A stretch of 60,500 nt of DNA from assembly GCA_017445015.1 (NCBI GenBank), contig JAFSVL010000023.1, forward strand, positions 1 to 60,500, in the 5' to 3' direction. Source of the DNA: Bacteroidales bacterium (lineage in GTDB: Bacteria > Bacteroidota > Bacteroidia > Bacteroidales > UBA932). Positions 1 through 60,500 of the stretch are shown piece after piece. The notes beneath the pieces were generated by a model. That model had not been told where the DNA came from, did not search any database, and saw only the letters and a list, made by a program, of their open reading frames with translations. The stretch's first letter is position 1. Each line of letters begins with the position of its first letter. Made by a program: the position numbers and the translations under genes.

Positions 1-340
1 GCTGGAACTCCCTGCGCTCCATCTCGTGCATGGGGTTGCGCTTGATGATGCCGGCATTGTTCACGAGGATATCGATCTGGCCCACCTCGGCGTGAATCTT
101 TTCCACGGTGGCCTTGACGGCATTCTCATCCGTAACGTCGCAGACATAGCCGTGCACATTGGCGATGCCGGCTTCCTTATAGTTGTTCAGCCCGCGCTCC
201 AGGGCCGCTTCGGTGATGTCGTTGAAGATGATGTTCTTAATGCCGGCAGCCTCGAAAGCCTTGGCAATGTTGTAACCAATACCGTAAGAGGCGCCGGTAA
301 TCCAGGCGTTCTTACCTTCGAGGGAAAAAGGATTGGTCAT
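1..340 (-). CDS. SDR family oxidoreductase, gluconate 5-dehydrogenase-like (partial)
   Basis: The minus strand reads from an ATG at 340-338 to the window edge, giving 113 residues of the N-terminal half of a short-chain dehydrogenase. The cofactor motif TGASYGIG lies at residues 15-22 and NNAGI follows near residue 95, which is the normal SDR spacing. The opening 'PFSLEGK' and the 'FNDI' segment resemble Bacteroidota gluconate 5-dehydrogenase / 2-deoxygluconate dehydrogenase proteins, so it may interconvert a keto-aldonate and an aldonate with NAD(P). The substrate is inferred from family resemblance only. The catalytic Tyr-Lys region lies outside the window. It is transcribed divergently from the phosphate transporter, from its own TAnnTTTG promoter. 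Confidence 0.8.
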   Translation of the reverse strand, partial: MTNPFSLEGKNAWITGASYGIGYNIAKAFEAAGIKNIIFNDITEAALERGLNNYKEAGIANVHGYVCDVTDENAVKATVEKIHAEVGQIDILVNNAGIIKRNPMHEMERREFQ

Positions 341-371
341 ACAAAAATACGGTTAATGAAGTTCAAGTATG

Positions 372-411
372 CAAATATAAGATAATTTTTCACGGAATTA
401 TTGTACATTTG
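372..411. promoter_or_regulatory. Divergent promoters for the SDR gene and the Na/Pi cotransporter
   Basis: TATATTTG on the minus strand (379-372) lies 31 bp before the SDR start, and TACATTTG on the plus strand (404-411) lies 17 bp before the transporter start. Both match the Bacteroidota -7 consensus TAnnTTTG. The -33 parts are not clear. Confidence 0.6.
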
Positions 412-428
412 TACCGAATTTTTACAAT

Positions 429-2108
429 ATGCTGATTCTTCTGAAGCTTCTTGGCTCCATCGCCCTGCTGATTTACGGGATGAAGGTCATGAGCGAGGCC
501 CTGCAGAAAATGGCGGGCCCCCAGTTGCGTCACCTTCTTGGCGCCATGACCACCCACCGTGTTTCCGGTGTCGCAACCGGTGCGCTTGTCACTGTCGCCG
601 TCCAGTCTTCCGCCGCTACGACCGTCATGACGGTCTCTTTTGTCAATGCCGCGCTCCTGACCCTCAGTCAGGCGATTTCGGTGATTATGGGAGCGAATAT
701 CGGAACGACCCTCAGCGCCTGGATCATGTCGGCGGGTTTTTCCTTCAATATCGGATCGCTGGTCTGGCCCGCGTTTTTTATCGGCATCATTTTGATTCAG
801 ACGGGCAGGCACCGTTATGTGGGCGATTTCCTCTTCGGCCTGAGTTTCCTGCTCTTTGCCTTGGGCATGCTCAAGCAGACGGGTGTGGAGATGGACCTGG
901 CGAGCAAGCCCGCGGTCGTCAATTTCTTCGCGAGTTTTCCCACCAATTACGGGACGATCCTGCTCTTCCTGCTGATCGGTACTATACTGACCGCGCTCGT
1001 CCAGAGTTCTGCGGCGCTGATGGCCATTACGATGGTGCTCTGCGCTACCGGAGCGATCACGATCTATCAGGGTATCGCGCTGGTCATGGGCGAGAATATA
1101 GGAACTACCGTTACGGCCAATCTTGCGGCCATGAACGCCAATATCCAGGCACGGCGCACGGCTATGGCGCACCTGCTCTTCAATGTGTTCGGCGTGCTCT
1201 GGGTGCTGGCCCTCTTTTTCCCCTTCGTGCGGATGGTGTGCGGCATCGTCCGTCTCGACCCGGAGGCGCCCGGGCAGAATCCTGTCCAACTTTCTTTTGC
1301 CCTGGCTACGTTCCACACCTGTTTCAACGTCATCAATACGGCGGTGCTTATCTGGTTTATTCCCCAACTGGAAAAACTGGTCTGTCTGCTGATCAAACCC
1401 AGGAGCATCGACGAAGAGTCCGAGTTCCGCCTGCAGTACATCCACGGCGGTCTGATGAAGACGCCGGAACTTTCCGTATTCCAGGCGCAAAAGGAAATCG
1501 TCGTGTTCGGCGAGAAGATGCAGCGCATGTTCGGCCAGGTGCAGGAACTCTACGGCCTGCAGGACGAACAGGCCTTCCAGAAACTTTTTGAGCGCATCAA
1601 AAAGGGGGAGGAGATGAGCGACCGGATGGAGAACGAAATCGGTAAATACCTCGGCGATGTGGGGGACTCCCATCTTTCCGACGAGACTAAAGAGAAAATC
1701 CGCTCCATGCTGCGCCAGATCAGTGAATTGGAGTCCGTAGGCGACAGTTGCTTCAATCTGGCCCGCATCCTGCACCGCAAACGGGACAACAAGATCGCCT
1801 TTACCGATGAACTGGAAAAGGGCGTTCAGGAAATGTTCGCGCTGGTGTCCGAAGCCCTGACCCGGATGAATGCGGTCCTTTCCGGACGCAAGGAGGATTT
1901 CGACATCTCCCTGTCCCGCGACGTGGAACTGCGTATCAACGGTTGCCGCAATGCCTGGAAGCAGTACAATATCGAGAGCCTGGACAACCACGTGTACGGC
2001 TACGATATCGGAACCGTCTTTTCCGACCTTATCGGGGAATGTGAAAAGACCGGCGATTATATTATCAATGTGGCGGAAGCCCGCCTGGGGGCTATAAAGG
2101 AAATTTAG
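429..2108 (+). CDS. Na/Pi cotransporter family protein with C-terminal PhoU-like domain
   Basis: This 559-residue inner-membrane protein belongs to the NptA/YjbB type of sodium-phosphate cotransporters. The N-terminal 320 or so residues are hydrophobic and contain the two family repeats, each with the QSS signature ('VQSSAATTVMT' near residue 57 and 'VQSSAALMAI' near residue 190). The C-terminal 220 residues are soluble and helical, as in PhoU domains. The family couples sodium flux to inorganic phosphate, often in the export direction. The ATG at 429 directly precedes a hydrophobic helix and sits 17 bp after a TAnnTTTG promoter. No partner genes are adjacent, so the gene appears monocistronic. 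The family call is firm; the direction of transport is not visible. Confidence 0.9.
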   Translation: MLILLKLLGSIALLIYGMKVMSEALQKMAGPQLRHLLGAMTTHRVSGVATGALVTVAVQSSAATTVMTVSFVNAALLTLSQAISVIMGANIGTTLSAWIMSAGFSFNIGSLVWPAFFIGIILIQTGRHRYVGDFLFGLSFLLFALGMLKQTGVEMDLASKPAVVNFFASFPTNYGTILLFLLIGTILTALVQSSAALMAITMVLCATGAITIYQGIALVMGENIGTTVTANLAAMNANIQARRTAMAHLLFNVFGVLWVLALFFPFVRMVCGIVRLDPEAPGQNPVQLSFALATFHTCFNVINTAVLIWFIPQLEKLVCLLIKPRSIDEESEFRLQYIHGGLMKTPELSVFQAQKEIVVFGEKMQRMFGQVQELYGLQDEQAFQKLFERIKKGEEMSDRMENEIGKYLGDVGDSHLSDETKEKIRSMLRQISELESVGDSCFNLARILHRKRDNKIAFTDELEKGVQEMFALVSEALTRMNAVLSGRKEDFDISLSRDVELRINGCRNAWKQYNIESLDNHVYGYDIGTVFSDLIGECEKTGDYIINVAEARLGAIKEI

Positions 2109-2158
2109 TTCTCTTCCCCCGGTTAAGCCCGGTTCCCGGGAACGGTATCGATATGTGT

Positions 2159-2177
2159 CCGCGCCATGCCGGCGCGG
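2159..2177 (+). terminator. Possible weak terminator hairpin after the Na/Pi gene
   Basis: CCGCGCC and GGCGCGG form a 7-bp GC stem around a 5-base loop, 50 bp after the transporter stop codon. No clean T-tract follows, so termination is uncertain. Confidence 0.3.
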
Positions 2178-2227
2178 ATTCCGCGGAAAATGCACCTTAT
2201 TTTGAGAATTCAAGAAAAAATCCCAAA

Positions 2228-2272
2228 TTTGAAATTTGATTTGTTAGAAGTTGTTTTGAACGGTTAGAAGTT
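2228..2272 (+). promoter_or_regulatory. Candidate promoter and direct-repeat operator of the ilv-leu-met run
   Basis: TTTG at 2228-2231 is followed after 19 bp by TTGTTTTG at 2251-2258. This is the Bacteroidota -33/-7 layout with one mismatch in the -7 element. Two identical copies of GTTAGAAGTT occur at 2243-2252 and 2263-2272, exactly 20 bp apart, overlapping the -7 element and ending at the start codon of ilvD. Their position suggests an operator bound on one face of the DNA, but no regulator is identified. Confidence 0.45.
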
Positions 2273-4105
2273 ATGAAATTACGCAGCAGTGTCACCTTTG
2301 AAGGACGCCGGATGGCCGGCGCGCGCGCGTTGTGGCTTGCGAACGGAATGAAACGCTCGCAGTTCGGAAAGCCCGTCATCGCCATCGCCAACTCCTTCAC
2401 CCAGTTTGTTCCCGGTCATGTCCATCTGCATGATGCGGCTCAGATTGTCAAGGCGGAAATCGAGCGTCTGGGCTGTTTTGCGGCTGAATTCGATACCATC
2501 GCCGTAGATGACGGCATCGCAATGGGACACGACGGGATGCTTTATTCCCTGCCTTCGCGCGACATTATCGCCGACAGCGTGGAGTATATGGTAAATGCGC
2601 ACAAGGCAGATGCACTCGTCTGTATCAGCAACTGCGACAAGATTACCCCAGGCATGCTCATTGCGGCGATGCGCCTCAACATCCCGACGATTTTTGTGTC
2701 CGGCGGTCCGATGGAAGCGGGCGAACTGGGGGCGGCGAGGCTGGACCTGATCGACGCGATGGTCAAATCCGCCGACCCGACGGTGGATGACGACGAGGTC
2801 GCCGCCATCGAAGCCTGCGCCTGTCCCACCTGCGGCAGTTGTTCCGGCATGTTTACCGCCAATTCGATGAACTGCCTGACCGAAACCATCGGACTTGCGC
2901 TGCCCGGCAACGGTACGGTGCTCGCGACGCATGCGCTCCGCAAGGAACTGCTGCTCAGGGCGGCACGCCAGATTGTCGAAAATGCGAAGAAATACTATTT
3001 CGAAGACGATGCTTCCTGTCTTCCGCGCAACATCGCGACGCGGCAGGCATTCCTCAATGCCATGACGCTCGATATCGCCATGGGCGGCTCCACCAATACC
3101 GTGCTGCATCTGCTGGCGGTGGCGGGGGAGGCCGGTGCCGATTTCAAGATGGCGGACATCGACATGCTATCGCGCAAGGTCCCGTGCATCTGCAAAGTGG
3201 CTCCCAATACGCAGAAATACCATATCCAGGATGTAGGCCGTGCCGGCGGGGTGCTCGCCATCATGAACGAACTGTTCAAGGGCGGGCTTGTGGACGGCAG
3301 CGTCTCCCGGGTGGACGGCATGACCCTCTCGGAGGCCATTGCGAAATACGATATTTCGGGTCCGGCGGTCAGCGAAGAGGCGCTGCGCCTTTACAGCAGC
3401 GCCCCCGGCGGCGTGCGGACCACTGAAATGGCCTCGCAGGAAAAATACTGGGATACGCTTGATACGGACCGCGCCGGAGGCTGCATCCGCGACCTTGCGC
3501 ATGCCTATACGAAAGACGGCGGCCTGGGCGTGCTCTTCGGCAATATCGCGCTGGACGGCTGCGTCATCAAGACCGCGGGTGTCGATGCGTCGCTCTGGCA
3601 CTTCGAAGGTCCCGCAAAGGTCTTCGATTCACAGGAAGCCGCCTGCGAGGGCATCCTCGGCGGTGCGGTGAAGGCGGGGGATTGCGTCGTCATTACGCAT
3701 GAAGGCCCCAAAGGCGGTCCGGGCATGCAGGAAATGCTCTATCCCACTTCGTACATTAAGTCGATGCATCTGGGCAAGGCCTGCGCGTTGATTACCGACG
3801 GACGGTTCAGCGGCGGCACTTCCGGCCTGAGCATCGGACATATCTCCCCGGAAGCGGCGGCCGGCGGAAATATCGGACTTGTCCGCGACGGTGACATCAT
3901 CACCATCGACATCCCTTCCCGCAGCATCAGTGTCAATCTCAGCGACGAGCAACTCGCACAGCGCCGTGCGGAAGAACGTTCCCGCGGAAGCAGGGCGTTT
4001 ACTGCGCCGGTCCGGCAGCGGACCGTTTCCGCGAGCCTCAGGGCGTATGCCTCGATGGTCAGCAGCGCCGACAAGGGAGCCCGTCGCATTGTCCCGGAAG
4101 ATTAG
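2273..4105 (+). CDS. ilvD: Dihydroxy-acid dehydratase
   Basis: A 610-residue IlvD/Edd-family enzyme that dehydrates 2,3-dihydroxy-isovalerate and 2,3-dihydroxy-3-methylvalerate to the 2-oxo acids of valine and isoleucine. The iron-sulfur ligand motifs are present (SNCDKITPG near residue 120 and [10 protein letters not shown] near residue 183), as is the C-terminal [12 protein letters not shown] signature. Length is normal for IlvD. The ATG at 2273 starts with the family-typical '[21 protein letters not shown]'-like N-terminus and follows the direct-repeat promoter region. It is the first gene of the branched-chain run and ends 3 bp before ilvB. A second IlvD/Edd homologue at 40773-42425 is a sugar-acid dehydratase by context and should not be confused with this gene. 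Confidence 0.96.
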
Positions 4106-4108
4106 TCT

Positions 4109-5839
4109 ATGGAAGATAAAATTGGAACGAAAATCAGCGGCGCGGAAATCCTGCTGGAGCAACTGCTCTTCCAGGGTGTCGATACCGTCTTCGGCTATCC
4201 CGGAGGCGCCATCATGCCCGTGTATGACAAATTGTACGGTTATCTGGACCGTCTGCATCATGTCCTGGTACGTCACGAACAGGGGGCGATCCATGCCGCC
4301 CAGGGCTTTGCGCGGGTGAAGGGGGTTCCCGGCTTCGTGATGGTGACATCCGGTCCCGGCGCCACCAACGTGATTACCGGCGTGGCGGACGCGATGATTG
4401 ACTCGACCCCGGTGGTGGTCGTGGCCGGACAGGTCACGACGGGCCTGCTGGGTACCGACGCCTTCCAGGAGACGGACCTGATCGGCATGACGACCCCGAT
4501 TACCAAGTGGAGTTACCAGATCCGGCGTGCGGAAGATGTGGCCTGGGCCGTTTCGAGGGCTTTTTATATCGCCGGCAGCGGCCGTCCGGGGCCCGTGGTC
4601 CTGGACTTTACCAAGGATGCACAGACCGGTCTGGCGGAATTCAAGCCCTGCCGCTGCAACTTCATCCGCAGTTATGTTCCCGACCCCGAAGTGCCGCAGG
4701 AAGCGATTGAAAAGGCTGCCGGGATGATCAATGCCGCCGAGCGCCCTTTCGTGGTCTATGGCCAGGGTGTCCTGATGTCCGGGGCGGAGAAGGAACTTGG
4801 GGATTTTCTCGACAAGGCGGATATCCCCGCTGGTTCCACGCTGCTTGGCCTGAGCGCGTTGCCTTCGGACAACCCGCATCTCAAGGGGATGCTGGGCATG
4901 CACGGCAGCATCGCTTCGAACATCATGACCTGCGAATGTGACCTGCTCATTGCGGTGGGCATGCGCTTTGACGACCGCGTAACTGGAAAACTCGACAAAT
5001 ACGCTTCGCAGGCAAAAATTATCCATATCGATATCGACCCTTCCGAAATCGGCAAGAACATTCCCGTCGATCTGGGGATTGTCGGTGATGCGCGAAAAGT
5101 GCTTTCCCGGCTGACGCCGCTGCTCGACAAGCGCGACCGCAGTGCCTGGGAATGCCGCAATGCCGAATGTGACGAGGTGGAGCGCACCCGCGTTTCCGAC
5201 CCTGAAATCGCGCCTTCGGAAGGCCCGGTGAACCCCGGCGAGGTCATTGCCGCGGTGGCAAAAGCGACCCACGGCGATGCGGTCATCGTCACCGATGTGG
5301 GCCAGAACCAGATGCTTGCTGCGCGCTATTCCCGTTTTACGAAGCCCCGCAGTTTCATTTCTTCCGGAGGTCTCGGCACGATGGGCTTCGGCCTTCCTGC
5401 CGCCATCGGCGCCAAAATCGGCGCACCGGACCGGACCGTATGCCTGTTCGTGGGCGACGGCGGCATCCAGATGACGGTACAGGAACTGGGCACGGTCATG
5501 CAGGAGAAGACCGGCGTGAAAATCGTGCTGCTCAATAACAACTGGCTCGGCAACGTGCGGATGTGGCAGGAACTCTTTTTCGGTGCCCGCTATTCCTGCA
5601 CGCGGATGCTCAATCCTGATTTCGAGATGCTCGCCCGGGCTTACGGCATCCGTTGCGAGAATGTGGAATCGCGCGAAGAACTGGTCCCTGCCATTGAACG
5701 GATGCTTGCGGACGACGCGCCCTGCATCCTGAACGTGCATGTGCGGGAGGAAAGCATGGTCTTTCCGATGATCCCTCCCGGAAAGGAACTGGACCAGATT
5801 ATGTTGAATGCCAAAGACTGGTATGCGTATGGAAAATGA
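4109..5839 (+). CDS. ilvB: Acetolactate synthase large subunit
   Basis: A 576-residue thiamine diphosphate enzyme that condenses two pyruvates to acetolactate, or pyruvate with 2-oxobutyrate to acetohydroxybutyrate. The N-terminal PYR domain opens with 'FGYPGGAIMPVYD' and 'HEQGAIHAAQGFAR', a central FAD-type domain follows, and the C-terminal TPP domain carries GDGGIQMTVQEL and LLNNNWLGNVRMWQ, the GDG...NN magnesium motif. Length matches the family. It lies 3 bp after ilvD, and its end overlaps the start of the regulatory subunit ilvN, consistent with translational coupling of a stoichiometric complex. Confidence 0.96.
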   Translation: MEDKIGTKISGAEILLEQLLFQGVDTVFGYPGGAIMPVYDKLYGYLDRLHHVLVRHEQGAIHAAQGFARVKGVPGFVMVTSGPGATNVITGVADAMIDSTPVVVVAGQVTTGLLGTDAFQETDLIGMTTPITKWSYQIRRAEDVAWAVSRAFYIAGSGRPGPVVLDFTKDAQTGLAEFKPCRCNFIRSYVPDPEVPQEAIEKAAGMINAAERPFVVYGQGVLMSGAEKELGDFLDKADIPAGSTLLGLSALPSDNPHLKGMLGMHGSIASNIMTCECDLLIAVGMRFDDRVTGKLDKYASQAKIIHIDIDPSEIGKNIPVDLGIVGDARKVLSRLTPLLDKRDRSAWECRNAECDEVERTRVSDPEIAPSEGPVNPGEVIAAVAKATHGDAVIVTDVGQNQMLAARYSRFTKPRSFISSGGLGTMGFGLPAAIGAKIGAPDRTVCLFVGDGGIQMTVQELGTVMQEKTGVKIVLLNNNWLGNVRMWQELFFGARYSCTRMLNPDFEMLARAYGIRCENVESREELVPAIERMLADDAPCILNVHVREESMVFPMIPPGKELDQIMLNAKDWYAYGK

Positions 5840-6152
5840 AAAATTATACGAGATTACGGCTTATACGGAGAATCAGGTGGGCCTGTTGAGTGCCGTGGCC
5901 GGAATCTTTACCCGGCGCAGTCTCAATATCGAAAAACTGCTGGTCTATCCTTCGCGCATCGAGGGCATCCATAAATTCAAAATCATTACGCGCACGGATG
6001 AACGGCGGGTGAAGGCCGTCGTGGCGCAGATGGAGAAAAAGGTGGATGTCGTCAAGGCGTTCTGGGAGGTGGATAATGAACGCTCCCATAAAGAGAAGGA
6101 GCAGGTGGAGGAGTTCCTGGCCCGCAGGGAGGAACAGAACGTGAAATTGTGA
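5829..6152 (+). CDS. ilvN: Acetolactate synthase small (regulatory) subunit
   Basis: A 107-residue ACT-domain protein that binds IlvB and confers valine feedback control. The sequence 'LYEITAYTENQVGLLSAVAGIF' followed by 'RRSLNIEKLLVYPS' is the usual IlvN ACT fold. I chose the ATG at 5829 (protein begins MENEK) because Bacteroidota IlvN proteins begin just before the ACT strand. Upstream in-frame ATGs at 5808 and 5823 lie further inside ilvB. The gene overlaps the ilvB end by 11 bp. It is short compared with the enterobacterial 160-residue IlvH, lacking most of the C-terminal domain, but this is common in Bacteroidota. Confidence 0.93.
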   Translation: MENEKLYEITAYTENQVGLLSAVAGIFTRRSLNIEKLLVYPSRIEGIHKFKIITRTDERRVKAVVAQMEKKVDVVKAFWEVDNERSHKEKEQVEEFLARREEQNVKL

Positions 6153-6175
6153 AACTGAAACAATATTGTACGATT

Positions 6176-7225
6176 ATGGCAAAAATGAATTTTGGAGGGG
6201 TTGAAGAAAATGTCGTGACCCGCGACGAGTTTACGCTTGAAATGGCCCGTGAGACCTTGAAGGACAAGACGCTTGCCGTCATTGGATACGGCGTCCAGGG
6301 CCCCGGACAGTCCCTGAACCTGCGCGATAACGGATTCAATGTTATCGTCGGACAGCGGCCCGGCAAGACCTATGAGAAAGCGGTTGCCGACGGCTGGGTG
6401 CCCGGCAAGACGCTGTTCGGCATCGAAGAGGCCTGCGAGAAAGGCGATATCGTGATGTGCCTGCTTTCCGATGCGGCCGTGATGTCGGTCTGGCCCGTCA
6501 TCAAAAAGCACCTCACAGCGGGCAAGAGCCTCTATTTCTCCCACGGCTTTGCCATTACATGGAGCGACCGCACGGGATGCGTCCCCCCGGAGGATATCGA
6601 CGTCATCATGGTGGCCCCTAAGGGCTCCGGCGCAACCGTCCGTTCCCTCTATCTGGAGGGCCGCGGCATCAATTCCTCTTACGCGGTGTATCAGGATGTG
6701 AGCGGCAATGCCCTGAAAAATACGATCGCCATCGGCATCGGCATCGGTTCCGGCTATCTCTTTGAAACCACCTTCCAGCGCGAGGCGACTTCCGACCTGA
6801 CCGGCGAGCGCGGATCCCTGATGGGAGCCATCCAGGGCCTGCTCAGCGCCCAGTACGAGGTGCTCCGCGAGAACGGACATACGCCTTCCGAGGCCTTCAA
6901 TGAGACCGTCGAGGAACTGACGCAGTCGCTGATGCCCCTCTTTGCGGCCAAGGGAATGGACTGGATGTATGCCAACTGCTCGACCACCGCGCAGCGCGGC
7001 GCCCTGGACTGGATGGGACCCTTCCACGATGCCATCAAGCCCGTGGTCCAGAAACTCTATGCCAGCGTAAAATGCGGCAACGAAGCGCAGATTTCCATCG
7101 ACGCCAACTCCAAACCGGATTACCGCGAAGGCTTGGAGAAGGAACTCAAGGCCTTGCGCGAAAGCGAAATGTGGCGTACCGCCGTTACGGTGCGCGCCCT
7201 TCGTCCCGAGAACAACAAAAAGTAA
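6176..7225 (+). CDS. ilvC: Ketol-acid reductoisomerase
   Basis: A 349-residue class I KARI that isomerises and reduces acetolactate or acetohydroxybutyrate with NAD(P)H and magnesium. The Rossmann motif 'VIGYGVQGPGQ' is near residue 37, and 'SHGFAI', 'MVAPKGSG' and the C-terminal 'ETTFQREATSDLTGERG' metal and substrate region are all visible. The start is set at the ATG 6176 (MAKMNFGG), the N-terminus conserved in Bacteroides IlvC. A GTG at 6149 in the same frame lies inside ilvN and is less likely. It follows ilvN by 23 bp and abuts leuC. Confidence 0.96.
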   Translation: MAKMNFGGVEENVVTRDEFTLEMARETLKDKTLAVIGYGVQGPGQSLNLRDNGFNVIVGQRPGKTYEKAVADGWVPGKTLFGIEEACEKGDIVMCLLSDAAVMSVWPVIKKHLTAGKSLYFSHGFAITWSDRTGCVPPEDIDVIMVAPKGSGATVRSLYLEGRGINSSYAVYQDVSGNALKNTIAIGIGIGSGYLFETTFQREATSDLTGERGSLMGAIQGLLSAQYEVLRENGHTPSEAFNETVEELTQSLMPLFAAKGMDWMYANCSTTAQRGALDWMGPFHDAIKPVVQKLYASVKCGNEAQISIDANSKPDYREGLEKELKALRESEMWRTAVTVRALRPENNKK

Positions 7226-8596
7226 ATGAATACCCTTTTCGACAAAATCTGGGATGCGCACGTCGTGTCCCTCATCGAGGACGGGCCGCAGCAGTTGTAC
7301 ATCGACAGGCTGTACTGCCATGAAGTCACCTCGCCGCAGGCCTTCGAAGGCTTGCGCGGGCGGGGCATCGGCTGTCTGCGTCCGAAGCAGGTCTTCTGCA
7401 TGCCGGACCACAATACCCCGACCCACGACCAGGACAAGCCCATAGCCGATCCGGTTTCCCGGGCGCAGGTCGATACGCTGGCGCGCAATGCCGAGCAGTT
7501 CGGGGTCAACCATTTCCCGATGAACAGCCCGGACAACGGCATCATCCACGTCGTAGGGCCGGAGAAAGGCATTTCCCTGCCTGGGATGACCATCGTCTGC
7601 GGAGATTCCCATACCTCCACGCACGGGGCGGTGGGGGCTGTGGCTTTCGGCATCGGCACCTCCGAAGTGGAGATGGTGCTTGCCTCGCAGTGCATCCTGC
7701 AGCAGAAGCCTGCGTCCATGAGTATCCGCGTCGAGGGGAAACTGGGTCCCGGCGTTACCGCAAAGGACCTGGCGCTTTTCCTGATGATGAAAATCAGCAC
7801 CAGCGGTGCTACCGGATATTTTGTCGAATACAGGGGTGAGGCGGTACGGTCGCTTTCCATGGAAGGCCGGCTGACGCTCTGCAACCTTTCCATCGAAATG
7901 GGTGCGCGCGGCGGATTCATCGCTCCGGATGAAAAGACCTTCGCCTGGCTCAAGGGCCGCGAATACGCGTCGAAGGGCGCCGACTGGGATGCTGCGCTCG
8001 AAAAGTGGAAAACGCTCAAGAGCGGCGAGGATGCGGTCTTCGACCGCGAACTGGTCTTCGATGCCGCCGAGGTACAGCCGATGATTACCTACGGCACCAA
8101 TCCCGGCATGGGCATGCCCATCGACGGAAAGATTCCCGCAGACGCTTCCCCCAAGGCCCTGGCCTACATGGGGTTGGAGGCCGGGCAGGGGCTGCTGGGG
8201 CACAAGGTGGATTACGTGTTCCTCGGCGCCTGCACCAACGGCCGCATCGAGGACTTCCGGGCGTTTGCCTCCATCGTCAAGGGCCGCCAAAAGGCTCCCG
8301 GCATAACGGCGTGGCTGGTTCCGGGTTCCTGGGCCGTCAAGGCGCAGATCGAGGAGGAAGGACTGGATAAGTTGCTTGCGGAATCCGGCTTTGAGATTCG
8401 TCAGCCCGGCTGCTCGGCCTGCCTGGCGATGAACGACGACAAGATTCCCGCCGGGAAGTATTCGGTATCCACGAGCAACCGCAACTTCGAAGGCCGCCAG
8501 GGCCCCGGATCGCGGACCCTGCTGGCCAGCCCGCTGACCGCGGCGGCCGCCGCCGTCACGGGGGTAGTTACCGATCCCAGAACTTTGATGGATTAA
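7226..8596 (+). CDS. leuC: 3-isopropylmalate dehydratase large subunit
   Basis: A 456-residue aconitase-family subunit that, with LeuD, isomerises 2-isopropylmalate to 3-isopropylmalate. If the synthase downstream makes citramalate, the pair could also convert citramalate to 3-methylmalate. Cluster ligands are seen in 'GACTNGR' and 'GCSACLAMN', and '[12 protein letters not shown]' is the substrate loop. The ATG directly follows the ilvC stop with no spacer. A 138-bp gap containing a structured repeat separates it from leuD, unlike the otherwise seamless operon. Confidence 0.95.
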
Positions 8597-8603
8597 TGAA
8601 TAT

Positions 8604-8714
8604 GTTGCTTCAGTTTTCAGACTACGCCCCTTCGGGGCTATCCCTCCCATCGCAGGCGATGGGCCCCTCCCACTTACGTCGCGTGGGTGCCGACGGTCTT
8701 TAAACTGAAGCAAC
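8604..8714 (+). repeat. Structured intergenic repeat, copy A (three hairpins inside a closing stem)
   Basis: A 111-bp element bounded by a perfect 13-bp inverted repeat (GTTGCTTCAGTTT at 8604-8616 and its complement at 8702-8714), extended by AGAC/GTCT. Inside are three hairpins: GCCCC-TTC-GGGGC (8626-8638), CCCATCG with CGATGGG, and CCCAC with GTGGG. It fills most of the leuC-leuD gap. A second copy lies at 11933-12050 with compensatory changes in three stems, so the folded form appears to be conserved. It has no coding potential. Confidence 0.9.
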
Positions 8715-8734
8715 GTATTTTATCAATATGCCAG

Positions 8735-9328
8735 ATGAAGCAAAAATTTGATATTATAGAGAGTACCTGCGTGCCGCTGCCGCTGGAAAATATCGATACG
8801 GACCAGATTATCCCGGCCCGTTTCATGAAAGTCACCACCCGGGACGAAAAATTCTTCGGAGACAACCTCTTCCGGGACTGGCGCTACGACGCCCAGGGCA
8901 AGCCCATAGGCGACTTTGTCCTGAACGACCCCCGTTACAGCGGCTGCATCCTCGTGGCCGGAAAGAACTTCGGTTCCGGCTCCAGCCGCGAGCACGCGGC
9001 CTGGGCCATCGCCGGATACGGATTCCGGGTGGTGATTTCCAGCTTTTTCGCGGACATTCACAAGAACAACGAACTCAATAACTTCGTACTGCCCGTGGTG
9101 GTCTCCGAAGGCTTCCTGGCCCGGCTCTTTGAGGGAATCGCCGCGGATCCTGCGCTGAAAGTCCGCGTGGACGTGTCGGCCCAGACGGTCACCAACCTCA
9201 GTAGCGGAGAAAGCGAGCATTTCGAACTGAACGCCTATAAGAAATATTGTCTGATGAATGCACTGGACGATATCGACTATCTGCTGGAGCAAAAGGACAA
9301 AATCGAAAAATTCGAACAGGGCCGATGA
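8735..9328 (+). CDS. leuD: 3-isopropylmalate dehydratase small subunit
   Basis: A 197-residue swivelling-domain partner of LeuC. The motifs 'LENIDTDQIIPARFMK' near the N-terminus and 'GKNFGSGSSREHAAWA' near residue 75 are characteristic. I start it at the ATG 8735 (MKQKFDII). An in-frame ATG at 8687 lies within the structured repeat and would add 16 unrelated residues. The stop codon overlaps the next start in an ATGA. Confidence 0.95.
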   Translation: MKQKFDIIESTCVPLPLENIDTDQIIPARFMKVTTRDEKFFGDNLFRDWRYDAQGKPIGDFVLNDPRYSGCILVAGKNFGSGSSREHAAWAIAGYGFRVVISSFFADIHKNNELNNFVLPVVVSEGFLARLFEGIAADPALKVRVDVSAQTVTNLSSGESEHFELNAYKKYCLMNALDDIDYLLEQKDKIEKFEQGR

Positions 9329-10854
9329 TAGAAATCCTGGATACGACGCTGCGTGACGGCGAACAGACGGCGGGTGTAACGTTCAACCCGAGCGAAAAAC
9401 TGGCGATTGCCCAGCTCCTTCTTGAGGAGTTGAAGGTGGACCGCGTGGAACTGGCCTCCGCGCGTGTATCCGGCGGAGAGTCGGACTCTCTGGTCAAGAT
9501 ATGCGAATGGGCCGGTGCAAAGGGCTTTTTGGACCGCATCGAAGTTTTGGGCTTCGTGGACGGCGGTCAATCCGTGGACTGGATTGCCTCCTGCGGGGGA
9601 AAAGTGGTCAACTTTCTCTCGAAGGGCTCGCTCAAACACCTGGAGACCCAACTGCGCAAAACGCCGGAGCAACACGCCGCCGATATCCGCGCCCAGGTGG
9701 AATATGCGCGCTCCAGGGGGCTGGAAGTCAATCTTTATCTGGAAGACTGGTCCCGCGGCATCGCGGATTCCCCGGAATATGTATTCTTTCTGGTGGATTC
9801 GCTCAGGGACCTTCCGATCCGCCGCTTCTTGCTTCCGGATACCCTCGGCGTACTGAATCCCTGGACATGTGCGCAGTACTGCCGCCTGATGCGGGAACGC
9901 TTCCCCGACCTGCACTTCGACTTCCACGCGCACAATGACTATGGGCTGGCGGTAGCCAATACCCTGGCCGCCGTACAGTCGGGATTCCAGGGCGTCCACG
10001 TAACGGTAAACGGCCTGGGGGAGCGGTGCGGCAACGCTTCTGTGGCGGCCGTAGCGGCGGCGCTCAAGGATATGGCGGGTGCGGAATTTTCCCTGGACGA
10101 GAGTGCCCTTACCCATGTAAGTCGCTATGTGGCAAGTATTTCCGGAATCCGTATCCCGGATAACGAGCCGGTGGTGGGGGAGAATGTCTTCACCCAGACC
10201 TCCGGCGTGCATGCGGACGGGGACCGTAAGGGCGGCTTGTATGAAAACCGGCTGGTTCCCTCGCGTTTCGGAAGGGAGCGTCGCTACGCCCTGGGCAAGA
10301 TGAGCGGTAAGGCCAATGTGCTCGAGAACCTGGACAAGCTCGGCATCAACCTTACGCCGGAGCAGGTGAAGCTGGTTACGGAGCGGGTGGTGGAACTGGG
10401 CGACAAGAAAGAAATGCTCACGGCGGAGGATTTGCCGTTCATCGTCGCGGACGTGCTGAAGAGCGGGCAGGGGAGCGACAACATCCGCATTGTCAACTAT
10501 TCCCTCCAGATTACCAAGGACATGAAGCCCGCGGCGATGCTCAAAGTTTCCATCGACGGGCAGGAATACGAAACCTCTTCCCACGGGGACGGACAGTACC
10601 ACGCCTTTATGCGGGCCCTCTGGAAGGTGTATGACCGGCTGGGGAAGAAACATCCCTTGCTTGCGGACTATCAGGTAAGCATTCCGCCGGGAGGCAAGAC
10701 GGACGCCCTGGTGGCCACCACCATCGTCTGGGATATGGACGGGCATTCCTTCAAGACCCGCGGTATCGATTCCGACCAGACCGCCGCCGCCATCAAGGCG
10801 ACCGTGAAAATGTTGAATATCATTGAAAATCTGGATATCAGTACATTGAAATGA
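9325..10854 (+). CDS. 2-isopropylmalate / citramalate synthase family enzyme
   Basis: A 509-residue acyl-CoA-condensing DRE-TIM metallolyase. It starts [15 protein letters not shown]; 'FHAHNDYG' and '[11 protein letters not shown]' carry metal-binding and catalytic residues, and the last 130 residues form a LeuA-type regulatory dimer domain with '[12 protein letters not shown]'. It resembles the second LeuA paralogue found between leuD and leuB in Bacteroides rather than canonical LeuA. It may therefore be either 2-isopropylmalate synthase or (R)-citramalate synthase feeding isoleucine. No other leuA and no threonine deaminase occur in this operon, so the specificity decides which pathway is complete here. 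It starts in an ATGA overlap with leuD and ends in one with leuB. Confidence 0.88.
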
Positions 10855-11921
10855 GACTTAAGATTGCAGAACTGCCAGGGGACGGTATCGGTCCCGAAGT
10901 GGTGAACCAGGCCAAGAAGGCCATTGACGCCGTGGCCGGGCGTTTCGGTCACGAGGCGATCTATACTTTTGCGAAGGCGGGGGCCTGCGCCATCAACGAA
11001 TTCGGCGACGCTTTCCCCGAATCCACCTTCAAGATTTGCATGGAAAGCGATGCGGTGCTCTTCGGCGCCGTCGGCGATCCCAAATATGACAATGACCCCA
11101 CCGCGAAGGTGCGTCCCGAGCAGGGGCTGCTGGCCATGCGCAAGCAGCTCGGCCTTTATGCCAATCTCCGGCCCATCGAGACCTTCCCGGCGCTCGTGGA
11201 CAAGAGCCCGCTGAAGAAGGAACTGGTGGACGGAGCGGATTTCCTCTGCATCCGGGAACTTACCGGCGGAATGTACTTCGGCGAGAAGGGCCGCCTGGAC
11301 GGTGGCGATACCGCATTCGACACCAATATTTATCATCGCTATGAAATCGAGCGTATCCTGAAACTGGGCTTCGCGTACGCCGGCCGCCGCAGGAAGCACC
11401 TGACGGTCGTGGACAAGGCCAATGTCCTGGAATCCTCGCGCCTCTGGCGGCAGATTGCAAAGGAAATGGCGCCGCAGTATCCGGACATCGCCGTGGATTA
11501 TGTGTACGTGGACAATGCGGCGATGCAACTCATCCGCTGCCCGAAGTCCTTTGACGTCATTGTCACCGAAAATACCTTCGGCGATATCCTGACCGACGAG
11601 GCCAGTTGCATTACCGGCTCGATGGGACTGCTCGCTTCCGCCTCCATCGGTGAGCATACCGGAGTCTTCGAGCCCATTCACGGCTCGTATCCGCAGGCGG
11701 CGGGCAGGGACATCGCCAACCCGCTGGCGACGATTCTTTCCGCGGCGATGATGTTCGAATATGCCTTCGGCCTCAAGGAAGAGGGCGCGCTGATGCGCCG
11801 CGCCGTCGCCGCCTCCATCGACGAGGGCTTCGTCACGGAGGACCTTGCCGCCCCCGGCGCTCCCGTTTACGGCACCTCCGCCGTCGGAGACCGTGTGGCG
11901 GAATTGATAAGTAGATTATAA
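10851..11921 (+). CDS. leuB: 3-isopropylmalate dehydrogenase
   Basis: A 356-residue NAD-dependent beta-decarboxylating dehydrogenase. '[10 protein letters not shown]' opens the protein, 'DNAAMQL' and '[14 protein letters not shown]' are the metal and substrate motifs, and '[12 protein letters not shown]' precedes the NAD site. It oxidises 3-isopropylmalate to 4-methyl-2-oxopentanoate, and related enzymes also accept 3-methylmalate. The start overlaps the preceding stop by 4 bp. Downstream comes a 200-bp gap that holds the second structured repeat. Confidence 0.95.
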
Positions 11922-11932
11922 TCGATGAAAAA

Positions 11933-12050
11933 TAAGTTGCTTCGGTTTTCAGACTACGCTCCTTCGGAGCTATCCCTCCCATCGCAAGCGATGGGCCCCT
12001 CCCTCTAACGTCGCGAGGGTGCCGACGGTCTTCAAACCTGAAGCAACTTA
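11933..12050 (+). repeat. Structured intergenic repeat, copy B
   Basis: About 90% identical to the element at 8604-8714 and in the same orientation. The arms are TAAGTTGCTTCGGTTT and AAACCTGAAGCAACTTA, with one bulged T. Hairpin 1 changes from GCCCC/GGGGC to GCTCC/GGAGC, hairpin 3 from CCCAC/GTGGG to CCCTC/GAGGG, and a closing-stem A-T pair becomes G-C. These paired changes keep every stem. The element lies between leuB and ilvE. Confidence 0.9.
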
Positions 12051-12121
12051 ATTACAACAATGGTAAGGTGGCTGAATTTGTGAAAAAGCGGAATTTCTAA
12101 AGAATCGGTATTAAATAAATT

Positions 12122-13162
12122 ATGGCAGAGCAATTGGATTTTGGAGCGCTGGGATTCAAGTACAGGAAGACCAACGTTATCGTATGCAGTTATTTCAAGG
12201 ACGGAAAGTGGAGCGAACCGCAGGCGCAGACCGATTTCGATCTGCATTTCAGTGCGTTTGCCGGTGTTTTCCACTATGCGAATTCCTGCTTCGAAGGCCT
12301 GAAGGCCTTCCGGGGTGTGGACGGCAAGGTGCGCCTGTTCCGTCCGGACGAGAACGCGAAGCGCCTGCAGCGCAGCGGTTCCCATCTTGACATGGCGGTC
12401 CCCTCGGAAGAAATGTTCATCGACATGTGCCTGCGCGCCGTAAAGGAGAATATCGACTTCCTGCCGCCCTACGGCTATAATGCGTCGATGTACCTGCGGC
12501 CGGTGCTGATCGGCTGCAATCCGCAGTTGGGCATCGCTTCATCGACGGAAGTACTTTTTGCCATCATGTGCGCACCGGTGGGCAGTTATTCCGGCGCGGC
12601 GAGCCTCAGCCCCGGTACGGCGGTTATCGCCCGGAATTACGACCGTGCCGCGCCCAACGGGACGGGAGCCTTTAAACTCAGCGCAAATTACGCGACCTCG
12701 CTGCATCCTTACAATATGGCGCACCGGCAGGGCTATCGGGAACTGCTGTTCCTCGACCCTGCCACCAAAACGCATATTGACGAATTCGGCTCTTCCAATT
12801 TCCTGGCCATCAAGGGAAATGCCTATGTGACCCCGCTTTCCGACAGCGTGTTGCCCTCGATTACCAACAAGAGTCTCCAGACGGTGGCGGAGGATTTTGG
12901 CCTGAAGGTGGAGAAGCGCCGCGTTCCCGTGGAGGAACTCGCCGAGTTCGATGAGGTGAACGCCTGCGGTACGGCGGTCGTGATTACGCCGGTCTGCAGC
13001 GTGGACGACAAACTGCGTCTGGAAGATACGGAGGTCGTCCATACCTACCGTTTCGGAGAGCCGGACAAGTGCGGCGCTATCAGCGAAAAGCTGTACAAGC
13101 GGCTGCGCGGGATTCAGGACGGTTTGGAAGAAGATACACATGGTTGGTGTTTATATCTATGA
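12122..13162 (+). CDS. ilvE: Branched-chain amino acid aminotransferase
   Basis: A 346-residue fold-type IV PLP enzyme that transfers the amino group from glutamate to the 2-oxo acids of valine, leucine and isoleucine. The PLP lysine lies in 'GAFKLSANYATSLHP'. 'FYHYANSCFEGLKAF'-type sequence (here FHYANSCFEGLKAF) and 'DEVNACGTAVVITPV' are typical of the eukaryote-like BCAT group common in Bacteroidota. It follows the second structured repeat, with no strong promoter visible, so read-through from leuB is likely. Its stop overlaps iorA in an ATGA. Confidence 0.95.
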   Translation: MAEQLDFGALGFKYRKTNVIVCSYFKDGKWSEPQAQTDFDLHFSAFAGVFHYANSCFEGLKAFRGVDGKVRLFRPDENAKRLQRSGSHLDMAVPSEEMFIDMCLRAVKENIDFLPPYGYNASMYLRPVLIGCNPQLGIASSTEVLFAIMCAPVGSYSGAASLSPGTAVIARNYDRAAPNGTGAFKLSANYATSLHPYNMAHRQGYRELLFLDPATKTHIDEFGSSNFLAIKGNAYVTPLSDSVLPSITNKSLQTVAEDFGLKVEKRRVPVEELAEFDEVNACGTAVVITPVCSVDDKLRLEDTEVVHTYRFGEPDKCGAISEKLYKRLRGIQDGLEEDTHGWCLYL

Positions 13163-14742
13163 GAAAACTATTACTAGGTGACGAGGCGGTGGCGCTGGGG
13201 GCGCTGGATGCCGGACTGTCCGGGGTGTATGCCTATCCCGGTACGCCTTCGACCGAGGTGACGGAATTTATTCAGGCGGATGCCCAGGCGCGGGAAGAGG
13301 GCGTACACAGCCGCTGGTGTACCAACGAAAAGACCGCGATGGAGGCGGCGCTCGGCATGTCCTATGCCGGCAAGCGGGCCCTCGTGTGCATGAAGCACGT
13401 GGGGATGAACGTCTGCGCGGACGCTTTCGTCAATTCCGCCGTTACCGGCGTGAAGGGCGGTGTGCTCGTGCTGGCGGCCGACGATCCTTCGATGCACTCG
13501 TCGCAGAACGAGCAGGATTCGCGCTTTTATGCGGGCTTTGCCATGGTGCCGCTGCTGGAGCCTTCCTCCCAGCAGGAAGCCTATGATATGGCGGCCTACG
13601 GTTTTGAACTATCCGAGCGCCTGGGGCTTCCGGTGGTGCTGCGCATGGTGACGCGCCTGGCGCATTCCCGTGCTTCCGTGCAAACCGCCGGAAAGCGCAG
13701 GACCGCGAACCCGCTCGGCCCGTCGTCTGACCGGGGATGGGTGCTGCTTCCGGCCATTGCCCGCCGGCAGTATCTGAAACTCATCGACAAGCAGCGGGCG
13801 ATGCAGGATTCTTCCATCGAGTCGCCCTATAATGCGCTCTCCGGTGAAGGGGAGCTGGGGATTATCGCCTGCGGTATCGCCTATAATTATGTGCAGGAAG
13901 CGCTGGCGGCGGGCGGCCGGAAAGCGCATATGCTCAAGGTCTCCCAATACCCCCTGCCTGAAAACTTGATTGCCTCGCTGCGTGCTGCGTGCAGTGAAAT
14001 CCTTGTGGTCGAGGACGGGCAGCCGGTCGTGGAAACGGGTGTGAAGGCCCTTCTGGGAGCGGATTATCCTGTTCATGGGCGGCTTGACGGCCGTCTGCCC
14101 CGCACGGGAGAACTGACCCCGGACAACGTGGCGGCGGCGCTGGGGCTGGATGCCCCCGGGGTCATTCCCGTTCCTCCGCTGGTGACGGGGCGGCCCCCGC
14201 AGTTCTGTCAGGGTTGCGGCCACCGCGACGTGTATGCGGCGTTGGGCCGTGTCATGGCGGATTTTCCGGAGGGCCGCGTCTTTGGCGATATCGGTTGTTA
14301 TACCCTCGGTGCGCTGCCGCCTTACAGGGCCCTTGCTTCCTGCGTGGATATGGGGGCTTCCATAACGATGGCGAAAGGCGCCGCAGACGCCGGACTTTTC
14401 CCCGCCGTGGCCGTCATCGGGGACTCGACCTTTACGCATTCCGGAATGACCGGACTGCTGGACGCCGCGAATGAAAACGCGCCCATTACGGTGGTGATTT
14501 CCGACAACCTCACTACGGCGATGACGGGGGGACAGGATTCGGCCGGAACCAGCAAGTACGAAGGCATCTGTGTGGCGCTGGGTGTGGATCCCGCGCACGT
14601 GCGGACGGTCGTGCCCCTGCCCGCGAACATTCCCGAAATCGAGCGCCTGCTGCGCGAAGAGATTGCCTACAAGGGGCTTTCCGTGATTATTCCGCGCCGT
14701 GAATGTATCCAGACGGCACGCAGGCATGCAAAAAAGAAGTAG
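13159..14742 (+). CDS. iorA: Indolepyruvate ferredoxin oxidoreductase alpha subunit, short form
   Basis: A 527-residue subunit of a 2-oxoacid:ferredoxin oxidoreductase acting on aryl- or branched-chain pyruvates. 'DAGLSGVYAYPGTPSTEV' is the N-terminal pyrimidine-binding domain. 'CQGCGHRDVYAAL', 'GDIGCYTLGALPPY' and 'VIGDSTFTHSGMTGL' form the TPP domain. The protein ends 'RRHAKKK' without the CxxCxxC ferredoxin tail that the longer archaeal IorA proteins carry, so electrons must pass through another carrier or subunit. The start at 13159 lies in an ATGA overlap with ilvE; the longer frame from 13069 only adds ilvE antiphase sequence. It is coupled to iorB and a CoA ligase. Confidence 0.93.
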   Translation: MRKLLLGDEAVALGALDAGLSGVYAYPGTPSTEVTEFIQADAQAREEGVHSRWCTNEKTAMEAALGMSYAGKRALVCMKHVGMNVCADAFVNSAVTGVKGGVLVLAADDPSMHSSQNEQDSRFYAGFAMVPLLEPSSQQEAYDMAAYGFELSERLGLPVVLRMVTRLAHSRASVQTAGKRRTANPLGPSSDRGWVLLPAIARRQYLKLIDKQRAMQDSSIESPYNALSGEGELGIIACGIAYNYVQEALAAGGRKAHMLKVSQYPLPENLIASLRAACSEILVVEDGQPVVETGVKALLGADYPVHGRLDGRLPRTGELTPDNVAAALGLDAPGVIPVPPLVTGRPPQFCQGCGHRDVYAALGRVMADFPEGRVFGDIGCYTLGALPPYRALASCVDMGASITMAKGAADAGLFPAVAVIGDSTFTHSGMTGLLDAANENAPITVVISDNLTTAMTGGQDSAGTSKYEGICVALGVDPAHVRTVVPLPANIPEIERLLREEIAYKGLSVIIPRRECIQTARRHAKKK

Positions 14743-14745
14743 TTT

Positions 14746-15312
14746 ATGAAAAAAGATATCATACTTTGCGGCGTCGGCGGGCAGGGAATCCTGTCCATAG
14801 CGACGGTCATCGGAGAGGCGGCGACGGCTGCCGGCCTGTATCTCAAGCAGGCCGAGGTGCATGGCATGAGCCAGCGGGGCGGCGACGTGCAGAGCCATCT
14901 GCGCCTTTCCTCGGAGCCCATTTACAGCGACCTGATTCCTCTCGGCGGGGCGGACCTCATCGTCTCCATGGAACCGATGGAAGCCCTGCGTTACCTGCCT
15001 TGGCTGGGCGCGGAGGGAACGGTCGTCACCGCATCCAAGCCGCTGGTGAACATCCCCGACTATCCGGAAGAAGCCGCCCTGCACGCAGAACTCTCGAAAG
15101 TGCCGCATCTGGTCTGCGAAGACATCGATGCGATGGCCGCGAAGGCCGGGAATCCCCGGGGCGCGAACATGGCCTTGCTGGGCCTGGCGGCCCCTTATAT
15201 CGGTATATTGGATAGAAATGCCCTCCGGGAGGCCATGAAGCGCGTATTTACACCCAAGGGCGAGGCTGTCGTTGCAATGAACTTGAAATGCTATGATCTG
15301 GAACAGTCATAA
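14746..15312 (+). CDS. iorB: Indolepyruvate oxidoreductase beta subunit
   Basis: A 188-residue gamma-type 2-oxoacid oxidoreductase domain. 'LCGVGGQGILSIATVIGEAA' and 'EVHGMSQRGGDVQSHLRL' are diagnostic. It forms the CoA-side partner of IorA, converting a 2-oxoacid plus CoA to acyl-CoA, CO2 and reduced ferredoxin, or the reverse. It starts 3 bp after iorA, and its last 20 bp overlap paaK, which supports a stable functional unit. Confidence 0.94.
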   Translation: MKKDIILCGVGGQGILSIATVIGEAATAAGLYLKQAEVHGMSQRGGDVQSHLRLSSEPIYSDLIPLGGADLIVSMEPMEALRYLPWLGAEGTVVTASKPLVNIPDYPEEAALHAELSKVPHLVCEDIDAMAAKAGNPRGANMALLGLAAPYIGILDRNALREAMKRVFTPKGEAVVAMNLKCYDLEQS

Positions 15313-16603
15313 AGAATGTATGTCGAGGGACGAGATGAGCGCCCTCCAAGGGAAACGCCTTCATAAAGTGGTTTCCTATGTATATCATAATGTTCCCTTT
15401 TACAGGGCGAAGATGCAGGCGATGGATGTGTCTCCTGACGATATCCGCACCATCGAAGATATCACCCGGCTTCCCTTTACCACCAAGCAGGACATCCGGG
15501 ACAATTATCCCTTCGGCCTGCAGGCGGCGCCCAAGAGTGAAATCATCCGTATCCATGCATCGAGCGGGACGACCGGGAAGGCCACGATCGTAGGTTATAC
15601 GCGCAAGGATATCGAAATCTGGAGCGAATGCATGGCCCGCTGCCTTACGGCATACGGCGTGACGCGCGACGACCTTTTCTCCGTCGCCTACGGCTATGGC
15701 CTCTTTACCGGAGGACTGGGCGTGCATTACGGTGTGGAAAACATGGGCGCCTCGGTCATCCCGGCATCGACGGGCAATACGGAGAAGCATATCGGCCTGA
15801 TCCGGGACCTGGGCGTCACGGGTATCGCCTGCACGCCGTCCTACGCATTGCACCTGGCGGAGACGATGGAGGCCCTGGGCGTCCGCAAGGAAGACCTGAA
15901 ACTGCGTGTCGGGGCATTCGGCGCCGAACCCTGGACGGAGCACATGCGCCGCGAAATCCAGGAAAGGCTGGGGCTGAAGGGCTATAACCTGTACGGTCTG
16001 AGCGAAATCATGGGCCCCTGCGTGAGTTATGAATGCGAATGCCAGACGGGCTCCCATATCTGTGAAGACCATTTCTATCCCGAAATCGTCGATCCCGCCA
16101 CACTGGAGCCGCTTTCGCACGGGAGGGAAGGCGAACTGGTGTTCACGACACTGACCAAGGAAGGCATGCCGCTGCTCCGTTACCGGACCCGTGACCTGTG
16201 TTCGCTGCTTGAAGGTGAATGTGAATGCGGACGCACCGAAGTGAGGATGGGGCGGATACTTGGCCGAAGCGACGACATGCTCATCATCCGCGGCATCAAC
16301 GTATTCCCTTCGCAGGTGGAAAGCGTGCTGCTGGGTATCCCGGAATGCGCCCCGCGTTTCAAGCTGATCGTCGAACGGGAAGGCAACCTGGACGCCCTTA
16401 CCGTACAGGTGGAAATGCGCCAGGAATACTTCGCGCAGGGCTTCGACACGCTGGCCCCCGTCACGGAACTGGAGAAAAAGGTTGCCTCCAAATTGAGGGG
16501 CGTGCTGAGCATCTCCGCCCGTGTCCAGATCAAATCCCCGGGAGCCATCGCCCGGAGCGAGGGGAAGACCGTTTTTGTAGAAGACCGCAGAAAACTTAAA
16601 TAA
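15293..16603 (+). CDS. paaK: Phenylacetate-CoA ligase
   Basis: A 436-residue adenylate-forming enzyme. The AMP-binding P-loop 'IHASSGTTGKATIVGYT' is near residue 90, 'YGLSEIMGP' near residue 240, and 'GRSDDMLIIRGINVFPSQVE' marks the hinge and C-terminal lid. It activates arylacetates, and possibly branched acids, to CoA thioesters. Next to iorAB it could feed reductive carboxylation (acid to acyl-CoA to 2-oxoacid to amino acid), or it could recover ATP when amino acids are fermented. The ATG at 15293 gives the family-typical 'MIWN' start, although it overlaps iorB. Confidence 0.93.
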   Translation: MIWNSHKECMSRDEMSALQGKRLHKVVSYVYHNVPFYRAKMQAMDVSPDDIRTIEDITRLPFTTKQDIRDNYPFGLQAAPKSEIIRIHASSGTTGKATIVGYTRKDIEIWSECMARCLTAYGVTRDDLFSVAYGYGLFTGGLGVHYGVENMGASVIPASTGNTEKHIGLIRDLGVTGIACTPSYALHLAETMEALGVRKEDLKLRVGAFGAEPWTEHMRREIQERLGLKGYNLYGLSEIMGPCVSYECECQTGSHICEDHFYPEIVDPATLEPLSHGREGELVFTTLTKEGMPLLRYRTRDLCSLLEGECECGRTEVRMGRILGRSDDMLIIRGINVFPSQVESVLLGIPECAPRFKLIVEREGNLDALTVQVEMRQEYFAQGFDTLAPVTELEKKVASKLRGVLSISARVQIKSPGAIARSEGKTVFVEDRRKLK

Positions 16604-16613
16604 CACCGCAACT

Positions 16614-17012
16614 ATGCAACAATTATCTGTTTTTATGGAAAATTCCTCCGGCAGCCTGCTGCGTGTGCTGGAGAAACTGGGTGCGCATCACATCCAGTTG
16701 CACGCCATCAGCGTGGCCGATACTGCCGATTATGGCATCTTCCGCATCATTTGCAATAACCCGAAGGAGGCTTTCAAGGTGCTGGAGCAGGAGGGGTTTG
16801 CGGCGTCGCTGACCGAGGTCATCGTGCTTGAGGTGGAAGACGTCCCCGGTGCGGCATCCCGGCTCCTCAGCGTATTTGCACAGGAAGGGCTCAGCATCGC
16901 TTACCTTTACTCTTTCCACTATGAGGGCCGGCAGGCGCTTGCCTTCCGTACCGACGACCGTGACCGTGCGCGGAAAATCATTACCGCTCATTCACTGACA
17001 GAAATCATTTAG
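16614..17012 (+). CDS. Tandem ACT-domain protein
   Basis: A 132-residue protein made of two ACT-like halves: 'LSVFMENSSGSLLRVLEKLG' opens the first and 'VIVLEVEDVPGAASRLLSVF' the second. There is no catalytic domain, so it probably senses amino acids. Such genes commonly follow paaK in Bacteroidota and are thought to regulate the Ior/PaaK pair, but the ligand is unknown. It lies 10 bp after paaK and 5 bp before metY. Confidence 0.85.
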   Translation: MQQLSVFMENSSGSLLRVLEKLGAHHIQLHAISVADTADYGIFRIICNNPKEAFKVLEQEGFAASLTEVIVLEVEDVPGAASRLLSVFAQEGLSIAYLYSFHYEGRQALAFRTDDRDRARKIITAHSLTEII

Positions 17013-17017
17013 AATTA

Positions 17018-18289
17018 ATGAAAAAAGGAACCGAATGTGTGCATGCCGGATACAGTCCGGCGAACGGCGAGCCCCGGCAGATGCCGATATGCCAGAGTAC
17101 TACCTTTAAATACGAGTCATCGGATGCGATGGGCCGGCTGTTCGACCTTGAAGAACCGGGATATTTTTATACCCGCCTTCAGAATCCCACCAATGACCGG
17201 GTCGCGGCACGCATCGCCGCGCTGGAAGGGGGCGTGGGCGCCTGCCTGACCTCCAGCGGGCAGGCCGCCAACTTTTTTGCCTGTTTCAACATCTGCGAGG
17301 CGGGCGACCACATGATCGCGGTGGCCAATATCTATGGAGGTACCTTCAATCTGTTCGGCTGGACCTTCCGTAAAATGGGCATCGATGTGACCTTCGTCGA
17401 AATGGATGCGGACGAGGCCGCGCTGGAAGCGGCATTCAAACCCAACACCAAACTGGTTTTCGGCGAGACCCTCACCAATCCCGGCGTGCGCGTGCTGGAC
17501 ATAGAAAAATTCGCCCGCGTCGCGCACCGTCACGGCGTGCCGCTCATCATCGACAATACCTTCCCTACGCCCGTCAATTGCCGTCCCATCGAATTCGGCG
17601 CCGATATCGTCACCCATTCGACCACCAAGTATATGGACGGTCAGGGCGTCGCCGTCGGAGGCGTGGTCGTGGACAGCGGCAGATTCGACTGGACGGCGTA
17701 TCCGCAGCGTTTTCCCGGCCTCTGCACGCCGGACGCTTCCTATCACGGACTGGTTTATACGGAACGCTTCGGCAATGCGGCCTACATCACCAAGCTCGTT
17801 ACCCATCTGATGCGGGATCTGGGCAGCATCCCCTCGCCGCAGAATGCCTTTTACCTGAATCTCGGCCTGCAGACGCTCCATGTCCGCATGAAGCGGCATT
17901 GCGAAAGCGCCCTTGCCGTCGCGAAGTTCCTTGAATCCCGTCCGGAAGTGGCCTGGATCGAATATCCCGGCCTCGAATCCGATCCCTGTCACGCCCTGGC
18001 GCAGAAATATCTGCCCGGAGGCAGTTGCGGCGTAATGGCTTTCGGCCTCAAGGGAGACCGTGCGCGTGCCGTGCGGTTTATGGATTCCCTGAAACTGGTT
18101 ACCATCGAAACGCATGTGGCCGACTGCCATACCTGTATCCTGCACCCCGCTTCCCACACGCATCGCCAGCTCAGTGATGAACAACTCCGTGAGGCCGGCG
18201 TGCGCCCGGACCTGATGCGGCTGTCCGTCGGTCTGGAGGATGTGGAAGACCTGATTGCCGATATCCAACAAGCCCTGGACAAAAAATGA
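17018..18289 (+). CDS. metY: O-acetylhomoserine sulfhydrylase (aminocarboxypropyltransferase)
   Basis: A 423-residue Cys/Met-metabolism PLP enzyme that makes homocysteine from O-acetylhomoserine and sulfide. The PLP lysine is in 'DIVTHSTTKYMDGQGVAVGG' and the phosphate-binding loop is 'SSGQAANFFA'. The N-terminus 'GTECVHAGYSPANGEPR' and the family length (about 420-430) support MetY rather than cystathionine synthase. Its stop overlaps metX, the enzyme that supplies its substrate. Confidence 0.93.
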   Translation: MKKGTECVHAGYSPANGEPRQMPICQSTTFKYESSDAMGRLFDLEEPGYFYTRLQNPTNDRVAARIAALEGGVGACLTSSGQAANFFACFNICEAGDHMIAVANIYGGTFNLFGWTFRKMGIDVTFVEMDADEAALEAAFKPNTKLVFGETLTNPGVRVLDIEKFARVAHRHGVPLIIDNTFPTPVNCRPIEFGADIVTHSTTKYMDGQGVAVGGVVVDSGRFDWTAYPQRFPGLCTPDASYHGLVYTERFGNAAYITKLVTHLMRDLGSIPSPQNAFYLNLGLQTLHVRMKRHCESALAVAKFLESRPEVAWIEYPGLESDPCHALAQKYLPGGSCGVMAFGLKGDRARAVRFMDSLKLVTIETHVADCHTCILHPASHTHRQLSDEQLREAGVRPDLMRLSVGLEDVEDLIADIQQALDKK

Positions 18290-19302
18290 AACGCCATACC
18301 CTGATTACCGGGGAGCCCTTTGCCTTTGAAAGCGGCGGATCCCTGGATTCGCTGACGCTCGTGTATCATACTTCCGACCGTGACTACCGTCCCGGAGAGA
18401 AGGTCATCTGGATCTGTCATGCGCTTACCGGAAATTCCGACCCGGAAGACTGGTGGCCCCAGATGGTGGGGAAGGGCTGTCTCATCGACCCGGAAAAATA
18501 TTATGTCGTCTGTGCCGGAATGCTTTGTTCTCCTTACGGTTCCAGCGGCCCTTCGAGCCTCAATCCCGCGACGGGGAAACCCTGGTTCCTGGATTTTCCG
18601 GAGACGACGGTGCGCGATATCGTACATGCGAACATCCTTGTACGCAAGCACTTGGGCATCGGACATATCGATATGATGCTGGGACCTTCCATCGGCGGGT
18701 TCCAGACCCTCGAATGGTGCATCATGGAACCGGAAGTCATCGGCTCGGCGATATTCCTCGCCACCGCGACGCGGGTTTCCCCGTACCTGACGGCGTTTAA
18801 CGAGTCGCAGCGGATGGCCCTGCTCGCGGACCCTTCTTTCAAGGAGGCGAAGTCGCTCGATGGCGGCCGTGACGGCCTGGCCTGCGCGCGCTCCATCGCC
18901 CTGATTTCCTACCGTACCTATGACGGGTACAACGCCACGCAGGAGGAAAAGGATCCGGATACGCTTTTTGCGGACCGGGCTGGCTCCTATCAGCGCTATC
19001 AGGGGCTGAAACTGGTGCGCCGCTTTGACGCCTACAGTTATTGGTACCTTACCCGTTCGCTCGATTCACAGAACGTAGGCCGCGGCCGCGGGGGAGTGCA
19101 GGCGGCACTTTCGCGCATCAAGGCCCGCTGTGCCGTCATCAGCATCGATTCCGACGTACTCTTTCCTCCGAAGCACGGAAAGGAGACCGTGGCAGCGCTC
19201 AAGTGGGCAAGTTACTATGAAATCTCGTCGATTTACGGGCACGACGGTTTCCTCATCGAACACGACCAGCTTACCGCCATCCTCGCTCCGCTGATGCCCT
19301 AG
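18286..19302 (+). CDS. metX: Homoserine O-acetyltransferase
   Basis: A 338-residue alpha/beta hydrolase-fold acyltransferase using acetyl-CoA and homoserine. The nucleophile elbow is 'LGPSIGGFQTLEW', the acid is in 'SIDSDVLFPP', and the histidine lies in 'IYGHDGFLIEHDQ'. The usual elbow is GGSMGG, so the GPSIGG form is a mild variant that keeps the serine. It closes the plus-strand biosynthetic run and converges on the LytTR regulator with a 63-bp gap in which I see no clear terminator. Confidence 0.93.
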   Translation: MKRHTLITGEPFAFESGGSLDSLTLVYHTSDRDYRPGEKVIWICHALTGNSDPEDWWPQMVGKGCLIDPEKYYVVCAGMLCSPYGSSGPSSLNPATGKPWFLDFPETTVRDIVHANILVRKHLGIGHIDMMLGPSIGGFQTLEWCIMEPEVIGSAIFLATATRVSPYLTAFNESQRMALLADPSFKEAKSLDGGRDGLACARSIALISYRTYDGYNATQEEKDPDTLFADRAGSYQRYQGLKLVRRFDAYSYWYLTRSLDSQNVGRGRGGVQAALSRIKARCAVISIDSDVLFPPKHGKETVAALKWASYYEISSIYGHDGFLIEHDQLTAILAPLMP

Positions 19303-19365
19303 CCTTCTCGGGTGCGGCCCGTATCTGCTCGCCAATGGGACAGCAATCTCGGCGTTTTGCTTGTA

Positions 19366-20064
19366 TTAGCAGGAGGCAAGATATTCCGCGAAGGCCGGCC
19401 GGTAACTTTCTCCTACCGGGAGCGTCTTTCCGTTGTCGAGCCTGACAGATGTCCGGGACGCTTCCGCAATATGCCCGAGGGCGACGATATAGGAGCGGTG
19501 GATGCGCATAAAGCGCTCAGGGGGAAGTTGTCCGATGAGATGTTTCAGGCTATACAGCACGACAAGGGGCGTGTCCGAATCCGATAGAAACAGCCTGATA
19601 TATTCACTCATGCTCTCCACATACACAATCTTATGGATATCGACATTGACGGTCCTGTAATCCGCCTTGAAGTGCAGGATGGGGTCTGTCTCCCGGGCGG
19701 AAACGGCCGCCTTCATCTCCAGATGGGCGCACAACTTCTCGCAGGAGGCAAGGAATTCCTTGAAACTGAAGGGCTTCAGAAGATAGTCCACCGCATTGAC
19801 CCTGAATCCCTCGACGGCATATTCCGAATAGGCCGTAGTAAATATCACGGCCGGAGGATGCGGCAGCGACTTGATAAAATCCATCCCGCTCAGGTCCGGC
19901 ATGTTGATATCCAGGAAAAGGGCGTCGGCCTGTTCGAGAAAAGGCGCTGCCGCCGCCGCGCTCCTGCAGGCGGAGACAAGCGTCAGGAAAGGGACCTTCC
20001 CGACATACAGTTCCATCTGACGGAGGGCGAGCGGTTCGTCATCTATGACAATGACACGTATCAT
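19366..20064 (-). CDS. LytTR-family response regulator
   Basis: A 232-residue two-component regulator. The receiver domain (1-115) has the acidic pair 'IDDEP', the phospho-acceptor Asp in 'ALFLDINMPDLSG', Thr in 'IFTTAYSEYAVEGF' and Lys in 'DYLLKPFSF'. The C-terminal LytTR DNA-binding domain (about 135-232) contains 'VYVESMSEYIRLFL' and 'RFMRIHRSYIVAL'. Its start overlaps the kinase stop in an ATGA, so the pair is co-translated. No direct target sites are obvious. Confidence 0.93.
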   Translation of the reverse strand: MIRVIVIDDEPLALRQMELYVGKVPFLTLVSACRSAAAAAPFLEQADALFLDINMPDLSGMDFIKSLPHPPAVIFTTAYSEYAVEGFRVNAVDYLLKPFSFKEFLASCEKLCAHLEMKAAVSARETDPILHFKADYRTVNVDIHKIVYVESMSEYIRLFLSDSDTPLVVLYSLKHLIGQLPPERFMRIHRSYIVALGHIAEASRTSVRLDNGKTLPVGESYRPAFAEYLASC

Positions 20065-20987
20065 GATGCCGGAAATTCGGGTTGGCAGGGGAAGGTCAGC
20101 AGGACGTCGTAACGTCCTCCGTCGCTATCAATGATAAGGGTGTAGGATTTCCCGTAAAGCAGCGTCAGACGTTTCCGGATATTGTCCAGGCCGATGCCAT
20201 GCCGCTCATCGGTCCGGGACGGATGGGAAGTGTTGGCGCAGCGGAACACGACGTTCCCGTCCTGCAATTCCACTTTGATATCTATGTAGGATTCTTCAGC
20301 ATAACTTACCCCATGCTTGAAGGCATTCTCCACAAAGGAGGCCATCACAAGCGGAGGGACAAGGACGTCGCCGTACTGTTCCGGGAAATGCGTTTCAATC
20401 CGAAGGGCCTCTTCGGTATATCGCAGCCGCATCAGGGAGATGAAATGCTCGATAAAATCCAGTTCCCTCTCCAGCGGGATGGTGGGTGAATCGCCCTCAT
20501 AGAGAAGGATGCGCATCATTTTCGAGAACTCCCCGATACTTTCCTTTGCCTTTTCAGGATCCAGATCGACCAGCGCATGGATATTATTGAGCGTATTCAT
20601 CAAAAAATGGGGATTGATCTGGTACCGGAGGGTTTCGAGCCTTTGTTTTGTATTTTCGGCCTCCAGTTCTTTCAGCCGTCGCGCCCTGCGCCGGGACTCT
20701 TCATAGTAATAGGCACCGAGGTCCACGCCCACAAACAGGATTCCCATGATCAGTTTCATCACCTCCGGACGAAGCCTTCTTTCCGGCTCCGGCCCTGTTC
20801 TGCCAAATTCCGGTGGAGGTGGCGGCCCCGGCTCAAAGCGCTGTCCCGGGGAAAGGCACCAGTATCCGAACCCGGTGAGCAGTACCAGCGTAAGTATAAG
20901 GTACAATGGAAGTTTCTTCCTGATCAGGGGCGCCAGGAGGAAGTGATGGACCAAAACAAGAAGCAGGAAGGGGAGCAGGGTTTTCAT
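20061..20987 (-). CDS. LytS/YehU-type sensor histidine kinase
   Basis: A 308-residue membrane kinase. The N-terminus holds two closely spaced hydrophobic helices (roughly residues 4-42), a short proline-rich loop with 'PGPPPPPEFG', and a third helix near residue 80. A coiled segment leads to the His_kinase domain with phospho-acceptor 'RYQINPHFLMNTLNNIHALV', followed by an ATPase domain with 'ASFVENAFKHGV' and 'GIGLDNIRKRL'. There is no large sensor domain, so the signal is probably membrane or partner derived. I start it at the ATG 20987 (MKTLLPFL); longer frames run into the pectinesterase gene 13 bp upstream. Confidence 0.9.
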   Translation of the reverse strand: MKTLLPFLLLVLVHHFLLAPLIRKKLPLYLILTLVLLTGFGYWCLSPGQRFEPGPPPPPEFGRTGPEPERRLRPEVMKLIMGILFVGVDLGAYYYEESRRRARRLKELEAENTKQRLETLRYQINPHFLMNTLNNIHALVDLDPEKAKESIGEFSKMMRILLYEGDSPTIPLERELDFIEHFISLMRLRYTEEALRIETHFPEQYGDVLVPPLVMASFVENAFKHGVSYAEESYIDIKVELQDGNVVFRCANTSHPSRTDERHGIGLDNIRKRLTLLYGKSYTLIIDSDGGRYDVLLTFPCQPEFPAS

Positions 20988-21000
20988 GGAGCCCGGCGGT

Positions 21001-22446
21001 CTATTCGCCAAGGACTGCCTGGCGGCTGGAGAAGGCTTCGGCTTCGGTTTCGCTGAGGACGCGGTAACAGACGCTGCTGTGTACGACGGGGGCGCCGTTG
21101 ATATCGACGCTTCCGTATTCTTTCCAGCCGGTGGCCGCCGTAGCCTTCGAGGGATTGGGAAGGGGATTTTCGTACCAGCCTTTGCCCGAAATGACCGGTT
21201 CCATCGTACAACCCACGAAGGTGACATTGTCGTACACTTTGCTGTCGCCGCCGGAGCGTGCCAGATACATGCTGCCGTTAGCGACGCCTTCTCCGGCGGT
21301 CAGACGGCAGTTCAGGAATACGAATCCTTTGTCACCGGCATTTCCCGTGCGCGCCTGGACGATGTATCCCGGTGCGAGGGAGCGGATTTCACAGTCTTCA
21401 AAGAGGCAGGCGGCAGGGTAGCCCCAGATATAATCGCAGTGCCCGGCAATCAGGCTGTTGTGTACATAGACGATTCCTTTGCAGAGGAAGGTGTCCTGGA
21501 GGGAGATGAACGCGCAATTTTCCACCGTCAGGCGATGGCTGCCATTCCCGGAATTAAAATAAATCGCTTCCGCCTGGCCTTTGAGTTCGCCGAAACTGTT
21601 CTCGATCGTCAGACCTTCGAGGGTAAGGTCGTCGCAGTTCTCCGTCAGGAACAGTCCGCGGCCGCCCAGTACGCCCACGGCTTTCCCGATTTCGGGCTTC
21701 TTGTCGCTGCCGGCGCCGCTTCCGGTGCTCCAGCTTTCATTGTTGGGATAGACGATGCGCGTTTTGTCGCTGCCCGCCCCCTTGAGCGTCAGGTGGTTCT
21801 TGTTGCGGAGGTAAAGCATTTCACGGTAGGTCCCTTCCGCGATATCTATCGTGATTTCAGCGCTTTGGCCGATGCTGCCGGCGTAGGTGAGTGCGCCCTG
21901 GACCGTACAGAAATCCCCGCTGCCGTCCGCATTGACTTGCAGAAGGGTCTTGGAGACGGGTTTGGCCCGGGTCTTGAATTCCGCTGTGAATCCCGCATCG
22001 GAGACGACATAGTATTCCTTGTCAAACTCCAGCACTCCGCTGTGGAGCTTGATTTCCAGACAGTTGCCGGAAATCCGAAGGGGAGTGTAGTGTACCGGGC
22101 GGTAACGCCCGCCGGAAGGGAGCGCGTCCATGAAACTGTGGAACAGGGTCTCCTTGTTGATTTGTGCGGCGGGAATCATCGTGCCGTCGCTTTCCCTTAC
22201 GGTGACCTTTGCCAGGTCTGCAAGGTCGATGCAGTCCACTTCTTTGTCCGTATCCTTGCGGAAAACCCGGATGCAGCCGCTCTCTCCCAGTACGGGGGCG
22301 GTGTCGAATCCCAGTTTCAAGGGAGCGTCGGTACAGACCGTCATCTCCGGTTCGACGGGCGGTTCGGGGGGAGGGAGGACAGGGTCCGTATCATTGTTGC
22401 AGGAAATCATGGCCAGCAGGGCCGCAAAAAGGAGGCAGCGTTTCAT
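21001..22446 (-). CDS. Pectinesterase (CE8) lipoprotein
   Basis: A 481-residue secreted carbohydrate esterase. The signal peptide ends in a lipobox 'AMISC' (Cys16), followed by a proline-rich linker and an Ig-like N-terminal region. The CE8 right-handed beta-helix starts near residue 160 with 'VNADGSGDFCTVQGAL'. Family motifs are 'GQAEAIYF' (Gln), 'FISLQDTFLC' (Gln-Asp) and 'HCDYIWGYPAACLFEDCEI' (Asp; usually DFIFG). It de-esterifies pectin at the cell surface. The histidine kinase gene starts 13 bp after its stop on the same strand, suggesting cotranscription. Confidence 0.93.
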   Translation of the reverse strand: MKRCLLFAALLAMISCNNDTDPVLPPPEPPVEPEMTVCTDAPLKLGFDTAPVLGESGCIRVFRKDTDKEVDCIDLADLAKVTVRESDGTMIPAAQINKETLFHSFMDALPSGGRYRPVHYTPLRISGNCLEIKLHSGVLEFDKEYYVVSDAGFTAEFKTRAKPVSKTLLQVNADGSGDFCTVQGALTYAGSIGQSAEITIDIAEGTYREMLYLRNKNHLTLKGAGSDKTRIVYPNNESWSTGSGAGSDKKPEIGKAVGVLGGRGLFLTENCDDLTLEGLTIENSFGELKGQAEAIYFNSGNGSHRLTVENCAFISLQDTFLCKGIVYVHNSLIAGHCDYIWGYPAACLFEDCEIRSLAPGYIVQARTGNAGDKGFVFLNCRLTAGEGVANGSMYLARSGGDSKVYDNVTFVGCTMEPVISGKGWYENPLPNPSKATAATGWKEYGSVDINGAPVVHSSVCYRVLSETEAEAFSSRQAVLGE

Positions 22447-22480
22447 GCGCGTTTCTGTGTTATATGTGTGTGTTAATTCA

Positions 22481-22526
22481 CAAAGGTACGAAATATTACG
22501 GATTCCGGAGAAAATAATTATTTTTG
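22481..22526. promoter_or_regulatory. Divergent promoters for pectinesterase and the coiled-coil protein
   Basis: On the minus strand TACCTTTG (22488-22481) lies 34 bp before the pectinesterase start. On the plus strand TATTTTTG (22519-22526) lies 21 bp before the ATG at 22548. Both match the TAnnTTTG consensus. Confidence 0.6.
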
Positions 22527-22547
22527 TGTCCTAAAATATTGCCAATC

Positions 22548-23087
22548 ATGAAAAAGATTCTGTTCATTAGCATTGCGCTCTTGGCTTTCGGGTTCTCCGC
22601 ATCCGCCCAGGATATGGTGGAGCATAACCGGGCCGCCGTCCAGGAAGCGGAAACGTATTACAATGAGATCTCTGCCCGGAATAACGCCAAGATAGACCAT
22701 ATCCAGTCCGGCTTGGGTGAAAGCCAGCAGGAGCTTGCCCGCCTGCAGAGCGAACTCAAGATGGCAAAGGTCAAGGAAAAGCATCTCAGCAAATCGCTCA
22801 GCCTCCAGAGGCAGAAACTGAATCTCCAGCGGAAAAGTGACGCGGACCAGCTTTCGCGCAGCATTACGAAAAATGAAATCGAAGGCTTCAAGACGGAACT
22901 CTCGGAGGCCAAAGATCTGCGTGTGCGTCTTTCCAGGGAAGTGGACACGATGAAGAAATCCATCTCGTCGGACAAGAGGCAGATTTCGTCGCTCAAGAAA
23001 GAGATTTCCGAAGCGAAGAAGGTGCTCAATCAGAATGAGAAGACGCTGAAAGCCAGCGAAAAACTTCAGAATTCCGCGGCGAAATAG
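22548..23087 (+). CDS. Secreted coiled-coil protein of unknown function
   Basis: A 179-residue protein with a clear signal peptide (MKKILFISIALLAFGFSASAQ, cut after residue 21). Almost all the rest is a charged heptad-rich coiled coil containing many Lys, Glu, Ser and Leu, for example 'LKKEISEAKKVLNQNEKTL'. No catalytic motif is visible. It probably sits in the periplasm as a structural or scaffold protein. I start it at the ATG 22548, because an upstream GTG at 22524 overlaps the promoter. The end overlaps the convergent Nif3-like gene by 22 bp. Confidence 0.8.
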   Translation: MKKILFISIALLAFGFSASAQDMVEHNRAAVQEAETYYNEISARNNAKIDHIQSGLGESQQELARLQSELKMAKVKEKHLSKSLSLQRQKLNLQRKSDADQLSRSITKNEIEGFKTELSEAKDLRVRLSREVDTMKKSISSDKRQISSLKKEISEAKKVLNQNEKTLKASEKLQNSAAK

Positions 23088-23851
23088 CGTACGGGGTTCG
23101 TCGGCTTGCTGGCGTGCAGGATTTTAAGTTGCGGGAATCCGGCGGAGATGAGGTCGCTGAGCAGTCCGACAGCGCAGCCTTCGCTTTCGTAATGGCCCAG
23201 CTGGACGAGCAGCATCCCCTCGGCTTCGAACCAGTCATGATAATGGAGTTCGCCTGTAATAAAGCAGTCGGCTCCTTTTTTTTGCGCTTCCGCCAGCAGG
23301 AAGTTTCCTGCGCCTCCGCAAAGGGCGACCGTCTTTACCGGGGCACCTTCGGCACCATGGAATTGCAGGCCGCGTGCCTCGAAGCGCTGAGCGAGCAAGT
23401 GCAGGAAGTCCGCCCGGCTGACGCGCTGCGGCAGTGTCCCGACAGCGCCGTTCCAGCTGCCGTTTGCATTTTCCGACAGGGGGGCGAGGTTTTCCAGGCC
23501 GATGCATCCGGCGATGCGGCGGTTTACCCCCTGCGGGGAATTATCCAGGTTCGTATGGGCGCTATAGAGGCAGATACCCGCGCGCAGGGCCTTCTCCACG
23601 CAGCGCTGCTGCCAACTCAGCCCGCAGACCTGGCGCAGGGGCCGGAAAATCAGCGGGTGGTGGGAAACGACAAGATTGCAGCCTTTCCGGATGGCCTCGT
23701 CAATCACTTTTTCCGTGATGTCGAGGCTGACGAGCACCCCCGTCACCTGTGTCTGCGGATTTCCGACCTGAAGGCCGGCGTTGTCATATTCTTCCTGCCA
23801 GTGCAGCGGGGCCGTCTGCTCGATGAGCGCGGCTATCTCTTGAACGTCCAT
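23066..23851 (-). CDS. Nif3-like dinuclear metal centre protein, short form
   Basis: A 261-residue NIF3/YbgI-family protein. The metal ligands are visible in 'VSHHPLIFRPL' and 'YSAHTNLDN' in the N-terminal half and in 'GELHYHDWFEAEG' and 'LGHYESEG' near the end. The family forms toroidal hexamers; some members have GTP cyclohydrolase-like activity, but the general function is unresolved. Many Bacteroidota homologues are near 365 residues with an inserted PII-like domain, which this one lacks. The start is the ATG at 23851, only 5 bp downstream of a TAnnTTTG promoter; the longer frame to 24013 overlaps the divergent mscS gene. Confidence 0.9.
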   Translation of the reverse strand: MDVQEIAALIEQTAPLHWQEEYDNAGLQVGNPQTQVTGVLVSLDITEKVIDEAIRKGCNLVVSHHPLIFRPLRQVCGLSWQQRCVEKALRAGICLYSAHTNLDNSPQGVNRRIAGCIGLENLAPLSENANGSWNGAVGTLPQRVSRADFLHLLAQRFEARGLQFHGAEGAPVKTVALCGGAGNFLLAEAQKKGADCFITGELHYHDWFEAEGMLLVQLGHYESEGCAVGLLSDLISAGFPQLKILHASKPTNPVRYFAAEF

Positions 23852-23856
23852 GGATA

Positions 23857-23885
23857 CAAAGTTATTTAAATTATTCCTATCTTTG
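23857..23885. promoter_or_regulatory. Overlapping divergent promoters, nif3-like and mscS genes
   Basis: TAACTTTG on the minus strand (23864-23857) and TATCTTTG on the plus strand (23878-23885) match the Bacteroidota -7 element. The first is so close to the Nif3-like start that the message would be almost leaderless. Confidence 0.6.
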
Positions 23886-23899
23886 AAAAATTTGTGAAT

Positions 23900-25360
23900 A
23901 TGATCATGACAATATTGCAGCAGGCGCTCATTTTTGCATGGCTCGTGGCGTCCGTCCTGCTTTGTATCCGTGTCCGCAGGCTGGAACCCGCACAACTCCG
24001 CGCCGCGGTACACCTGTGCCTGCCCGTCCTTGTCCTGGCCCTTCCGGTTCTGGCCTCCCGCTTTTTCCGCTGGCCTGCCAATCTGGAAAAATGGATCTTT
24101 TTTTCGATCCTCATAGTATTCAGTCTCTGGCAGTTGATTTCATGCCGTAAGCACGGCCGCAAGGCGCATGTCTATGACCGCACCGCCTCCTGGCTGTCCT
24201 TTTTGCTGATGCTGGCGGCGACGGTGCTGTCCTTGACCGGTCACCGTGAGTTCTGCCTCCCTGTCGTCCTGTGGTGGGTGATTCTGGTTGCCTTGGTTTC
24301 CTCGTTGCGGGTGCTCCTCATTCTGATGAACCATTATTACCGGAATTATGTAGGGCATCGGGTTGAGTCAGAGGGGAAAAGCATACGCATCACCTGGTTC
24401 TATGACTTGCTGAAGATGACGGTTTTTCCCGTGCTGTTTGTCTCCCTGCTGCCGTTCAGTATCGTGTGGGCCTCCTACCTGTCCGGCCTTGACCATCTTG
24501 CCAGGACGCTCATACTCACCCCGTTTATCAAACTGATGACTGCGCAGGGGGAGCCGGCACTGACGGTTTCCATGCTGATGTTGCTGATTTCGGTTGCCCT
24601 CTTCTATGTTTTCCGTTATCTGAATTATTTCATCAAGTCCTGGTATGGCGTGTTAAAGCGTGCCCGTACCGGAACGGATGAGGAATTCACGCTGGCGAAT
24701 AACCTTATCGCCGTCCTGGTATGGTTCCTTTATGCCGTCGTTATCGTGAATCTGCTCAATATCCCCACAGGCGCGCTGGCTATGGTGGGTACGGGACTGG
24801 CGGCCGGCGTGGGACTTGCCATGAAGGATATAATCAATAACGCGGTTTATGGCATCCAGTTGATGTCCGGGCGCCTGAAGGTAGGGGACTGGATTGTCTG
24901 TGACGGAATGCGCGGCCAGGTCAGCGCCATCAGTTATCAGAGCACGCAGGTCCGTACCATCGACGGCGGCTTGGTTTCCTTCCTCAATGCCGACCTGTTT
25001 GGCAAGAATTTCAAAAATCTGACCCGTGGCTATGCTTATGAATTCGTGAAAATCATCTTCGGCGTGCGCTATGGTACGGATGTGGAAAAAGTGAGGTCGG
25101 TGGTGCAGGAAGCGTTGCTGCCGTTGCAGGTCCGCAATGAGAACGGGATGGATGTCGTCGATCCGGCGCGGGGCGTTTCCGTCGTCTTTGAGGAGTTTGC
25201 CGACAGCAGCGTGAATGTGGCGGTGAAGCAGTTTGTGCTCGTCCACCTCAAAGCGGTCTATACCGCGCAGGCGCAGGAACTGATTTACAATGCCTTGAAC
25301 GCTTCCGGCATCGAAATCCCCTTCCCGCAGCGGGATATCCATATCGTTACGCAGGAATAG
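23900..25360 (+). CDS. MscS-family mechanosensitive ion channel
   Basis: A 486-residue inner-membrane channel. The N-terminal 260 residues contain about seven hydrophobic helices with charged breaks. The conserved MscS pore and beta domain runs from about residue 280: 'GTGLAAGVGLAMKDIINN' forms the glycine-alanine pore helix, and 'LKVGDWIVCDGMRGQVSAIS' with 'VSFLNADLFGKNFKN' is the beta domain. It relieves hypo-osmotic stress. The ATG at 23900 is preferred over the in-frame GTG 6 bp upstream. It converges on the MBOAT gene with a 6-bp gap. Confidence 0.93.
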   Translation: MIMTILQQALIFAWLVASVLLCIRVRRLEPAQLRAAVHLCLPVLVLALPVLASRFFRWPANLEKWIFFSILIVFSLWQLISCRKHGRKAHVYDRTASWLSFLLMLAATVLSLTGHREFCLPVVLWWVILVALVSSLRVLLILMNHYYRNYVGHRVESEGKSIRITWFYDLLKMTVFPVLFVSLLPFSIVWASYLSGLDHLARTLILTPFIKLMTAQGEPALTVSMLMLLISVALFYVFRYLNYFIKSWYGVLKRARTGTDEEFTLANNLIAVLVWFLYAVVIVNLLNIPTGALAMVGTGLAAGVGLAMKDIINNAVYGIQLMSGRLKVGDWIVCDGMRGQVSAISYQSTQVRTIDGGLVSFLNADLFGKNFKNLTRGYAYEFVKIIFGVRYGTDVEKVRSVVQEALLPLQVRNENGMDVVDPARGVSVVFEEFADSSVNVAVKQFVLVHLKAVYTAQAQELIYNALNASGIEIPFPQRDIHIVTQE

Positions 25361-25366
25361 CGGTTT

Positions 25367-27211
25367 CTAAAACTGGAAATAGATAAAAGGCTGGGTGTCA
25401 GCGGTGACAAACTGATAGACCAGCATGATGACGGCGACCGTAAGGACCGCCATGACGGGTAGCGGAGTGGAGGCAAAGACCAGGCGGTAATACCGCTTCC
25501 AGCGCTCCGGAATCCAGTGAATCAGCAGCCCGGCGAGGACCAGCAGGAAAATGCGCCGGTATTCAAAGCAGATGGAGGGAATCGTGACGGGATTCCATGC
25601 GGAGCCGATCTGGTTGACCATGTCACGGGCGGTCTTCCAGGCCACCTCGTTGGCCGTAGCCGGGTCCAGATTGGAACCGCTGCGGAAGAAAAGCCGGGTA
25701 AAGGTGATGAAGGTAAAGGTCTGGGCGACGCCCCAGCAACCGGCCAGTGCCCGGCGGAACCAGCCTTCCGGCCGATGGGATACGGCGGCATTCACTCCCC
25801 GTACCAGCGTGACGGCAGCGATGATGGCGCTCCAGACCAGGAGGATGTTCCAGACCGGGGCGGGGAAGAAGTGGCGCAGGATGGTCACGGCGCAGCTTGC
25901 CGCCAGGGTCAGTGCGACCCTCCATCCCCAGCGCATGTCCTTCCAGAGAATGTATATAATCATCCCGATGCCGTTCAGTCCGCCCCAGAGGATGAAATTC
26001 CAACTGGCGCCGTGCCACATGCCGCCGAAGAGCATGGTGATGAAGCGGTTGATGTTGGAAATGATTTTCTTGCGGTTTTTTTGACTGAAAATTCCGATGA
26101 GGGTCATCGAAATGCCGACGGCTGCAATAAGGACCGCCACCACGACGCTGCCGGAAAGGACCAGCGCCACGGCCGCAAAGACCAGGATCCAGAACCAGGT
26201 GCCGAAACTGGCCCGCCGGTTTCCGCCGAGCGGGAAATAAAGGTAGGATTTGAGCCAGCGGCTCAGGGACATGTGCCAGCGCCGCCAGAAATCCTGGGGA
26301 TTGGTCGCTTTATAAGGGGAATTGAAATTCCGCGGCAGGTAGAAGCCCATCAACGCGGCAACGCCGATGGCAATGTCCGTATATCCGGAAAAATCGGCAT
26401 ACACCTGAAGCGAATAGGCAAAAAGGGCCACCAGGTTCTCAAAGCCCGAAAAGAGCAGGGGATTGTCGAATACGCGGTCAACGAAATTTACGGCGATGTA
26501 ATCGCTCAGGATGATTTTTTTGGCGAGGCCGTTGAGAATCCAGAAAACGGCGATTCCGAAGCCTCTGCGGCTTAAATTAAACTTCCGGTGCAGTTGCGGG
26601 ATGAATTCGGAGGCCCGGACGATGGGACCGGCCACCAACTGCGGGAAGAAACTCACGTAAAAGCCGAAGTCCAGGATGTTCCTTACGGGTTTGACCTCGT
26701 CCCGATAGACATCCATCGCGTAACTGATCAACTGGAAAATGAAGAAAGAGATACCCACCGGAAGTACGATGGCATCCACCTTGAACAGTTCTTTTCCCGC
26801 GATCATATTGCCCGCCTGCGCGAAGATATCTGTCACGCTGACCTCGATGCCGGTCAGCCCTTTCAGGACATCGGCAAAGAAATAGGCATATTTGAAGTAG
26901 CAGAGCAGCCCCAGTTCTACGACGATGCTGGCAGCCAGGAAAAATCCCCGCCAGAATCCGCCCTTCCGGCACCGTGCCATCCAGCCAGAGAGCAGATAGC
27001 CGGCTGCGATGGCGAAGAGCAGCAGCAGGACCGACAGTCCGCTCGTGCGGTAATAAAAGAAGAGACTGGCAAAAAAGAGGAAACTGTTGCGCAGCAGCGT
27101 CCTGTTCCCGATCAGGGCGAAGATCGCATAGACCACGCCGAAGAAGGCCCAGAAGTAAAATTGGGTGAAAATCAGCGGGGAGTCAGGATTGAAGAGCAGG
27201 AAGGTTTCCAT
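25367..27211 (-). CDS. MBOAT-family O-acyltransferase (AlgI-like)
   Basis: A 614-residue polytopic membrane protein. Typical MBOAT motifs are 'YVSFFPQLVAGPIVRASEF', 'WRRWHMSLSRWLKSYLYFPLGG' and 'MLFGGMWHGASWNFILWGG' with the catalytic histidine. AlgI-like proteins pass acetyl groups from the cytoplasm across the membrane to a partner transferase that decorates an exported glycan. The upstream SGNH protein ends exactly one base before this start and is the likely partner. The acceptor glycan is not identifiable from the sequence. Confidence 0.92.
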   Translation of the reverse strand: METFLLFNPDSPLIFTQFYFWAFFGVVYAIFALIGNRTLLRNSFLFFASLFFYYRTSGLSVLLLLFAIAAGYLLSGWMARCRKGGFWRGFFLAASIVVELGLLCYFKYAYFFADVLKGLTGIEVSVTDIFAQAGNMIAGKELFKVDAIVLPVGISFFIFQLISYAMDVYRDEVKPVRNILDFGFYVSFFPQLVAGPIVRASEFIPQLHRKFNLSRRGFGIAVFWILNGLAKKIILSDYIAVNFVDRVFDNPLLFSGFENLVALFAYSLQVYADFSGYTDIAIGVAALMGFYLPRNFNSPYKATNPQDFWRRWHMSLSRWLKSYLYFPLGGNRRASFGTWFWILVFAAVALVLSGSVVVAVLIAAVGISMTLIGIFSQKNRKKIISNINRFITMLFGGMWHGASWNFILWGGLNGIGMIIYILWKDMRWGWRVALTLAASCAVTILRHFFPAPVWNILLVWSAIIAAVTLVRGVNAAVSHRPEGWFRRALAGCWGVAQTFTFITFTRLFFRSGSNLDPATANEVAWKTARDMVNQIGSAWNPVTIPSICFEYRRIFLLVLAGLLIHWIPERWKRYYRLVFASTPLPVMAVLTVAVIMLVYQFVTADTQPFIYFQF

Positions 27212-28603
27212 CTAGGGCTGTCTGTGCTTTTTTCTATATTGGTAGTAGTCGTAACTGACCATCAGGGAGTTATAGAGAAGACGCGATGCCGTCTCGGCGC
27301 CCTTCCGGGTAAAGTGGATGTAGTCGCCTCCGGCGAGCGGAGGATTCTCCCGTACCCAGCGGGGCATCGACCCCCTGCCGCCCATGGAGGCGTAGAGGTC
27401 CCAGTAGGCGGCTCCACATTCAAGGGCGGCGCAGCGCAGGGAATCCACCATCATCGGCAGTTGCGGATAAGTGTCCATCGTGCCCCGGATATTCGTGCTC
27501 ATGTCCGATGGGCCGATGAACAGGATGCGGGCTCCGGGCGCCCGGTCGGTGAGGTATTCCAACTCCCGTACAATCAGTTGCTTGTAATGGGAAATACTCT
27601 TCTTTCCGGTGCATGCGGGGACCATGTTGCCGCCGAACTGGAAAATAATGAGTTTGACGGACGCTTCTGCGAAATAATCCTCGAGACAGCCGGCATCGAT
27701 GCGGGTGAAAATGGTGCCGGAGCAACCGCGCATCGCCGCATTGTCGATGCTGACGCCGCCTTCGCGGTCCAATTGTATGCCATAGATTTCAGCGCCTGCC
27801 CCGATGCTGACTTTTGCCCGCGAACTGCTGTCGGGCAGCGGGAAGCGGTAGAATCGCACCGCTTTTCCGCCTGCGTCAGGACGGGCGACTATCGTGCTGT
27901 CCCCGCAGTGGATGCGGAATGCCTTTGACGGGGGAGCGGTGACGACCGTGAGGCGGTTATAGCAGCGGCTGTGCTCTCCGGCGCCCGAAGCCGGCATAAC
28001 GCTGAAACTGCACTCTCCGTTCAGGTGTGAAGAGCGTCCTGCGGGGCCGTAATGTCCGTCCGCACGGGATCCGCCGCCGAAATAATAGGCGGAATAGTGG
28101 CTGGCACTGCCGTTTGTCTGGGAAGTGTTCGTCACCGTATAGTTTTTCATAAAGGGCAGCATCCCAGGTCCGCCGCCCCCGAAGCGCTCCTGCAGAAGTT
28201 CGCGCAGCGTGGCGGACATCCGGTCTTCCTCAATCTGGCTGTCGCCGTAGTGGATGATGCGGGTCGTGGTCTCCATCCCCCGGTCCAGGCTTTCGAAAAG
28301 TTCGTCGAACAGGGCGTAGTCGTCGTCCGGGAACTGGATGCGGGCAGGGTCTTCGCCCAAATAGGCCAGCAGACGCTCGTTTTCCAGGGAGTCGCGGCGG
28401 GCGGCCTGCGCGCGGGCCAGAAGTTCCGCAGGGTCCGGCTGTGGCTCGTCAGGGACTTTTTTGGGGAAAACGGCTTCCCGAAGTTCCTGCGGGGTGGGGA
28501 ACCGGAGGGTAAGGGTCAGCCCCTCTTCAGGTATGATGAAACTCAGCATCACCGTAAGGGCGAATGCCGACCATAAAAACAACAATACCTTCTTTTGGGA
28601 CAT
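27212..28603 (-). CDS. SGNH/GDSL-family protein, likely O-acetyltransferase partner
   Basis: A 463-residue membrane-anchored protein with one N-terminal helix (about residues 7-24, 'VLLFLWSAFALTVMLSF') and a periplasmic SGNH domain. Block I is 'RIIHYGDSQIEEDRMSA', an oxyanion Asn or Gly lies near 'FQFGGN', and the catalytic Asp-His pair is 'GDYIHFTRKGAE' near the C-terminus. Paired with an MBOAT protein, such enzymes usually transfer acetyl groups to surface polysaccharide or peptidoglycan rather than hydrolyse them. The two genes abut and probably share a promoter (TATCTTCG, near 28618, is one base off consensus). Confidence 0.85.
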   Translation of the reverse strand: MSQKKVLLFLWSAFALTVMLSFIIPEEGLTLTLRFPTPQELREAVFPKKVPDEPQPDPAELLARAQAARRDSLENERLLAYLGEDPARIQFPDDDYALFDELFESLDRGMETTTRIIHYGDSQIEEDRMSATLRELLQERFGGGGPGMLPFMKNYTVTNTSQTNGSASHYSAYYFGGGSRADGHYGPAGRSSHLNGECSFSVMPASGAGEHSRCYNRLTVVTAPPSKAFRIHCGDSTIVARPDAGGKAVRFYRFPLPDSSSRAKVSIGAGAEIYGIQLDREGGVSIDNAAMRGCSGTIFTRIDAGCLEDYFAEASVKLIIFQFGGNMVPACTGKKSISHYKQLIVRELEYLTDRAPGARILFIGPSDMSTNIRGTMDTYPQLPMMVDSLRCAALECGAAYWDLYASMGGRGSMPRWVRENPPLAGGDYIHFTRKGAETASRLLYNSLMVSYDYYQYRKKHRQP

Positions 28604-28773
28604 AAGCAGGTGCGAAGATAGGGAAAAATCTCATAAGTGTTTACCAAAATGGTAATTAAGAAATCTACTTTATGTTTTAAAGCGGTTTTTGTTCGAAGGG
28701 GTGATTTTGTATTACATTGAATGATAATGTTTTAGCAGGCGTAAAAAAATATTTCAAAAAATTATTAAAAATA

Positions 28774-28804
28774 TTTGTTAATTAAAAATTTCTTTTTACC
28801 TTTG
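28774..28804 (+). promoter_or_regulatory. Strong Bacteroidota promoter for the candidate small RNA
   Basis: TTTG at 28774-28777, a 19-bp spacer, then TACCTTTG at 28797-28804 gives the full consensus. It sits in a very AT-rich stretch. The 170 bp before it (28604-28773) hold no gene I can recognise. Confidence 0.75.
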
Positions 28805-28810
28805 CACTTG

Positions 28811-28923
28811 GATTGAGTAAGTGACCGTTCTGGTCCGTCAGTCTATTGGTTATTAGTTTTAGTGTTATTAATTATGTGGTTAGTAGAGTTGTTGCCCGTG
28901 AGGGTCACAACTCTTTTCTTTTT
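28811..28923 (+). ncRNA. Candidate small RNA between promoter and intrinsic terminator
   Basis: About 113 nt separate the predicted start site (6-7 bases after TACCTTTG) from a strong intrinsic terminator, with no convincing ORF. Only a GTG-initiated frame crosses the region, and it has no recognisable product. A second promoter lies downstream for the next gene, so this looks like an independent transcript. It could alternatively be a terminated leader of the lipoprotein operon. I do not recognise an Rfam family. Confidence 0.6.
28885..28923 (+). terminator. Intrinsic terminator of the candidate small RNA
   Basis: AGAGTTGT (28885-28892) pairs with ACAACTCT (28907-28914). An inner CCC/GGG stem closes a GTGA loop, and a T-rich tail (TTTTCTTTTT) follows. 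Confidence 0.8.
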
Positions 28924-28956
28924 GGGTCCCGGATGTATATTTCGTGGAAATTTTAT

Positions 28957-28964
28957 TATATTTG
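28957..28964 (+). promoter_or_regulatory. -7 promoter element of the lipoprotein/DUF5723 operon
   Basis: TATATTTG matches TAnnTTTG and lies 36 bp before the ATG at 29001. The -33 element is degenerate. Confidence 0.6.
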
Positions 28965-29000
28965 TAGCGGATATACGGAAATCCATTAATTTTTTAACTT

Positions 29001-30149
29001 ATGAAAAGACTGTTTCTTTCTGCTGCCGTCATTCTGGTTGGAATGGCTGCGGTTTCCTGCGTTGACAAAAACTATGGAGGCGAGTTCAAAGAAGACACCA
29101 CCGTGTCGGTTGACATCAAGACCGACGAGAGCGAGAATTCACTTTCCGACTATCTCGGGCTCGGTGAGTTCTCCAATGATGAACTCGTAACAGACCCGAT
29201 TTCCGGAGAGATTACCATTGTATCCCCTGAGACCCAGTCCAATTCAGCGGACGTGGACCTGAACAAATTCAACTCCGGTGCGGAGGTGGAAATCCCTGCC
29301 GTCTGCGACATGAAGGTCTCCGTGCCCATTTCCAAGAAGTTCCCCAAGGATGATATCTTCTTCGCGCTCGACCGGCCTCACTTTGTCATCAAAGTCAAGA
29401 ACGAGTTCGGAAAGCCCTTCAAATACACTTCAGTCATTACTTCGAAGACCGGCAAGAAATTCAACGTGGAAGCTGAGATTCCCGCCGTTGACGGTTTCGT
29501 GGAAGTTTATGTCGATGAAACCGGAAACTTCCTTAAGCTGGCCGAACTGGGAGACACCAAAGTGAATGCCAAACCCGTCGAGAAGTTCGCCGAGATGTTC
29601 GCCGGCAGTCCCGATGAACTCCCCATTACCGAGGCCAAGATCAAGTGTCTTGAAGTTCCCAAGTCAGGAGAGGCGCTTTCTTCCGAGCCCGTCACTCCCA
29701 TCGAGTTCTCCGCCAGGAGTTTCTTCCCCTTCACGGTAAAGAACGGCATCCCCTTTACCATGCGGCGCAGTTTTGACCTTACCGGTGTAAATTTTGCCAA
29801 GATTCTCAAGGATAACGGACTTAAGGCGATTACCGGAGTCGAGGCCGCCGTTCTTGTCAAGCACAATCTTCCCCTCCAGCTCAGGCTCAGCCTGGTCGAG
29901 CCTCAGGATGTCAAGGTAGAATGCCCGGACATCCTTGCGGCCAAGGGAGAGGCCTACGAGTCCCAGGTCATCTATGTCAAGGCCTCCAGCGAGGCGGGCG
30001 TGACTTCCCTGACCGAGGCCGTGGTGGACATTACGGCTACGCTCAAGGGTTCCCGTGCCACTTATGCAGTGAATGAGGACGCCACGATCATCCTTGACAT
30101 CGATAAGGATGACAACGGAAAGCAGCTTGTGAAAGTTACCGGTAAGTAA
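29001..30149 (+). CDS. Putative lipoprotein of unknown function
   Basis: A 382-residue secreted protein with a lipoprotein signal ('ILVGMAAVSC', Cys20). After the Cys comes an acidic stretch ('GEFKEDTTVSVDIKTDESE') and then repeated beta-rich segments such as 'VDITATLKGSRATY'. The composition suggests a beta-sandwich surface or periplasmic protein. No enzyme motif is visible. It is followed after 6 bp by a DUF5723 outer-membrane protein and then a small membrane protein, and the three probably act together in the envelope. Confidence 0.75.
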   Translation: MKRLFLSAAVILVGMAAVSCVDKNYGGEFKEDTTVSVDIKTDESENSLSDYLGLGEFSNDELVTDPISGEITIVSPETQSNSADVDLNKFNSGAEVEIPAVCDMKVSVPISKKFPKDDIFFALDRPHFVIKVKNEFGKPFKYTSVITSKTGKKFNVEAEIPAVDGFVEVYVDETGNFLKLAELGDTKVNAKPVEKFAEMFAGSPDELPITEAKIKCLEVPKSGEALSSEPVTPIEFSARSFFPFTVKNGIPFTMRRSFDLTGVNFAKILKDNGLKAITGVEAAVLVKHNLPLQLRLSLVEPQDVKVECPDILAAKGEAYESQVIYVKASSEAGVTSLTEAVVDITATLKGSRATYAVNEDATIILDIDKDDNGKQLVKVTGK

Positions 30150-30155
30150 AATCCG

Positions 30156-31514
30156 ATGAAAAAAAAATCCATTTTCTTCATGGCGGCAGCGTTATTTGCG
30201 CTGCTGCCTTCGCTTCGTCTCGGGGCTCAGGAACTCAAATCCGCATGGTTCCTGGACAACTTTATCTATAAGTATGAGTTGAACCCCGCGATGCATGACA
30301 GCGAGACCACGAGCATGTTCGTAGGCTTTGCCATCAACAATTTCGGACTCGACGTACACACCAACGTAGGTGCCAACAGTTTCATCTTTCCGCGCAACGG
30401 GGAGCTTGTTCACTTTATGAACGGTGAGGTATCCTCCGATGAATTCCTTGCCGGAATCCCCGCCGCCGGTGTCAGGGCGAACGTAAATCTCAATTATGAC
30501 CTGCTTTCCTTTGGTTTCAAGGCAGGTAAGCACGGCTTCTTTACCTTCGACGCCCGTCTGCGTTCCAAAACTGATGTTTCTGCCAGCAAGGATTTTTTCG
30601 GCCAGCTGAAAAATCTCGAGTTGTCCTCCCGCAGGGGTGCAGAGTATCAATTTGACTATGTAGGCGTAGATACGGACAATTATTTGGAACTGGCCCTCGA
30701 TTATTCTTTCCAGGTAGCGCAGGGCGTGAGGCTGGGGGTTGCCGCCAAGGGGCTGCTCGGTCTTGCGAAAGCGGGTGCTTCACTGAGCGACGGCGTGTAT
30801 GTCAATTTTATCGATGACGATGTTGCCATGGCGACGGCAAAGGCCCGCCTGGATCTGTCGTCGAAGATGCTCAATGTCCCTGTCGATGGCGGCATTTATG
30901 ATTTTACCCATATCGGCTTCGGAAAAGTCGGACTCAGCGGTTTCGGCGGTGCGGTTGACCTGGGCGTCTCCTGGGATTCTCCTTTCGGACTCAGCCTTTC
31001 GGCGGCTGTCCTGGACCTTGGCGCAATGTCGTGGACCAATACGATTCATGGCGAAAATACCCTTGACGGCGAGGTGATGACCGGTGACAACGTCAATGAA
31101 TATTTCGCACAGGTGTTTAACCTTGATCCTTCCGCTGTTCAAAAGCCGGCCGTGAACATGCTGCCCACGCTCTTTGACGTGGGAGCACGTTACTATATGC
31201 CTTTCTACAAAGGATTGTCGGTGGGACTTCACGGCAATTACCAGCTCAAGACCAATTTCTATGACGTCCGTCTGGGGCTTACGATTTCGCCTGCCAGGTG
31301 GTTCAGCTTTACTGCCAATTACGGTTGGAACAATTTCGGCGGCACGCTGGGCGCGGCGATGAACCTGCGTCCCGGACCGTTCACCATCTTCCTCGGAGCC
31401 GAGACGACATTCTACAAGTTCATGCCTCAGGGAATTCCTATCGGTCCTCTCAACACGACGGCGAAGTTCGGTATCGTCATATCTCCCAAAGTACCTAAAG
31501 CCAAACAGTCTTGA
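30156..31514 (+). CDS. DUF5723-family outer-membrane protein
   Basis: A 452-residue protein with a cleavable signal peptide (cut near 'RLGAQ') and alternating aromatic and glycine-rich beta strands throughout, as in Bacteroidota PorP/SprF-like outer-membrane barrels. 'YELNPAMHDSETTSMFVGF' near the N-terminus and the closing 'FTIFLGAETTFYKFMPQGIP' are typical of DUF5723. The role is unknown; related barrels are envelope or secretion-associated. The last codons overlap the start of the next gene. Confidence 0.82.
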   Translation: MKKKSIFFMAAALFALLPSLRLGAQELKSAWFLDNFIYKYELNPAMHDSETTSMFVGFAINNFGLDVHTNVGANSFIFPRNGELVHFMNGEVSSDEFLAGIPAAGVRANVNLNYDLLSFGFKAGKHGFFTFDARLRSKTDVSASKDFFGQLKNLELSSRRGAEYQFDYVGVDTDNYLELALDYSFQVAQGVRLGVAAKGLLGLAKAGASLSDGVYVNFIDDDVAMATAKARLDLSSKMLNVPVDGGIYDFTHIGFGKVGLSGFGGAVDLGVSWDSPFGLSLSAAVLDLGAMSWTNTIHGENTLDGEVMTGDNVNEYFAQVFNLDPSAVQKPAVNMLPTLFDVGARYYMPFYKGLSVGLHGNYQLKTNFYDVRLGLTISPARWFSFTANYGWNNFGGTLGAAMNLRPGPFTIFLGAETTFYKFMPQGIPIGPLNTTAKFGIVISPKVPKAKQS

Positions 31515-32116
31515 TGGATATGGAAAATCAGGGACTCAATATCATCGCTACCTTAAAGGAAGGTATCAACTGCGGAATCAAGAACATACTTTCGCTTCTT
31601 ATCGCGGTCGTACTGTATGTCCTTACCGTGTGGATTCCCTATCTTAATGTAGGCACCACCGTCGGTTTCGTTAAATTTATCATTGCCATGGGCAAGGGTG
31701 AAACGGCAGACCCGTTCATCCTCTTCCGTAAAGATAATTTTGACAATCTGGGCAATCTGTTCCTTTTCCTCGGGCTTCAGGCGATGGGCATTTTTGCCGC
31801 GTCCATCTTTATGTTCATTCCGGCAATCGTGCTTTCCATCGCGTGGAATTTTGCGATTTACTTCCTCGTGGACCGCGGAATGAAACCCGTCGAGGCCTTG
31901 GATCTCAGTTTCAAGGTTACGAATGGTGAGAAGTGGCGCATCTTTGCCGTTGTATTCATCATGGTTCTGGCCATGTCTGTCGTGTCCGGGCTTCTCGGAG
32001 CGATTCCCAAGGCCGGTCCCGCACTTTCTGCCATTGCCGCCATTTTCTGCGCTGCCATCTGTGTAGCCGTTGAATCGGTAATGTTCAAGTATTTCAGCGA
32101 CAAGGCCGCGGAATAA
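31514..32116 (+). CDS. Small polytopic membrane protein
   Basis: A 200-residue protein starting MDMENQG with about five hydrophobic segments (for example 'ILSLLIAVVLYVLTVWIP' and 'IFMFIPAIVLSIAWNFAIYF') and few soluble regions. The layout recalls DUF975/YciC-like integral membrane proteins, which have no defined reaction. The ATG at 31514 shares its A with the preceding TGA. It ends the operon, 54 bp before tRNA-Cys. Confidence 0.75.
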   Translation: MDMENQGLNIIATLKEGINCGIKNILSLLIAVVLYVLTVWIPYLNVGTTVGFVKFIIAMGKGETADPFILFRKDNFDNLGNLFLFLGLQAMGIFAASIFMFIPAIVLSIAWNFAIYFLVDRGMKPVEALDLSFKVTNGEKWRIFAVVFIMVLAMSVVSGLLGAIPKAGPALSAIAAIFCAAICVAVESVMFKYFSDKAAE

Positions 32117-32128
32117 TTCTTCAGTGGA

Positions 32129-32159
32129 TTTGCGAAGTCAGAATATTTTTCTAACTTTG
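32129..32159 (+). promoter_or_regulatory. Promoter of tRNA-Cys
   Basis: TTTG (32129-32132), a 19-bp spacer, and TAACTTTG (32152-32159) precede the tRNA by 10 bp. This is a full-consensus Bacteroidota promoter. Confidence 0.8.
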
Positions 32160-32169
32160 CAATCCCATT

Positions 32170-32243
32170 GGTGATTTGGCCGAGTGGTTAGGCACAGGTC
32201 TGCAAAACCTGCTACGGCAGTTCGATTCTGCCAGTCACCTCCA
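32170..32243 (+). tRNA. tRNA-Cys (GCA)
   Basis: GGTGATT at the 5' end pairs with AGTCACC. The anticodon loop CTGCAAA sits between CAGGT and ACCTG, giving anticodon GCA. The T-arm contains TTCGATT. The CCA end is encoded. Confidence 0.95.
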
Positions 32244-32272
32244 GCGCTTCGCATCCGGCGAAGCGCTTTTTT
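32243..32272 (+). terminator. Intrinsic terminator after tRNA-Cys
   Basis: AGCGCTTCGC and GCGAAGCGCT form a perfect 10-bp stem around ATCCG, followed by six T. The T-tract reaches the stop codon of the convergent trmO gene. Confidence 0.88.
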
Positions 32273-32918
32273 ACAGCACGATCACCGTATCGTCCTTGAC
32301 AAGGAAGCGGATGGTTCTGCCTTTAAAACTGAGGGCATAGACGCGCTCCGGGTCATCTTGATAGGCCGGTCTGGGGTCGGCTGCAAGGAGTTCCCTGAGC
32401 CCCTGGGCGTCTTCTCCGAGCGCTTCCGCCAATTGTGCGGGAAGTTCTACTTCCAGTGATGGAAATACAATATGGTCCGTGTATCCGGCGCGTGCGTCCG
32501 CATGCGCATCGGCATAAGGGAGATAGGGCTTGATGTCGTAGATGGGCGTTCCGTCCGCGAGGTCCGCCCCCGAAACGCTGATCCCGTCCGCCGAGATTCC
32601 CTCTATTCGTACGCAGGAGAGCCCGAGCGGATTGGGACGGAAGGGGGAGCGGCTGGCAAAGACGCCCACGCGGATATTCCCGCCCAGCCTTGGCGGGCGT
32701 ACGGTGGTTTTCCCTTCTGCGGCGGAGGCGTTCAGAGAGAATCCCCAGATGGGCCAGGCATAATCGAAGCCCTCCAGCCCGCGCAGGGCTTCCGTGCCGC
32801 GGAAGGCGGGTTCCAGAACCACTTTGCCTCGTAGCGATGCCGCCACCCCGCTTTGCCGCGGGATGCCGAACTTTTCCGGGAGGGGAGAACGGAAATATGC
32901 GACAGGCTCGATGTTCAT
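32271..32918 (-). CDS. trmO: tRNA (t6A37) N6-methyltransferase TrmO
   Basis: A 215-residue TsaA/YaeB-family protein that uses S-adenosylmethionine to methylate t6A37 of ANN-decoding tRNAs to m6t6A. 'PVAYFRSPLPEKFGIPRQSG' is the N-terminal start of the beta-barrel domain, and 'SRSPFRPNPLGLSCVRI' with 'DGTPIYDIKPYLPYAD' are the family signatures. The short C-terminal domain is present. It overlaps the M23 peptidase stop by 4 bp and is the last gene of the minus-strand run, convergent with tRNA-Cys. Confidence 0.93.
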   Translation of the reverse strand: MNIEPVAYFRSPLPEKFGIPRQSGVAASLRGKVVLEPAFRGTEALRGLEGFDYAWPIWGFSLNASAAEGKTTVRPPRLGGNIRVGVFASRSPFRPNPLGLSCVRIEGISADGISVSGADLADGTPIYDIKPYLPYADAHADARAGYTDHIVFPSLEVELPAQLAEALGEDAQGLRELLAADPRPAYQDDPERVYALSFKGRTIRFLVKDDTVIVL

Positions 32919-34147
32919 TCGCTGATTTCCTTCATATAGCGCATATAGAGCGAGTCCAGTTGCGCTTTGTTCTCTTTTTTGATCGGGACGCCCTCGGGCT
33001 GCGTTGCACTGACAATCTTGAGCGGATTGACCGGTTTCCCGTTCTTGGTGATACGGAAATCCAGGTGCGGACCTGTGGAATGTCCTGTGGAGCCTACGTA
33101 GCCGATGGTCTGTCCCTGCCTGACGCGCACACCGCTCCGGATGCCTGCGGCAAATCTGGAGAGATGCAGGTATTTGGTCTCGTACTCTTTGCGGTCGTGC
33201 CGGATCTTGATGTAGTTCCCGCCGCCGCCTTTGTCCCAGCCTGCAAAGACGACGGTTCCGTCACCGACCGTGTGTACGGGCGTCCCGGTGGGGGCTGCAT
33301 AATCGACGGCGGGATGCATCTTCTTCCGTCCCGTGATGGGATGGATACGTACGCCGAACCCGCTGCTGATGCGCTTGAATTGGAGGGGTGCCTTAAGGAA
33401 GCCCTTTTCACTGCGCAGGCTGATGCCTTTCTCGTTCCAGTATTTGTTGCCGTCCTTCTGGTCCAGGTAAATGGCTGCCGCGCTTTTTTGTCCTTCGCCG
33501 GTATAAAGGGAAAAGAAAACCGTATCTACGCGCAGCGGCTGTCCCTCGCAGAGGGTCTGGTTGTAGATGACGCGGAAGCGGTCGCCTTTGCGGAGGCTGA
33601 AGAAATCGATGGTCCATGCGTAAATCTCCGACAGTTCCATGATGAGGTCGGGGGAAGCGCCGTCCGCAAGCAGGGCATTCCAGAGCGATGACTCTATGCG
33701 GATGTCCGAGATGCGCCGCTCATGCGTGACGGGCTTTTCCACCTTCCATACGGCGAGGGAGTCAAAGCATTTGAAGACCGTACTGCGTACGGGATTCTGC
33801 GGATAGACGATGTAGCGCAGGGAACCGGGCGTCGTGTCGGCATAATAGACGTCAAGGCTGTCGTGGGCCCGGAAATCCCGGCTGACCTTGAAGATGCTGT
33901 CACAAATTTTCGTCAGGGTGTAGGCGGTTGACGGGGACGCACCGAGTTCTTGAAGCGTTCCGGAGAGCGTCTGCCCGTAGCCGATGCGGTAGCCTTCGCG
34001 CCTCAGGGTATCGGTCAGGAACCCCAGAGGATAGACCGTATCCTTTTGCGGGGTGATTTCCGCGACGGCGGGCGCCTGCCGTTTGCACAGGCAGCCCGGG
34101 AGGGAAAGCACCAGCAGTGCGGTCAATATGATGGTCCTCCGCTTCAT
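32915..34147 (-). CDS. M23-family metallopeptidase lipoprotein
   Basis: A 410-residue envelope peptidase. The signal peptide ends in the lipobox 'LSLPGC'. A long N-terminal region resembles the LysM/OapA-like part of Bacteroidota M23 proteins ('YGQTLSGTLQELG'). The LytM domain (about 265-375) has 'GRKKMHPAVDYAAPTGTPV' with His and Asp zinc ligands and 'GHSTGPHLDFRITKNG'. The last motif is HLD in place of the usual HLH, a form I recall as frequent in Bacteroidota, so it may still be active. It probably cleaves peptidoglycan cross-links. It starts 3 bp after the symporter stop and overlaps trmO. Confidence 0.9.
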   Translation of the reverse strand: MKRRTIILTALLVLSLPGCLCKRQAPAVAEITPQKDTVYPLGFLTDTLRREGYRIGYGQTLSGTLQELGASPSTAYTLTKICDSIFKVSRDFRAHDSLDVYYADTTPGSLRYIVYPQNPVRSTVFKCFDSLAVWKVEKPVTHERRISDIRIESSLWNALLADGASPDLIMELSEIYAWTIDFFSLRKGDRFRVIYNQTLCEGQPLRVDTVFFSLYTGEGQKSAAAIYLDQKDGNKYWNEKGISLRSEKGFLKAPLQFKRISSGFGVRIHPITGRKKMHPAVDYAAPTGTPVHTVGDGTVVFAGWDKGGGGNYIKIRHDRKEYETKYLHLSRFAAGIRSGVRVRQGQTIGYVGSTGHSTGPHLDFRITKNGKPVNPLKIVSATQPEGVPIKKENKAQLDSLYMRYMKEISE

Positions 34148-34150
34148 CCT

Positions 34151-35788
34151 TTATGAGAGAATCAGCGCCCCTACCGCCCACATGAAGGCGAAGATAGCGA
34201 TGGAAGCGACGAACATCTTGAGGAGCCCCATGCCGACATCATGCCCGTCCGCCCTGACCAGCGCTTTGAAATGGGCGATGACCTCGGGCTTTTCCGGTGC
34301 CGTGAGGTAAGTGGCTGCGAGCCAGGCGACCGTAGTGATGGCGATCGTCCAAAGCAACTTTTCGTAAAAGAGGAGTTCAACGGGCGAAATATGGGGCCAG
34401 ACGCGTTGGAAAAAGAAGGCGCAGAGGATGGAGACGCCCATGGCGACAATCTCCGTCCAGGCATTGATGCGCATCCAGAACCAGCGGAGCAGGAAGATGA
34501 TGCCTGTCCCGGCGCCGATCTGGACCATCATATTGAAGCCGTCCTTTGCGCTCTCGAACAAAGGCACCATAACGCAGCCCAGCACCATCAGGACGATGGA
34601 GGTTATCCGGGCAACCAGAATCAGTTCGCGGTCGTCGGCGTCCTTCTTAATGAATCGCTTCCAGATATCGTTCGTGACATAGTTCGCGCCCATGGAGATC
34701 TGTGCGGCGATGGTGGAGAACAAGGCCCCCATCAAGGAAGCCGCGACAAGGCCGATCCAGCCGTTCGGAACAATCTTGATCAGCGCAGGGTAGGCCATAT
34801 CGTCTCCAACGAGCGCCGGATCCACATTGGGAAATGCTTCGCGGATGGAATCCAGGTTGGGGAAGATGAGAATCGAAGCGAAGGCTGCGATATACCATGG
34901 CCAGGGGCGAAGCGCATAATTGAGGATATTGAAGAACAGCGTGCCGCCTATGGCATGGTTCGAACTTTTTGCCGTGAGCATGCGCTGGACGATGTATCCG
35001 CCGCCGCCGGGTTCGGACCCGGAATACCAGACATTCCACCATTGCACGGCTACGGGGATGAGGAAGATGGCGATAAAGGCTTCCTTGTTGGAGATATCCG
35101 GGAAAAATGAAAGCCGCGAAGTGACTTCCGGATTGCCCATCAGTTTCGACCATCCGCCTACGGAGGGATGGATGATGCTGTAATGCATGACGGCAAAGGC
35201 TCCGGTCATCACCACCGCGAAGATGAAAAAATCCGTATAGATGGTGCCCCGGATGCCGGACAGGGAGGAATAAATGATGGAGACGACCGCAGTTACGATA
35301 AGCACCGTGGATGCCGGCACGCCGAACAGGACCACGCCGATTTTGACCGCTCCCAGCAGTACGGTCGCCATTACGACCAGGTTATAGATGACTCCGAGGT
35401 ACAGCGCCCGGAAACCGCGCAGGAATGCGGCGGGCTTGCCCGAATAGCGAAGTTCATAAAAGGAAATGTCCGTCGTTGCTCCGGAGCGGACCCAGAGTTT
35501 GGAATAGACGAAGACCGTGAGCATGCCGGTCAGCAGGAACGCCCACCAGACCCAGTTCCCGCTGAGTCCGTCCCGGCGTATGATCTCGGTGAACAGGTTC
35601 GCACTGTTCGTGCTTGTCGTCGCGGCGACCATGGAAATGCCGATCAGCCACCAGGGCATGGTCCCCGCGGATTTAAAATACTCGCTGGCTCCCTTCCCCT
35701 TGGACTTCATGGCGGAGATTGCCGGAATGAGGAGCAAGACTGCGAAAAACGCAGCCATCACTGTAAAATCAACCCAATTCAGATTCAT
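34151..35788 (-). CDS. Sodium:solute symporter (SSS family, SGLT-like)
   Basis: A 545-residue transporter with about 13-14 membrane helices. 'AATTSTNSANLFTEIIRRDGLSGNWVWW' (seen in parts) and 'GYIVQRMLTAKSSNHAIGG' are typical of the glucose/galactose-type SSS branch in Bacteroidota. It is the last gene of the sugar-acid catabolic operon before the M23 peptidase, so it most likely imports that operon's monomer with sodium. It starts 12 bp after the cupin-MBL gene. The substrate is inferred from context only. Confidence 0.9.
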   Translation of the reverse strand: MNLNWVDFTVMAAFFAVLLLIPAISAMKSKGKGASEYFKSAGTMPWWLIGISMVAATTSTNSANLFTEIIRRDGLSGNWVWWAFLLTGMLTVFVYSKLWVRSGATTDISFYELRYSGKPAAFLRGFRALYLGVIYNLVVMATVLLGAVKIGVVLFGVPASTVLIVTAVVSIIYSSLSGIRGTIYTDFFIFAVVMTGAFAVMHYSIIHPSVGGWSKLMGNPEVTSRLSFFPDISNKEAFIAIFLIPVAVQWWNVWYSGSEPGGGGYIVQRMLTAKSSNHAIGGTLFFNILNYALRPWPWYIAAFASILIFPNLDSIREAFPNVDPALVGDDMAYPALIKIVPNGWIGLVAASLMGALFSTIAAQISMGANYVTNDIWKRFIKKDADDRELILVARITSIVLMVLGCVMVPLFESAKDGFNMMVQIGAGTGIIFLLRWFWMRINAWTEIVAMGVSILCAFFFQRVWPHISPVELLFYEKLLWTIAITTVAWLAATYLTAPEKPEVIAHFKALVRADGHDVGMGLLKMFVASIAIFAFMWAVGALILS

Positions 35789-35800
35789 ATGTTATTTTTT

Positions 35801-37048
35801 TCAATGATACGAAGGGTTTGTGTCTAAATGCTGTGTTACTGTATGCAGTGCAAGGAACAGGGCTTCCGGCATCCCGCAACCCACTTCTCCGATGAGTTTG
35901 CGCGCTATCGTGACCGGTTCGTCTTCCACCGGCACGCCGGCGGCAAGGTATTCCCGTATCTTTCGGTCGTAACATTCAATGCACCCGGCGCTGTACCGGA
36001 GCGCGTCGCTGACCGCCGCCTTTCCTTTTACGACACTGCCGATGCCGTCGTATTCGTGTCCGCAGACGATATTTTCGAAATTCTCCTGCGACATCTGCTC
36101 CAGGGTATGGCGATAAGCTTCCAGGTCCCTGTAAAAGCCGATTCCCTGCGTAGGGGTTCCGTTGGCCTGCAGGGAATCGCCCGTGAAGGCGGTACCGGTC
36201 CGGCTGTCTATCCAGGTAAGGCAGTCGTCGTCATGTCCGGGGGTTGAGAGGGCATAGAATCGCCCTTCCAACAACTCCCTTTCTTCCAGCAGTTTGTCCG
36301 GCTCCACCCCGATCAGGCAGGATTGCGGGGCGGGGGAGTTCTTCGGGAAACGGGTCCTGACGCGCACCGAGACTTTCACAGGATCCCGCAATGCGTCCGC
36401 CGCACATTTCAAGGTCGCCGTTTTGAGGCCGTATTTCTTGACCAGCGCGTAATGTCCGCCGATATGGTCGCCGTGTACATGCGTATTGAGGAGCCAGTCG
36501 ATATCGCCGATTGTCATTCCCAATGTCTCGAGTGCGGGAATCAGGTATTTCTCTGGCTCCAGATGGGAGGAATCGATCAGGATGTTTTTCTCTCCGCGGA
36601 CGAGGATGATGCCCGTCCAGACCGGCCCGAACGGAACTTTGAGCAGAAAGGTGTCCGGAAGGACCTCCTCAAATTCGGGACGTTTTTGGAAAACGGCGCC
36701 TGTCTCCAGTGAAAGATAGTCCGTATTGTCCTTCGACGTATCGGCGTTTTCCGCAATCAGTACGCGGGCGTCTTTGGATACAAAGATATTATGCCAGATG
36801 CCCGCGCGGATGTTATAATATTTCAAGGGCTGCATCTCCACGCGCACGGCCTTTTCGCCGATCAAAAGTGTGGCTTTCCCCTGAAGGAGGACGAAGGTCT
36901 CGTCCGTGAGATTGTGCCGCTCCAGCTCGACGATGTTCTTTTCCTCGAAGCGGGGGGCCCAATTCAGGGTCGCCAGCGTCCATTTAGCGTTGTTTACCAG
37001 CCTGCGGTAGCCTTCGCCGCCGTTGTCAATGATGTCCAGTCCGTTCAT
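35801..37048 (-). CDS. Cupin-like / metallo-beta-lactamase fold fusion protein
   Basis: A 415-residue two-domain protein without signal peptide. Residues 20-105 read as a small cupin-like barrel ('ELERHNLTDETFVLLQGKAT' then 'YYNIRAGIWHNIFV'). Residues 125-330 form an MBL hydrolase with 'NTHVHGDHIGGHY' (His190, His192, Asp194, His195), 'TPGHDDDCLTWID', 'AFTGDSLQ' and 'VCGHEYDG', a complete binuclear metal set. In this operon an MBL hydrolase could open a sugar lactone, with the cupin binding an acid or acting as an isomerase; both roles are inferred. It lies 6 bp after the DUF1116 gene. Confidence 0.82.
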   Translation of the reverse strand: MNGLDIIDNGGEGYRRLVNNAKWTLATLNWAPRFEEKNIVELERHNLTDETFVLLQGKATLLIGEKAVRVEMQPLKYYNIRAGIWHNIFVSKDARVLIAENADTSKDNTDYLSLETGAVFQKRPEFEEVLPDTFLLKVPFGPVWTGIILVRGEKNILIDSSHLEPEKYLIPALETLGMTIGDIDWLLNTHVHGDHIGGHYALVKKYGLKTATLKCAADALRDPVKVSVRVRTRFPKNSPAPQSCLIGVEPDKLLEERELLEGRFYALSTPGHDDDCLTWIDSRTGTAFTGDSLQANGTPTQGIGFYRDLEAYRHTLEQMSQENFENIVCGHEYDGIGSVVKGKAAVSDALRYSAGCIECYDRKIREYLAAGVPVEDEPVTIARKLIGEVGCGMPEALFLALHTVTQHLDTNPSYH

Positions 37049-37054
37049 AATGCG

Positions 37055-38071
37055 TTATTCCATATATACAGGCATGCGTGTGGAGCCGGCACCCATCCAG
37101 CCGCCGTTCACGTCCATCATGCCGCCGTTGATGACAAGTCCTTTCCCTTCTACGCCGAAGTCGGGGTTGATCGGACGGATGGTCCCGCCCCAGCCGCGAC
37201 ATTCGACGACGGAACTGTCGCCCAGCCACGGCAACTGGTTTTCTTTCCTGGCCCCGGGCGTGAGGTAAGGACCGATAATCATTGGTGAAGGCGCGACCTT
37301 CCATACGCCGTCAACTTTGATTCCATATTCCACGCCGTTTCCTCCGGCTGCGGTCATCAGGCCCTTGACCCCCTGTTTTTCGAGACCCAGGAGCAGCGCC
37401 CGGCTTGCCGCCTGTCCGAAGTTGTGCGTAAAGCGGTTTGTTGTCGCAAAATAGTCCATGAGCGCATCCCGGTTCGGACATTTCAGGACATAAGGGATGA
37501 TGGCACGGGTGAATAGCGGATCCATCGCCTTCTGGGAAGAGTGCAGTTCATCTCCCATGCGGAGCGCTTCATGGAAAAGTTCCTTCATCGGAAATCCGCC
37601 GGCGTCTTTAAGGACGGCAATGAGCGGAGGGAAGAGTCCGTCTCCGAGCCATTTCAGGTGGGCTGCGATTTCCTCTGAATAGATGCCCCAGCCGCAGAAT
37701 CCGCCGCCGAATCTGCCCTCGGCGGGGAAAAGTCCCGCAACGCCTCCGGTCTGCCGGTCTTCGACAATCAGCAGGGGAACGCTTTGCGTGATGATGCCGT
37801 AGCCCGAGCCATTGGTCGCGTAGTCGAAAGCCGCCTCCAGCCGGATTTCCCCGGATTCGAGCCTCCGGACGGCTTCCGCCTCCGTTTTGGCCCAGCCTTC
37901 AAAGAAACAGGCGTTCACCATGCTGCGCCGGTGTCCCGGACACATCCGCTCAAACGTAATCGGGGGCCCTGCATGAAGTATGGTTTTGTCCGGGAGCCCC
38001 AGAAATTCTCCTGCTTTCCGCACGTCAATCCAGTACGGATCGCCTTGCCATCGTAATTCTTCAGCTTTCAT
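37055..38071 (-). CDS. DUF1116 / AllG (YlbE)-like protein
   Basis: A 338-residue soluble protein. 'SVPLLIVEDRQTGGVAGLFP', 'LKDAGGFPMKELFHEALRMGDELHSSQ' (in parts) and 'RFTHNFGQAASRALL' resemble the DUF1116 family, which includes E. coli YlbE/AllG, a component of oxamate carbamoyltransferase in allantoin breakdown. Typical family members are over 400 residues; this one is shorter, and neither FdrA nor AllH is adjacent. A carbamoyltransferase role in a sugar-acid operon would be unexpected, so the real reaction may differ. The start overlaps the end of the flavoprotein gene by 11 bp. The family call is moderate. Confidence 0.65.
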   Translation of the reverse strand: MKAEELRWQGDPYWIDVRKAGEFLGLPDKTILHAGPPITFERMCPGHRRSMVNACFFEGWAKTEAEAVRRLESGEIRLEAAFDYATNGSGYGIITQSVPLLIVEDRQTGGVAGLFPAEGRFGGGFCGWGIYSEEIAAHLKWLGDGLFPPLIAVLKDAGGFPMKELFHEALRMGDELHSSQKAMDPLFTRAIIPYVLKCPNRDALMDYFATTNRFTHNFGQAASRALLLGLEKQGVKGLMTAAGGNGVEYGIKVDGVWKVAPSPMIIGPYLTPGARKENQLPWLGDSSVVECRGWGGTIRPINPDFGVEGKGLVINGGMMDVNGGWMGAGSTRMPVYME

Positions 38072-39122
38072 CGTTTTTCAATTCTAAAGCGGCCTCCCGT
38101 CCGGCGATGGTGCCGAAAACCATGGCCGCCGTACCGCCGTTCCCGCCCAGGCGGTTGAGCCCGTGTACCCCTGCCGTCACCTCGCCGCAGGCAAACACGC
38201 CCGGGACGATATTCCCCTCGGCATCGAGCGCATGGCATTTGGCATCGATGACGATTCCGCCGAGCGAGGAATGCGGGGCCGGAGCCACCTTGATGATGCG
38301 CTCCGCCGGATCCATTTTACATTCGCGGAGTTTTTCTTCGGGTACGGCTGTCAAATCATACATTGCGGTTCCGCCTATGCCGAAAATGGCCTTAGAGAGT
38401 TCGTCCTTGTCCAGACGGGCGTCTTCCAGGAATTCCTTCCCCTCCGGGGTCAGCAGCCTGGCCCCCTCATAAAGGAGGGTGGTGATGACCGGGATGCCGC
38501 GCTTCGGTCCCTCGGTCCGCACGGTCGGTTCGTACTGCACATGCGCTTCGTCCACATCCTTCAGCGCCGCTCCCAAAGCCTCCGCCATCACGAGTCCATC
38601 GCCTTTCAGGTAGGACGGATTCGTGGAAAAATCATATTTGCCGCACCATCCGCCTGTGGCGATGATGATTTGCACGCCGGGAGCCGCCGCCCGCAGCGTA
38701 AGGACATCGTCCGCACTTACCGTCCGCTTTTCCACCTTCACCCTGCCTTCAAGGCGCTCTTTGATTTGTTTTAATGCGATGGCGCCGATGGCGTGCCGGA
38801 TGGATACGCAACGCGGCACGGAAGAGCCCACGGGATGGAGAACCGTACCGTCGAATGCGAACTCATCTTTGAGCGACAGGGATGCGCGGCACATCGTTTC
38901 CACAAGGGGACGGTCGTTCCGGTACTTGCCGCTCTTGAGCGAGTCTTCGATAAACTGTTCTACCGAATCCTCGGGAAGGACAGGGCAGTTAAGGGCGTGG
39001 ATATCGGGGCTGTTCCCGGATCCGTTGGCGACCAGGGTGACGCGGGCGCCCCCTGCAAGGGCCGCTTCCGCAGCCCGCCATCCGGCAAGTCCGCCGCCGA
39101 TAATGAACACCCCGCTCCGCAT
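38061..39122 (-). CDS. FAD-binding protein of the fumarate reductase / NadB type, compact
   Basis: A 353-residue flavoprotein. 'VFIIGGGLAGWRAAEAALAG' is the FAD Rossmann motif, 'IIIATGGW' the second dinucleotide strand, and 'ACGEVTAGVHGLNRLGGNG' the C-terminal flavin signature of succinate/fumarate and aspartate oxidases. Family members are usually 480-600 residues, so this is a compact version. It has no signal peptide. I start at ATG 39122, one base after the kinase stop; a longer frame from 39161 overlaps the kinase. It may oxidise or reduce an intermediate of the operon's substrate. The close coupling to the DUF1116 gene suggests they act together. Confidence 0.8.
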   Translation of the reverse strand: MRSGVFIIGGGLAGWRAAEAALAGGARVTLVANGSGNSPDIHALNCPVLPEDSVEQFIEDSLKSGKYRNDRPLVETMCRASLSLKDEFAFDGTVLHPVGSSVPRCVSIRHAIGAIALKQIKERLEGRVKVEKRTVSADDVLTLRAAAPGVQIIIATGGWCGKYDFSTNPSYLKGDGLVMAEALGAALKDVDEAHVQYEPTVRTEGPKRGIPVITTLLYEGARLLTPEGKEFLEDARLDKDELSKAIFGIGGTAMYDLTAVPEEKLRECKMDPAERIIKVAPAPHSSLGGIVIDAKCHALDAEGNIVPGVFACGEVTAGVHGLNRLGGNGGTAAMVFGTIAGREAALELKNDES

Positions 39123-39123
39123 G

Positions 39124-40149
39124 CTATCTTTGTACCCTTCCGCTTGCGTTTCCTGCCGCAAGGGCTTCGACCTCCTGCACGGAGACCAGGTTGAAATCGT
39201 GTTCTATCGAATGTTTGAGGCAACTTGCCGCAACCGCGAAGTCAATCGCTGCCTGCGTTTCCTTGCCGGAAAGCAGTGCGTAGATGAGGCCACCTCCAAA
39301 ACTGTCGCCTCCGCCTACGCGGTCCACGATGTGGACTTTGTACTCGGTGGAAAAGCAGGCCTTTTGCGTCTTGGCATCATAGAGCATTCCGGCCCAGAGA
39401 TTGTCAAATGCGGAAAGCGAGGTACGCAGGGTAATGGCCACTTTCTTTACGCCGAAGCGCTCTACGAGTTGTTCCGCGACGGAAACATACCCCAGTTTGT
39501 TCAGTTTTCCCGACTCTACGTCGCTTCCTTTGCCCACGATGCCGAAGACATCGGCGGCATCCGCTTCATTGGCAATCAGCACATCCACATAGGGGACCAG
39601 TTCCGCCATCACCTTCCCGGCTTCCTGCTTCGTCCACAGTTTGCCGCGGTAGTTCAGGTCGCAGGAAACCGTAATCCCGTGTTCCCGGCAATATTTGAGC
39701 GCATCCAGACAGACTTCCGGCATTTCTCCGCCCAGGGCGGGCGTGATGCCGGTGAAGTGGAACCAGTCCGCATCCTTGAAGATTCCGGCCCAGTCGAAAT
39801 CCCTGCGGGAGGCCGTTGCAATGGACGAACCGGCGCGGTCGTAAACCACTTTGGAGGCCCGTTGCGAAGCACCCTTTTCTACAAAGTACAATCCGAGACG
39901 CTTTCCGCCCCAGACGATATCGCGGGTATCCACTCCGAAATGCCGGACCGCGTTTCTGGCGGCTTCTCCCAGCGGATTTTCGGGAAGTTTGGTTACGAAG
40001 GAAGCGTCCACGCCATAATTGGCCAGGGATACGGCGACATTGGCTTCTCCGCCGGCATAGGACGCTTCGAATTTATCGGCCTGGGCAAACCGGAGATATC
40101 CTTCGGGGTTCAGGCGCATCATGATTTCACCAAAAGTAACGACTTTCAT
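39124..40149 (-). CDS. kdgK: 2-keto-3-deoxygluconate (KDG) kinase, PfkB family
   Basis: A 341-residue ribokinase-family enzyme. 'VTFGEIMMRLNPEG' opens the protein, 'YAGGEANVAVSLANYG' is the substrate-binding N-terminal signature, and 'DRVGGGDSFGGGLIYALLSG' is the catalytic ATP-site motif with the base Asp. The sequence fits bacterial KDG kinases that make KDPG. The adjacent aldolase gene (5 bp upstream in the transcript) cleaves KDPG, which supports the call. Confidence 0.92.
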   Translation of the reverse strand: MKVVTFGEIMMRLNPEGYLRFAQADKFEASYAGGEANVAVSLANYGVDASFVTKLPENPLGEAARNAVRHFGVDTRDIVWGGKRLGLYFVEKGASQRASKVVYDRAGSSIATASRRDFDWAGIFKDADWFHFTGITPALGGEMPEVCLDALKYCREHGITVSCDLNYRGKLWTKQEAGKVMAELVPYVDVLIANEADAADVFGIVGKGSDVESGKLNKLGYVSVAEQLVERFGVKKVAITLRTSLSAFDNLWAGMLYDAKTQKACFSTEYKVHIVDRVGGGDSFGGGLIYALLSGKETQAAIDFAVAASCLKHSIEHDFNLVSVQEVEALAAGNASGRVQR

Positions 40150-40154
40150 AAGAT

Positions 40155-40769
40155 TCAGATTTGAGCATTTTTGACAAGCGCCGCAGCCGTAGCCGTAATT
40201 TTATCCCACGCCCCGGCGGCGATCCATTCTTTGTTGGTCAGGTTCCCGCCCACGCCCGCACCGATGCAGCCGGCCTTGATGAAGTCGGCGATGTTGTCGG
40301 GGCCTATGCCGCCGACCGCGAGCATCGGAATGTGCGAAAGCGGCGCCTTGATGGCTTTGATGTATCCGGGACCGAGCGTTCCGGCTGGAAAGATTTTTAC
40401 ATAATCGGCGCCGGCATCAAACGCTTCCACCGCCTCGGTCGGTGTGAGCGCCCCGGGCATCGCCTCCAGTCCGTCGGCGACGCACTTGCGGATGAGCGCC
40501 GGGTTGACGTTGGGCGTTACCATGAATTCGCCGCCGGCATCTTCGCAGATTTTCAACTGCTCCTCCGTCAGTACGGTGCCGGCGCCGACCTTCATCGCGC
40601 CGCTGAATTGTTCCTTGATGGCCCGGATGGCCCGGGCGGTGTCTTTCCAGCTGTCGGGAGCCTTCTGGTTGAAGGTGACTTCAACCCTGTCGATTCCGCC
40701 TTCGGCGTAGGCCTGGGCGAGCCGCAGGCAGATGTCCGGCGCAAAGCCTCTGATAATCGCTACAATCAT
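40155..40769 (-). CDS. eda: KDPG / KHG aldolase
   Basis: A 204-residue class I aldolase that splits 2-keto-3-deoxy-6-phosphogluconate into pyruvate and glyceraldehyde 3-phosphate. The catalytic Glu lies in 'VEVTFNQKAP' and the Schiff-base Lys in 'DYVKIFPAGTLGPGYIKA'. 'LAVGGIGPDNIADFI' is the phosphate-binding loop. Length is normal. It sits between the dehydratase that would make the keto-deoxy acid and the kinase, with 3-5 bp gaps. Confidence 0.94.
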   Translation of the reverse strand: MIVAIIRGFAPDICLRLAQAYAEGGIDRVEVTFNQKAPDSWKDTARAIRAIKEQFSGAMKVGAGTVLTEEQLKICEDAGGEFMVTPNVNPALIRKCVADGLEAMPGALTPTEAVEAFDAGADYVKIFPAGTLGPGYIKAIKAPLSHIPMLAVGGIGPDNIADFIKAGCIGAGVGGNLTNKEWIAAGAWDKITATAAALVKNAQI

Positions 40770-40772
40770 AAT

Positions 40773-42425
40773 TTATTCCCAGATTCCTCCGTGGGCCATG
40801 GAGCCCACATTTTTAACGAAAAGATTCAGATAACGCGGATATTTGGCCCCGTCGAACTTCCAAGAGAAGTCTTTCTTGCGGGATTCCAGTTCAGCGTCCA
40901 CCTCGATTTTCCGCCCCGGAATATCGATGATGATGATGTCTCCGTCCTTGATGAGCCCCAGCGGGCCCATCAGTGCGGCTTCCGGAGATACATAACCGAC
41001 GGAAAGGCCGGACGAACCGCCGGAGAAACGTCCGTCTGTAATGACGGCGCAGGATTCAAAGAGTTCCTTGCGTCCCTTCAGCATCTCCTGGAAGGTGAAG
41101 GCCGTCGTTCCGAAACGTCCCTTGAGCCCGAGGAAGCGCAGTACACAGGCATCCCCGGTTTTGATTTCCCCCTTTTTGAGCGCATCGAGCGCATCGTCGA
41201 GTTCATCGAATACCCGGGCGGGACCTTTGAAGGTCATCAGCCTGGGGGGCACGGCGGCAATCTTGACAATGGCCCCCTCGGGAGCCAGATTGCCGTACAG
41301 TACGCCGATTCCCGGCATCTTCATGACGGGACGGTCCAATGAATGGATGACGTCGCGGTTATAGACTTTGGCATCCCGGACATTTTCGGCGAGTGTCTTT
41401 CCGGTAACGGTGAGGCAGTCGCCGTCGAGTTTCGGCAGGAGTTCCTTGATGAGCGCGGGCATTCCGCCTGCGAGGCAGAGGTCATGCACGGAGTACCTGG
41501 GTCCGCTGGGCACGATGTGCGCCAGCAGGGGAATGTCGTTGGAGGCTTCGTCGAAGTATTTCCACCACGGTTCGTCGTATCCCGCTTCGTGGGCGATGGC
41601 CGGAATATGGAGAATCAGGTTCGAGGACGCGGCCACCGCCATATCCATCTTGATGGCGTTCCTCACCGACTTCGGCGTGATGATCTTCCTTGCGGTGATT
41701 CCTTCTTCAACCAGGCCCATGATCCGCCGCCCGGCCTGATAGGCCATCAGATACAGTTCGCTGGAAGTGGCCGCAACGGTCGAATTGCCCGGAAGGGACA
41801 TGCCCAGCGCCTCGGCGACCATGCACATGGAGTTGGCCGTCGTCATGGACGTACAGCCTCCGCAGGTGCCCCAGGAATGTACGATCAGGTCATTGTATTC
41901 GTCCGGGTCGATCCGTCCCGCCTCCATCGCGCCGACTTTGTCCTGCGCGTGGATATGGATTACCTCTTTGCCCCGGCAGATGCCGTGCGGCATGTATCCG
42001 CCCGTCACCATGATGGCGGGGATATCCAGCCGGGCTGCGGCCATCAGATGCCCGGGAACGATGGAATCGCAAGTAGAAAGGAGGACCATTCCGTCAAAGA
42101 AGTTGCCCTCGACGGTGATTTCCACCTGGTCGGCGATGGAATTGCGGCTCGGAACCTCGATGTATTTGGGATCCTTTTCGACCATCCCGTCGCAAATCGC
42201 TGTCGTCATGACCTCCAGGGGAAGGCCGCCGGCATCCCGGATTCCGGCTTTCACCCGTTCGGCCAGTTGTTTGAGGTGGACATGTCCGGGATTATATTCG
42301 TTCCACGAGTTGACCACGGCGATGCGCGGTTTACCCTGCTCCTCGGCGGAATAGCCCATCCCGCACATCAGTCCCCGGCGGCATTCGCCCGCCTGGGAGA
42401 ATTCCCACTGACTTTTCAGCGCCAT
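40773..42425 (-). CDS. IlvD/Edd-family sugar-acid dehydratase
   Basis: A 550-residue iron-sulfur dehydratase. Cluster ligands are in 'STCDSIVPGHLMAA' and 'GTCGGCTSMTTANSM', and the family signature '[16 protein letters not shown]' is near the end. It differs clearly from the biosynthetic IlvD at 2273-4105. With KDG kinase and KDPG aldolase directly downstream it most likely dehydrates an aldonate (gluconate-, xylonate- or arabonate-type) to a 2-keto-3-deoxy acid. The exact sugar acid cannot be read from the sequence. It follows the SDR gene by 1 bp. Confidence 0.88.
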   Translation of the reverse strand: MALKSQWEFSQAGECRRGLMCGMGYSAEEQGKPRIAVVNSWNEYNPGHVHLKQLAERVKAGIRDAGGLPLEVMTTAICDGMVEKDPKYIEVPSRNSIADQVEITVEGNFFDGMVLLSTCDSIVPGHLMAAARLDIPAIMVTGGYMPHGICRGKEVIHIHAQDKVGAMEAGRIDPDEYNDLIVHSWGTCGGCTSMTTANSMCMVAEALGMSLPGNSTVAATSSELYLMAYQAGRRIMGLVEEGITARKIITPKSVRNAIKMDMAVAASSNLILHIPAIAHEAGYDEPWWKYFDEASNDIPLLAHIVPSGPRYSVHDLCLAGGMPALIKELLPKLDGDCLTVTGKTLAENVRDAKVYNRDVIHSLDRPVMKMPGIGVLYGNLAPEGAIVKIAAVPPRLMTFKGPARVFDELDDALDALKKGEIKTGDACVLRFLGLKGRFGTTAFTFQEMLKGRKELFESCAVITDGRFSGGSSGLSVGYVSPEAALMGPLGLIKDGDIIIIDIPGRKIEVDAELESRKKDFSWKFDGAKYPRYLNLFVKNVGSMAHGGIWE

Positions 42426-42426
42426 A

Positions 42427-43236
42427 CTATGCCTCGTTTAGCGGAAAATTCATGGATTCGATGGACCCGTCGCAGGATTGTCCGCCATCGACGCAAATCA
42501 CCTGCCCGACGATAAAGCGGGCCTTCTCGATATCGGCGAGAAACTGAATCATCGGAACGATTTCATCGACCGTCCCGCCGCGTCCGGCCGGAATCTTGTG
42601 CGAGAAAGAGACCAGGTCTTCTTTGGAATAGCGGTCGGAAAGTTTGGTGTAGATGAATCCGGGCGCCACACAATTGACGCGGATGCCGTATTTCGCGACT
42701 TCGACGCCCAGCGCCTTGGTAAACATGTTGAGCCCTCCTTTTCCTGCGGAATAGGGGAGCATGCGGCGATGGACCCAGGTGACCTGGCCGTGTACGGACG
42801 AAATATTGACGATGCGTCCCTCGGTCTTCTTTTCCACCATATCCGCTACCGCATAGCGGGACAAGTAGGCGGCGGCGTTCAGGTTCAGGGCAATCTGGCT
42901 GTCCCAGTATTCCATGGGCATATCCTTGAATTCTCCTTTGGGGCCGCCGGGAATCTGCAGCGCTCCGCCGGCGTTATTGATCAGGACATCGATTTTTCCG
43001 AAGGTGGCGATAAAGTCCTCCATCGTGGCCTTACACCAGTCGTGGTCCCCGACATTGCCGAGATAGATTTTTGTTTTGACCCCGTAGGCCTCGCACTGAC
43101 GTGCGACTTCCCGGGCTCCTTCGGCGCTTTTGTTCCCGCAGATGCCGATATTGGCACCTTCATCCCGTGCGAAGGCAATCGCACAGCCGGCACCGATGCC
43201 GTGGGATGATCCGGTAATCAGAATATTCCTTGCCAT
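42427..43236 (-). CDS. SDR-family sugar dehydrogenase
   Basis: A 269-residue short-chain dehydrogenase. The cofactor motif is 'ITGSSHGIGAGCAIAFA', the structural motif is 'VLINNAGG', and the catalytic Ser and Tyr-Lys lie in 'VNISSVHGQ' and 'LPYSAGKGGLNMF'. It resembles glucose 1-dehydrogenase-type SDRs and is in the right place to oxidise the imported sugar to a lactone or acid. It lies 15 bp after the secreted hydrolase and 1 bp before the dehydratase. An alternative role is reduction of a keto-uronate. Confidence 0.9.
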   Translation of the reverse strand: MARNILITGSSHGIGAGCAIAFARDEGANIGICGNKSAEGAREVARQCEAYGVKTKIYLGNVGDHDWCKATMEDFIATFGKIDVLINNAGGALQIPGGPKGEFKDMPMEYWDSQIALNLNAAAYLSRYAVADMVEKKTEGRIVNISSVHGQVTWVHRRMLPYSAGKGGLNMFTKALGVEVAKYGIRVNCVAPGFIYTKLSDRYSKEDLVSFSHKIPAGRGGTVDEIVPMIQFLADIEKARFIVGQVICVDGGQSCDGSIESMNFPLNEA

Positions 43237-43251
43237 ATTGTTAAGATAGGA

Positions 43252-46125
43252 TTAGTCCAGCGAAAGGGTAACGGATACCTTGTGCGTCTCGCCCGGCCTG
43301 AGGGTATAGGCGCGGTCGCGGTAAATCGTCCCGGTCTCCATCGCCACGGCTCCCTCGGGGGCTACGTAGGCCACGAACTTGATGCCTCCCGTAAAGGCGG
43401 CGCTTACCCGGCGTTCTCCGTCCACAAGGGTATATTTCCCTTCACCGCAGTTAAAAACGATGCCCGGCTTTCCGCCCGAAATGAGCTGTACGGGGAAATC
43501 GCCCTCCCAAATGCGGTCGTGGCCTTTTTCGGCCTCGTATTTCCAGAAATATCGGCTGCCCGACAAACCCTCGATGCGGCAGTTCGTCGGATGCGAAACC
43601 CGGAAGAAAGGATGCAGGAGTTCGGTGCAGGAATACGGATGGTCGTCCGTATTGGTAACCCTGAATTCGGCTGTAAGCGTCTCTCCGAGGCGGTATTCCA
43701 TCTCGGCGTGGAACTTGTGCGGCCACACCCGGCGGCTGGATTCACTGTCTTCAAGGACAAATACCGCCTTTTCTTCGGTAAGGGAAGCGAGCGTCCAGTC
43801 AAAGTAGGGGGTAAGACCGTGAATTTCGCATCCCTGACGGCCTTCGTAGATGGCCCAGGGCCAGTAGATGGGAATGCCGGGATTGCCCAGTACCTCGGGT
43901 TTTCCCACAGGCTTCCAACTGCGCATATTGGCACCGCGCAAATCCACGCGCGCCGTGCCGCAGGCATTGGAAAGGACGACCTGGGTCGCGGGCTGCGAAA
44001 CGCTTTCCAGCCAGGCGATGTCCTGCCCGGACAGTTCCAGCAGCGAAGCCAGCCGGTAGGTTCCGCCCCAGGTCATCAGGTGGTCATTGAGGCTGCCCCT
44101 CTTGTTCTCGCCGGTGCGGTACTTGCTCCAGCGCGTCTGGAACCAGGCCTCGTTCTTCGACCCCACGGGGCGTTCCAGCGCGTGCCAGATATTGCGGTTT
44201 TCGTCGGCGAATCCCTGGGTCCCGTTGCGCCACATCAGGGCCGCCACTTCCTTCCACATGTCGTCTCCGTCCACTTCGGAAAGCGTGAACAGTTCCGAAA
44301 TCAGCAGGTTCCCGTAATCGTCGAGGGCGGCGTGCTCCGTGCCGACGATGGTGGCTCCCGCAGGACGCCAGTTATAGACGGAAAGGTCCAGGTCCGGGCC
44401 ATAGACGGGATTCTGGAGATAGACCCAGGACAGGAAATACCATCCCGCCTTGCGGGCGTATTCCAGATATTTATGCTCCCCGGTCATCTTCCACATCTCC
44501 ACGGCGGCCGACAGGAAGGGCTGGATGCCCTCGCGGTCCACGCTGGAGCAGTCCATCGCGCCGCCGTTGCACTCGAAGCGGTCGATGTCCCGCCCATAAT
44601 AATAATGGAAAGCGCGGTCGATGGCTTTCCGGACTTCCGGATCGCGGCCCAGCTTCCAGTAGCGGACCAGCCCCATCAGTACATAACCGCCGCAGTCACC
44701 GGCGGAGTTGATCATCTTTCCCGTAATGAAATCCCATTGCGAACCCAGTCCGCCGTCTCCGGGAAGTACTGCAAGCAGCGCCTTCACGACGCGGGCGGCC
44801 GATTGCGCAAACTCGTCCGAATAGGCTTCGGCATCAATGCCCAGGGCCTGGATTTCCGCCTTATGCTCTCGCAGGAACATCACCGTACGGGCCAGTTCAC
44901 CGATGGACCAGCCCACTTCCGACGCATCGGTAAAGGTCTTTCCCGGAACGGGTTTGCTTCCGCGGCGGAAGAAGCCGCTTTCCTGCTGCCGGACGCGGAT
45001 CCAGCTGCGCAGCACTTCGCATCCGAAGCGCACACCCTCCGCATCCCCGTCTTTGAGGGCATATTCCAGCGTCAGGCGGGCACGCTGGAAACTCTGGGAG
45101 GCGAAGCCGATATTGATTGTTCCCGGCCCGAAGAGGTATTCCCCCGGGGCAAGGCGTTTGGCCTTTTCAATGTCGTCGTTTTTCCAGCGGTTGAGCGTAA
45201 AGTCCTTTTCGTAGTCTTCCAACGTGTATCCTTCCTTGGAACGGGGGATGTTCATATAGCCCATCGTGAACATCTTCTCGTCGTGGCCGCCGCCGAACCA
45301 GGAACCCTCGTCGTTGCGCCGGCGGGTCCAGTCCATGAAGGAGCGGTCCAGGCGGACGGTTTCGTCGATCGTACGCTGGGCCCTGGTTTCATGATCCAGG
45401 AGTTTCCAGGCCACCGGGAATACGGCGGTAAATCCGTAGTTTTCCCATTTCGGGCGTCCCATGCAGGCGTAAGCGGTAACGCGGTAACTTTCGCCGGGTG
45501 CAAGGGTGATATAGTGGTGGTAGGGCCCGGTGAACTTACGTTTGTCCGTATAGGATACGGGGGCCTCGGTCATCGGCCAGTAAATCAGGTGACGGAACGA
45601 ACCGTCGGGTAGCTTTTCCAGGGAACTGGACCCGGTGATGGAATTGAGGTCCGCGTCTGAGGCAAAGAGGCCGAAGGCGCTGCTGCGGTCCTCGCTGATG
45701 CTACAAGCGGGGATGCTGCTCCGGTCGCCCGCAAAAATCCACGGCTGTCCGTCTTTCTCCCAGCCGTTGGGCATGGCGGTGGAGAAGGCGCGGCCGTCGC
45801 TGAGGATGAAGTCCCCGACAAACTCGTTGCCGTTGTAGAGCACGCCGGGAATGAGATAGCGGGAAGCCTTGATGCCCGGTTCGGCGCTCAGGACCAACTT
45901 GAAGGTGCAGGACGCTGAAGACCGGTTGACGGCGGTAAGGTCAATATGCCATACTTTTGTGCCTTTGCCGAAATCCTTGGAAGCGGGAAGGGGAGATATG
46001 TTCAGTTCCGTTTTCAGGCCTTCCGCGGCGGGAAGGGTCTCAGCCTTGAATACCGGTTTTTTTCCGGCTGTCGCCATGCACGATAAAACAAGGGGGAAAA
46101 TAAGGGTAAGCAACGATTTTTTCAT
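43252..46125 (-). CDS. Secreted six-hairpin-type hydrolase fused to a mutarotase-like domain
   Basis: A 957-residue exported protein with a signal peptide ('LIFPLVLSC', a possible lipobox at Cys16). Residues about 25-225 look like an N-terminal beta-sandwich. Residues about 240-700 are rich in paired helices with aromatic and acidic clusters ('GWSIGELARTVMFL', 'DCGGYVLMGLVRYW', 'CNGGAMDCSSVDREGIQPF'), as in (alpha/alpha)6 glycoside hydrolases or lyases. Residues about 718-957 resemble hexose-6-phosphate mutarotase folds ('GIPIYWPWAIYEG', 'VTNTDDHPYSCTELLHPFF'). I do not recognise a numbered GH family. It is the first gene of the catabolic operon and probably releases its sugar. Confidence 0.75.
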   Translation of the reverse strand: MKKSLLTLIFPLVLSCMATAGKKPVFKAETLPAAEGLKTELNISPLPASKDFGKGTKVWHIDLTAVNRSSASCTFKLVLSAEPGIKASRYLIPGVLYNGNEFVGDFILSDGRAFSTAMPNGWEKDGQPWIFAGDRSSIPACSISEDRSSAFGLFASDADLNSITGSSSLEKLPDGSFRHLIYWPMTEAPVSYTDKRKFTGPYHHYITLAPGESYRVTAYACMGRPKWENYGFTAVFPVAWKLLDHETRAQRTIDETVRLDRSFMDWTRRRNDEGSWFGGGHDEKMFTMGYMNIPRSKEGYTLEDYEKDFTLNRWKNDDIEKAKRLAPGEYLFGPGTINIGFASQSFQRARLTLEYALKDGDAEGVRFGCEVLRSWIRVRQQESGFFRRGSKPVPGKTFTDASEVGWSIGELARTVMFLREHKAEIQALGIDAEAYSDEFAQSAARVVKALLAVLPGDGGLGSQWDFITGKMINSAGDCGGYVLMGLVRYWKLGRDPEVRKAIDRAFHYYYGRDIDRFECNGGAMDCSSVDREGIQPFLSAAVEMWKMTGEHKYLEYARKAGWYFLSWVYLQNPVYGPDLDLSVYNWRPAGATIVGTEHAALDDYGNLLISELFTLSEVDGDDMWKEVAALMWRNGTQGFADENRNIWHALERPVGSKNEAWFQTRWSKYRTGENKRGSLNDHLMTWGGTYRLASLLELSGQDIAWLESVSQPATQVVLSNACGTARVDLRGANMRSWKPVGKPEVLGNPGIPIYWPWAIYEGRQGCEIHGLTPYFDWTLASLTEEKAVFVLEDSESSRRVWPHKFHAEMEYRLGETLTAEFRVTNTDDHPYSCTELLHPFFRVSHPTNCRIEGLSGSRYFWKYEAEKGHDRIWEGDFPVQLISGGKPGIVFNCGEGKYTLVDGERRVSAAFTGGIKFVAYVAPEGAVAMETGTIYRDRAYTLRPGETHKVSVTLSLD

Positions 46126-46182
46126 ATCTGCGAAGATACGAATTTTTCTTCCAAGAAGGAACGCATCAAAATCTTATAACAC

Positions 46183-46222
46183 AAAAAAGGTGACGAATAC
46201 GTCGATTGACGTTTCAGCCACC
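46183..46222 (-). terminator. Intrinsic terminator after tRNA-Val
   Basis: On the minus strand GGTGGCTGAAACGTC and GACGTATTCGTCACC form a 15-bp stem with two interior mismatch patches and an AATC loop, followed by six T. Confidence 0.75.
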
Positions 46223-46234
46223 TTATTATCTTTG

Positions 46235-46309
46235 TGGGACCTGGCAGATTCGAACTGCCGACCTCTTGCGTGTGAAGCAAGCGCTCTAAACCGACTGAGC
46301 TAAGGTCCC
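46235..46309 (-). tRNA. tRNA-Val (CAC)
   Basis: The acceptor arms GGGACCT and AGGTCCC pair, with A as discriminator. CTTGC and GCAAG flank the loop TTCACAC, giving anticodon CAC. The T-arm is GGCAGTTCGAATCTGCC. No CCA is encoded. Confidence 0.95.
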
Positions 46310-46326
46310 GTTCCGTTTTGGGATGG

Positions 46327-46372
46327 CAAAGGTATGAATTATTTGTTAATTCACCAAATAATCTTATCTTTG
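46327..46372. promoter_or_regulatory. Interleaved divergent promoters for tRNA-Val and rpmE2
   Basis: Minus strand: TTTG (46358-46355), 20 bp, TACCTTTG (46334-46327) for tRNA-Val. Plus strand: TTTG (46342-46345), 19 bp, TATCTTTG (46365-46372) for the L31 gene. The -33 boxes lie inside the opposing spacer, so the two promoters probably compete. Confidence 0.75.
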
Positions 46373-46398
46373 CACCCGAATTCAAAAAACACATTGCA

Positions 46399-46650
46399 AT
46401 GAAGAAACAAACCCATCCCGAAACCTACCGACTTGTAGCTTTCAAGGATATGTCGGACGAGACCGTCTTCATCACCCGCAGCTGTGCGACCTCCAAGGAT
46501 ACGCTTGTGGTTGACGGTGTTGAATATCCTCTCGTGAAACTTGAAATTTCGAACACGTCTCACCCTTTCTACACCGGCAAGATGAAAATCGTCGATACCG
46601 CCGGCCGTGTTGACCAGTTCTACCAGAGATACAAGTCCAGGAAGAAGTAG
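46399..46650 (+). CDS. rpmE2: Ribosomal protein L31, type B
   Basis: An 83-residue ribosomal protein starting MKKQTHPETYR. 'SCATSKDTLVVDGVEYPLVKLEISNTSHPFYTGK' (seen in parts) matches the type B form, and the paired zinc cysteines of type A L31 are absent. The start is the ATG at 46399, 27 bp after a consensus promoter. The gene converges on namZ with a 4-bp gap. Confidence 0.94.
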   Translation: MKKQTHPETYRLVAFKDMSDETVFITRSCATSKDTLVVDGVEYPLVKLEISNTSHPFYTGKMKIVDTAGRVDQFYQRYKSRKK

Positions 46651-46654
46651 TTCC

Positions 46655-47701
46655 TTATTTAATCCGATAAGGAGCCTCATCGTAGAGCAGAAAGCGGCGT
46701 GCCTTTCGCACCCACTTCTGCTCTTCGCTTTTTATGTGCTCCTCGACGATGTCGGCGCTGATGCTCCCGCGCAGGAACGCCGCCATCACCGGGTCCGCCA
46801 GCCGCGTGTAGAGGGCATCGCCGACGGAGAACTGGGAATAACGTTCGGAAAAGAAGCGCATCAGCGCAAGCGTATGCCCCAGCGACTTGTACTGGACCTC
46901 CGGCGTCAGCAGGATCTGGTATCCGAAGCAGCGCTCGCCGGCGTACAGCCCCTCGGCGGGGACAAAACTGCAAGGCCGCATCAGCACTCCTTCCGGGGCG
47001 GGCGGGGTCACGGAGGACGGTTTCAGGAAAGGGGCCCCGATGTACTCGTACGGCCGTCCGGTCCCCAGCCCGGGATTCAGGCTCGTATCCGTCCACAGAA
47101 CGCCGCCGGTGTACATGATGGCCGAGAAAAGCCCGGGTATGTCGTCGGCCGGGGGAACGGCCCAGCTCATCAGGCTGCGGCCGGAAGCCGAACAGTCCGC
47201 GCTGATGACATGCAGCGGGTATGAGGCGCCGGTCTCATCATAATAGAGCAGGCAGAGTTCACCGAGCGTAAGTCCGTGCCGATGAGCGACTTTCGGAAGA
47301 AATACATCGCTTTCCCCGGCGGGCATCGTGCCTTCTACGGAGCGCCCGAGGGGATTCATCCGGTCCACGATATAGAGCGGGGGCGGGGAAGGCAGGGTAT
47401 TGAGCGCGGACATCAGCCGCATTACATCGCCGGTATAACGGAAATGGCGGGAACCCGTATCCTGGATTTCCACGACCAGCGCGTCCAGCGTGGAGATCTT
47501 GTCCAGATCGAAGTCGATATGTGCCTCGGTGTCCCCTTCCGGAAGCATCAATTCCGCGAGATTCCCCCTCGCCGAAAAAATATCCCAGGTGTACCCCCGC
47601 TGCGCATCCCAGCAGGCGGGGGAGGCGAACACCCCCACCCGGCCGTCGCGGAGGGCCTTGTCCATCTGGTTTTCCAGGGGTGTGGTGCGGAAGGAGAACA
47701 C
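46655..47701 (-). CDS. DUF1343 / NamZ-like exo-beta-N-acetylmuramidase
   Basis: A 348-residue protein of the GH171/DUF1343 family. 'ALVVEIQDTGSRHFRYTGDV', 'YIVDRMNPLGRSVEGTMP', 'VAHRHGLTLGELCLLYYDE' and 'YTGGVLWTDTSLNPGLGT' match the family blocks in order. NamZ enzymes remove terminal MurNAc from muropeptide chains. Most homologues are around 400 residues with a signal peptide. This one lacks a signal peptide and is shorter, so it may act in the cytoplasm on recovered fragments. It follows glmM by 4 bp, consistent with amino-sugar metabolism. Confidence 0.85.
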   Translation of the reverse strand: MFSFRTTPLENQMDKALRDGRVGVFASPACWDAQRGYTWDIFSARGNLAELMLPEGDTEAHIDFDLDKISTLDALVVEIQDTGSRHFRYTGDVMRLMSALNTLPSPPPLYIVDRMNPLGRSVEGTMPAGESDVFLPKVAHRHGLTLGELCLLYYDETGASYPLHVISADCSASGRSLMSWAVPPADDIPGLFSAIMYTGGVLWTDTSLNPGLGTGRPYEYIGAPFLKPSSVTPPAPEGVLMRPCSFVPAEGLYAGERCFGYQILLTPEVQYKSLGHTLALMRFFSERYSQFSVGDALYTRLADPVMAAFLRGSISADIVEEHIKSEEQKWVRKARRFLLYDEAPYRIK

Positions 47702-47705
47702 GTGC

Positions 47706-49127
47706 TCAGGCCGCTTGCATCAGGGATTTCGCAAAGGCGACCACCTCGTTGCCGAGTGCTTCGGCCGCGTCCTGTGTCGGTGCCTCGGCGTAGATGCGGA
47801 TAATCGGTTCCGTATTGGACCGGCGCAGGTGCACCCATTTGCGCTCGGACTCGAAATCGATCTTCACCCCGTCGATGGTGTTGAGTTTTTCATCGGCGTA
47901 ACGCTGCTTCATCGCGTCCAGGATGCGGTCGATCATTGCGCTGTCGCTCAGGTCGATGCGGTTCTTGGCGATAAAATAAGCGGGAAGCGTGCGCTTGTAT
48001 GCGCCGGCGCTGAGGCGCTTGTGCGCGAGTTGGCTGAGGAAGAGGGCCACGCCCACCATCGCGTCGCGCCCGTAGTGGGACGCGGGATAGATGACGCCGC
48101 CGTTGCCCTCGCCGCCAATCAGCGCACCCACCTTGTGCATCAGGGTGGTGACATTCACCTCGCCTACCGCGGAAGCGTGCCAGGTGCCGCCCCATTTTTC
48201 CGTGACGTCGCGGAGGGCCCGGCTGGACGAAAGGTTCGATACGGTATGGATATCCCTGACGCCCTGTGCCACGGCTCTTTCCAACAGGTAGTCGGCCACG
48301 GCGACGAGGGTGTACTCTTCGACGAAGGGCTTGCCGTCTTCGCAGATGAACGCGAGCCTGTCCACGTCCGGGTCCACGCTGATGCCCAGATCCGCCTTTT
48401 CGCGCACCACGGTTTCGCTCAGTGTCACCAGGTTCGCCGGAAGAGGTTCGGGATTGTGTGCGAAATCGCCGGTGGGCTCGCAGTTCAGGCAGACGCATTC
48501 CACGCCCAGCTTTTCCAACAGACGCGGCATGATGATGCCGCCTACGGAATTGATGGCATCCAGCACGACCTTGAAGCCGGCGGCCCGTACGGCGGGTGCA
48601 TCTACCGCTTCCAGCGCAAGTACGGCGTCGATATGTTCGTCCGTAAAATCATGTTCCGTGATATGCCCAAGGTCATCGACGGAGGCGAAATCGAAATCGC
48701 CGCTTTCCGCCTTGGCGAGAATTTCCGCGCCTTGTGCCGCGGTCAGGAATTCGCCCTCTTCGTTCAGCAGTTTCAGGGCGTTCCACTGCCTGGGGTTGTG
48801 GCTGGCGGTCAGGATGATACCGCCGTCCGCGCCGCTGAAGCGCACGGCCAGTTCGGTCGTAGGCGTGCTGGCAAAACCGCATTTCACCACATCCACGCCG
48901 CAGGATATGAGGGTCCCGCAGACAATCTGCTCTACCATCTCTCCGCTCAGGCGGGCATCTTTCCCGACCACCACTTTGTACTTTCCTCCTGAGGCGGGGG
49001 ACTTGCGCTCCTTGAGGCAGGCGCAATAAGCATAGGTAAACTTGACGATATCGATAGGGGTGAGACCCTGGCTTTCGGGGCCGCCGATCGTGCCGCGGAT
49101 GCCCGAGATGGATTTAATGAGTGTCAT
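47706..49127 (-). CDS. glmM: Phosphoglucosamine mutase (GlmM/ManB-type)
   Basis: A 473-residue alpha-D-phosphohexomutase. The phosphoserine loop is 'ILTASHNPRQWNALK' (Ser109), the magnesium loop 'SVDPDVDRLAFICEDG', the sugar loop 'GGEGNGGVIYP', and the phosphate-binding loop 'RRSNTEPIIRIYAEAP' near the end. In Bacteroidota this type serves as GlmM, making glucosamine 1-phosphate for UDP-GlcNAc; a phosphomannomutase role is possible. It is divergent from the PriA-like gene and in one operon with the NamZ-like gene. Confidence 0.9.
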   Translation of the reverse strand: MTLIKSISGIRGTIGGPESQGLTPIDIVKFTYAYCACLKERKSPASGGKYKVVVGKDARLSGEMVEQIVCGTLISCGVDVVKCGFASTPTTELAVRFSGADGGIILTASHNPRQWNALKLLNEEGEFLTAAQGAEILAKAESGDFDFASVDDLGHITEHDFTDEHIDAVLALEAVDAPAVRAAGFKVVLDAINSVGGIIMPRLLEKLGVECVCLNCEPTGDFAHNPEPLPANLVTLSETVVREKADLGISVDPDVDRLAFICEDGKPFVEEYTLVAVADYLLERAVAQGVRDIHTVSNLSSSRALRDVTEKWGGTWHASAVGEVNVTTLMHKVGALIGGEGNGGVIYPASHYGRDAMVGVALFLSQLAHKRLSAGAYKRTLPAYFIAKNRIDLSDSAMIDRILDAMKQRYADEKLNTIDGVKIDFESERKWVHLRRSNTEPIIRIYAEAPTQDAAEALGNEVVAFAKSLMQAA

Positions 49128-49132
49128 AGGCT

Positions 49133-49171
49133 CAAAGATAAATATTTTTTCGCAGAAAGTTCTTAATTTTG
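49133..49171. promoter_or_regulatory. Divergent promoters for glmM and the priA-like gene
   Basis: TATCTTTG on the minus strand (49140-49133) lies 5 bp before the glmM ATG, and TAATTTTG on the plus strand (49164-49171) lies 5 bp before the ATG at 49177. Both messages would be nearly leaderless. Confidence 0.6.
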
Positions 49172-49176
49172 TTGTG

Positions 49177-50805
49177 ATGAATTACTTCCAGGTCATACTG
49201 CCGCTGAAACTTTCCTGGCTGCCGTATTACGCTTCTTCCGAACCGGTTGCCCCGGGGGACCGCGTCAGGCTGCTTTTCTCAGGAAAGGAATACATCGGCG
49301 TGGTGGAATCGCTTGCGGACCGTCCGGAGGTGGACCCGGCGCGGATCCGGCCCATCCTGGGCGTGGAGCCCGCGCTTGAGCCGGTGACTGCGCAGGAACT
49401 GGCCTTCTGGCATTTTTTGGCCGCTTATACCCTCTGTACCCTCGGAGAGGTATATCACTGCGCTTATCCTGCGACGCGCACCGAAGCGGAACTGCGCAAG
49501 GCCCGCAGGCGGGATGCGGCGGGTGCGGACCTGCATCCCCGTCTGGATGCGGCGTCCAAAGACGCGCTGAAAGCGGTGCTGGCGGGATTCGATGAAGGGA
49601 AGCCGGTGCTGCTTCAGGGCGGGAACCGGGAAAAAATCTATGCGGAACTTGTCCGCAGAGGCCTGGACGCCGGAAAAAGTGTCCTCCTGCTCTCTGCCGG
49701 GCGCGAGGCGGAGGCGTGGGAAGGTGCAGCCCTGTGTTATACGGCTGCTTCGAGTGCTTCGGCCCGCCGCAATATCGCCGCTGCCGTACGCGCAGGCGGT
49801 CCGGTCTTCGTCGCGGGCGGTCCTGCGGCCCTTCTTTTGCCCTGGAGTACCCTCGGCTTGATTATCGTCGATGCGGAGGATTCCCCGCTGCATCGGCGGG
49901 AAATGTCTGCGCCGCGCTTCAATGCCCGGGATGCGGCGGTCTGGCTTGCCAGGCAATGCGGGGCTTCCATCCTTCTGGGAAGTGATTTCCCTTCGTTGGA
50001 ATCGGCCCTCAATGCTTCTTCAGGCAAATATGTAAAAGTAGATGCCGCTGCGGCCGCAGCCGCCGTCCCTGAAATTATCGATACGGCTGCAGAACGGGAA
50101 AAATTCGGGATGAACGGCGCGTTTTCGCTGAAATTGCTGGGGCGGATGCGTTCGGCTTTCGAGGCGAAGCAGCGTGTGCTGCTGCTCCTGCCCTGGAAGG
50201 ATACGGACAACATCGAAATCGAAGCGCGTGCGCTCTTTCCCAAGGCGGCGACCCGGCTCACCGTGCTTCCGCTCAGGAAGGCGTCGCGGACCGCCTTGTC
50301 CAAATATGGCCTTGTCGCGCTGCTTTCTACGGAATTCATGCTGAAAGGAGAGGACTTCCGTACGGACGAGAAAGCCTTCCGGCTGCTTTCCGGCCTGTGC
50401 CGCGATGCGGGAGAGCTGCCGCTGCTGATCCAGTGCGCGCAGGCGGAGCATCCGGTGCTGAGGGCGCTGCTTTCTTCTGATGAAGCGGCGGCCCTTCCCG
50501 TGCTGTTGCTGCGTGAGCGTGCCGCCTTTGGACTTCCGCCCTACAGCCGAATCGTGGACGTGGTGCTGAACGACAAGAATGAGAAGCGACTGCGCTGGTT
50601 TCTCGGCGAGCTGGTGTCCCGGCTGGAATCGGCATTAGACAGCCCTGATGTGCGTATCCAGCCCGGCGCATCGCTGATCCGGCTGCTCCTGCCCCGGGAT
50701 TCCGCCCTTGCCTCCCGCAAGCGCCGGATACAAAAAACGCTCGCCGCTTTCTGCGACGAGCGCCGATATGCCGGGCATATTATTTTCGAGGTAGATCCTA
50801 TTTGA
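49177..50805 (+). CDS. PriA-like primosomal protein lacking helicase and zinc motifs
   Basis: A 542-residue protein that aligns by eye with primosomal protein N' but is about 270 residues short. The N-terminal DNA-binding part is recognisable ('VILPLKLSWLPYYASSEPV' to 'LAAYTLCTLGEVY'). The Walker A region GVTGSGKTE is replaced by 'LLQGGNREKIYAELV', the DEEH box by 'LIIVDAEDSPLHRRE', and the eight-cysteine zinc module is absent. Later blocks remain: 'FNARDAAVWLARQCGASILLGSDFPSLES' (in parts), 'LLSTEFMLKGEDF' and 'RAAFGLPPYSRIVDV'. It is probably a helicase-dead replication-restart scaffold, as described for actinobacterial PriA. The frame is intact over its whole length. Confidence 0.82.
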   Translation: MNYFQVILPLKLSWLPYYASSEPVAPGDRVRLLFSGKEYIGVVESLADRPEVDPARIRPILGVEPALEPVTAQELAFWHFLAAYTLCTLGEVYHCAYPATRTEAELRKARRRDAAGADLHPRLDAASKDALKAVLAGFDEGKPVLLQGGNREKIYAELVRRGLDAGKSVLLLSAGREAEAWEGAALCYTAASSASARRNIAAAVRAGGPVFVAGGPAALLLPWSTLGLIIVDAEDSPLHRREMSAPRFNARDAAVWLARQCGASILLGSDFPSLESALNASSGKYVKVDAAAAAAAVPEIIDTAAEREKFGMNGAFSLKLLGRMRSAFEAKQRVLLLLPWKDTDNIEIEARALFPKAATRLTVLPLRKASRTALSKYGLVALLSTEFMLKGEDFRTDEKAFRLLSGLCRDAGELPLLIQCAQAEHPVLRALLSSDEAAALPVLLLRERAAFGLPPYSRIVDVVLNDKNEKRLRWFLGELVSRLESALDSPDVRIQPGASLIRLLLPRDSALASRKRRIQKTLAAFCDERRYAGHIIFEVDPI

Positions 50806-51628
50806 TACTCAGGAAAGGAATGGCTCCGCCGCCGTTGTAGGTGGGGAGTTTGCCGTCCCACTTTTCCACCGCATCCTGCCGGACCAGCAGTTCATTCAGG
50901 GAAGCGGCGACGGTGCGGTTGTAATAAGCCTCGCCGTCCGCCTTGATTTTGAGTGCTTTCGCTTCACCTTCCGCCTGGGCGATGGCGATCTTCGCATTAG
51001 CTTCTGCCTGCTTGATGAGGTTTTCCGCCTTCAGCGCCTCCTGGATGGCCTGGTTCTTGGCCTCGATAGCCTGGGAGAGGGAAGCGGGCGGCGTGATCTG
51101 CGAGGTGAATTCACTGATGATGAATCCTTCGCTGCCTAGCGACTTGTCCAGCATTTCGCGCACTTCCGCCTCGAAGCGGGCGCGGGAGGCCATCAGTTCG
51201 TCGGAGGTGTAATTGTTGGCCGTGATACGGTAAGCGTCGTAAATGCAGGTACGCATGTAACCGGATTCGATATCCCGCAGCGGCCTTCTGTATTTGGCGA
51301 ACACGTCGGTCGCCTTGCTGCGCTCCAGCTGGTAGGCGAGCAGCGGGTCCATGGAGAAGGTGGCCGCATCCCGGGTCGTTACGCTAAAAGGGGAGTAGTC
51401 AACGCGCTGGATATAAACCGGGTAGGTGTAAACTGCGGTGGTAATGGGGTTGAAGAACGTGAAGCCTGTGACGGGTGTCGCCACCAGTTTTCCCTGCTCG
51501 GTCAGGGAGAATTTCTTGAACTTGATGCCCACCTCCGAGTTATCCACGACGGTGCAGCAGGTCAGGGAAAAGACCAGTACGACAAGTAATGCGATTCCCA
51601 ATTTTAAGATGACGGAAGAGATTTTCAT
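50798..51628 (-). CDS. SPFH/Band 7-family membrane protein
   Basis: A 276-residue prohibitin-like protein. One N-terminal transmembrane helix ('LGIALLVVLVFSLTCCTVV', with a possible lipobox Cys) is followed by the SPFH domain (about 30-190) and a coiled coil 'IKQAEANAKIAIAQAEGEAK' typical of prohibitins and HflC/HflK. It probably forms ring-shaped membrane scaffolds and may modulate FtsH-type proteolysis. It converges on the PriA-like gene, overlapping it by 8 bp. Confidence 0.88.
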   Translation of the reverse strand: MKISSVILKLGIALLVVLVFSLTCCTVVDNSEVGIKFKKFSLTEQGKLVATPVTGFTFFNPITTAVYTYPVYIQRVDYSPFSVTTRDAATFSMDPLLAYQLERSKATDVFAKYRRPLRDIESGYMRTCIYDAYRITANNYTSDELMASRARFEAEVREMLDKSLGSEGFIISEFTSQITPPASLSQAIEAKNQAIQEALKAENLIKQAEANAKIAIAQAEGEAKALKIKADGEAYYNRTVAASLNELLVRQDAVEKWDGKLPTYNGGGAIPFLSIK

Positions 51629-51647
51629 GGCATTTTTCGTTTGATAC

Positions 51648-51678
51648 TTGCAAAGTTATTATTTTTACCCTATATTTG
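51648..51678. promoter_or_regulatory. Divergent promoters for tRNA-Glu and the SPFH gene
   Basis: Plus strand: TTG at 51648-51650, 20 bp, TATATTTG at 51671-51678, 14 bp before tRNA-Glu. Minus strand: TAACTTTG at 51658-51651, 22 bp before the SPFH start. Confidence 0.7.
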
Positions 51679-51692
51679 CAATCCCAAAATAC

Positions 51693-51764
51693 GGTGGGTT
51701 CGTATAACGGTTAGTACTCGAGATTCTCAATCTCGCAATAGGAGTTCGATTCTCCTACCCACTA
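51693..51764 (+). tRNA. tRNA-Glu (CTC)
   Basis: GGTGGGT pairs with ACCCACT (first pair G-U), with A as discriminator. CGAGA and TCTCG flank the loop TTCTCAA, giving anticodon CTC, which reads GAG. The T-arm is GGAG-TTCGATT-CTCC. No CCA is encoded. Confidence 0.92.
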
Positions 51765-51771
51765 CTCCCTG

Positions 51772-51796
51772 ACACCCGGTTTCTGCCGGGTGTTTT
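51772..51796 (+). terminator. Intrinsic terminator after tRNA-Glu
   Basis: ACACCCGG and CCGGGTGT form an 8-bp stem around TTTCTG, followed by TTT. Confidence 0.75.
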
Positions 51797-51800
51797 CATA

Positions 51801-51878
51801 AGAAGCTGTTTAAATTTTATCAACTTCAATCAAAAATTCCTCATAAATCTTTTCGTTAACAAAATTTAAACAGCTTCT
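51801..51878. repeat. 78-bp palindromic (MITE-like) element at the dgkA 3' end
   Basis: Perfect 18-bp terminal inverted repeats (AGAAGCTGTTTAAATTTT at 51801-51818 and its complement at 51861-51878) flank a 42-bp AT-rich core with no ORF. One arm overlaps the end of dgkA and supplies its last codons and TAA. It could be a miniature transposable element or a bidirectional terminator. No target-site duplication is clear. Confidence 0.8.
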
Positions 51879-52237
51879 AAGCATTTATCAATCAGCGCCA
51901 GCAATTTAGGAAGGAACAGGATGAGGCCGATGGCGGCAGCCGTCAGGGCACAGAGCAGCACGGCGCCTGCGCTGAGGTCCTTGATGTCGCGGATCCGGGC
52001 ATCGCGTGCGGGCTGGACGACATCGCAGAGCCGCTCGATGGCGGTATTGAACGCTTCCGCGGCGAAAACCAACCCTATCGCGAATATGGCGGCCACCCAT
52101 TCCCAGGCCGACAATTTGAAGACGATGCCGGCGGCAATGACCAGCACCGCCGCGAGGAGGTGAATCCTGGCATGCGGCTCCCGGACGACCAGCAGCACAA
52201 TGCCGCGCAAGGCATCTGCGAAGCTCCGCAACCTCAT
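51866..52237 (-). CDS. dgkA: Diacylglycerol / undecaprenol kinase (DgkA family)
   Basis: A 123-residue membrane kinase with three hydrophobic helices and the catalytic signature 'FAAEAFNTAIERLCDVV' with the adjacent 'ARDIKD'-type loop (here RDIKDLSAGAVLL). It phosphorylates diacylglycerol or undecaprenol, recycling lipid carriers. The last residues 'EAV' and the stop come from the palindromic element inserted at its end, so the native C-terminus may have been altered slightly. Its start overlaps the stop of the upstream glycosyltransferase gene by 4 bp. Confidence 0.92.
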   Translation of the reverse strand: MRLRSFADALRGIVLLVVREPHARIHLLAAVLVIAAGIVFKLSAWEWVAAIFAIGLVFAAEAFNTAIERLCDVVQPARDARIRDIKDLSAGAVLLCALTAAAIGLILFLPKLLALIDKCLEAV

Positions 52238-52956
52238 CGACGTGCGCTGAATTTGCGGAAACGGAGACGGATGACGCCCCAGAAGGCCTCGCCGAATATG
52301 CCGCCGGACATCTTAGACGTCCCTTCCTTGCGGTTGACGAAGATGACAGGAACTTCAGCAATGCGGAATCCCAGTTGCGAAGCCGTATATTTCATCTCGA
52401 TCTGGAAGCCGTAGCCTTTCATCTCGACTTTATCCAGATCGATGGTCTCCAGGACCCTGCGGCTGTAGCAAAGGAACCCCGCAGTACTGTCGAAAATGCG
52501 GAATCCCAGCACCTTGCGTACATAGACGGAGGCGAAATAGGAAATGAGGATACGGCCGATGGGCCAGTTGACGACGCTGACCCCGTTGCAGTAGCGCGAG
52601 CCGATGGCCATGTCCGCGCCGCCTTCGGTGCAGGCGGCAAGCAGGCGGGCAAGGTCGGCGGGGGCGTGGGAGAAGTCGGCGTCCATCTCGAAGATATAGT
52701 CGTATCCCTGCTCCAGTCCCCACTTGAATCCGGTGAGATAGGCGGTGCCGAGTCCCAGTTTTCCGCTGCGTTCCAGCAGGTGCAGCCGGCCTTCGTATTC
52801 TCCCTGAAGTGCACCAACCGCCGCTGCCGTACCGTCCGGAGAACCGTCGTCGATAATCAGGATATCGTATCCTTCCGGGAGGGCCAGCACCGCGGGGATG
52901 ATTTTACCGACATTCTCTATCTCATTGTAGGTAGGAATGATAACCAGTTTTTTCAT
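52234..52956 (-). CDS. Polyprenol-phosphate mannosyltransferase-like GT2 enzyme
   Basis: A 240-residue family 2 glycosyltransferase. 'IPTYNEIENVGKIIPAVL', 'ILIIDDGSPDGTAAAV' and the DxD-type 'FEMDADFSHAP' are characteristic of dolichol/polyprenol-phosphate mannose synthases, and 'GYGFQIEMKYTASQLG' is the C-terminal family block. It transfers a hexose from a nucleotide sugar to a lipid phosphate. Coupling to a lipid kinase gene (4-bp overlap) fits a lipid-carrier role. It starts in a 4-bp overlap with the S41 protease stop. Confidence 0.92.
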   Translation of the reverse strand: MKKLVIIPTYNEIENVGKIIPAVLALPEGYDILIIDDGSPDGTAAAVGALQGEYEGRLHLLERSGKLGLGTAYLTGFKWGLEQGYDYIFEMDADFSHAPADLARLLAACTEGGADMAIGSRYCNGVSVVNWPIGRILISYFASVYVRKVLGFRIFDSTAGFLCYSRRVLETIDLDKVEMKGYGFQIEMKYTASQLGFRIAEVPVIFVNRKEGTSKMSGGIFGEAFWGVIRLRFRKFSARR

Positions 52957-55900
52957 TTTGCGGTGGCTTTAAGCATTTCCTCGACGGCGGCAACGAGTTG
53001 CGGGTCTTCGCCGCGCACAAGTGCAGCCGGGTCGTTATGGACCAGCACGTCGGGTTCCAGTTGCAGGTTTTCCAGATAGCGGCCTTCCTTGATGCCCCAG
53101 GACCCGACCTGGGGAATGCCGAAGACGAGCGTGGCATCGATCTGCCGCTCCCACCACACGGCGGTCATGGTCCCGGGTACGGGCGTTCCGATGAGTTTGC
53201 CGATTCCGAGCGTCCGGTAGGCATAGGGGAACCCGCTTGCATCGGAGTAGCAGTCCTCGCACATCAGTACGCAGGAGGGTTTCGTCCACTTGTTGAAAGG
53301 CTCCGTGCTGATATACTGTCCGCGCGGCTGGAACTTCACATAGGCCTTGCCGGAAAGCAGGGTGGCGAGGTCGTCATGCAGCCAGCCTCCGCCGTTGTGC
53401 CGGATATCCACCACGACGGCGTCGCAGGTGCGGTAGCGTCCGAGCAGTTTGGAATACACTTCGCGGAAACTGGCCGAATTCATGCCCTCGACATGCACGT
53501 AGCCGATACGGCCGCCGGAGACCTTCTCCACCAGGGCTTCGCGCGAGCGCACCCATCGTTTGTAGAGCAGTTCCGCCTCGTCCGACGCGCCGCCGGGCGT
53601 CAGGATGACATCGACGGTCTTGCCGCCTTTCTTCACGCGCAGCTGCGTGCGTTTGCCCACCGTCCCGGCGAGCGCTTCATACCAGGAGTCACCCTCTTCG
53701 ACGCTCTTTCCGTTCACGGCAAGGATCAGGTCTCCCGCGCCGATTTCACTGTCTGCGGTGTGCAGGGCTCCTTCGGGCAGTACTTCGGCGATTTTCAGGC
53801 CCTTGCCTTCGTAGCGAAGGTCGAAGAGCACGCCGATGCGGCCGGGCATCCGGCCGGCGAGCAGCGATGAACGGTAGTAGTAGCGTGCACCGGTGTGCGA
53901 GCCGTTGAGTTCGCCCAGCATTTCTGAAAGCAGGTCCTGGAAGTCGAAATTGTTGTCGATGTACGGCAGGAACTGAACGTAATTGTCATGGAAGCCCTTC
54001 CAGTCGATTCCGTGAATCTGAGGGTCGTAAAACTTCTCTTCCACCTGTTTCCAGATGTGCCCGAAGATGTATGCGCGTTCCTCGACCGGGATGATGTCGA
54101 TCTCTGCGCTGAACTTCAGGGGAGTGGTCTTGTTCGAGGCGAGATCCATCTTCGTGATGCCGCGGCCGCTCTGGATAAAGAGCGATTTTCCGTCCTTCGA
54201 CGGGATGAAATTGCCGCTGACGCCTTTCTGTACCACTTTGATGGAGCCTTCCTTGAGGTCGAGGCAGCAGAGGTCGAAGCCCTTTTCCAGCCGGACGGTG
54301 TAGTAAAGTTTTGTGCCCTCATCATTCAGGTAATGGTCTCCCATGCGCCCGGAGTAGCGCGTCAGCCGGACGATGCGGTTATCCCGGCCTTCCAGGTCGA
54401 GTTTCAGTTTTTTCTCCTCTTTCTTTGCCGTCGTGTCCTTCTTTTCCTTTTTCTCCTTTCCGGCGAGCAGTTTGTCTATGGCGGCGTCATCCTTGTCCTT
54501 CAGGAAGTCCGCGTAGGCCTTTGCGTCGAAGAACATCGCATAGATGTCCCGTTCGGCGCCCCAGCTGCCGTGGCTGCGGAACCCCTGCTTGTCGGACTGC
54601 CAGGTCATGGCCTTCCCGCCCAGGGACCAGCGGAACGCCACGTCGTTGTATCCGCTGCGGGTCAGGTTGGTGATTGCGCCGTCCTCGACACTGATGAGCG
54701 CCACGTCCACGTTGTTCCAGCCCCCGTCCGCCATGTAGTCGCAAAGCAGGTAACGGCTGTCCGGACTCCATTCAAAGGAAATGTCGCCGTCCGTATAAGA
54801 ATAATTCACGCCCTTGAGCAGGGATTTTTCCTGTCCGCCCTTCGTCGCCTTGACGACCAGTTCGGTGCGGTCGCGCAGGAAGGCCACCCACTTGCCGTCC
54901 GGCGATACCGAAGGCTGGAAGCAGGTTTCTCCTTCGCGGGTAAAGCGGCTTTCTTCCATCGTGCAGGCGAAGGTGAAGTATTTTTCGGCCTTGTCCGTCA
55001 GGGTGGTTTTCCAGATGCCCCAGCCGCCGTCACGCTCCGCGGCGTAATACAGGGTGCGGCCGTCGTCGGAGAAACTGACGTTGCGCTCCTGCCCGGCCGT
55101 GGCGGTAATGCGTTTGGTGTTCGAGAAATCCACGGCGGTGACAAACACCTCGCCGCGGTCGATAAAAGCAAGTTCCTTCCCATTCGGGGAGAGGGCGATG
55201 CTGCTTGCGCCGACAGAGAGGTTCAGGCGTGTTTTGGCACGGGTCTGCCTGTCCTTGCGGACGCGGATGTCCAGTCTGGCCGGTTCGCCTCCTTCGCGGA
55301 AGGTATAGAGGTCGCCGTTCCAGGAGAAAAGCAGGGTGCCGTCCGAGGCACAGCTCAGGCCCCGGACCGGGTGCAGGGGCAGGGAAGTGAGCTGGACGCT
55401 CTTTTCGGGATTGTCGAGCGAACTCTTCCAGACATTGAGGTTGCCGCCCTGTTCGCAAAGAAAGTAGAAGGAACGTCCGTCGGGCGCGAAGACGGGTTCG
55501 CGGTTTTCGCCCTGGAAAGTGCTGAGCCTGCGGAAACTGCCCTTCGCGGGAATGTATTCCCAGATATCGCGGGTGACCGATGAGGTGTGGTGCTTGCGCA
55601 TTTCGTCCTCATAGCCTTTGTAGTCCTCGTAGAGGATGACCCCGTCCGCATTGGCATCCGCCTTGCACATCGTGACCGCCGTGACGGGCATGGCGCGGCC
55701 TCCCTCAAGAGATACGGACCAGAGTTGGCGGTCTCCCGGATAGCCGCCCCAGGCGGGATCCTCCTGGATGGCGCTGCTGAAGAGTACGCGGCCGTCCCGG
55801 AGCACGGTAAGCGGCGTTTCCGCCCCTGTCCAAGTGGTCAGGCGCCGGGGATTCCCTCCCGTGACGGGCATGGTCCAAAGGTCTTTGCTTCCCTCGCGCC

Positions 55901-56159
55901 AGGAGGCGAAGACGATGCTCTTGCCGTCCGGGGTGAACATCGGCTCTGAGTCGTAAGCCTCATTCGAGGTGAGCTGGAAGGCATCGCCGCCCGTGACCGG
56001 AACGGTGAAAATCTCACCCTGCCAGGAAAAGGCTATGCGGCTGCCGTCCGGCGAAATGCAACTTTTGCGGATCCATCGGGCGCTGTTTTCCTGTGCCGAT
56101 GCGGCGCTTACGCTGAGGATGCCGGCTGCAATGAGGCCGGCGCAAAGAAACTTTTTCAT
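52953..56159 (-). CDS. Tricorn-like S41 family protease with beta-propeller
   Basis: A 1068-residue secreted protease with a signal peptide (MKKFLCAGLIAAGILSVSAASAQ). Two WD40/TolB-like propellers occupy about residues 30-600, with repeated blade motifs such as 'ISPDGSRIAFSW' and 'FTPDGKSIVFAS'. A Lys/Glu-rich linker follows ('KEKKDTTAKKEEKKLKL'). The C-terminal core contains a helical bundle, a PDZ domain ('EIGAGDLILAVNGKSVEEG') and the S41 peptidase ('VVDIRHNGGGWLHDDLATL' and 'CEDCYSDASGFPYAYR' with the catalytic Ser). It probably degrades peptides in the periplasm. It lies 3 bp after a glycosyltransferase gene and overlaps the next. Confidence 0.92.
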   Translation of the reverse strand: MKKFLCAGLIAAGILSVSAASAQENSARWIRKSCISPDGSRIAFSWQGEIFTVPVTGGDAFQLTSNEAYDSEPMFTPDGKSIVFASWREGSKDLWTMPVTGGNPRRLTTWTGAETPLTVLRDGRVLFSSAIQEDPAWGGYPGDRQLWSVSLEGGRAMPVTAVTMCKADANADGVILYEDYKGYEDEMRKHHTSSVTRDIWEYIPAKGSFRRLSTFQGENREPVFAPDGRSFYFLCEQGGNLNVWKSSLDNPEKSVQLTSLPLHPVRGLSCASDGTLLFSWNGDLYTFREGGEPARLDIRVRKDRQTRAKTRLNLSVGASSIALSPNGKELAFIDRGEVFVTAVDFSNTKRITATAGQERNVSFSDDGRTLYYAAERDGGWGIWKTTLTDKAEKYFTFACTMEESRFTREGETCFQPSVSPDGKWVAFLRDRTELVVKATKGGQEKSLLKGVNYSYTDGDISFEWSPDSRYLLCDYMADGGWNNVDVALISVEDGAITNLTRSGYNDVAFRWSLGGKAMTWQSDKQGFRSHGSWGAERDIYAMFFDAKAYADFLKDKDDAAIDKLLAGKEKKEKKDTTAKKEEKKLKLDLEGRDNRIVRLTRYSGRMGDHYLNDEGTKLYYTVRLEKGFDLCCLDLKEGSIKVVQKGVSGNFIPSKDGKSLFIQSGRGITKMDLASNKTTPLKFSAEIDIIPVEERAYIFGHIWKQVEEKFYDPQIHGIDWKGFHDNYVQFLPYIDNNFDFQDLLSEMLGELNGSHTGARYYYRSSLLAGRMPGRIGVLFDLRYEGKGLKIAEVLPEGALHTADSEIGAGDLILAVNGKSVEEGDSWYEALAGTVGKRTQLRVKKGGKTVDVILTPGGASDEAELLYKRWVRSREALVEKVSGGRIGYVHVEGMNSASFREVYSKLLGRYRTCDAVVVDIRHNGGGWLHDDLATLLSGKAYVKFQPRGQYISTEPFNKWTKPSCVLMCEDCYSDASGFPYAYRTLGIGKLIGTPVPGTMTAVWWERQIDATLVFGIPQVGSWGIKEGRYLENLQLEPDVLVHNDPAALVRGEDPQLVAAVEEMLKATAK

Positions 56160-56162
56160 ATC

Positions 56163-57476
56163 CTAATGCTGATTTTCTGCGTTGAAACGGATGCGCGCCG
56201 CAAGTTCCCAACTGCGGATGCGGTCCTTGTAGGTATTGTTCGTATTGACTTTTTCGATATCGAGCGCCGCGTCGGAATTGTCGTCCCAGCGGCGGCAGTT
56301 GTAGAGTACGTCCCAAATGCGTCCGATGCGGTACTCGCGGCTGATGCGCAGGGCCACGGCATAGTCTTCCCCGTACTTGACGACAGGAAAGTTGATGCGG
56401 CGCAGCAGGGGAGTCCAGAACCCGCGCGGGGCACCCAGTCCGTTCACGCGCAGCGCGTTGTTGCGCCCGTTCCCTTCCGTCCATTCCCGATGGTCGATCA
56501 CGCCGGGCGGCAGCTCGTTCAACTGAAAGTCCGTAATACGGTAACTGCCCACGACCATGGCGCAGCGCTCCTGCCGGAAGCAGTCTATGAACTTTTGAAC
56601 GGTGTCCGGACCGGAATAGAGGTCGTCGGAATCGAGTTGCAGCGCGAAACGGCCGCATTGCGGATGGTGGATGGCGGCGTTCCAGTTGCCGCCGATCGCG
56701 TGCCAGGTCTTGTCCTGTTCGATGAGCAGGAAGGCGGGGTTGGTCCTGTAGCGTTCCAGGACCTCCCGCGTACCGTCCGTGGAATTGTCGTCCACGACCA
56801 TGACATTGTAGGGGAAGTCCGTCTTCTGGGAGAGTGCCGATTCCACGGCGTCGGCGATGGTGCGCACGCGGTTTTTGCAGGGGATGACGACCGTGGCCTC
56901 GACGGGAAAATCCTCCTCCCAAAGGGCGGGTTCGGCGAATTTGGGTTCAAGATAGGCGCCGACCGCCTTCAGATGCGCCGTGCAGGCCTGCTCCATCTCC
57001 AACTGTACCGCACGGTTGCGCGGATCGACGTAATCGAAGAGCTTTTCACCGGAGTCGCGCTTGTCCTCTTCCACCTCATAATAGAGGAATTCCGGAATGT
57101 GGATGAAGGCGCCGAGCCGCGAAAGCCGCAGCCGCAGGTCGTACAGACCGGCATAAGCGTAATCGCAATCCATGTCGGCGACCGCCTTTCGCAGCAGTTC
57201 CGTACGATAGAGCTGCAGTCCGCCGTAATCGAAATCGTCCCGGAGCACTCCGCCGCTCTGGCAGTCGATGACCGGTGCCGGCGTTCCTTCGAAAAACCGG
57301 TCGGAATACACCATCGCCGCGCGGGTTTCCTCCGCAATCTGCAGCATGCGCTCCAAGCCCAGGTGGACCCACTTCAGCCCGGCGGGACCGGTATAAATCA
57401 ATGTATAGTCGTCATTGGCATCCTCCGCTATCTTTCTGATGGCTTCCGTAGAGCATCTGGAGGGTATTCTGATCAT
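56163..57476 (-). CDS. Two-part family 2 glycosyltransferase
   Basis: A protein of about 437 residues. The N-terminal half has a GT-A-like remnant ('YTLIYTGPAGLKWVHLGLER', 'MVYSDRFFEG') and the C-terminal half a full GT2 domain: 'ATVVIPCKNRVRTIADAVESAL', 'VMVVDDNSTDGTREVLERY' and the DxD-type 'ALQLDSDDLYSG'. The acceptor is unknown; a surface glycan is likely. I start at ATG 57476 (MIRIPSR). Further upstream in-frame ATGs at 57482 and 57485 lie at or beyond the predicted transcription start. Confidence 0.85.
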   Translation of the reverse strand: MIRIPSRCSTEAIRKIAEDANDDYTLIYTGPAGLKWVHLGLERMLQIAEETRAAMVYSDRFFEGTPAPVIDCQSGGVLRDDFDYGGLQLYRTELLRKAVADMDCDYAYAGLYDLRLRLSRLGAFIHIPEFLYYEVEEDKRDSGEKLFDYVDPRNRAVQLEMEQACTAHLKAVGAYLEPKFAEPALWEEDFPVEATVVIPCKNRVRTIADAVESALSQKTDFPYNVMVVDDNSTDGTREVLERYRTNPAFLLIEQDKTWHAIGGNWNAAIHHPQCGRFALQLDSDDLYSGPDTVQKFIDCFRQERCAMVVGSYRITDFQLNELPPGVIDHREWTEGNGRNNALRVNGLGAPRGFWTPLLRRINFPVVKYGEDYAVALRISREYRIGRIWDVLYNCRRWDDNSDAALDIEKVNTNNTYKDRIRSWELAARIRFNAENQH

Positions 57477-57489
57477 TTTCATCATCCTC

Positions 57490-57497
57490 CAAATATA
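57490..57497 (-). promoter_or_regulatory. -7 promoter element of the GT2 / S41 protease operon
   Basis: TATATTTG on the minus strand, 13 bp before the chosen ATG. It matches TAnnTTTG. The message would carry GT2, S41 protease, the polyprenol-phosphate transferase and dgkA. Confidence 0.6.
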
Positions 57498-57588
57498 CGA
57501 CTTTTTTCTTAATTCTCTTTTACTATCGCCCCTCTTCATTCGAAGGACATAGGTATAAACTAAATCTTGCAAAGATTTTGTCACACAA

Positions 57589-58590
57589 ATGAAAATCGTT
57601 ACCTCTGACTCAATATGATTTGAAGTTATTGACGACGAAAAAGGATTGATCCTTTACAACACTCCGGACGGTCGAAGCAAAGTGGCTTTGATGGCACGTG
57701 ACGGGATGGTCTGGCTGAATTAACAGAGCATTGCTGAACTTTTTGGGACCTCAATCCCGAACATCTCAATCCATATATCTAATATATTCAAAAATAATGA
57801 GTTAGACAAGGATTCAGTTGTTAAGGATTATTTAACAACTGCCGAAGATGGGAAGACATACCATGTTATGTTCTATTCGTTGCCCATGATCCTTGCCATC
57901 GGATACAAGGTTAAAGGAATACGAGGTGTTCAGTTCCGTCGTTGGGCTACGGATCATCTGTCTGAGTACTTGGTGAAGGGTTTTACAATGGATGACGAGC
58001 GTTTGAAGAATCCTGACGGCCGTCCTGATTATTTCGATGAACTCTTACTCCGAATCCGAGACATCCGGGCCTCGGAAAAAAGATTCTACCAAAAGATTCG
58101 TGACCTGTTTGCCCTTAGCAGTGACTACGATAAGACAGACAAAGCAACCCAAATGTTTTTTGCGGAGACGTAGAACAAACTCCTATATGCTGTTACCCAT
58201 AATACAGCCGCAGAGCTTGTATATCATAGAGCGGATTCCCAAAAGCCGAATATGGGTCTAACCACATGGAAGGGCAATACAGTCCGAAAGGGAGATATCA
58301 TTCTGGTTACCATTTTCTTGGAGAACGCTGAACTTCGGGTCAAGGAGCGTAAGGACCTGACGATTGATTACTGGAAACAAAACGTTAATTCACTCTTGAC
58401 TTTCCAGGGGAAAGATATTCTCTCCGGTAAGGGTACGATTTCAAATGATGAGGCGGAAATCAAAGCCAGAGAAGAATACGAAAGCTTTGATGCTCGCAGA
58501 AAACAGTTTGATGCCATCCAAGCGGACCAAGATGACATCATGGAGCTTGAAGAGTGGTCAAAATCAAACAAATTGAAGAATTCCAATTAA
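57589..58590 (+). pseudogene. Virulence RhuM family protein, broken by three stops
   Basis: One frame from ATG 57589 reads as a RhuM-family protein: 'GMVWLN', 'QSIAELFGTSIPNISIHISN', 'VQFRRWATDHLSEYLVKGF', 'MDDERLKNPDGRPDYFDELL' and, further on, 'AAELVYHRADSQKPNMGLTT'. It is interrupted by TGA (57616), TAA (57721) and TAG (58171). The latter two fall where the family has Gln, consistent with C-to-T changes. The region after 'NTVRKGDI' also seems to lack about 25 residues. Such genes sit beside type I restriction loci in Bacteroidota; their function is unclear. Low GC content compared with the rest of the window suggests acquisition. Confidence 0.85.
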
Positions 58591-58774
58591 GATACAAGTC
58601 CTTCTCGCGCAGATATTTTTAGGACGTTGTCTGATTCTCCATTACAAAATGTTCAAAAGTCTAGAAAGAAGAATACCTTCACGCAGTAGTTTTGCTTCTA
58701 CCCCAGGGTGTTCTCGCACAAGACTCAAATCCATAATAAGAGAATGGTAAGATTATCCTGAGGTTCGGTAGAGT

Positions 58775-58799
58775 GGAGCCTCTAAATTGCAGAGGCTCC
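58775..58799. terminator. Hairpin between the RhuM remnant and the recombinase
   Basis: GGAGCCTCT and AGAGGCTCC form a perfect 9-bp stem around AAATTGC. It lies 16 bp beyond the recombinase stop and probably terminates that transcript. The remaining sequence from 58591 to 58774 shows no gene. Confidence 0.55.
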
Positions 58800-58814
58800 G
58801 GATGATGCATCGAA

Positions 58815-59618
58815 TTACCACGTTACAACTTTATCAACGATTGACTGCTGTTCAAGACTACTTTTTCGGAGGTAGATTCTTGTTGTTTCAATGCTTTCGT
58901 GTCCCATCAAGTCAGCGAGCAGAGCAATATCATTGTATTTCTCCAGGAAATTTTTGGCGAAGCGATGACGGAAAGAATGCGGGTAAACAACCTTTAGATT
59001 CATTCCGTACTTTGCTGCGTAGTTCTTGAGTTGCTGTGAAATTCCCCTCGAGGTTATCCTCTCCCCGAAACGATTAAGAAATAGATAGCCGCTAGCCCTT
59101 CCTTGTTCGGAGACCCATTCTTCGGCTTCCAGTCGCAACTTTTTGGGAATAAACAGGCGACGGTATTTTCCGCCCTTGGAGTAGATATCAAAGTAGCCAA
59201 CATGAATGTGCTCTATCTTGATTTGGATAAGTTCACTGACACGTGCGCCAGTTGCGGCCAGAAAGCGGACCACGTAGTACCACTCCTGATTAGGCTCCTT
59301 TCTCAGCTTGTTTTTCAAGAAAACATAGTCTTCATTGCTGATTACATTCTCTAGATAAGACCGTTGCTGCACTTTTACAGATTTCAGCCTTAGACGCGGG
59401 TGTTTTGTGAATTCCAGGTACTTGTTTAGTGCTTGAATACGTAGATTGACCGTTTTTGGTCGGTAGTTCTCCATCAGGTAAGCTTTGTAGTCCAGTAGCT
59501 TCCGCTTGGTAATCTCTTTCTTCCTTGAGAAGAAGTCATTTACGGCATATGTGTATGCCGAGATTGTGTTGTCCGACATGTTTTCCTGTCGGAGAAACAG
59601 TTCAAAGTCATTTGCCAT
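58815..59618 (-). CDS. Tyrosine recombinase (phase-variation integrase type)
   Basis: A 267-residue site-specific recombinase. The N-terminal SAM-like domain starts MANDFELFLRQEN. The catalytic residues are Arg in 'AATGARVSELIQI', Lys in 'YSKGGKYRRLF', His-x-x-Arg in 'YPHSFRHRFAKNF', His in 'DLMGHESIETT' and Tyr in 'TRIYLRKS'. The ATG at 59618 is preferred over a GTG 6 bp upstream. It lies 52 bp from a promoterless type I hsdS fragment on the opposite strand, the arrangement of Bacteroides loci in which the recombinase inverts hsdS segments. Confidence 0.9.
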   Translation of the reverse strand: MANDFELFLRQENMSDNTISAYTYAVNDFFSRKKEITKRKLLDYKAYLMENYRPKTVNLRIQALNKYLEFTKHPRLRLKSVKVQQRSYLENVISNEDYVFLKNKLRKEPNQEWYYVVRFLAATGARVSELIQIKIEHIHVGYFDIYSKGGKYRRLFIPKKLRLEAEEWVSEQGRASGYLFLNRFGERITSRGISQQLKNYAAKYGMNLKVVYPHSFRHRFAKNFLEKYNDIALLADLMGHESIETTRIYLRKSSLEQQSIVDKVVTW

Positions 59619-59670
59619 AAGCACATTGATTAGAGTTAAACTTAAAAGGGTTGTATCTAATAATGTACAG

Positions 59671-60500
59671 ATGTTTTACAGTGGAGGCAATTCCTATTAT
59701 GAGAAGTTTCCGGACGGAAGGGTGGTCTGCATTGATGACGAAATCCCGTTTGAGACACCCAAAGGGTGGGGATGGGCAAGGATATCTTCTATTTTCAAGA
59801 CAACATCTGGAGGGACTCCAGACAAGGGACATTCAGATTATTATACAAATGGGAACATTCCGTGGTTGAGAAGTGGAGAGCTTGACAGGCAATATATTAC
59901 TGGAACCGAACTTATGATTTCACAGAAGGGATTGGAGAATTCCTCTGCAAAATTGTTTCCAGTCAATACAGTAGCTGTAGCCATGTATGGTGCGACTGTC
60001 GGCCAAGCTTCGATATTGAAAATCGAAACAACAACAAATCAAGCCATATGCGGATTGTTTCCGAATAATATCGTCTTACCAGAGTATCTGTATTACTTTT
60101 TCTTGGCGAAACGAGAGGATTACCTTGGAATGGCCTTTGGAAGTGGTCAGCCAAACATTTCACAAGATGTTATAAAGCGAACCCTCATACCAATACCCCC
60201 CTTCGATGAACAAAAAAAAATTGCCCAGCAGACTGATGCTATAGTAGCTCTTGTGCAACGATACGATGCATCTCAAGCTAGACTCGACAAACTTAATAAT
60301 GAGATTAACGACCGGCTTCGGAAATCCATTCTACAAGAGGCTATTCAAGGGCGACTTGTACCTCAAGACCCGCATGACGAGCCAGTATCCTTACTTCTCG
60401 ACCGCATTCGTACAGAGAAGCAGAAGCTGCTAAAAGAAGGAAAGATAAAGAAGAAAGACATCGTTGATTCTGCTATCTTCAAAGGCGAGGATAACAAGTA
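59671..60500 (+). CDS. hsdS: Type I restriction-modification specificity subunit HsdS (partial)
   Basis: An open frame runs from ATG 59671 to the window edge (276 residues). It contains one target-recognition domain ('TSGGTPDKGHSDYYTNGNIP', 'MYGATVGQASILK', 'GSGQPNISQDVIKRTLIPIP'), then the conserved helical spacer 'EQKKIAQQTDAIVAL' and 'RKSILQEAIQGRLVPQDP', ending 'IFKGEDNK', where a second domain normally begins with YYEK. The first residues 'GGNSYYEKFPDG' are themselves an inter-domain sequence, so the gene begins at a junction point rather than a native N-terminus. It is likely a silent or switched cassette. A run of nine A at 60232-60240 lies in the coding frame. Confidence 0.85.
   Translation, partial: MFYSGGNSYYEKFPDGRVVCIDDEIPFETPKGWGWARISSIFKTTSGGTPDKGHSDYYTNGNIPWLRSGELDRQYITGTELMISQKGLENSSAKLFPVNTVAVAMYGATVGQASILKIETTTNQAICGLFPNNIVLPEYLYYFFLAKREDYLGMAFGSGQPNISQDVIKRTLIPIPPFDEQKKIAQQTDAIVALVQRYDASQARLDKLNNEINDRLRKSILQEAIQGRLVPQDPHDEPVSLLLDRIRTEKQKLLKEGKIKKKDIVDSAIFKGEDNK

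Follow-up and report, generated by a model that had tools for sequence, protein, structure and literature searches.

A sugar-catabolic gene cluster common to several phyla of gut bacteria appears to use a homologue of a nitrogen-metabolism enzyme for sugar-acid cleavage

Results

Organization and genomic setting of the operon

The window analyzed here (the whole stretch of 60,500 nucleotides) derives from an incomplete assembly of 2.3 Mb (~80% complete) whose closest named relatives are Bacteroidales, many of them from the rumen or gut and including a Candidatus Cryptobacteroides. Nine minus-strand ORFs occupy positions 34151-46125, where a sequence-only reading had placed them, with intergenic spacings of -11 to +15 bp (15, 1, 3, 5, 1, -11, 6, and 12 bp from g1 to g9 in transcription order; Table 1). 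The family labels given in that reading agreed with profile matches for all nine proteins, which from g1 to g9 were to the Pfam families Aldose_epim, SDR, ILVD_EDD, KDPG/KHG aldolase, PfkB, FAD_binding_2, AllG, Lactamase_B, and SSF; the cupin half of g8 was backed by PDB entry 3d0j. As a nine-gene run, the operon held up in its genes and spacing but not in its proposed end at 34151, as it is followed after 3 bp by a codirectional M23 peptidase gene, which in turn is overlapped by a TrmO gene of the same strand direction. This pair also lies behind the operon of the nearest relative (L002) among the 15 relatives inspected first; the two genes are neighbors of the operon and not members of the module. 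For g6, the most likely start is the ATG at 39122 (353 aa) and not the TTG at 39161, which overlaps the kinase gene.

Table 1. Features of the operon and its immediate surroundings
Feature	Positions	Strand	Length (aa)	Basis or remark
M23 peptidase gene	32915..34147	-		starts 3 bp after g9; neighbor, outside module count
g9, sodium:solute symporter	34151..35788	-	545	SSF, Pfam
g8, cupin + metallo-beta-lactamase (MBL) fold hydrolase; putative lactonase	35801..37048	-	415	
g7, compact AllG (DUF1116, PF06545); putative 2,4-diketo acid cleavage	37055..38071	-	338	
g6, short FAD_binding_2 flavoprotein; role putative	38061..39122	-	353	Pfam
g5, PfkB kinase, KDG/KDGal kinase type	39124..40149	-	341	Pfam
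g4, KDPG/KDPGal-type aldolase	40155..40769	-	204	Pfam
g3, IlvD/Edd dehydratase; putative aldonate dehydratase	40773..42425	-	550	PF00920/PF24877
g2, SDR dehydrogenase; putative aldose 1-dehydrogenase	42427..43236	-	269	Pfam
g1, probably secreted	43252..46125	-	957	Pfam and structural model; signal peptide judged by eye
tRNA-Val	46234..46309	-		directly upstream of g1; then hairpin with T-rich tail, read by eye

The operon starts ~110 bp behind tRNA-Val, and no more than 8-9 of the 300 genus genomes examined carried the module; accessory DNA often inserts at tRNA genes. Apart from tRNA, no Rfam family gave a match in the window, and sigma-70-like and terminator-like sites between 31800 and 46700 occurred at chance level in a scan that does not cover Bacteroidota promoters, so that internal promoters may be present.

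The protein encoded by g1 is probably a glycosidase, as judged from its predicted structure. It had been read as a hydrolase-mutarotase fusion; the structural model, although weak (mean pLDDT of 61), refines this to an N-terminal beta domain, an (alpha/alpha)6 barrel (residues ~249-707), and a mutarotase-like C-terminal domain, and the Aldose_epim match covers residues 750-855. The g1 alignment comprised 10 chosen sequences, with L015 and L027 left out after frame errors. In two relatives (L017 and L020), the symporter is fused in frame to a mutarotase-like domain. DUF5696 proteins recur beside the module (L023, 6-1478; L022, 7125-8609; L021, 14287-15747; L007, 3031-4461); they show weak similarity to GH101 or DUF6259 and may act as an additional glycosidase on the sugar that the module handles.

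The dehydratase g3 scored below the curated ilvD cut-offs. A second IlvD/Edd protein in the window (2273-4105), 35% identical to g3, exceeded them; its gene heads a run at 2273-11921 with acetolactate-synthase-like, ketol-acid reductoisomerase, and isopropylmalate-dehydrogenase-like genes.

Conservation of the module

A scan for AllG yielded 55 related loci (L058, the same stretch as L013, being counted once), of which 48 were of the module kind and seven carried ordinary AllF-AllG pairs. The module loci came from Bacteroidales (12), Verrucomicrobiota/Kiritimatiellota together with unassigned relatives (16), and Bacillota (20; Clostridia and Erysipelotrichaceae), and the set that recurred across these groups consisted of the SDR, the IlvD/Edd dehydratase, the short flavoprotein, AllG, and the MBL. 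A gene was scored as present when it passed the score thresholds anywhere in the fetched stretch, a rule that admits distant genes (in L038, for example, the KDPG aldolase is encoded at a distance of 5 kb and on the opposite strand) and that operates on several loci cut by contig ends; on this basis, the flavoprotein was found in 43 of the 48 loci, the MBL in 41, the dehydratase in 39, the SDR in 36, the aldolase in 34, and the kinase in 28. The fetched stretches of L014, L022, L039, and L040 contained the complete five-gene core but lacked both kinase and aldolase, and that of L036 contained an HpcH/HpaI-family aldolase, with KDPG aldolase not found. A kinase homologue was present elsewhere in the genome in all nine tested genomes whose locus had none.

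The flavoprotein was absent at the locus in L019, L020, and L024, yet it was encoded elsewhere in those genomes (as two contig-end pieces in that of L024) and was recovered genome-wide in 8/8 genomes searched, these three included; the remaining loci in which it was not found, L041 and L045, are cut contigs. In genome G413, the operon is split between the flavoprotein and the MBL-AllG-symporter part, with the halves on different contigs (L020, 9118-13544; L059, 3356-9693).

Because the 48 loci had been fetched with AllG, co-occurrence was also tested from the dehydratase side in 300 genomes of the genus, a set that shares members with the 48 loci (L012 and L013 belong to both). At E <= 1e-100, the dehydratase was detected in eight genomes, the source genome included, and AllG in nine; all eight had both genes, seven of them on one contig, and the ninth AllG was located at a contig end. 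The probability of such an overlap by chance is ~6e-15 if the species are independent, and the grouping is far beyond chance. Among 119 genomes sampled more widely from the family, the dehydratase and AllG occurred together in one, the source genome. Thus, the operon is an uncommon accessory element whose genes move together. The sequence-only reading had described a sugar-acid catabolic operon to which the flavoprotein, AllG, and cupin-MBL genes were tightly coupled, and had named their absence from homologous loci as the pattern that would speak against it; the survey of 48 loci and 300 genomes went against that pattern, with AllG in 8/8 dehydratase-bearing genus genomes, and the sugar-acid assignment is supported. 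The flavoprotein, AllG, and the MBL are among the most constant part of the operon and not passengers.

Flavoprotein and metallo-beta-lactamase

Residue conservation was followed in alignments that, after length and score filters, held 37 SDR, 40 dehydratase, 37 flavoprotein, and 38 MBL rows. The g6 flavoprotein belongs to the same fold family as the flavoproteins of succinate dehydrogenase and fumarate reductase and retains a His and an Arg that we take to bind the substrate carboxylate in those enzymes; unlike them, it has only 353 aa. In 37/37 aligned module flavoproteins, the HPT motif is replaced by EPT and a Lys occupies the position of an Arg that is presumably catalytic in succinate dehydrogenase and fumarate reductase. 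The g6 protein is proposed to be a 2-keto-3-deoxyaldonate 3,4-dehydrogenase; we know of no FAD_binding_2 enzymes that act on sugar acids, which counts against this role. The zinc site of the MBL, comprising the HxHxDH motif and a further His, Asp, and His (H190, H192, D194, H195, H272, D291, and H331), was complete in 38/38 rows.

AllG and its partner kinases

The g7 protein matched PF06545 over the full profile (137.9 bits) and 3clq in fold, and qualifies as an AllG subunit; AllG is the present Pfam name of DUF1116, after the subunit of oxamate carbamoyltransferase. That enzyme, AllFGH, converts oxalurate and phosphate to carbamoyl phosphate and oxamate, and is accompanied by the carbamate kinase AllK (PMC11326118). 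In E. coli, allFG restored 7% and allGH 16% of oxamate, while single genes, AllG alone included, restored nothing (PMC11326118). AllG is the common member of the two partly working pairs, which we counted in favor of AllG as the cleaving enzyme. The failure of AllG alone counts against it, since AllG of the window occurs without AllF, so that either its mechanism would have changed or the MBL or another partner would help. Among the matches listed in the full-text literature searched, no paper ties AllG to sugar acids.

AllF gave no match in the source genome (~80% complete) and was found at 0/28 Bacteroidota/Verrucomicrobiota loci. It was likewise absent from 11 whole genomes lacking a clustered AllF, save for one weak match (30%) in G420, and the same search recovered it in 2/2 positive-control genomes. 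AllH was not found among the nine operon proteins or at any of the 28 Bacteroidota/Verrucomicrobiota loci. Within the fetched stretches of the Bacillota module loci, the CoA-ligase-like AllF was present in 17/20, and AllH in six at the set threshold, to which L033, L034, and L042 were added at a looser one. The kinase associated with AllF differed between module and ordinary loci. A kinase of the acetate-kinase family accompanied AllF at 16/17 module loci (the sole exception, L045, is a 3.4-kb contig), and was found at 0/31 module loci without AllF and at 0/7 ordinary AllF-AllG loci. Carbamate kinase, searched for with one of the ordinary-locus kinases whose identity was confirmed by a family model, was not found among the nine operon proteins or at any of the 48 module loci, as against 6/7 ordinary loci (Fisher p values for the module-versus-ordinary contrast in kinases, 2e-5 and 5e-5).

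The seven ordinary loci carry AllF and AllG without any sugar genes, and L055 lies beside an AllS-type allantoin regulator. Probable AllF-AllG fusions occur in four stretches (L051, 8174-11212; L052; L053; L056) as frames of ~1000 aa; in the L051 frame, AllF spans residues 12-590 and the AllG match falls in the second half.

In the AllG tree, built from 51 of 56 sequences (L004 was too short as called, and L051, L052, L053, and L056 did not pass the ORF filter), the module proteins formed one side of a 100/100 branch separating them from the oxamate type, a division that rests on three oxamate-type rows and carries a long-branch warning from the program. The AllF-free AllG proteins fell at three places: all Bacteroidota and Verrucomicrobiota together, L039 with L049, and L040 (on a weak branch). 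Forty-three positions were kept across all module groups and differed in the three oxamate-type rows. The Arg after the MGDE.H motif is replaced by Ser or Cys in 28/28 Bacteroidota/Verrucomicrobiota AllG rows and kept in the others; because the three AllF-free Bacillota proteins keep it, its loss is not explained by AllF.

Discussion

A proposed rebuilt oxidative sugar pathway

Route III of sugar oxidation is a non-phosphorylative pathway for pentoses and 6-deoxyhexoses in which an aldose dehydrogenase, a lactonase, an acid-sugar dehydratase, a 4-dehydrogenase, and a diketo acid hydrolase yield pyruvate and glycolate or lactate (Watanabe 2019, PMC6336799). Comparison with this route does not support the view that the flavoprotein, AllG, and cupin-MBL genes fall outside known pathways, as the SDR, MBL, IlvD/Edd dehydratase, flavoprotein, and AllG can be mapped one to one onto its five steps, the last two of which would be served by protein families unrelated to those of Route III; the extra oxidation step that had been suggested for the odd genes is rated likely. 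Most likely, the operon represents a modified form of an established pathway in which two of the enzymes are new. By this analogy, we read the operon as a rebuilt Route III in which AllG would cleave a 2,4-diketo acid, and we assign this reading a probability of roughly 0.4. As in Route III, an IlvD/Edd dehydratase (PF00920/PF24877; an enolase-type enzyme being the other option) lies beside a candidate aldose-dehydrogenase SDR. The 4-dehydrogenase of Route III is an NAD-dependent SDR, whereas in the operon, where the nine proteins include a single SDR (Pfam), no second enzyme of this type was found and the flavoprotein would take its place. AllG would take the place of the Route III cleaving enzyme, a fumarylacetoacetate-hydrolase-family protein (PF01557). 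That family had no match in the source genome and was absent from 11/12 module genomes, but its absence is no evidence of a replacement, because 81/81 genus genomes were also without it. Relative to Route III, the operon adds KDG kinase and KDPG aldolase.

Beyond the observed gene content, co-occurrence, kinase swap, and in-frame fusions, each reaction and the sugar itself are proposed as follows. A sugar released by g1 and imported by g9 would be oxidized by the SDR to a lactone, which the MBL would hydrolyze, and the IlvD/Edd enzyme would remove water to give a 2-keto-3-deoxyaldonate. The flavoprotein, as a relative of succinate dehydrogenase, would dehydrogenate C3-C4 to give (the enol of) a 2,4-diketo-3-deoxyaldonate; a precedent for such a step is that succinate dehydrogenase can oxidize malate to enol-oxaloacetate (PMC10825186). 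AllG would then cut the C3-C4 bond to release pyruvate and a 2-hydroxy acid that would depend on the sugar: pentoses would give glycolate, 6-deoxyhexoses lactate, and hexoses glycerate. Genes resembling those of 2-hydroxy acid oxidation beside the module would fit such products, but they adjoin no more than four of the 48 loci. In Bacillota with AllF and the acetate-kinase-family kinase, the cut would yield an acyl phosphate and from it ATP; it would be hydrolytic in Bacteroidota and Verrucomicrobiota, where neither AllF nor that kinase is present at the loci. KDG kinase and KDPG aldolase may provide a second, phosphorylated exit from the keto-deoxy acid, useful if hexoses are also taken.

The choice of AllG would have a structural rationale. 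Oxalurate (H2N-CO-NH-CO-COO-) and a 2,4-diketo acid (R-CO-CH2-CO-COO-) can be drawn as one skeleton, with CH2 in place of NH and R in place of NH2, and oxamate is likewise an isostere of pyruvate, with CH3 in place of NH2; as computed, the proposed cleavage and that of oxalurate both balance with phosphate. This isostery would explain both the recruitment of AllG and the replacement of carbamate kinase by an acetate-type kinase. We are more tentative about the enzymology in particular, and regard it as somewhat doubtful that the module AllG proteins cut a C-C bond of 2,4-diketo sugar acids (acylpyruvates), phosphorolytically to pyruvate and acyl phosphate where AllF is present, with an acetate-kinase relative forming ATP, and that they are derived from or ancestral to oxamate carbamoyltransferase. 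The likeness to AllFGH lies in the family and fold of AllG and in the presence at most Bacillota loci of AllF, at some of AllH, and of a kinase able to take an acyl phosphate; the differences are the source genome without an AllF match, the acetate-kinase family of the kinase in relatives, the sugar-acid partners, and the separate AllG clade.

Alternative explanations

The operon also resembles the semi-phosphorylative Entner-Doudoroff/De Ley-Doudoroff pathway in its dehydrogenase, IlvD/Edd dehydratase, KDG(al) kinase, and KDPG(al) aldolase, the last three of which are encoded together in the one operon; to our knowledge, neither the flavoprotein nor AllG is part of that pathway. In a rival view, this is the main route: the SDR, the MBL as lactonase, IlvD, KDG kinase, and KDPG aldolase would lead to pyruvate plus glyceraldehyde 3-phosphate, and the flavoprotein and AllG would prepare the substrate, e.g., through removal of an acyl, ether, or N-linked substituent or a stereochemical correction. 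We consider this possible, though somewhat less likely than the rebuilt Route III. The kinase and aldolase are kept at 28/48 and 34/48 loci, and the kinase homologues elsewhere in 9/9 genomes without one at the locus leave room for a predominantly phosphorylated route; the HpcH/HpaI-family aldolase of L036 likewise suggests that aldol cleavage of the keto-deoxy acid is likely used. A hint of an amino sugar comes from one locus, L003, where a glucosamine-6-phosphate-deaminase-family gene lies 4 kb behind the module, and a recurring modifying enzyme could have escaped in neighboring gene clusters, which were annotated in part. However, the kinase (absent from 20/48 fetched loci) and the aldolase (absent from 14/48) are missing more often than the flavoprotein, MBL, and dehydratase, and a semi-phosphorylative main route leaves AllF and its acetate-kinase-type partner without a clear substrate.

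Two further explanations concern AllG itself. If AllG and the MBL formed one hydrolase, with AllG passing an acyl group on to an acceptor thiol or phosphate, the MBL hydrolyzing the product, and the lactone opening unaided or through another enzyme, the in-frame MBL-AllG fusions of L015, L016, and L029 and the presence of hydroxyacylglutathione hydrolase among the PDB matches of the MBL would find a ready explanation; the Bacillota loci with AllF and an acyl kinase nevertheless keep the MBL, mostly adjoining the SDR, and we judge a joint hydrolase improbable. A carbamoyl or other N-containing substrate, as the sequence-only reading had suggested, with AllG acting in carbamoyl transfer as in oxamate carbamoyltransferase, is the least probable of the alternatives and very unlikely: although AllG belongs to the subunit family of that enzyme, the source genome has no AllF match, the module loci with AllF pair it with an acetate-kinase-family kinase and not with the carbamate kinase of ordinary loci, and the module AllG clade stands apart from the three oxamate-type rows in both the tree and the 43 distinguishing positions. 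An N-containing substrate as such may nonetheless be used.

If the rebuilt Route III is correct, it would give a clade of DUF1116 (AllG) a function outside allantoin metabolism and would extend the chemistry of the AllFGH enzymes, which were identified in 2024, to C-C cleavage. For rumen and gut anaerobes, it would constitute a sugar-acid route that can gain one ATP by phosphorolysis, an energy-conserving branch of oxidative breakdown. Owing to the isostere argument, a small number of enzymes and simple keto acids would suffice for a direct test of the proposal.

Additional observations

Elsewhere in the window, two 2-oxoacid:ferredoxin oxidoreductase subunits (POR families) are encoded beside an AMP-binding ligase at 13189-16603; by eye, these genes are indolepyruvate oxidoreductase-like and phenylacetate-CoA ligase-like. 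The G+C content at 58001-60000 was 0.43, as compared with 0.51-0.62 in the remaining 2-kb steps. In L003, and at this locus only, two glucosamine-6-phosphate-deaminase-like genes, one confirmed as Glucosamine_iso, lie behind the GH43 gene of the module (16377-19015). Genes resembling those of 2-hydroxy acid oxidation adjoin four of the 48 module loci (L009, L013, L046, and L047), with LutB-like and GlcD-like proteins that score below the curated family cut-offs: a LutA-like gene follows the symporter by 9 bp in L009, which is cut there, and in L013, where LutB- and LutC-like genes come next, and a GlcD-like gene occurs with EtfBA in L046 and L047.
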